From a virus: a stretch of 22,596 nt of DNA. The notes beneath the pieces are model-generated. The model ran no database searches. It worked only from the letters and a program-made list of their open reading frames with translations, and was not told where the DNA came from. This document shows positions 1 to 22,596 of this stretch, in pieces. The DNA lies in the IMG/VR virus record IMGVR_UViG_3300021378_000178, positions 1-22,596 of that record. One strand, 5' to 3'. Every line of letters starts with the position of its first letter. Position 1 is the first letter of the stretch. Position numbers and translations under genes: made by a program.

Positions 1-1
1 G

Positions 2-667
2 GCAAATGGTAGATGTTGTTACTGGTGTGTACCAGACAATGTTTACAAAGTAACATTTGAAATCTGGGGCGGCGGAGGTGGCGGCCCAGGACATACATGT
101 TGTAATTGTTGTTCATTTGCAATTGGTGGCGCAGGCGGAAACTATGCAATTAAAACAATCAACACTAATCCAGGATGTCAATATAGTGTTTGTGCTGGCG
201 GTAGTTGGCCATGTGGTAAATCACATACATGTTCAGCAGGCATGGGATGTAAATCTTATGTTAATGGTCATAATCTAAGTAACTTTTGTGTTACTGGTGC
301 TTGTGGCGGTTGGATGTGTAATGGAGATGCATGGGGTCAAAGACATGCTGTAACAAACTGTGCTAACTGTTTGATTTGTGGAATTTTTGGACACGACTTT
401 GGAATGATGGGCGGTATGGGTATTAAAGCAGGTACAACAACTTGTAGATGTCACGGACAAACAGGTTGGACAGGAGCGGCCGCAGGTATTGGAACTTACG
501 GTGGTACAACTACTAACGAAGCATGGTGTGCTTGTGGATGTCATATTGTTTGGCCAGCAGGTGGCGGCGTTCCAGGAACATCTAGTTACTGTGGTAACTG
601 GGCAAAATGTTGTGCAGGTGGTTCAGGTCAAGGTGGATCTGGCATAGTAAAAATAACGTTTGTATAA
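2..667 (+). CDS. Cysteine- and glycine-rich tail-fibre adhesin-like protein, copy 1 (5' end cut by window)
   Basis: The reading frame is open from base 2 (221 codons) and stops at TAA 665-667. The start lies upstream of the window, because the first visible residues (ANGRCCYW) align with residue ~60 of the two following paralogues. Visible order: a CCYWCVP strand, VTFEIWGGGGGG (the signature of glycine-rich phage and adhesin domains, Gly_rich_2-like), then a long Gly/Cys region with GCKSYVNGHNLSNFC, a CxxCxxC (CANCLIC), and the end CCAGGSGQGGSGIVKITFV. There are 26 Cys in 221 residues, many adjacent to another Cys or two residues apart. The family resemblance and the position before a tail assembly chaperone suggest a receptor-binding fibre tip. 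The function of the cysteines (metal binding or disulfides) is unknown. An ATG at 242 is internal to the conserved domain and is not the start. Confidence 0.8.
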   Translation, partial: ANGRCCYWCVPDNVYKVTFEIWGGGGGGPGHTCCNCCSFAIGGAGGNYAIKTINTNPGCQYSVCAGGSWPCGKSHTCSAGMGCKSYVNGHNLSNFCVTGACGGWMCNGDAWGQRHAVTNCANCLICGIFGHDFGMMGGMGIKAGTTTCRCHGQTGWTGAAAGIGTYGGTTTNEAWCACGCHIVWPAGGGVPGTSSYCGNWAKCCAGGSGQGGSGIVKITFV

Positions 668-1473
668 GGAAAGAAAATAATGGCAACATACGCAAGTTAT
701 AAAACATTAACAGCAGACAACTTCCAAGACAATAGTATTACGGCGGCTAAACTAGGTGCAGGTGCTGGTAACAAATATTGTGTTTGGTGGGTTTATAATG
801 AACGTGGCATTAAATGTCATGCATGTTCAGATGCTGGCGACTGTTGTGAACAAGCAAATGGTAAGTGTTGTTACTGGACAGTTCCAGCTAACACTTCAAA
901 AGTAGTATTCGAAATTTGGTCAGGTGGAGGCGGTGGCGCAGGCGCTACTTGCTGTAACAACTGTACACACTCAGCAGGTGGATCAGGTGGTAACTATGCA
1001 GTAAAAACTATTAGTACGTGTCCAGGTTGTACATATTCAATTTGTGCAGGCGGAACATGGCGTTGTAGTAAATCACATACTTGTGTAGCAGGTATGGGAT
1101 GTAAAAGTTATGTTAATGGTCACAACCTAAGTAATTTTTGTACAGTAGGTGGATGTCCGGGTTGGATGTGTAACGGTGGTGCATGGGGACCAAACCATAC
1201 ACAAACATGTGCTAACTGTTTAATTTGTGGAATTTTTGGAGCAGACTTTGGAATTATGGGATCAACCGGTGTAACAGGTGGACACGGTGGATGTCAATGT
1301 AAATCAGCAGACTGGGGAATGTCAGGATCAGCACCTTTTGTAGGTAAACACAGTGCAGGTGCAAACGCAGAAGCGTGGTGTAACTGTGCATGTTATGTTA
1401 ACTGGCCTGCAGGTGGCGGACAAACAGGACAGAGTTCATATTGTGGTAACTGGGCAAAATGTTGTGCAGGTGG
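590..1473 (+). repeat. 32-bp exact repeat between adhesin copies 1 and 2
   Basis: Bases 590-621 and 1442-1473 are identical (codes CGNWAKCCAGG). Copy 3 has the same protein motif but with silent changes (2290-2321 region), so here copies 1 and 2 are closest: a mosaic pattern. Confidence 0.85.
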
Positions 1474-1553
1474 CAATATGGGTGGTTCAGGCATGGTAAG
1501 AATAACATTCGCATAGTAAGGATAAGAAATGGCAACATACGCAAGTTATAAAA
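679..1553 (+). repeat. 26-bp exact direct repeat at the starts of adhesin copies 2 and 3
   Basis: Bases 679-704 and 1528-1553 are identical across both start codons (MATYASYK). With the internal identities these give blocks where homologous exchange between copies could occur. Confidence 0.8.
680..1516 (+). CDS. Cysteine- and glycine-rich tail-fibre adhesin-like protein, copy 2
   Basis: Complete 278-residue paralogue. The start ATG has AAGGAAA at 667-673 as ribosome binding site and opens MATYASYK, the same N-terminus as copy 3. Residues ~1-32 form a short polar head containing DNSITAAKL, a phrase seen in phage fibre and collar proteins. It is followed by YNERGIKCHAC, CCYWTVP, the VVFEIWSGGGGG glycine-rich core (residues ~75-87), GCKSYVNGHNLSNFC, CANCLIC (CxxCxxC), and a C-terminal CCAGG...MVRITFA strand. 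I count 30 Cys (10.8%). No signal peptide or membrane segment is seen, so this is not a secreted host protein by sequence. Twelve bases separate it from copy 1. A role as adhesin or fibre subunit is inferred from the glycine-rich family and the tail context. Confidence 0.8.
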   Translation: MATYASYKTLTADNFQDNSITAAKLGAGAGNKYCVWWVYNERGIKCHACSDAGDCCEQANGKCCYWTVPANTSKVVFEIWSGGGGGAGATCCNNCTHSAGGSGGNYAVKTISTCPGCTYSICAGGTWRCSKSHTCVAGMGCKSYVNGHNLSNFCTVGGCPGWMCNGGAWGPNHTQTCANCLICGIFGADFGIMGSTGVTGGHGGCQCKSADWGMSGSAPFVGKHSAGANAEAWCNCACYVNWPAGGGQTGQSSYCGNWAKCCAGGNMGGSGMVRITFA

Positions 1554-2368
1554 AAGTAGCAAATGACAGTATAGTTAACGGAACAATTACATCCGCTGAT
1601 ATCGCACACGGTAATGGTAACAACATGGGCGTACAATGGATTTACAATGAACGTGGCATGCAATGTCATCAGTGTGCTAGACAATCAGGTTGTTGTCAAC
1701 AAGCAAACGGAAAATGCTGTTACTGGTGTGTACCAGATGGTGTAAGTACAGTAACATTTGAAATTTGGTCAGGCGGCGGCGGAGGCCCAGGACATACATG
1801 TTGTAATTGTTGTTCATTTGCAATTGGCGGCGCAGGAGGCAATTACGGGTCTAAGACTATTGCTACATCTCCAGGATGTCAGTACAGTGTATGTGCTGGT
1901 GGTGCTTGGCCATGTGGTAAAGCACATACTTGTGGTGCAGGTATGGGTTGTAAGAGTTATGTAAACGGACATAATCTAAGTAATTTTTGTACAGTAGGCG
2001 GCTGTGGTGGATGGATGTGTAATGGAGACGCATGGGGTCCAAGACACACTCACTTTGGTTGTGAAAACTGTAATAGATGTGGAATTTTTGGAGCAGATTT
2101 TGGAATGATGGGAACAACAGGATGGGAACCAGGACATGGTTACTGTCACTGTGTGTATCAGTATTCAGGATCAGGACAACCTCCATTAATTGGTAAAATG
2201 ACAGTATCAGTAACTAACGAAGCATGGTGTAACTGCGGTTGTCACATTGAGTGGCCAGCAGGCGGTGGAATGCCAGGCGTTAGTTCATATTGTAATAACT
2301 GGGCTAAGTGCTGTGCAGGTGGATCTGGACAAGGTGGCTCAGGCGTTGTTCGAATAACATTCATGTAA
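1529..2368 (+). CDS. Cysteine- and glycine-rich tail-fibre adhesin-like protein, copy 3
   Basis: Complete 279-residue paralogue of the two genes before it; AAGGAT before the ATG serves as ribosome binding site. It carries the same MATYASYK head, YNERGMQCHQC, CCYWCVP, VTFEIWSGGGGG, GCKSYVNGHNLSNFC and a CxxCxxC (CENCNRC), and ends CCAGGSGQGGSGVVRITFM. I count 30 Cys, nearly all in columns shared with copy 2. The most variable stretch is residues ~195-225 (around YCHCVYQYSGSGQPPLIG), where a receptor-facing loop might lie. Codons for the conserved motifs differ silently between copies, so the protein sequence appears to be maintained by selection. The product is probably a virion fibre or adhesin; its receptor is unknown. 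Confidence 0.8.
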   Translation: MATYASYKKVANDSIVNGTITSADIAHGNGNNMGVQWIYNERGMQCHQCARQSGCCQQANGKCCYWCVPDGVSTVTFEIWSGGGGGPGHTCCNCCSFAIGGAGGNYGSKTIATSPGCQYSVCAGGAWPCGKAHTCGAGMGCKSYVNGHNLSNFCTVGGCGGWMCNGDAWGPRHTHFGCENCNRCGIFGADFGMMGTTGWEPGHGYCHCVYQYSGSGQPPLIGKMTVSVTNEAWCNCGCHIEWPAGGGMPGVSSYCNNWAKCCAGGSGQGGSGVVRITFM

Positions 2369-2370
2369 AT

Positions 2371-2378
2371 GATAAATA
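2371..2378 (+). promoter_or_regulatory. T4-type late promoter motif (GATAAATA)
   Basis: GATAAATA fits the NATAAATA form of the T4 late promoter (T4 consensus TATAAATA). It lies in the 29-base gap after the third adhesin gene, 19 bases before the ATG at 2398, and is followed by AGGAG (2384-2388). That spacing gives a very short leader. The same arrangement recurs before 3306 and 12904. Confidence 0.55.
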
Positions 2379-2397
2379 GTTTTAGGAGCTGAATAAC

Positions 2398-3189
2398 ATG
2401 AGAAAAATTGAAAAAACATTTACTTACCCAATTTGGGACGAGTGGAGAAAAAATAGTTTTGAAAACGGAAGAACCGGCACCTTTACTTATAAAGGCCCTG
2501 AGTTTTTAACGTTTGAAATAGGCAATGACCCTGCAGATACAGACAACTACCAAAAAGAATCTGGTTGGTGTCTATGGGAAAAAATGGATTTAGAACGTCC
2601 AGCCGGCAAAGACATAACAAGAATAACAGTTGATTGTAAAGAAAACCCTTTACTTTGCGAAATCGGTAATGATGATGGTAAAGAAGAAGGTGTATTACTA
2701 AGACGTCAAAGAGAATGGAAAGTTCTTTGGGACGCTCCAGACGGTTATATGGATGTAGAGTACACAGATGAATTAGAACCGCGTGATGTATACGACGAAC
2801 AAAATATCACATATGATTTTGAAACAGAAACATTTAATATTGGGATCCATGATTGGGAAGCTACAGGTGCAAAAATGGACCTAACATGGCAAGATCTTAG
2901 AGATGTTAGAGATTCGGCATTGCACGATACTGACGCTAAAGTTGGACAGACAGACGCTCCTGAAGCTATCCAACAGACTTGGAAAGATTATAGACAAAGA
3001 CTAAGAGATTTACCAGCTTGGGCACAAGCGGCTGGATATGAGCCGTGGCAAGCAGTTATGATGTTTCCAACTGTACCAAAAGATATGCGTGATCCAGACA
3101 CATCAGCAGATCCTGCAGATCCGTATAGAGAAGGTGCATTTGCCGTTGACGTAGAAGTTGCCGCTCAAAAGGTTGCAGGTAAAAAATAA
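2398..3189 (+). CDS. Phage tail assembly chaperone-like / tail fibre assembly protein
   Basis: 263 residues; the start is set by AGGAG at 2384-2388. Residues ~160-235 (TWQDLRDVRDSALHDTDA, then QTWKDYRQRLRDLPAWAQ) match the Phage_tail_APC type of domain, whose hallmarks are LR..RD, a TD pair, and W..YRQ.LRD.P. This domain is found next to tail-fibre genes in many phages, consistent with its place directly after three fibre-like genes. Residues 1-~150 are acidic and beta-rich-looking and I do not recognise them; they could bind a fibre partner. No signal peptide is visible. It probably helps fold or assemble the adhesins just upstream. The domain call is firm at motif level; the partner is inferred. 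An intrinsic terminator follows the stop. Confidence 0.7.
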   Translation: MRKIEKTFTYPIWDEWRKNSFENGRTGTFTYKGPEFLTFEIGNDPADTDNYQKESGWCLWEKMDLERPAGKDITRITVDCKENPLLCEIGNDDGKEEGVLLRRQREWKVLWDAPDGYMDVEYTDELEPRDVYDEQNITYDFETETFNIGIHDWEATGAKMDLTWQDLRDVRDSALHDTDAKVGQTDAPEAIQQTWKDYRQRLRDLPAWAQAAGYEPWQAVMMFPTVPKDMRDPDTSADPADPYREGAFAVDVEVAAQKVAGKK

Positions 3190-3214
3190 ATTTAGCATTA
3201 TAAATTAATAAATT

Positions 3215-3237
3215 AAGGGCCATTAGGCCCTTTTTTT
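3215..3237 (+). terminator. Rho-independent terminator
   Basis: GGGCC (3217-3221), loop ATTA, GGCCC (3226-3230), then seven T (3231-3237). Two A-T pairs (AA at 3215-3216 with TT at 3231-3232) can lengthen the stem. It lies 25 bases after the stop of the tail-assembly gene and closes that transcription unit. No comparable terminator was found elsewhere in the window. Confidence 0.9.
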
Positions 3238-3274
3238 ATGACTACCAGATCAGCGTCATGTAAAGTATCCTACC

Positions 3275-3282
3275 AATAAATA
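3275..3282 (+). promoter_or_regulatory. T4-type late promoter motif (AATAAATA)
   Basis: AATAAATA fits NATAAATA. It lies just after the terminator and 23 bases before the TTG start at 3306, with AGGAGA (3295-3300) between them. Coming straight after a terminator, it is the best candidate promoter for the enzyme cluster that follows. Confidence 0.5.
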
Positions 3283-3305
3283 TTTGTACTATACAGGAGA
3301 AAACA

Positions 3306-4367
3306 TTGGAACGCAAAAAAGCATATTTTATCAACGGTGGAGCAGGCAGAACAGTTGCAAGTATTCCAGCGTTTGAAAAACTCTACGAAACAGATCAAGA
3401 CTTTATTATTGTTTGTGAAGGCGGAATGGACTTTTATAAAGGACATCCACAACTACATGAATTAGCATATGATAATTGGCATAAAAACCTATTTAAAGAT
3501 TACATTAAAGACAGAGATTGTTACTCTCCAGAACCTTATCGGATTTGGGAATATTATAATCAAAAGTGTAGTTTAGCACAAGCATTTGATATTGCAATTA
3601 ATAACAAAGGTATAAGAGATTTACCTGACCCAACTATACATATGAACAAACATGAGCTTGTACAAGGGTATAAAGTTGTTGAAGAAATTAAAGCAGTTAC
3701 AGGCAAAGACAAAGTAGTGGTGTTTCAACCATTTGGTCGTACAGCTGAAAACATGGGCGACTTTGTAATTGATGGTACTAGTAGAAGTTTTCATTTAAAT
3801 GATGTTATACGCATTTGTAAAGACTTACGTGATGATTATGCTGTAATTTTAATGAGCGAATTCCCTGTTGTAGTTGAAGAAAATACTAAAGTTCCTGTAG
3901 CAGTTCCACAAATTCCAGATGTAAGAGTTTGGTCAAGCGTTATTCAAATTGCAGATCATTTTATCGGTTGTGATAGTCTAGGACAACATATGGCAAAAGC
4001 ACTAGGTACAACATGCACAAGTGTTATTGGCAGTACATATCCTATTAATATTTCTTATCCTAATTCTCCTGACTTTGATATTATTGACTTAGGAGAAGGT
4101 AAGCGTAAGTTTAGTCCTATTAGACTTACAATGGAAGATTCAATTGAACGATTTAACGATGAAGTTATGGAGTTAGATGATGAAAGTTTTAAAAAAATTA
4201 TTACAAGTGCTCGCAAGCGTTTGGGGAAACCGAGAAGTTATACCGGAAACTACAAACCGCAACAAGAACAAGGCGAAGTTTGTCCAACCCATGGAGTAGT
4301 ACATGCAGATGGTGCATCACACGGCAATAAACAACAAGCAAAAATCTTAGGTCATACTGGGCAGTAA
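3306..4367 (+). CDS. GT9-like (heptosyltransferase-type) glycosyltransferase
   Basis: 353 residues with a TTG start, supported by AGGAGA at 3295-3300 and the lack of an earlier in-frame ATG. The N-terminus AYFINGGAGRTVASIPAFEKL resembles the first Rossmann half of glycosyltransferase family 9. Residues ~137-147 (VVVFQPFGRTA) fit the inter-domain strand. Residues 220-247 (IGCDSLGQHMAKALGT then SVIGSTYP) match the GT9 donor-site pattern DSG..H.A.ALG.P...LFG...P. GT9 enzymes transfer heptose or similar sugars from nucleotide-sugar donors to lipopolysaccharide core. A GmhB-like phosphatase and HldD in the same window make a heptose donor plausible. The C-terminal ~45 residues lie outside the fold and include CPTHGVVHADGASHG, a possible metal-binding patch. 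The acceptor is unknown. The alternative is a GT-B-like glycosyltransferase of another family. Confidence 0.6.
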   Translation: MERKKAYFINGGAGRTVASIPAFEKLYETDQDFIIVCEGGMDFYKGHPQLHELAYDNWHKNLFKDYIKDRDCYSPEPYRIWEYYNQKCSLAQAFDIAINNKGIRDLPDPTIHMNKHELVQGYKVVEEIKAVTGKDKVVVFQPFGRTAENMGDFVIDGTSRSFHLNDVIRICKDLRDDYAVILMSEFPVVVEENTKVPVAVPQIPDVRVWSSVIQIADHFIGCDSLGQHMAKALGTTCTSVIGSTYPINISYPNSPDFDIIDLGEGKRKFSPIRLTMEDSIERFNDEVMELDDESFKKIITSARKRLGKPRSYTGNYKPQQEQGEVCPTHGVVHADGASHGNKQQAKILGHTGQ

Positions 4368-4368
4368 A

Positions 4369-4971
4369 ATGAGCGATCCTAACTTTACTTCACCTGATAG
4401 TTTTTTAAGTGGTATCACAACTGTAATGGATCCTACTGTAGAAAAAATACAAACACTTGATACATGGGTTGTAGATGATTTATTTTATCCGGGATATAAA
4501 AAGTTTTTAAATTTATTTGATACTTCTAGCGAACGACATGTCGACTATGGTAACGGTACTTTGTATTACAAAAAGGATATGTCTTACCCTACAGATATAG
4601 ATCCAAAAGAAGAGTACTTAGCGTTTATTAAGTTTCAGTTACAAAATTTGCCTATCCGTGTTAAAGATTTTAAAAAAGCATGGGGTGTAAAATATCCACC
4701 AGGTGCATATAGCGGATTACATTCGCATCAACCTGGAAAACAACTAACTAGTGTGTTATTTTTAGACACTCCAAAGCCAAGTGTAGAATATCCTTTAGCA
4801 GGATGTTTAACTACGCTACAGCCAACAGACAGTGAAATTACTTACTTAACACATAAGCCTATTGAAGGTAAGTTGGTAATCTTAGATGGTAAAGTATGGC
4901 ACGGATCTTACCCTACACTAGAAGATAGACATGTATTTGTTGTAGACTTTGAATATGAAAGTGTAATATGA
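4369..4971 (+). CDS. Fe(II)/2-oxoglutarate oxygenase-like protein, paralogue A
   Basis: 200 residues, starting one base after the previous stop with no strong ribosome binding site, so it is probably translationally coupled. The C-terminal half looks like a double-stranded beta helix: YSGLHSHQ (H118, H120), TSVLFLDT, GKLVILDGKVWHG (H178), then R187 before VFVVDF. The spacing fits the phage 2OG-Fe(II) oxygenases that carry HxH rather than HxD, with a distal His and Arg. Such enzymes use Fe(II), O2 and 2-oxoglutarate to hydroxylate a substrate. It is a clear paralogue of the gene at 5540: both share HVDYG, SYP, FKK.W...YP, SGLH.H, GKV.HG.YPTLE and VFVVDF. The sulfotransferase gene lies between them. 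The substrate is unknown. Confidence 0.6.
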   Translation: MSDPNFTSPDSFLSGITTVMDPTVEKIQTLDTWVVDDLFYPGYKKFLNLFDTSSERHVDYGNGTLYYKKDMSYPTDIDPKEEYLAFIKFQLQNLPIRVKDFKKAWGVKYPPGAYSGLHSHQPGKQLTSVLFLDTPKPSVEYPLAGCLTTLQPTDSEITYLTHKPIEGKLVILDGKVWHGSYPTLEDRHVFVVDFEYESVI

Positions 4972-5540
4972 ACCAATATGTATTTAATATCGGGTTTAAT
5001 AGATCAGGAACTACATCGTTAACTAATGCATTAAACATCTTAGGAATTCCTAGTATACACTTTTCTGTAGACGGATCTGGATGGCATAAAAACAACAACA
5101 AAGAGCTAGAAGTCGTTGCAAATATAAACAAAGAGCAAGGGTTAAATTACTTTCATACACTTGATCATATATATCAAGGTTTTAGTGACTTTAACGGAGA
5201 GAAGTACTATAAAGAACTTTATAATCAATATCCTAATAGCAAATTTATACTTACTATACGTGCTCCAGAAGATTGGATTAAAAGTGTAATAACTATGGAA
5301 AGATCGCAAGGAAAATTTCAGCGTGATACTAAACAAGAGCATAACACATTTAAGCGTAAAGTAGATCGTTATTTTAAGAAAAAGAACGAAATACGAGATT
5401 TTTTTAATGATAAACCAAATACATATTTAGAAATGAACATTTGTGACGGTGACGGTTGGAAAGTGCTTTGTAATTTTTTAGGCAGAGACATTCCTAGTTC
5501 GCCATTTCCATATGTAAACAAATCAGAAAGTGTAAAATAA
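4968..5540 (+). CDS. P-loop sulfotransferase family protein
   Basis: 190 residues. The ATG overlaps the previous stop (ATGA). Residues 6-22 (FNIGFNRSGTTSLTNAL) form the 5'-phosphosulfate-binding loop of sulfotransferases. Residues 93-106 (FILTIRAPEDWIKS) form the 3'-phosphate-binding element with R98 and S106. The C-terminal LEMNICDGDGWKVLCNFLG resembles the end of the Sulfotransfer_4-type family. The predicted reaction is transfer of sulfate from PAPS to a hydroxyl or amine of a glycan or small molecule. It is shorter than many eukaryotic members but holds both cofactor motifs, so it looks intact. It sits between two paralogous oxygenases, which suggests sequential hydroxylation and sulfation; that link is inference. 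Confidence 0.75.
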   Translation: MNQYVFNIGFNRSGTTSLTNALNILGIPSIHFSVDGSGWHKNNNKELEVVANINKEQGLNYFHTLDHIYQGFSDFNGEKYYKELYNQYPNSKFILTIRAPEDWIKSVITMERSQGKFQRDTKQEHNTFKRKVDRYFKKKNEIRDFFNDKPNTYLEMNICDGDGWKVLCNFLGRDIPSSPFPYVNKSESVK

Positions 5541-6145
5541 TGGATATAGAAACTTTAGATACTGCATATCAAGGTGATAAAGACTTTTTCTGGTTATGCT
5601 TTAATGGACGTATACCCGACTATTGGATTAGCAAAGACAAGTATCAAGACTATAATAAATTTTTAGAACTATTTGATAATCCGCCTAAGTCGCATGTAGA
5701 TTACGGTGGTGCAATTATACAATATAACGATGATGATTTTTCATATCCGTATAATGTAGACCAACAAGGAATATATTTAGAGTGGATTAAAAAATCTATA
5801 GAAAAGTTTCAATTTAAAAACGTAAAATTTAAGAAATGTTGGTGGCTAACATACCCTGAGAATACTTTCTCAGGATTGCACACACATGAAGATAGAGGAC
5901 AACGCACAATGACATGTGTTATGTTCTTAAACACAATATCAGTAAGCACAGTAACACCATTAAATGGTAAATTAAAAGCAATTACTATGAATCCTGTTAC
6001 AGGTGAACTAGTAAGTGATATGATAAAATGTATAGCAGGCGATGTAGTAGTTATGGACGGTAAAGTTTACCATGGAGTATATCCTACATTAGAAGAAAGA
6101 AAGGTATTTGTAGTTGACTTTACATACGATGTAGAAATTAACTAA
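5540..6145 (+). CDS. Fe(II)/2-oxoglutarate oxygenase-like protein, paralogue B
   Basis: 201 residues. The start overlaps the sulfotransferase stop by one base (TAATG). It has the same plan as the gene at 4369: HVDYGG near residue 52, FKKCWWLTYPENTFSGLHTHE (split here as H114 and H116 in the HTH motif), TCVMFLNT, a longer insertion ~residues 133-165, then GDVVVMDGKVYHG (H178) and R187 before VFVVDF. These fit the iron ligands and the 2-oxoglutarate-binding Arg of a double-stranded-beta-helix oxygenase. The two copies have diverged widely, so they may act on different positions or partners. The unit ends here: a 79-base gap with a stem-loop follows. Confidence 0.6.
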   Translation: MDIETLDTAYQGDKDFFWLCFNGRIPDYWISKDKYQDYNKFLELFDNPPKSHVDYGGAIIQYNDDDFSYPYNVDQQGIYLEWIKKSIEKFQFKNVKFKKCWWLTYPENTFSGLHTHEDRGQRTMTCVMFLNTISVSTVTPLNGKLKAITMNPVTGELVSDMIKCIAGDVVVMDGKVYHGVYPTLEERKVFVVDFTYDVEIN

Positions 6146-6167
6146 TGATAAGGTTCAGTTCTTGTCA

Positions 6168-6184
6168 GCAATCACTGGGATTGC
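6168..6184 (+). promoter_or_regulatory. Stem-loop in the gap before the carbamoyltransferase gene
   Basis: GCAATC (6168-6173), loop ACTGG, GATTGC (6179-6184): a perfect 6-bp stem in the 79-base gap between the oxygenase and carbamoyltransferase genes. No T-run follows, so it is not a standard terminator. It could mark RNA processing or partial termination. An AT-rich stretch with TATATAAAG (around 6197-6205) follows but does not match the late motif. AAGGAAA at 6214-6220 is the ribosome binding site of the next gene. Confidence 0.35.
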
Positions 6185-6224
6185 AAATACATATAGTATA
6201 TAAAGAAACATAAAAGGAAACAAT

Positions 6225-8054
6225 ATGACACAGTGGATTGGAGCAATCACAAGAGGACACAACGGCGGCGCCGTATTATTAAAAGATGGTGAAATTGTAT
6301 TTTCAATCGAAGAAGAACGTCTAACTCGTAAAAAATATGACGGCGGACCACTTGCCTCAATGATTAAATTCCTTGATTATACAGATAAATTAGATTATCT
6401 TGTAGTAGCACATACACAACCATTAGCAGAGTCGAGCAGAATTGACTTTAGCGGTGGTGATATGTATACAGGACTAGCAAGGAAACTAGGATTAATTGAT
6501 AGAAACGATAATGCTTACACAGCAGATGGCCAACACAATCATAGGCAAGTAATTGACCTAAGTCATATACATCATAAATTACATGCGGCATGTGCATTTT
6601 ATCGTTCAGGATTTGAATCAGCAGTAAGTGTTATTGTTGATGGAGCAGGCACATTTATACCAATGAACATTAACATGGGTGTATTTAACGAAGAATATAT
6701 GTCATGGGAATGTGAAAGTATCTTTAATTGTGCATATCCTGATAACTTTAAAACTTTATATAAGCACCAAGGAGGAAACGGACCTTTTCCGGGAACACGT
6801 ATTCCATATATTCCATCAGACCGTGAAGGTGAAGAAGGATTTCACGAACTTGTACTAGATGATAGTGCAGGTATTGTTAAGGCATACGAAGCAGTAACAC
6901 AATATTGTGGATTTCAACCTATTGAAGCAGGTAAAACTATGGGGCTTGCTCCATATGGTAAGAAAAATTTAAATATTCCTCCGATTTATACTGACGGCAA
7001 TGGTGGTAAGTGGCGTACAAGTGATAGAAACATTGTTATTCCTACATATCCAAATGCGGCATTAGTAAATGAAGCAAAATACGAGTATTTAGAAACATCA
7101 CAAGATACGATTAATAGTAATACTGACCTAACTACACAAGAAAATCGTAGAGACTTAGCATATGCAGTACAAGAAGGATCACAACAAGAAGTATTAAACC
7201 TTATTTTTAAAGCAGTTGAAATGTCCGGTAATAAAAACGTAGTACTAAGTGGCGGCTATGCACTTAACTGTGTTGCAAACTACTGGTACCTCGATAAATT
7301 AAACAAAGAAGGCATTAAGTTATACGTTGAACCTGTTAGTAATGATGCAGGTACAGCAATGGGTGCGGCTATGTTAGTATATCATCAAACTACAAAAGAT
7401 AAAACTATACGTCCTTACGCAGAAACAATCTACGAAGGTTTTGAGTATACATATACTAATGAGCAAATTGAAGACACTGCAAACAAGTATGGTGCTACAA
7501 TTACTGACGCTAATAAAGAATTAGTTGTAGAATTAATTAGAAACAAAAATATTGTTACTATGTTTCAAGGTAAAAGTGAAAACGGACCACGTGCATTAGG
7601 TAACAGAAGTATATTGTTTGACCCAACGTTCGAAGACGGCAAGGATTACGTAAACAAAGTAAAGCGTAGAGAGTATTTTAGACCCTTCGCTGGAACAATT
7701 ATGTTAGAGCATGCACATGAATGGTTTGACATGCGTGGATTAGAACAAACACCACATATGATGTATGCAATGGATTGTCAAGAAGGTATTGCAGAAAAGA
7801 TCCCAAGCATTATTCATGTTGATGGCACTTGTAGAATTCAAACTGTAACCAAAGAACAGAATAAACACTACTATGAGCTTATCGAAGAGTTCTATAAACA
7901 AACAAGTGTTCCAATTATTTTTAATACTAGTTTTAATTTAGGTGGTGAACCACTAGTTGAAACTCTAGATGATGCTGTACGTACACTTTATAATAGTGAG
8001 ATGGAATATTGTTACCTACCTGAGTACGGCAAACTAATTGAAATGAAGAACTAA
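6225..8054 (+). CDS. NodU/CmcH-family O-carbamoyltransferase
   Basis: 609 residues, the full length of the family. The N-terminal Kae1-like domain shows GAITRGHNGGAVLL, SIEEERLTRKKY, HIHHKLHAACAF (residues 114-125; H116/H120-type metal ligands) and VDGAG (D139). In the middle are GKTMGLAPYGK and VVLSGGYALNCVANYWYL followed by NDAGTAMGAA. The C-terminal YrdC-like domain has GKSENGPRALGNRSIL (449-464), RREYFRPFAGTIM and FNTSFNLGGEPLVET. Family members make carbamoyl-adenylate from carbamoyl phosphate and ATP, then carbamoylate a hydroxyl on a sugar or antibiotic. NodU acts on Nod factors; TobZ and CmcH act on antibiotics. Neighbouring sulfo-, halogen- and oxygen-transfer enzymes suggest decoration of a common product. 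The acceptor cannot be read from sequence. All key motifs are intact. Confidence 0.93.
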   Translation: MTQWIGAITRGHNGGAVLLKDGEIVFSIEEERLTRKKYDGGPLASMIKFLDYTDKLDYLVVAHTQPLAESSRIDFSGGDMYTGLARKLGLIDRNDNAYTADGQHNHRQVIDLSHIHHKLHAACAFYRSGFESAVSVIVDGAGTFIPMNINMGVFNEEYMSWECESIFNCAYPDNFKTLYKHQGGNGPFPGTRIPYIPSDREGEEGFHELVLDDSAGIVKAYEAVTQYCGFQPIEAGKTMGLAPYGKKNLNIPPIYTDGNGGKWRTSDRNIVIPTYPNAALVNEAKYEYLETSQDTINSNTDLTTQENRRDLAYAVQEGSQQEVLNLIFKAVEMSGNKNVVLSGGYALNCVANYWYLDKLNKEGIKLYVEPVSNDAGTAMGAAMLVYHQTTKDKTIRPYAETIYEGFEYTYTNEQIEDTANKYGATITDANKELVVELIRNKNIVTMFQGKSENGPRALGNRSILFDPTFEDGKDYVNKVKRREYFRPFAGTIMLEHAHEWFDMRGLEQTPHMMYAMDCQEGIAEKIPSIIHVDGTCRIQTVTKEQNKHYYELIEEFYKQTSVPIIFNTSFNLGGEPLVETLDDAVRTLYNSEMEYCYLPEYGKLIEMKN

Positions 8055-8653
8055 TGCTGGTAAACTTATATTCAATTCCAGTATATAAGATAAAACTACC
8101 GGAGCATGAGCAAGTACAACAAGACTTTGCCGATATACTTGATAAAGAAGAGTATTTCAGTAAAGTACCTTCTTGGTACAGTCCTGTAGATACTACATAT
8201 GGTAACCCTGATGCTTCAAACTTACCATTTAAAACATTTATTAGATCAGCAATTACTGGATTGAATGAGTATCTTGAAAACTTTAGTATAGACTTAACAT
8301 TAGACTATAGGATTGAGTGTTGGCTTAACAAGTACAAGCCAGGATCGTATCAAGAAGTACATAACCATGTAGGAGTTGCACAAATTAGTTGTGCTTATAT
8401 GATGCACACACCAAAAGACAGTGGTAACTTTGTATTCTATAACAAAGCCTACGACTTTTTCCATCAATCAGGCCTTCCTGCATTGTCGACACAACCATTT
8501 AGATACAATAACAGAGTAACCCCTCCGTTAGAAGAAGGTGATATTGTATTTTTTCCTAGTAACCTAGAACATTACGTATCTAACAATACTAGCGACCAAG
8601 TACGGTCAACAATTAGTGCTAACTTTGTACTATCGGAGAAACAAGATGATTAA
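8054..8653 (+). CDS. 2OG-Fe(II) oxygenase (Oxy_5-like, HxH type)
   Basis: 199 residues, starting in the TAATG overlap with the carbamoyltransferase stop. ECWLNKYKPGSYQEVHNH leads into H103 and H105; then SCAYMMHTPKDSGNFVFYN, EEGDIVFFPSNLEHYV (H173) and R184 in RSTISANFVL. This closely follows the 2OG-FeII_Oxy_5 family common in marine T4-like phages: W...Y..G.YQ..HNH, S..YY...P..SG, a strand ending in FFPS...H, then R..IS.NF. The predicted reaction is Fe(II)- and 2-oxoglutarate-dependent hydroxylation, substrate unknown. Translational coupling to the carbamoyltransferase suggests a joint product. Confidence 0.75.
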   Translation: MLVNLYSIPVYKIKLPEHEQVQQDFADILDKEEYFSKVPSWYSPVDTTYGNPDASNLPFKTFIRSAITGLNEYLENFSIDLTLDYRIECWLNKYKPGSYQEVHNHVGVAQISCAYMMHTPKDSGNFVFYNKAYDFFHQSGLPALSTQPFRYNNRVTPPLEEGDIVFFPSNLEHYVSNNTSDQVRSTISANFVLSEKQDD

Positions 8654-9365
8654 AAACACAATTAACGAAGAAGAAACATTTGCTGTCAACGAAGACTACG
8701 ACACAAGATTACACAAGTTTGGAAAAGCAGGTGTACATGTATTAGTAGTTGATAACTTTTATAAAAATCCACATTTAGTAAGACAACTTGCTTTAGATAT
8801 TCCGGCATCTGTTAATAGACGTATTAGAGGAGGTAATCCTGCACTACGAATTAATGCATTTTACGAGCTATCAAGTTTAGCCCAACCATTCCATCACTTA
8901 GCATCGGAGTTTTTTCCGGAGATAATGTATCAATACGAACCAGGATATATGGATAGAAGTTTTATGAATGCAACATTTATGATTAATGTCATGCAAACTG
9001 ATAATTTACCACCTCTTGCACCGCATCAAGACAATCGTTCAGGTATGAATCTTGCTAGTACAATTTATTTAAACAATGAAAATGAGTCTGCGGGTGGCAC
9101 AAGTTTTTATGAATTTGGCGGCAAACACTTTTACACCGATGAAGTAGTAAACAATGACTTTAATGTTACTATGGATGTTGAAGGAAAAATTCCAGTAACA
9201 GAATATATTACTGATAGTTCGCATGATTGGGAAATGATTGGGATGATTCCAATGCAGTTTAATAGGATGGTATTATACAATCAGGCAGTATTACATACTG
9301 CATATGTTAAGCCAGACATGTTTGTAGGTGATAACTATAGAATGAATCAGCAGTTTTTTATATAG
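8646..9365 (+). CDS. DUF6445-like 2OG-oxygenase-fold protein
   Basis: 239 residues from the ATG at 8646, chosen over an upstream in-frame start because GGAG (8635-8638) sits correctly before it; it overlaps the previous gene by 8 bases. Near the start, HVLVVDNFYKNPHLVRQLAL matches the entry strand of the DUF6445 family. PHQD (H127, D129), LASTIYLN, AGGTSFYEF, LYNQAVLHTAY (H217) and R232 in YRMNQQFF fit the HxD...H...R set of Fe(II)/2-oxoglutarate oxygenases. DUF6445 genes are known to occur beside flavin halogenases in bacteria, and a halogenase lies one gene downstream here. No function is established for the family. The fold is fairly secure; activity and substrate are unknown. Confidence 0.65.
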   Translation: MIKNTINEEETFAVNEDYDTRLHKFGKAGVHVLVVDNFYKNPHLVRQLALDIPASVNRRIRGGNPALRINAFYELSSLAQPFHHLASEFFPEIMYQYEPGYMDRSFMNATFMINVMQTDNLPPLAPHQDNRSGMNLASTIYLNNENESAGGTSFYEFGGKHFYTDEVVNNDFNVTMDVEGKIPVTEYITDSSHDWEMIGMIPMQFNRMVLYNQAVLHTAYVKPDMFVGDNYRMNQQFFI

Positions 9366-9374
9366 GAGAATAGC

Positions 9375-9956
9375 ATGGATGATAATTTTGATGGAGTAGA
9401 AGTATATGATAACGTATATCCAATTGACTTTTGTAAACAAGTAATCAAAAGATTTGAAGAATTGTCTTCAATGCAGATGACTGCAATACAACAGCAAGGT
9501 ATTGATAGAAATCAAGACGAACGTATATACATGGATTGGGCAAACCACAATAGTCATTACCATGCAGACGAAGATTTATGTAAATTTTTCTTTGAAACCT
9601 TAAACAAAACGTATTTAGAAAAGTATAAAAAGAAATATGAGAGCTTAGGATTATTATTTCAACATACAGCAAAAGGTATGAGTGTTCAAAAAACAAAACC
9701 GCACCAAGGATACCACGCTTGGCATTGCGAAAATGCAGATGTACCAACAAGCACACGGGTGTTAGCATACACATTATATTTAAATGGTGTCGAAGAAGGC
9801 GGCGAAACAGAATTTCTTTACCAAGGACATAAAATTAAACCAGCTCCTGGTAGATTGGCTATCTTTCCTACATCGTTTACGCATCCACATCGAGGCAATC
9901 CTATCTACAAAGGCGTTAAGTATATTATAAGCGGATGGTATACATTAGACCACTAG
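9375..9956 (+). CDS. Prolyl-4-hydroxylase-like 2OG-Fe(II) oxygenase with HxE in place of HxD
   Basis: 193 residues; AGGAG at 9364-9368 sets the start. GYHAWHCEN (H117, E119), RVLAYTLYLN, EEGGETEFLYQG, KPAPGRLAIFPTSFTHPHRG (split: H172 as distal ligand) and GVKYIISGWY (K182) follow the P4H-like 2OG-FeII_Oxy_3 pattern, including the GG.T.F strand and the lysine that binds 2-oxoglutarate. The usual HxD is HxE here, which would keep an acidic iron ligand. The phage 2OG oxygenases of this type act on proteins or metabolites that are largely unknown. It lies between the DUF6445-like gene and the halogenase. Confidence 0.78.
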   Translation: MDDNFDGVEVYDNVYPIDFCKQVIKRFEELSSMQMTAIQQQGIDRNQDERIYMDWANHNSHYHADEDLCKFFFETLNKTYLEKYKKKYESLGLLFQHTAKGMSVQKTKPHQGYHAWHCENADVPTSTRVLAYTLYLNGVEEGGETEFLYQGHKIKPAPGRLAIFPTSFTHPHRGNPIYKGVKYIISGWYTLDH

Positions 9957-9963
9957 GAACAAA

Positions 9964-11421
9964 ATGAAAATAGCAGTAGTAGGTGGTGGCACAGCAGGCT
10001 TTGTGTCAGCGTTAATATTAAAAACAAGTTTTCCAAACTTTAAAATTGATGTAGTTCGATCTACCAAGATTGGAACTATCGGTGTAGGTGAAGGTTCAAC
10101 AGAACATTGGTCTGCCTTTATGGATTTTGTTGGTATTCATACAGGCGAACTTATTAATGAATGTGATGCTAGTTTTAAATCTGGTATTATGTTTGAAGAC
10201 TGGTCTGAAAAACCATACTTACAAAGTGTTCATGAGCCATATGTTGCTGAACAACTAAGTGCACCAATTGCATATGCTAAGTTAATTGGTGAAAAAGTAG
10301 ATGCTAGAGAACTAACAGGTGAATACCTGTGGAATAACGAAACACCATTTAATAAATTTATGGACGAACGTCCTAATGACACTGGCGTAGCACAATATCA
10401 TTTTAATACTGCTAAATTAAATGACTTTCTAACTAAGTTTGCAATAGACAAAGGCATTGATGTTATTGATGATGAAATTATAGACGTAAATGTATTAGAA
10501 GGCAATACAATATCAACTTTACAAGGCGAAAAGCAAGTATATGACTATGACTTCTATATAGATTGCACAGGATTTAGACGTTTACTAATTAATGCAGTTG
10601 GTGCAGAGTGGCAAAGTTATAGTAAGTATCTTAAAATGAAAGAAGCTATTGTATTTCCTACACCCGAAGGAGATGAAATACCAATTTGGACACTTGCAAA
10701 AGCAATGGACGCTGGTTGGATGTTTCGTATACCTGTTCAAGGACGCACAGGTAATGGTTATATATTTGATAGTGATTTTATTACAGCTGAACAAGCACAT
10801 ACTGAAGTTGAAAAATATTTAGGACACGGTGTTGAAGTAGCAAAACATATTAAATTTGATCCAGGTACACTGGACAAAGCATGGATAGGTAATGTGTGTG
10901 CTATCGGACTAAGTCAAAGTTTTGTAGAACCATTAGAAGCAAGCAGTATTGGTAGTAGTATAAATCAAACATTTCTATTAGCACAACGTCTTATAAATTG
11001 TAATCAAGAAACAATTAATAGATACAATATTGAAGTCACTGCTATTATGGATAATATTAGAGACTTTATTGCACTACATTATATTACTGATAGAAGAGAT
11101 ACACCCTTTTGGAAAGCAGTATCAGAAACACCTTTGCCAGATAGTTTAGATAAAAACTTACGTATGTGGAAATATAGAATGCCAATTGCTGACGACATGA
11201 CTACACATACTAAAAAAGTTTTGTTTAACGAATACAATTATGCATTAGTAATGCATGGACTAGGATTATTCGATAATGATAGTATTTTAAAACAATACGA
11301 AACAATTCCACAAGGTGCAAAGGATCATGTTGAACAATCAATACAACATAAATTAGATTTTGATAAAACAAAAACTATTCCGCACAAATTAATGCTTCAA
11401 TTGTTGCGGAGACTAACATGA
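9964..11421 (+). CDS. Flavin-dependent tryptophan-halogenase family protein
   Basis: 485 residues; AGGA at 9955-9958 overlaps the previous stop. VVGGGTAG (5-12) binds FAD and GVGEGST (40-46) is the second family motif. FKSGIMFEDW places K72 where PrnA has its catalytic lysine. GWMFRIP (251-257) corresponds to the WxWxIP motif, with Phe replacing the second Trp. RTGNGYIF and SFVEPLEASSIG follow, with E325 at the position of the catalytic glutamate. These enzymes use reduced FAD, O2 and chloride or bromide to make hypohalous acid and halogenate an electron-rich ring; they need a flavin reductase, and none is seen nearby. The catalytic pair is intact, so activity is plausible. The substrate need not be free tryptophan: the short C-terminal region and phage setting leave indoles, phenols or peptides possible. 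Confidence 0.9.
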   Translation: MKIAVVGGGTAGFVSALILKTSFPNFKIDVVRSTKIGTIGVGEGSTEHWSAFMDFVGIHTGELINECDASFKSGIMFEDWSEKPYLQSVHEPYVAEQLSAPIAYAKLIGEKVDARELTGEYLWNNETPFNKFMDERPNDTGVAQYHFNTAKLNDFLTKFAIDKGIDVIDDEIIDVNVLEGNTISTLQGEKQVYDYDFYIDCTGFRRLLINAVGAEWQSYSKYLKMKEAIVFPTPEGDEIPIWTLAKAMDAGWMFRIPVQGRTGNGYIFDSDFITAEQAHTEVEKYLGHGVEVAKHIKFDPGTLDKAWIGNVCAIGLSQSFVEPLEASSIGSSINQTFLLAQRLINCNQETINRYNIEVTAIMDNIRDFIALHYITDRRDTPFWKAVSETPLPDSLDKNLRMWKYRMPIADDMTTHTKKVLFNEYNYALVMHGLGLFDNDSILKQYETIPQGAKDHVEQSIQHKLDFDKTKTIPHKLMLQLLRRLT

Positions 11422-12284
11422 GAGCGTTTGCCTTTGGCTGTAGCTTAACACAATATTTTTATCCTACATGGGCTGACATCCTAATACATCATTATAAACA
11501 AGAAGGCGCTACAGTTGGAGAGAACTGGGGACGTAGTGGTGCAGGTAATCAATATATTTCAACTCGGCTATGGGAAGCACATACTGAACATAAGTTTACT
11601 AAAGATGATATTATTTTATTACAGTGGTCTAGTTTTTTTAGAGAAGATAGATTCCATATGGGCAAGGGCTGGCACACTCCAGGTAACTTTAGTAAAGCAA
11701 CAGTAGGACAAGATATTCCTTTTGTACTTAACAGTTGGCGTTACGAGTCTATGTGGCAATGGGCTGACATGGCCTGGGCTACAATGCGTGATTGTGCATT
11801 AATAAGCAGTACACATAAAGCATTAGAAAGTTTAGGATGTAAAGTTATATCAACAGGATTTAGAGAACCTACTGAAGGTTGGGACGAACTTAGCAAAGAA
11901 TTTAATACTAAAAATAAGTATTTAGAATTAGAAGATGTAAGAGCTATATTAGAAAAGTATAAAGATGATATTAAAACTACATGTCCACCAATACTTAATG
12001 CACTAGACTTTGGAGTTGACGACGAGTTTTTTAAAACAAGACCAACTAGTATACCTGATCCTAATCCAGAACTTTTACATTTGCATCAGCCTGAAGTACA
12101 TCCACTTACACATGAAGCGGCAGACTTTGTACAAGAACATATATGCAAATTAAATGACGAAACATTAACCTTTGTTGACAAATGGAAGCAAATACTAACA
12201 GCTGAAGAATCAATAAAACTTTACGAATTAGACTGGTTTAACTCTGAAATACATGGCTGGTCAGACGATAGATGGAGACCCTAA
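11418..12284 (+). CDS. SGNH/GDSL-like hydrolase
   Basis: 288 residues, ATGA overlap with the halogenase stop; GGAG at 11408-11411. FAFGCSLTQ (S9 in the GxS block I), NWGRSGAGNQYI (Gly and Asn of the oxyanion region, 36-47), DDIILLQWSSFFRED (63-77) and a C-terminal EVHPLTHEAADFV (226-238; block V-like, H228 or H232) match the SGNH fold order. These enzymes add or remove O-acyl groups on sugars, or hydrolyse esters. No signal peptide is present, so it acts inside the infected cell. In this block it would fit O-acetyl or acyl handling on the modified product. The assignment rests on motifs; the middle ~residues 100-215 look unlike typical lipases. Confidence 0.6.
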   Translation: MRAFAFGCSLTQYFYPTWADILIHHYKQEGATVGENWGRSGAGNQYISTRLWEAHTEHKFTKDDIILLQWSSFFREDRFHMGKGWHTPGNFSKATVGQDIPFVLNSWRYESMWQWADMAWATMRDCALISSTHKALESLGCKVISTGFREPTEGWDELSKEFNTKNKYLELEDVRAILEKYKDDIKTTCPPILNALDFGVDDEFFKTRPTSIPDPNPELLHLHQPEVHPLTHEAADFVQEHICKLNDETLTFVDKWKQILTAEESIKLYELDWFNSEIHGWSDDRWRP

Positions 12285-12285
12285 A

Positions 12286-12849
12286 ATGAGTACCCCAGTA
12301 GTAGGACTAGATAGAGACGGAACAATAAATGTAGATATAGGTACATATGTAACAAAGCCTGAACAGTTTACACCTATTGAAGGCAGTTTAGAAGCAGTTA
12401 AGATGATACGTAACAAAGGTTATGATGTAGTTATTTTGACTAATCAAGCAGGCATAACAAAGGGTATAATGGATCCTGTAGACGTTGACATTGTTAACAA
12501 TTATATGTTAGAACTACTTTGGAATGTAGGTTGTAGGAGTATCAACGGATTGTATTATAGCACATCTAACTTAAAAGAAGACGTATATGCTAAACCTAAT
12601 ACAGGTATGTTTAAGCGTGCCGCGGCAGAAATTGGCGTTGATTGGAAGAATGGTGTGTATGTAGGAGATAAAATTAGCGACTTAAAAGCCGCTGTAAAAG
12701 CCAAAGCAAAGCCTATATTAGTACGTACAGGGCATGGCGCTGAAACAGCTAAGAAGTTAAATACATTTGCTAACAAAGACCTTAAAAAACAAACAGAAAT
12801 ATTTGATAATCTAAATCAATTTGCTCATAGCCTAGTAGATTTAACATAA
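12286..12849 (+). CDS. HAD-family phosphatase, D-glycero-D-manno-heptose-1,7-bisphosphatase (GmhB)-like
   Basis: 187 residues from ATG 12286, preferred over an in-frame ATG at 12253 because GGAG (12274-12277) sits 8 bases before it. GLDRDGTIN (D9 nucleophile, D11), VVILTNQAGI (T52, N53), KPNTGMF (K103) and VYVGDKISDLKAA (D128, D132) are the four HAD motifs in the HAD-IIIA arrangement of GmhB and histidinol-phosphatase. GmhB removes the 7-phosphate of heptose bisphosphate on the way to ADP-heptose. HldD, the epimerase of that pathway, lies near the right edge of the window. The cysteine zinc loop usual in GmhB is missing here (YYSTSNLKEDVYAKP), so its substrate could differ. Last gene of the enzyme block. 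Confidence 0.7.
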   Translation: MSTPVVGLDRDGTINVDIGTYVTKPEQFTPIEGSLEAVKMIRNKGYDVVILTNQAGITKGIMDPVDVDIVNNYMLELLWNVGCRSINGLYYSTSNLKEDVYAKPNTGMFKRAAAEIGVDWKNGVYVGDKISDLKAAVKAKAKPILVRTGHGAETAKKLNTFANKDLKKQTEIFDNLNQFAHSLVDLT

Positions 12850-12877
12850 ATTGTACTGTTACATATCTTTGTAAAAC

Positions 12878-12885
12878 GATAAATA
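12878..12885 (+). promoter_or_regulatory. T4-type late promoter motif (GATAAATA)
   Basis: GATAAATA in the 54-base gap, 18 bases before the ATG at 12904, with GGAG (12892-12895) between. It is identical to the motif at 2371. It marks the likely start of the structural operon 12904-21413. Confidence 0.55.
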
Positions 12886-12903
12886 CAATATGGAGCATGA
12901 ACA

Positions 12904-13416
12904 ATGAATAAACTTCTGACAAATCTTTTCAGTAAAGGTGCAAATAACACCATTCATCTGCCAGACAGATCGAGTTTTAGCTATAGAGGTAGCTGGATTG
13001 GGGTGCAATATAATACTGTTGTAGACTCATTTCATTTAGGTGAATACAGTAGTGCAGTGTATCAAATTACAGTAGAATTTGATTCAAACGAAAAAGAGAT
13101 TATGCAATTATCAGTAGTTGCTAGACCAGATAGAGCTGTTGCAAATATATTCGGACGTTCAAGTATTAACCAAGAATTAGTAAATTTATCTGTCACAGTT
13201 GATGCAAGCATAGTAAAAATTAACGCTAGTCCAACGTCAAATATTTACGCTGGTGCGAAGTTAATCTTCCATGCAACATATGCAAAAACAATTCATCAGC
13301 TTACTCCTCCTGCGATAGTCGCAGATGTATCCAGTGTAGAGGAATCTGGGGTAAATACTTTTGATGCAACAACTACGTATTTCGATAATACAAACATAAC
13401 ATTTGATAAGGTGTAA
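12904..13416 (+). CDS. Putative virion structural protein
   Basis: 170 residues. The chosen ATG follows GGAG at 12892-12895; an ATG at 12897 stops after four codons. The sequence is beta-rich: WIGVQYNTVVDSFHLGEYSSAVYQITVEF, VVARPDRAVANIFGRS, then LSVTVDASIVKINASP and GAKLIFHATYAKTI, in a pattern I associate with marine T4-like phage structural proteins but cannot name. A Thr/Asp-rich C-terminus (~residues 138-170) looks flexible. It heads a late operon with three clear tail proteins, so a baseplate or fibre-attachment role is likely. No enzyme motif is seen. Confidence 0.55.
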   Translation: MNKLLTNLFSKGANNTIHLPDRSSFSYRGSWIGVQYNTVVDSFHLGEYSSAVYQITVEFDSNEKEIMQLSVVARPDRAVANIFGRSSINQELVNLSVTVDASIVKINASPTSNIYAGAKLIFHATYAKTIHQLTPPAIVADVSSVEESGVNTFDATTTYFDNTNITFDKV

Positions 13417-13419
13417 GGA

Positions 13420-14898
13420 ATGGCAAAATCAACAATTAACTTAGGTACAGCCGCAAACGACGGTACTGGTGATAATCTTAGAGCAGGTGCTACTAAGGTT
13501 AATGCTAACGTCGACGAGCTGTATAACGCTTTAGGCGACGGAACAAATATTAAAGACATCGTCAACTCAAACTTGGAACTTGATATTCCAAACGATGATA
13601 ACAAAATTAACAAAGTAGCATTTCATGCCGCAACATTAAACCAAATGAACGCAATTAGCACAAGCACATATCACGGTGCAATGCTACATGTTCATGAAGG
13701 TGGTTCAGTATATGTTGCACACGCAGGTGCATGGCACAAAATGCTTTTAGATGCAAGTGCAGGAGCCATTACAAATTACACAGATCCTTTAAAGTCAGTT
13801 GCATACGTAGGAAACTTAAACAGTTTATCAGATGTTGATACTGTATCACAAGCACCACAAGCTGGTAACGTTCTTAAATGGGACGGAGGCAAGTGGGCAC
13901 CTGGAGTTGACGTATCATCAGGCGGAGCGGCAGTTGATGCTGGAACACTTGACGGATTTGATAGTTCATACTTTACAAACTATAATAACTTAAACAACAA
14001 GCCAACCATTCCTAGCTCGTTGACTGATTTAAGTATTGTAGATGGATCAAGTGGACAAGTATTAGCGGCAAATGGCAACGGAACATTTGGATTTATTACA
14101 CCAGCGGCAAGTGGTTTACAGAACATTTATCAAACAGTTGATGCTGACACAGGAACAACAACTGCAAACTCAACAACAGATACATTAACACTTGCAGGTG
14201 GTACAAACATTACAACTAGTATTGTTGGAGACACTGTAACAATTAACTACAGTGGTGATGCATTAAGTGGTGAAGCTAACCAGAACGCATTCAGTAACGT
14301 ACAAGCAGATACTGGACTAGCAGAAGCTGATAGTAAAACTGATACACTAACTATTGCAGGTGGTACAAACATTACTACATCAGTAACAGGAGACACTGTT
14401 ACTATTAATGGTACAGTTCCAACATTTGCAAGTTTATCTGATACAGATTTAACAGGTATAACTACAGGAAGTGTACTAGTATACAACGGAACTAATTGGG
14501 TACGCAGTCCACAGACATTTGATCAAACTGCATATCCTGCAATGACAATGTTAGAAGTAACAGCAGATAGTAATAACGGATACAAGTTTAGCCAATATGG
14601 TAATACAGAAGATCCTACAATCTATGCATTAGCTGGAGCAACTATTGCATTTAAAATTAATAGTGGAGCAAACCATCCATTCCAAATTGAAACAAGTGGT
14701 GGATCAGCATATGATAACGGACTTGTTCATGTTGCATTAGATGGCACACAAACAACAGGATCATCTGCACAAGGCAAAACAAGTGGAACATTATATTGGC
14801 AAGTTCCTGCAAATATTAGTGGTAACTATGCTTATGTTTGTACGGTACACAGTTCAATGGCAGGTACTATTGTAGTTAAACAGTTAAGTGCAATATAA
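13420..14898 (+). CDS. Tail fibre / baseplate structural protein with C-terminal cupredoxin-like domain
   Basis: 492 residues; AAGGTG (13408-13413) before the ATG. The N-terminus INLGTAANDGTGDNLRAGA and KVNANVDELYNALGDGT is the recurrent N-terminal module of marine phage fibre and baseplate proteins. Residues 170-200 have DAGTLDGFDSSYF, and LSD.D...GNVLKW-type strands occur twice (~136-162 and ~339-364). Residues 241-276 and 296-330 are an internal duplicate (ADTG...TDTL...AGGTNITTS). Residues ~375-492 end in a domain with NHPFQI (H419) and YVCTVHSSMAG (C474, H477, M480), the ligand order of type-1 copper proteins. No signal peptide: it is a virion protein, not a secreted electron carrier. 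Whether copper is bound is not known. Confidence 0.7.
   Translation: MAKSTINLGTAANDGTGDNLRAGATKVNANVDELYNALGDGTNIKDIVNSNLELDIPNDDNKINKVAFHAATLNQMNAISTSTYHGAMLHVHEGGSVYVAHAGAWHKMLLDASAGAITNYTDPLKSVAYVGNLNSLSDVDTVSQAPQAGNVLKWDGGKWAPGVDVSSGGAAVDAGTLDGFDSSYFTNYNNLNNKPTIPSSLTDLSIVDGSSGQVLAANGNGTFGFITPAASGLQNIYQTVDADTGTTTANSTTDTLTLAGGTNITTSIVGDTVTINYSGDALSGEANQNAFSNVQADTGLAEADSKTDTLTIAGGTNITTSVTGDTVTINGTVPTFASLSDTDLTGITTGSVLVYNGTNWVRSPQTFDQTAYPAMTMLEVTADSNNGYKFSQYGNTEDPTIYALAGATIAFKINSGANHPFQIETSGGSAYDNGLVHVALDGTQTTGSSAQGKTSGTLYWQVPANISGNYAYVCTVHSSMAGTIVVKQLSAI
14140..14409 (+). repeat. Intragenic tandem duplicate in the fibre-like protein
   Basis: Two copies, 14140-14247 and 14305-14409, encode residues 241-276 and 296-330. 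They share ADTG, TDTLT.AGGTNITTS and GDTVTIN in order. The DNA is close to identical over the GGTGGTACAAACATTAC core but differs silently elsewhere. This is probably a structural bead of a fibre shaft. Confidence 0.75.
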
Positions 14899-14912
14899 GG
14901 AAATAGAAATAA

Positions 14913-15470
14913 ATGGCAACAGTAATTAACGATAAGTTTCAAGCACAACACGGTTTTGAGAGTCCTAATTTTTCAGTAGACGGAACTGGTAAATTAACTA
15001 CTCCTATAATTGATGTACAAAGTATTTTGCTTAATGGAACTCCTTTTGTTGCTTACGTTCCACCAGAAGACGATGGCGGCGATGATACCGGCACACAAGT
15101 ATCAAATAGTTTTGAAAGTCTTGCTGTAACAGGCGGAATTTTCAAAGTTAACTATTTAGGTAATACAGCATTGTCAGTAGTTAACGGCAGACTAACAATA
15201 AACAGTATTGGTGCTATCCCAGGTAGTATTGACAATGTAGAAATTGGATATAATACTCCATCACAGATTAGAGTACATACAATTGATATGGCGGCTAATC
15301 CAGATAGTACAGCATCGACTATAAATATGAATGGTGCATCAGTAAAAGGCGATGTAAATATCGCAAACAACGTGGTACTAACTAATCAGCCTACTGTAGG
15401 CACCCACGCAACAAGTAAAAGTTATGTAGACGCAACGGCAACTGCCCTTGCTGTAGCATTTGGAGCATAG
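14913..15470 (+). CDS. Putative tail/baseplate structural protein
   Basis: 185 residues; AAGGAAA (14897-14903) before the ATG. The N-terminus MATVINDKFQAQHGFESPNF, a Gly/Asp hinge (PPEDDGGDDTGTQ, ~50-63), beta-rich repeats, a DNVEIGYNTPSQIR segment and an end PTVGTHATSKSYVDATATA, the phrase that closes many phage fibre modules (A.SK.YVD). It lies between a fibre-like gene and the giant structural gene. A virion role is likely; I cannot assign a T4 counterpart. A perfect TATAAATA (15320-15327) lies inside it. Confidence 0.55.
   Translation: MATVINDKFQAQHGFESPNFSVDGTGKLTTPIIDVQSILLNGTPFVAYVPPEDDGGDDTGTQVSNSFESLAVTGGIFKVNYLGNTALSVVNGRLTINSIGAIPGSIDNVEIGYNTPSQIRVHTIDMAANPDSTASTINMNGASVKGDVNIANNVVLTNQPTVGTHATSKSYVDATATALAVAFGA
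15320..15327 (+). promoter_or_regulatory. Possible internal late promoter (TATAAATA)
   Basis: An exact match to the T4 late consensus, inside the 14913 gene and 146 bases before the next start at 15474. It could give extra transcript for the 1979-residue protein. In AT-rich coding DNA one chance match is quite possible. Confidence 0.25.
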
Positions 15471-15473
15471 AGA

Positions 15474-18400
15474 ATGGCTAAGAAAAAGATTTATAATTAC
15501 AAGTTTTACCCAGGAATTGGATTAAACGACAATACATATCCAAATGCATGGGCATTACTTACCCTAAACAAAGACTTTATACAAAAAGAAGTAGCGGCAT
15601 GGATTTTACAACAAGTAAACGATAACGCAACAGGGTTTGTAGGTTATACTTATAGCGAATCAAAATGCGAAAGAGATACAGGTTATAACATTGACGCATG
15701 GGCACACGACTTAAGATACACAGGTAACGAAGAAACAACAAGAATTTCAAAAACATATTGGGAACAAGATGTTGCACAAGTTGACGGCGACAGACAAGCA
15801 GAAATAAAAGCAAAAGAATTTACACGCGACTTAATTGTTAATCACGTATTCAATAACAGTCCACAGTCAACACCATACCAAGGAAATGTTGCACAAGTAA
15901 CAAATAGTACTAACGCTGAAAATGCGGCAGGTACAGTAATACAAACACTTTCGGGTATTGTTATTGACGTATTAACAACTGGTACAAGTGCATTACCAAC
16001 ATTTGTGCGTAAAGGCCTAGGACATGTTAGATTCCAAGGTAACTATGACGCTAGTGATTTATTAATTGTAACTAACACAACTAAAACAGAAGTTATCTAC
16101 AACTTTACAGATGCACTTAAAGGTGGTAAAGTAACAAGAGTAGATGATGTTACACCAAGAGATTCAAGCGGATATGTACCTAAGTATGACAGTACATCAT
16201 CAAATGAAAATGCAGATGCTGACTTTCCTAAGTACTTACAAACAACAGACGCTGTTACAATATTAGATTTAACACATAATACATCAGCACATTCAGAAAC
16301 AGACGAATTACAAATCTTTATTGATTCACCAGAGCAAATAACAAGACCATATGACTTTGGATCAGACGCTATTGAACGTATGCGTATTGCTCCTCCGTTA
16401 AGTATGCTTGACGCTGACTTTGAATACGGCTTACAGCCAACTAAATGGTCGGCTATTGGAATGATGCGTGGTTATCCAAGTGTATACGAATTGCCAGGTA
16501 CTGATACACAAGTACTAAGTGTTGTTACAGATGCTTCAGCAGGTACAGCAGGAATTGGTGCTTCAAAAATTACAGTTACAACAATTGGTGCACACGGCTT
16601 TGAAGCTGGTACTCCGATTACAATTAAAGCACTAGAAGATAGTGTAGGCGGCGCGGCAAGATCAGAAGGTTCTTTTATTATTGATGCTATTCCAACTACA
16701 ACAACATTTACATACTACGCTAAAGCAAAAGTTGGTACAACAAACGGTGAAGTACTTTCAACATCTTACACACAGTTACGTAAAGGTGCGTTCTATACTG
16801 GTGCAAGTGTTGGACAGCCATTGTTTACAGTTTTTAGTAATGGTACAAATGGTACTATGACGCTAAGTTTAGCGGCACAAGTTAGCGAAAACAGATTAGC
16901 ATTTACAGGCGATGTACCAGAAGTTGGTGCTCCAATTGCTAACGCGGCATTTCCAACAGGAACACAGGTTACAGCGATTGCAAGTACACCAGGTGGAACA
17001 GCGTTACCACTAAATTTAACACAAGATATTAATATTGGAAATACAGATATTGAAGTTTCAAGTACAACAGGTATTGTTGTAGGACTAGCGGCTGATAACG
17101 GTAGTGGAGATGCTATTTTTGTTAACAACATTGCAGGAACTACAATTAGTATGAGTGGTGCATTTACAAGTGCAATTACAAGAAACACAGAAACATATAC
17201 AGGTGTTACAGGAGCAATTACAGCACCAGCAGGTACAAACGCACAATTTACAATTTCAAGAACTGGCACAGCATATGCAGTAGACGCAATTAGCCAAGCA
17301 GGATCAGGATATAAAGCAGGCGACAGACTATTAGTCACAGGTGATAACTTAGGCGGAACTACACCTGCACATGATGCAACAATATTAGTTACAGCAGTTG
17401 GTGGAACAGGAAATGTTACAACAGCAACAGTAAGTGGAACTGCACTAAGTGGAACTATTACATACACAGGTCCAGCAAATACACTAACACAAAATGGTGG
17501 TACAGTTGGAACAACTAACTTTGATGTTAATTATGCTGGCGGCGGATTTACCACAGTAGATGCTAACTCTCCAAACGACACAACAGGATATGCAATTGGC
17601 GATAGATTAAGAATTACAGGTTCACAGTTATTGGGTGGAGTTGGTCAAGACGGTAACCAAAATGCTAGTGGTAATGACTTTGTTGCAAGAGTTACAAGTG
17701 TTGGCGCAGGTGGTAGTATTACTGCATTAGTACCAGATAACGGCGGTTGGAGTATTGGTACACCTCCAAGTCAAACAAGAAGTTATAGCTTTGGTGGATC
17801 GAACCTAGCATTTACAGGCGGATCAGGATCAGCATTTGAATTTGGCATTAACGTAAACGACACTACTTATAGTATTCAATATACAGGCGTACCAGGTACA
17901 GGATATACAACAGCAGATACTTTAGTTTGTGCAGGTACTTTATTAGGCGGAGCAAGTCCTGCCAACGATGTATACTTGAGAGTTGTTTCAACAGACGGCG
18001 TAGGCGGAATTACTGATGTAAGACTAGAAGGATCAGATGAGTCATCTGTTCCAGTAGCACTTAATGCTGGTGTGTTTGAAGGTAAAACTTTAACAGACTT
18101 AGTTGGTTCAGGCGCAACATTTGATATTTCAAATGACGGTACTAACTACACTGTAGCAGTTACAGCAAATGGTACAAACTATCACACTGGTCAAACTTAT
18201 GTAGTAGCAGGTAATTTAATTGGAGGATCAACTCCAGCTAATGATTGTACTATTACAATTGATAGTGTAAACGGTACAACAGGTGCTATTGCAACAGCAA
18301 GTGCTTCAGGTAGTGCTCCAGCATTACCAACAGTGTTTACAGGGCAAGCAGGAGTTAACCAAGCACACGCAGGCACAAGTGGAACATTTAATGTAACTAG

Positions 18401-21400
18401 AACATCAGGTACATATAGTGTTGCTATTAATGCAAGTGGTAGCGGATATGAAGTTGGTAACGTAATTACTATTCCAGGTAACACACTAGGAGGCGCAACT
18501 CCAGCACAAGATGCAACAGTTACAGTAACAGGAAAAGATGGAAGCGGCGGATTAAGCACAGCAACTATCACAGGTTCAGCAGTAGCAGGCGGTGGACTAA
18601 GTTTAGTTAACGGTGTTACACTAACAGATTTTACAACAACTACAATTGATGCCGCAACAAGTGTTAATTTTGAAGCGTTATCGACTATTGAAATTACATG
18701 GCCTTATGCACACGGAATTGTACCAGGTGATACATTTGTTGTTGATGTTAACTCAGATGATGGGGGATCAAACAATCACGCACTAGCGGCAGGATCGTTT
18801 ATTGCAATTAATGTTCCTACAAGTAAAAAGATTAGATACAATACAAGAGCTCCAGGTTCTGTTAGTGAATTTGACGGTACGTCAACAGAAGATAGAATCC
18901 AAGGTAACGTATACTTGCGTCCAGATTCATTCTTTATTCATAGACCATATGATGGTGGTGTGCAGTTAGGAACAGGCGGACCACAACACGGTGCTCAAGC
19001 AATTAGACAAAGTAAAAAATATATTAGATACCAGTCAGGTAAAGGTATTATGTACACAACTGGTGCTCTATTTGCTCCAAGTTACGACATAAGGACTATT
19101 ACAGCAGATGGTACAGGTATTGGAGCAATCCTTACTATTGTAACAGATGACAATGATCACGGCGCACAAGTTGGTGGTAAGATTAGACTTATTGGAGTTG
19201 AATCAGCAGGTTATAACGGTGAATATACTGTTACACAAATCATTGATGAAAGAACATTAAAATGTTTATCAACACGTAGACTAGCTACAACAAATGCTGT
19301 ACTAGGTTTTGCGGCACAGTTGACAGTCGTTGGTTGGCATGGAGCAACAGTACGCTCAGGTATCTTTGATGATCAAAACGGAATTTATTGGGAGTTTGAT
19401 GGCTCTAACATTAGTGTTGCACAACGTACAAGTACAAAGCAAATTGCAGGTACTGCACAAGTTACAGTTGACTCAAACTTAATTATAGGTAATAACACAA
19501 GATTTAGAGATCAGTTAAGAGCTGGTGATAGAATTGTTATTAAAGGAATGACACATGTTGTTGCAAACGTTGATTCACAAACACAAATAACAGTAACACC
19601 AGACTACAGAGGTGTTAACAATGTTGCATCATGTAAAGTAAACTTAATTACAGACAAGAAAGTTTTACAAGAAGAGTGGAACTTAGATAGAATGGACGGT
19701 ACTGGTAAGAGTGGATACAATATGGATGTTAGATACATGCAGATGATTGGTATTCAGTACAGTTGGTATGGTGCTGGTTTTATTGACTGGATGGCACGTG
19801 GTGCTGATGGTAACTTTGTATTCTGTCACAGAATGCGTAACTCAAACGTAAACACAGAAGCGTTTATGCGTTCAGGTAACTTGCCTGTGCGTTACGAAGT
19901 TACAAATGAAGGAGCATTTAGTTCACTTGCTACAGATATTACTGCGGATCAAACATTTATACCGGTTATAGAATCTAAATTCTTCCCAGACAGTGGTACA
20001 GTATATATTGATAACGAAATTATTAGTTACACAACTATTGATCATACACTAAAAAGATTAACAAACTGTACTAGAGGAACTACACTACAAAACTTCCAAG
20101 CTGGTGCTACTAGACAGTACAACGCAGGTCCGGCAAGTGGACACGCACAACGTACTGGTGTTATTTTAATTAGTAATAGTATTACACCACTTATATCACA
20201 CTGGGGTTCAGCGTTTATTACAGACGGTGGATTTGATGAAGATAGAGGTTACATTTTCTCATACACAGAAACAGGTCTAAGCATTAGTACAACAAGACAA
20301 ACAGCGTTTTTATTAAGACTAGCACCGAGTGTTAGTAATGCTATTGTTGGAGACTTAGGTGATAGAGAACTATTAAACAGAGCTCAGTTGCTTATGCAAG
20401 GTTTAGAGATTACATCAGATGGACAAAATCCAACAGATGATTCAAAGATTTACGGCGGTATTGTTGTTGAAGGTATTTTGAATCCACAGAACTATCCACT
20501 CAACCCAGGAGACATTGGTTGGACTGGATTGTCAGGACTAGCACAAGGTGGACAGCCAAGTTTTGCACAGGTTGCATCAGGTGGTTCTGTTAACTGGAAC
20601 AGTGGTGATACAGCGACATATAGTACAGCGGCAGTTATGGCTCAGGTTACAACAACGGCACAATTAATGCCATGGTGGTCATTTAGAACAAATAGAAGTT
20701 ACGCATATTTTGATGCAACCAGTTGGGAATCTTCTAACTTATCAGTTGGTGATCAGGTTAACGCAGATGGCGGAGGAAACGAATACTTCCCACAAGGTAC
20801 TACAATTCAACAGATTGTTGACCAAAGTATTTACGGAAGATATCTAGTTTACTTCTCAGGTAACTCAAATTCAAATTCAAGTAACGGCGCAACGCAGACA
20901 TTCCAAAAAGGTGGAGACTTATCTAATTCAAACTTTGCATTCTTCCTAAAAGGTGTTTGGGACGCGGCTGGTGCAAGATCAGGTACTGAAATTGGTGATG
21001 CAGGTGGAGCTCCAACTAACCAAAGTGATATTACTATGCCATCATCAAGTTATGTGTCGAATATCGAAGGACCATTACTATTTGGTAATCAAGGTAGTGG
21101 CGGTATTGAATACTATAGAGTTAGCTTTAATAACAGTTTCAATGGAACGCTTCAACCAGGCGACTTGTACAACTTTAAATTCCAACAACCTCCATACGCA
21201 CAGCCAGGAGAAACAGTGTTCTCATTCATTGCTCAACCTGGAGAAAGATCTACATTGGATTTAGGACAATTGAAAGAACTTACAAATACTACACTAGGTG
21301 GTAGAGGTACTTTCCCAAATGGTCCAGACGTGCTTGCACTGAACGTTTATAAAACGTCAGGAACAGAAGTAGATGCGAATATTATTATTAAATGGGGTGA

Positions 21401-21413
21401 AGCTCAGGCTTAA
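15474..21413 (+). CDS. Giant virion structural protein (baseplate/tail, VrlC-like size class)
   Basis: 1979 residues; GGAG at 15462-15465 sets the start. Residues ~1-150 hold a conserved-looking head (NYKFYPGIGLNDNTYPNAWALL, split; then KDFIQKEVAAWI). Residues ~285-345 contain YDFGSDAIERMRIAPP and YGLQPTKWSAIGMMRGYPS, phrases I associate with very large structural proteins of marine T4-like phages. Residues ~587-1040 are five repeats (separate entry). Residues ~1060-1620 resume a beta-rich core with PQHGAQAIRQSKKYIRYQSG, SGIFDDQNGIYWEFDG and WYGAGFIDWMARG. The C-terminal ~350 residues are Gly/Ser/Asn-rich with LNPQNYPLNP. It lacks a signal peptide or catalytic motif. It probably builds the baseplate periphery or whiskers; gp7/gp10 or VrlC naming is uncertain. 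Its stop overlaps the stop of the opposing cupin gene. Confidence 0.65.
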   Translation: MAKKKIYNYKFYPGIGLNDNTYPNAWALLTLNKDFIQKEVAAWILQQVNDNATGFVGYTYSESKCERDTGYNIDAWAHDLRYTGNEETTRISKTYWEQDVAQVDGDRQAEIKAKEFTRDLIVNHVFNNSPQSTPYQGNVAQVTNSTNAENAAGTVIQTLSGIVIDVLTTGTSALPTFVRKGLGHVRFQGNYDASDLLIVTNTTKTEVIYNFTDALKGGKVTRVDDVTPRDSSGYVPKYDSTSSNENADADFPKYLQTTDAVTILDLTHNTSAHSETDELQIFIDSPEQITRPYDFGSDAIERMRIAPPLSMLDADFEYGLQPTKWSAIGMMRGYPSVYELPGTDTQVLSVVTDASAGTAGIGASKITVTTIGAHGFEAGTPITIKALEDSVGGAARSEGSFIIDAIPTTTTFTYYAKAKVGTTNGEVLSTSYTQLRKGAFYTGASVGQPLFTVFSNGTNGTMTLSLAAQVSENRLAFTGDVPEVGAPIANAAFPTGTQVTAIASTPGGTALPLNLTQDINIGNTDIEVSSTTGIVVGLAADNGSGDAIFVNNIAGTTISMSGAFTSAITRNTETYTGVTGAITAPAGTNAQFTISRTGTAYAVDAISQAGSGYKAGDRLLVTGDNLGGTTPAHDATILVTAVGGTGNVTTATVSGTALSGTITYTGPANTLTQNGGTVGTTNFDVNYAGGGFTTVDANSPNDTTGYAIGDRLRITGSQLLGGVGQDGNQNASGNDFVARVTSVGAGGSITALVPDNGGWSIGTPPSQTRSYSFGGSNLAFTGGSGSAFEFGINVNDTTYSIQYTGVPGTGYTTADTLVCAGTLLGGASPANDVYLRVVSTDGVGGITDVRLEGSDESSVPVALNAGVFEGKTLTDLVGSGATFDISNDGTNYTVAVTANGTNYHTGQTYVVAGNLIGGSTPANDCTITIDSVNGTTGAIATASASGSAPALPTVFTGQAGVNQAHAGTSGTFNVTRTSGTYSVAINASGSGYEVGNVITIPGNTLGGATPAQDATVTVTGKDGSGGLSTATITGSAVAGGGLSLVNGVTLTDFTTTTIDAATSVNFEALSTIEITWPYAHGIVPGDTFVVDVNSDDGGSNNHALAAGSFIAINVPTSKKIRYNTRAPGSVSEFDGTSTEDRIQGNVYLRPDSFFIHRPYDGGVQLGTGGPQHGAQAIRQSKKYIRYQSGKGIMYTTGALFAPSYDIRTITADGTGIGAILTIVTDDNDHGAQVGGKIRLIGVESAGYNGEYTVTQIIDERTLKCLSTRRLATTNAVLGFAAQLTVVGWHGATVRSGIFDDQNGIYWEFDGSNISVAQRTSTKQIAGTAQVTVDSNLIIGNNTRFRDQLRAGDRIVIKGMTHVVANVDSQTQITVTPDYRGVNNVASCKVNLITDKKVLQEEWNLDRMDGTGKSGYNMDVRYMQMIGIQYSWYGAGFIDWMARGADGNFVFCHRMRNSNVNTEAFMRSGNLPVRYEVTNEGAFSSLATDITADQTFIPVIESKFFPDSGTVYIDNEIISYTTIDHTLKRLTNCTRGTTLQNFQAGATRQYNAGPASGHAQRTGVILISNSITPLISHWGSAFITDGGFDEDRGYIFSYTETGLSISTTRQTAFLLRLAPSVSNAIVGDLGDRELLNRAQLLMQGLEITSDGQNPTDDSKIYGGIVVEGILNPQNYPLNPGDIGWTGLSGLAQGGQPSFAQVASGGSVNWNSGDTATYSTAAVMAQVTTTAQLMPWWSFRTNRSYAYFDATSWESSNLSVGDQVNADGGGNEYFPQGTTIQQIVDQSIYGRYLVYFSGNSNSNSSNGATQTFQKGGDLSNSNFAFFLKGVWDAAGARSGTEIGDAGGAPTNQSDITMPSSSYVSNIEGPLLFGNQGSGGIEYYRVSFNNSFNGTLQPGDLYNFKFQQPPYAQPGETVFSFIAQPGERSTLDLGQLKELTNTTLGGRGTFPNGPDVLALNVYKTSGTEVDANIIIKWGEAQA
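17232..18600 (+). repeat. Five divergent ~90-residue repeats in the giant structural protein
   Basis: Residues ~587-1043. Each unit starts with G...F.I/V, then Y.V, a GY..GD-like turn, a strand ending LGG.TPA.D, and T...V...G..G.IT. Units begin near 17232, 17494, 17818, 18107 and 18376. Best examples are GSGYKAGDRLLVTGDNLGG and GSGYEVGNVITIPGNTLGG. Unit 2 is the most changed (LLGGVGQDGNQ). They look like beta beads that lengthen the protein. Confidence 0.75.
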
Positions 21414-21850
21414 TCTTTAGGGGTAGTAGTTACATCAACAGCATTATCTTCGGATGGTGCTGTTTCCATTTGTGGCTTAGGCTTCTGACTATCACCAGGT
21501 GCAATACGATAATTATCTTCAACGCTATCAGGTGTACTTACTTCAGTAATACTACTTCCAGGTTCCATACAAACTAATTGATGCGGCATTAGCGGAGGAT
21601 TACGCCATGTCATACCTTCTGTAAGTTCTTGTGATTTATACTCAGCAGTAGTTGTATCAATATAATTTAATAGAAAACGTCCGTTGTTAACAAACCATGT
21701 TTCATCTTTTTCTTTATGAAAGTGCATACTAAACTTAGAGCCAACTTTTGCAAATACCATAACTTTACCACAGTATAAATCATTAGTTGCCCAAATTATT
21801 TCGTAACCCCAGCCTTTGTCTACCTTACCTTCTAGTCTAGTTGGTTCCAT
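21410..21850 (-). CDS. Sugar cupin (mannose-6-phosphate isomerase type II-like) protein
   Basis: 146 residues. KVDKGWGYEIIWATNDLYCGK (split here by family use) opens it as in small cupins of sugar-nucleotide loci. GSKFSMHFHKEKDETWFVNNG (37-57; H43, H45, E50) is cupin motif 1 in the G(X)5HXH(X)3-4E(X)6G form. NPPLMPHQLVCM (H90) is motif 2, and SITEVSTPDSVEDNYRI is the family's closing strand. The last ~30 residues are a Pro/Thr/Asp-rich tail outside the fold. It overlaps hldD by 14 bases, so the two are co-translated. It probably acts on a phosphorylated sugar or sugar nucleotide; isomerase or epimerase activity cannot be told from the motifs. It converges on the giant structural gene, with overlapping stop codons. 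Confidence 0.75.
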   Translation of the reverse strand: MEPTRLEGKVDKGWGYEIIWATNDLYCGKVMVFAKVGSKFSMHFHKEKDETWFVNNGRFLLNYIDTTTAEYKSQELTEGMTWRNPPLMPHQLVCMEPGSSITEVSTPDSVEDNYRIAPGDSQKPKPQMETAPSEDNAVDVTTTPKD

Positions 21851-22596
21851 TAATATACTCCTCGATTGTATGCCAATGTCTCATTGCTATAACATTATGT
21901 AGTTTTGTATTATCTGCACAAGTGTATTCTTGATATTGACTTTTTAGATGATCTGGCATTGGAATGTATTCAATTTTTGCATCATATCTTTTAGCAATTA
22001 ATTTAGCAACCTCTTCAACATTAATTGCTTTACTTGTTCCTAAATTAAATAAACCGCATGTATCAGTTTCGTGCATCATTTTTTCATGTACTACAGCAAC
22101 ATCATGTACACTTACACAATCTCTTTTAAATTTGTCACTACCTTCGAAAAGTTTAATTACTCCATCTTGACTTGCTTGCTTTTGGAATTTACTAACTAAA
22201 CTCATTTGATCGCCTTTATGTCCTTCTCCAGGACCATACACATTAAAATATCTAAAGTTCTGTACAAGCATACCAAAGTTTTCGTAGCCATTTTCATTTA
22301 AGAACTTATCAATTAGATACTTACTCCATGCATAAGGTGTTTGCGGATAAACAGGATCTGATTCCTTAAAACTAGTGTTGTTACCGTAAACAGCAGAAGT
22401 ACTTACAAGTTGAATATTAGTATTATAATTTTCGCAAACTTGTAATAGACGTAATGTAAATTCATAATTGTGAGCCCAAACTTTATCTACATCTCTTTCT
22501 GTAGTATCTGATATTGCACCACAATGTATTACCCAATCGTATGCTGATACGTCTGGCACTACATGTTCGACCCATTCAAAGCCTTCAACTTCGTGG
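21837..22596 (-). CDS. hldD: ADP-L-glycero-D-manno-heptose 6-epimerase (5' end cut by window)
   Basis: 252 codons are visible; the frame stays open to the right edge, so a GTG at 22559 is not the true start. Extended SDR epimerase: VSTSAVYG (Ser/Thr catalytic region), YAWSK (YxxxK), NFRYFNVYGPGEGHKGDQMS, KRDCVSVHDVA, FNLGTSKAINVEEVAKLI, and IEYIPMPDHLKSQYQEYTCAD. RYFNVYGP.E.HKG and the P.P..LK..YQ..T.AD ending are characteristic of HldD rather than GalE. HldD makes the L-form of ADP-heptose, the donor for lipopolysaccharide inner-core heptose. Only the N-terminal NAD-binding glycine loop is outside the window. It overlaps the cupin gene by 14 bases. With the GmhB-like and GT9-like genes it implies a phage heptose branch. 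Confidence 0.88.
   Translation of the reverse strand, partial: HEVEGFEWVEHVVPDVSAYDWVIHCGAISDTTERDVDKVWAHNYEFTLRLLQVCENYNTNIQLVSTSAVYGNNTSFKESDPVYPQTPYAWSKYLIDKFLNENGYENFGMLVQNFRYFNVYGPGEGHKGDQMSLVSKFQKQASQDGVIKLFEGSDKFKRDCVSVHDVAVVHEKMMHETDTCGLFNLGTSKAINVEEVAKLIAKRYDAKIEYIPMPDHLKSQYQEYTCADNTKLHNVIAMRHWHTIEEYINGTN

Follow-up and report, generated by a model that had tools for sequence, protein, structure and literature searches.

A fibre-linked enzyme cassette in a phage genome that may modify the virion fibre

Gene content of the locus

The sequence analysed here, referred to as the window, is the 22,596-nucleotide stretch at positions 1 to 22,596 of IMG/VR record IMGVR_UViG_3300021378_000178. 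Its plus strand opens with three genes for Cys/Trp/Gly-rich fibre proteins. The first (2..667), truncated by the window start, carries 26 Cys and 9 Trp in 221 aa and is ∼40% identical to the fibres of S-SSM7 and Sf-FS3, and the second (680..1516; 30 Cys and 11 Trp in 278 aa) and third (1529..2368; alignment A2) match PHROG 4205 with E values of 7.5e-35 and 1.3e-33. The structural model of the fibre was too poor to serve as a search query (pLDDT 50.9). A protein resembling fibre assembly chaperones follows (2398..3189; Phage_tail_APC, PF16778, E=7e-7, and tail-fibre-assembly PHROGs), and a terminator-like hairpin lies at 3215..3232 on the same strand, between the fibre and enzyme blocks. Positions 3306-12849 are occupied by eleven ORFs, all on the plus strand. 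The eleven-gene tailoring island that a first-pass annotation had placed there is real, and its families were mostly backed by profile matches. Tight packing had also been described, and 5 of the 10 junctions are overlaps of 1-8 bases, a single base lies between the genes at two, 7-9 bases at two others and 79 at the remaining one, a count that takes 12286 as the start of the last gene (start 12253 would give a 32-base overlap at the last junction). Farther along the same strand lie a 170-aa protein of the structural block (12904..13416; from the ORF list, position conserved), a gp9/gp10-like baseplate/fibre connector (13420..14898; PHROG 677, 3e-95) and a large virion structural protein of 1979 aa (15474..21413; PHROG 5838, 7e-258), which is 38% identical to that of S-CAM3 over 1,699 aa.

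The sequence of the first island gene (3306..4367; start TTG; PHROG 8954) gave a mere hint of its GT9-like label: there was no Pfam match, no curated sequence model of Pfam or NCBIfam passed, and TIGR02201 scored 17 bits (E=0.002) against a cut-off of 170. The predicted fold supports the label. A Foldseek search with the AF2 model (pLDDT 77.9) retrieved the GT9 structures 3tov (1.5e-10) and 1psw (4e-8), the protein heptosyltransferase TibC (4rap, 1e-7) and also WaaC, which establishes the predicted fold class as the GT-B fold of the GT9 family. Judged by this model, the protein is a candidate heptosyltransferase.

The earlier calls of a sulfotransferase, a NodU-type carbamoyltransferase and a flavin halogenase were all backed by Pfam. 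The sulfotransferase (4968..5540; PF17784, Sulfotransfer_4, E=7.5e-31) occupies a rare slot, filled in just 3 of 66 stretches with the window counted in. The O-carbamoyltransferase (6225..8054) has both Carbam_trans domains over cut-off (PF16861, 3e-57; PF02543, 6e-25), matches PHROG 1601 (1e-166) and, in structural databases, PDB 7xb6, GdmN and TobZ, and is 67% identical to its S-SSM7 counterpart. The five proteins that had been described as oxygenase-like differed in how firmly they could be assigned. OxyC (8054..8653; 2OG-FeII_Oxy_5, PF13759, 1.5e-15) and OxyE (9375..9956; 2OG-FeII_Oxy_3, PF13640, 3e-13) are clear, and the DUF6445 protein (8646..9365; PF20043, 1.6e-21) carries an HxD...H pattern. 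OxyA (4369..4971; PF13759, E=4e-4) and OxyB (5540..6145; 5e-3) are weak in Pfam but match PHROG 81 (E=3e-9 and 8e-8); both fill variable slots, being present in 52/66 and 31/66 stretches respectively. The gene that had been called an SGNH hydrolase (11418..12284) is present and conserved in relatives, and we refer to its product as SGNH-like, a label taken solely from a motif because Pfam, PHROGs and NCBIfam gave zero matches.

The halogenase (9964..11421) belongs to the flavin-dependent tryptophan halogenase family (PF04820, Trp_halogenase, 3e-98, 330 bits), and its Lys72 and Glu325 are invariant in 113/113 aligned rows, window included. WxWxIP is the motif expected of such enzymes; in this alignment the window protein reads WMFRIP instead, and the third position is F in 65 rows, W in 46 and L in 2. 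Its PDB matches comprised Trp halogenases and VirX1 (6qgm, E=3.3e-41). Three halogenases are present in 4 of 6 long relatives.

Candidate ADP-heptose genes extend beyond the island

The last island gene (12286..12849, plus strand; start context favours 12286 over 12253) had been recorded as a HAD phosphatase. It is a HAD protein, and more exactly a GmhB-like heptose bisphosphate phosphatase, with NF006506 as its best family (1.2e-39; 135.7 bits, under the cut-off of 178) and a match to PDB 4pnh (6e-22). The boundary drawn at 12849 did not hold, as the set continues on the minus strand at 21410-22595. There we found a WbuC-like cupin (21410..21850; PHROG 7851; TIGR04366 1.9e-5, 24.5 bits against a cut-off of 42) and an HldD-like ADP-heptose 6-epimerase (21837..22595), truncated by the window end, whose best family is TIGR02197 (1.4e-60, yet under cut-off) and which matches PDB 1eq2 (3e-39). 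In a contig that shares 99.95% identity with the window's final 3,688 bases, HldD is intact at 276 aa and is followed, just past the window, by an adjoining bifunctional HldE (NF008454, 4.9e-82, best family, under cut-off) and a second halogenase.

Given GmhB, HldD, HldE and the heptosyltransferase-like fold of the GT9 protein, most of the ADP-heptose pathway therefore appears to be present. GmhA is annotated in P-SSM2 and S-CAM3. Among records of the window's relatives, which are perhaps fragments, an SIS_2 signal for GmhA occurred in 0 of 8, and a P-SSM2 GmhA query, run without a positive control, matched in 0 of 18. The cupin is not favoured as a GmhA substitute, because P-SSM2 and S-CAM3 encode both. 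Judging from sequence families and the predicted fold, the island and its neighbours thus appear to combine most of this pathway and a heptosyltransferase with enzymes for carbamoyl transfer, oxygenation and halogenation, to which this strain adds a sulfotransferase. The families are indeed decorating ones, as first read; what had been missed is the scaffold, probably ADP-heptose.

Conservation and linkage to fibre genes

Exact core order was kept in 64 of the 73 contig stretches that span the island core, window counted in. Gene content, homology and gene order are established, and the earlier description of a coherent tailoring cassette within a tail module is supported, the genes being conserved as a set. 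The opposite pattern, genes carried singly and scattered in related phages, was seen in part: relatives of the halogenase and of the carbamoyltransferase also occur away from the island in other phages. Across phages, the near-constant unit consists of fibres, fibre chaperone, GT9 and carbamoyltransferase, and the genes farther downstream differ strongly.

When GT9 proteins were clustered at 70% identity, a fibre and/or chaperone gene lay at most 7 genes upstream in 22 of 27 clusters, and a carbamoyltransferase at most 5 genes downstream in 23 of 26. A scan seeded with fibres yielded 71 new loci, and among the 51 with 5 kb of downstream sequence, GT9 was found in all 51 and the carbamoyltransferase in 50. 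Fibre relatives in P-SSM2 and S-CAM3 were recovered by a profile whose construction excluded both. These counts establish that the enzyme genes are tied to virion genes across lineages. One locus (L067) has GT9 and carbamoyltransferase without adjoining fibres. Relatives of GT9 also occur alone; in the three such records inspected, of 32, which come from two Vibrio phages and one Aeromonas phage, they are surrounded by tail genes.

A hairpin like that at 3215..3232 was detected in 20 of 38 chaperone-GT9 spacers, distinct in sequence but related to each other, versus 3 of 35 control spacers, the test strings reaching 40 bases into the next gene, which the control strings did not. All 20 begin within the first 29 bases, and the 18 spacers that lack one are mostly short. 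Fibres and enzymes, separated by a terminator-like hairpin, are therefore not one simple transcript. Late expression of the island had been claimed; promoters gave it no support. The T4-type late promoter is TATAAATA, which occurs once in the window versus 3.0 expected, at 15320, beyond the island, and sigma-70-like sites in positions 1-16000 were no commoner than in shuffled sequences (58 versus 63.3). Position within a structural module suggests late use.

The fibre-GT9-carbamoyltransferase unit was found on two unlike backbones. For GT9 and carbamoyltransferase, identity to the S-SSM7 proteins is 60-67%, whereas for the neck, terminator and sheath of L247, a close relative, identity to the S-SSM7, Sf-FS3 or S-CAM3 counterparts is 21-41%, mostly from partial alignments. 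The best matches of the L247 sheath are Atu_ph07 and PA5oct, and psbA was found in 0 of 10 long relatives, whose records are possibly incomplete; that the lineage to which the window belongs is itself of cyanophage origin is thus unsupported. A GT9 tree (31 rows, 16 with known backbone) grouped S-SSM7, Sf-FS3 and L374; S-CAM3 fell outside that group on a long branch that was flagged, and the longest branch led to L227. One sharing event suffices to explain this tree, which does not show that the module was swapped several times from one backbone to the other.

We also compared fibre composition with halogenase presence, absence being called from ∼6 kb downstream of the fibres. The Trp fraction was 0.035 with a halogenase and 0.028 without (p=3e-5, raw, 26 versus 15 loci). 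After correction for relatedness (42 loci), p was 0.03-0.06 and Trp ranked 3 of 20 residues. L198 and P-SSM2 carry a halogenase elsewhere in the genome, outside the scanned stretch, and relabelling them gave p=0.009-0.020 and rank 1 to 3. Leu and Ile fractions shift too, and the association of Trp with the halogenase is therefore at most suggestive. As an indication of fibre Trp halogenation, composition is not decisive after this correction, and it left the odds of the competing readings unchanged.

Proposed fibre modification and alternative readings

The first reading had left the target as either the host surface or the virion. We favour the virion, and give about an even chance to the island being a fibre-linked modification cassette acting on the Cys/Trp/Gly-rich fibre, to which the near-constant fibre, chaperone, GT9 and carbamoyltransferase unit, its presence on two unlike backbones and the lone GT9 relatives among tail genes all point. 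The encoded enzymes, if active, could work as follows. HldE, GmhB and HldD would convert heptose 7-phosphate to ADP-L-glycero-D-manno-heptose, the first enzyme, GmhA, perhaps being supplied by the host (it is present in P-SSM2-type relatives). With heptose as the presumed sugar and the fibre as the putative acceptor, the GT9 protein would act in the cytoplasm and place it on side chains of the fibre proteins whose genes lie directly upstream, in the way that TibC modifies an adhesin. Carbamoyltransferase, oxygenases, halogenases and, here, the sulfotransferase might then decorate the sugar or fibre residues, and the phage may benefit through altered receptor binding, stability or recognition of the fibre.

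Several observations were counted against fibre modification: the hairpin between the blocks, the L067 locus, the poor fibre model, and GmhB, HldD and HldE scores under NCBIfam cut-offs. The block shared with S-CAM3 is wider than fibres plus enzymes, since it takes in the 1979-aa structural protein. Linkage would also be expected from inheritance within a lineage, or if the enzymes change the fibre's receptor.

The last point bears on a less probable but serious alternative, in which a decorated, carbamoylated heptose is added to LPS or an envelope glycan of the infected cell and masks the phage's own receptor, possibly for superinfection exclusion or to lose fewer progeny on debris; fibre linkage is also expected where enzyme and fibre concern one receptor. 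The chemistry fits, as PMC8005017 describes ADP-heptose, heptosyltransferases and a heptose-acting carbamoyltransferase (WapO) in the Pseudomonas LPS core, and PMC2984593 reports an earlier proposal that the LPS genes of P-SSM2 serve to alter the surface. However, profile searches recognised no flippase, polymerase or membrane glycosyltransferase in the island, and a crude hydropathy scan found no clear membrane span in its proteins (maximum 1.7, at the nucleotide-binding start of the halogenase); in these respects the island does not match an O-antigen conversion cluster. Cyanobacterial LPS is described in PMC4390846 as lacking heptose and KDO, and on that account cyanophages that carry the cassette meet no native heptose core in LPS that could be extended. 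Moreover, what almost always neighbours the enzymes is a fibre with its chaperone, and lone GT9 relatives sit in tail gene blocks.

It is improbable that the site is simply a hyperplastic T4-like hot spot between fibres and neck that gathers unrelated enzymes with no single product, perhaps as filler. Strong variation downstream, the sulfotransferase limited to 3/66 stretches and halogenases found elsewhere would suit such a site, and Sullivan 2010 brought up the idea of 'stuffer DNA', but core order, invariant halogenase Lys and Glu, the pathway logic of GmhB, HldE, HldD and GT9, and a near-constant unit over divergent phages argue against it. A pathway akin to secondary metabolism, whose diffusible product would be halogenated and carbamoylated and would help the phage to compete or to manipulate its host, is very improbable: the families overlap natural-product clusters (GdmN and TobZ carbamoyltransferases, Trp halogenases), but neither a core synthase nor a precursor peptide or an exporter was recognised in the ORF list and profile searches of the window, and the linkage to fibre genes is steady.

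A fuller form of fibre modification is a doubtful extension. Phage-made heptose, placed on the phage's own fibres by its own heptosyltransferase, would be carbamoylated, hydroxylated and sulfated into a designer glycan, up to three halogenases would halogenate fibre tryptophans, and fibre and enzymes would move between lineages as one exchangeable receptor-binding cassette whose decorating set is swapped like O-antigen genes. Were fibre modification as such correct, several 'auxiliary' genes of marine phages that have long lacked an explanation, namely 2OG oxygenases, tryptophan halogenases, carbamoyltransferases and heptose genes, would gain one common job in these phages, modification of the receptor-binding fibre, in place of scattered metabolic roles. 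Virion biology would gain protein heptosylation and halogenation, and ocean-virus host range and fibre chemistry would become open to mass spectrometry of the cultured cyanophages S-SSM7, P-SSM2 and S-CAM3.

Relation to known systems

Phages such as mycobacteriophages can carry, next to structural genes, a glycosyltransferase believed to act on proteins of the virion; here the larger part of a sugar-nucleotide pathway accompanies it, together with additional enzymes for decoration. A literature search, with most subscription journals outside its reach, found no published work joining these enzymes to fibre modification. Cyanophage 'LPS clusters' have been on record since 2010. Those of P-SSM2 and S-SSM7 (T4-GC 302-308) resemble the window in having GT9-like, carbamoyltransferase, HldE, cupin and HldD genes, and in lying between tail-fibre and later structural genes, as also in S-CAM3. 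They encode HldE as halves plus GmhA, whereas the window's lineage has GmhB, a fused HldE, another backbone and an added oxygenase-halogenase block. Likened by gene content, the Pseudomonas WapO system (PMC8005017) also sets a carbamoyltransferase with heptose genes; unlike it, the window's cassette is phage-borne, has halogenases and oxygenases, and lacks recognised LPS core genes. TibC, WaaC and heptosyltransferase II share with the window's GT9 the predicted fold, at 11-14% identity in structural alignments, and the link to ADP-heptose genes, but their genes adjoin autotransporter or LPS core genes and the window's adjoins phage fibres. Finally, the viral flavin halogenase VirX1, from a cyanophage, belongs to the same Trp_halogenase family as the window's enzyme but is farther from it than many bacterial Trp halogenases among the PDB matches, and the window's halogenase is embedded in a fibre-linked cassette.

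Organization of the window and the fibre-enzyme unit

The window, 22,596 bases from a single virus record, encodes three Cys/Trp/Gly-rich fibre proteins related to PHROG 4205 (2-2368) and a fibre-assembly chaperone-like protein (2398..3189), followed by the eleven-gene island, which was correctly placed at 3306-12849 in the first-pass annotation. On the 3′ side lie a gp9/10-like connector and then a 1979-aa structural protein, with a cupin gene and HldD on the opposite strand. With 12286 taken as the HAD start, neighbouring genes overlap at five of the ten junctions within the island; the gaps at the other five measure one base (twice), 7-9 bases (twice) and 79 bases (once). The protein previously called an SGNH hydrolase does carry the motif, but no library searched (Pfam, PHROGs, NCBIfam) gave it a family name. 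The fibre proteins contain 26-30 Cys and 9-11 Trp per 221-279 residues, and more than 12 Cys, which may have disulfide or metal roles, are invariant in an alignment of 22 relatives. The same proteins share a conserved SYVNGxNLSNFC segment.

Profiles run over all loci identified 317 GT9 ORFs, and those of at least 230 aa fell into 27 clusters at 70% identity. A fibre or chaperone gene was located within seven genes upstream of GT9 in 22 of the 27 clusters (21 fibre, 21 chaperone), and a carbamoyltransferase within five genes downstream in 23/26. Five clusters had neither fibre nor chaperone. One of them (L227) has a tail-fibre gene four genes upstream; in two Vibrio phages (L253, L255) GT9 lies among tail genes without a carbamoyltransferase; in an Aeromonas phage (L254) it directly follows a protein that matches tail fibres weakly, with the sheath two genes further on; and in L067 no fibre was found near it. 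The latter is a divergent phage contig with five halogenase-family matches, GT9 and a carbamoyltransferase. A fibre-seeded search yielded 71 new loci, these being the best-scoring relatives among the matches listed and not a random sample; GT9 was present in all 51 that extended 5 kb downstream, and the carbamoyltransferase in 50. Fibre relatives of the phages P-SSM2 and S-CAM3 were recognised by a profile built without them (E 1.3e-19 to 2.5e-9), and were added to it afterwards. Further downstream, halogenases, oxygenases, GmhA or GmhB, HldE, HldD and the cupin are exchanged, and other variants have radical SAM and FkbM methyltransferase genes.

Similar fibres and enzymes on unlike backbones

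Identity to the counterparts in phage S-SSM7 is 60% for the GT9 and 67% for the carbamoyltransferase, and the window fibres are 35-42% identical to S-SSM7 and Sf-FS3 fibres. In S-SSM7 the Gly/Cys-rich fibre proteins are SSSM7_114-116. The 1979-aa structural protein is common to S-CAM3 too (38% identity). In contrast, when the neck, terminator and sheath proteins of a close relative (L247) are compared with their counterparts in S-SSM7, Sf-FS3 or S-CAM3, identity is 21-41%, in most cases over only part of the length, and the L247 sheath best matches Atu_ph07 and PA5oct. Because similar fibres and enzymes accompany unlike backbones, the sequences are most simply explained by transfer of fibre and enzymes, perhaps with more of the distal tail region, between unlike phages. 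The GT9 tree was too thinly labelled for transfer events to be counted.

Probable heptose enzymes and a predicted GT9 fold

Homology and a predicted fold point to a theme that the first-pass annotation overlooked, that of heptose enzymes. The island HAD protein is GmhB-like (E=1.2e-39; PDB 4pnh) and the epimerase truncated at the right edge of the window is HldD-like (E=1.4e-60; PDB 1eq2). A contig that extends further right overlaps the window's final 3,688 bases at 99.95% identity; it encodes a complete HldD, a 382-aa bifunctional HldE that matches NF008454 (E=4.9e-82), and a second halogenase. For GmhB, HldD and HldE, heptose models were the best family, with scores below the NCBIfam cut-offs. 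As for GmhA, SIS_2 was found in none of eight records, and the P-SSM2 GmhA protein matched none of 18 in a search run without a positive control. A model of the GT9-like protein (13 sequences, pLDDT 77.9) gave as top structural matches, at only 11-14% identity, a GT9 enzyme, LPS heptosyltransferase II, the protein heptosyltransferase TibC and WaaC. PDB matches of the carbamoyltransferase include its named relatives GdmN and TobZ, whose substrates are small molecules. In Pseudomonas, the carbamoyltransferase WapO is described in PMC8005017 as decorating LPS heptose. The cupin (21410-21850; PSSM2_312 in P-SSM2) adjoins heptose genes in the window, P-SSM2, S-CAM3, S-SSM7 and Sf-FS3; PHROG 7851 labels it 'cysteine dioxygenase', and the window member is WbuC-like by a weak match.

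A proposed role in fibre modification

From the genes, their homology and the predicted fold, we propose that the island most likely serves to put heptose on the fibre and then to decorate it: ADP-heptose would be produced by phage enzymes, the GT9 enzyme would move heptose from it onto the fibre, and the fibre heptose would afterwards be decorated. The near-constant unit, the lone GT9 genes amid tail genes and a structural relative that acts on protein argue for this role, which is also favoured by the fact that no membrane glycan machinery was recognised in the island by family models or a hydropathy scan. Cyanobacterial LPS is described in PMC4390846 as devoid of heptose and KDO, and this favours a fibre target because S-SSM7, P-SSM2 and S-CAM3 infect cyanobacteria. 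A test of fibre Trp composition was only suggestive.

Alternatively, the enzymes may remodel the receptor bound by the fibre. This would likewise tie enzymes to fibres, but fits less well with the near-constancy of the fibre unit, the tail location of lone GT9 genes, the fact that no membrane glycan machinery was recognised in the island, and the heptose-free cyanobacterial LPS. The lack of adjacent fibres in L067 and a probably separate transcript count against fibre modification itself. In 20 of 38 distinct spacers between chaperone and GT9 there is a G+C-rich hairpin that has a run of T and varies in sequence, compared with 3/35 control spacers of 50-250 bases; in the window it lies at 3215-3232. 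This suggests that the enzymes of hairpin-bearing phages are their own transcription unit and argues against strict co-transcription with the fibres. The island had been described as late-expressed; no match to the late-promoter motif was found inside it.

Parts of this system are known. Sullivan 2010 reports that P-SSM2 and S-SSM7 have large LPS clusters, along with seven co-occurring genes, T4-GC 304, 305, 307 and 308 among them, and considers the clusters as either functional or filler; Clokie 2010 repeats the suggestion that P-SSM2 genes alter the host surface, and according to a 2023 review 20/153 cyanophages carry tryptophan halogenase genes. VirX1, a viral halogenase with a solved structure, is among the PDB matches of the island halogenase. 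Within the incomplete coverage searched, we found no literature linking these enzymes to fibres, and hence the arrangement and its reading appear to be new.

Conservation and variation of the island

Four scans of viral contigs, restricted to the best loci (at most 80 each), gave 220 loci that merged with the window into 119 stretches, some near-identical. Co-occurrence of the island families in related phages was borne out by the exact core order in 64 of the 73 stretches spanning carbamoyltransferase to GmhB (three lacked only a recognised OxyE and six differed), but not as an exclusive association, since halogenases and carbamoyltransferases of named phages are also located away from such islands. 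A halogenase without GT9 or carbamoyltransferase was present in 20/119 stretches; seven of these resemble islands truncated where the contig stops. The halogenases in the remaining 13 stretches, of which some are truncated too, are more distant (405-567 bits). Three halogenases occur in four of six long records.

Between GT9 and carbamoyltransferase, OxyA is found in 52/66 stretches, OxyB in 31/66 and the sulfotransferase in 3/66. The sulfotransferase gene (4968-5540) occurs in the window and in two contigs nearly identical to it, but not in L005, a locus with a 99% identical GT9; it was apparently gained or lost recently. The DUF6445 proteins (8646-9365; SSSM7_119 and SSSM7_134 in S-SSM7) are 2OG oxygenase-like, yet PHROG and RefSeq label them 'minor coat protein'; the label may be misleading, or these proteins may travel with the virion. 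In some relatives a small extra protein directly precedes the halogenase (L132:13686-14081, without a Pfam match; L120:13141-13506), with a hydrophobic, signal-like start as judged by eye. In a 110-kb relative (L198:13400-20082) the carbamoyltransferase is followed by radical SAM, more 2OG oxygenases and, by eye only, an amidinotransferase-like protein, with halogenase, SGNH-like and GmhB genes further on (L248). In P-SSM2 (L228:8638-12715), the halogenase is located away from the heptose cluster; together with a 2OG oxygenase, it adjoins genes whose annotation is L-shaped tail fibre assembly.
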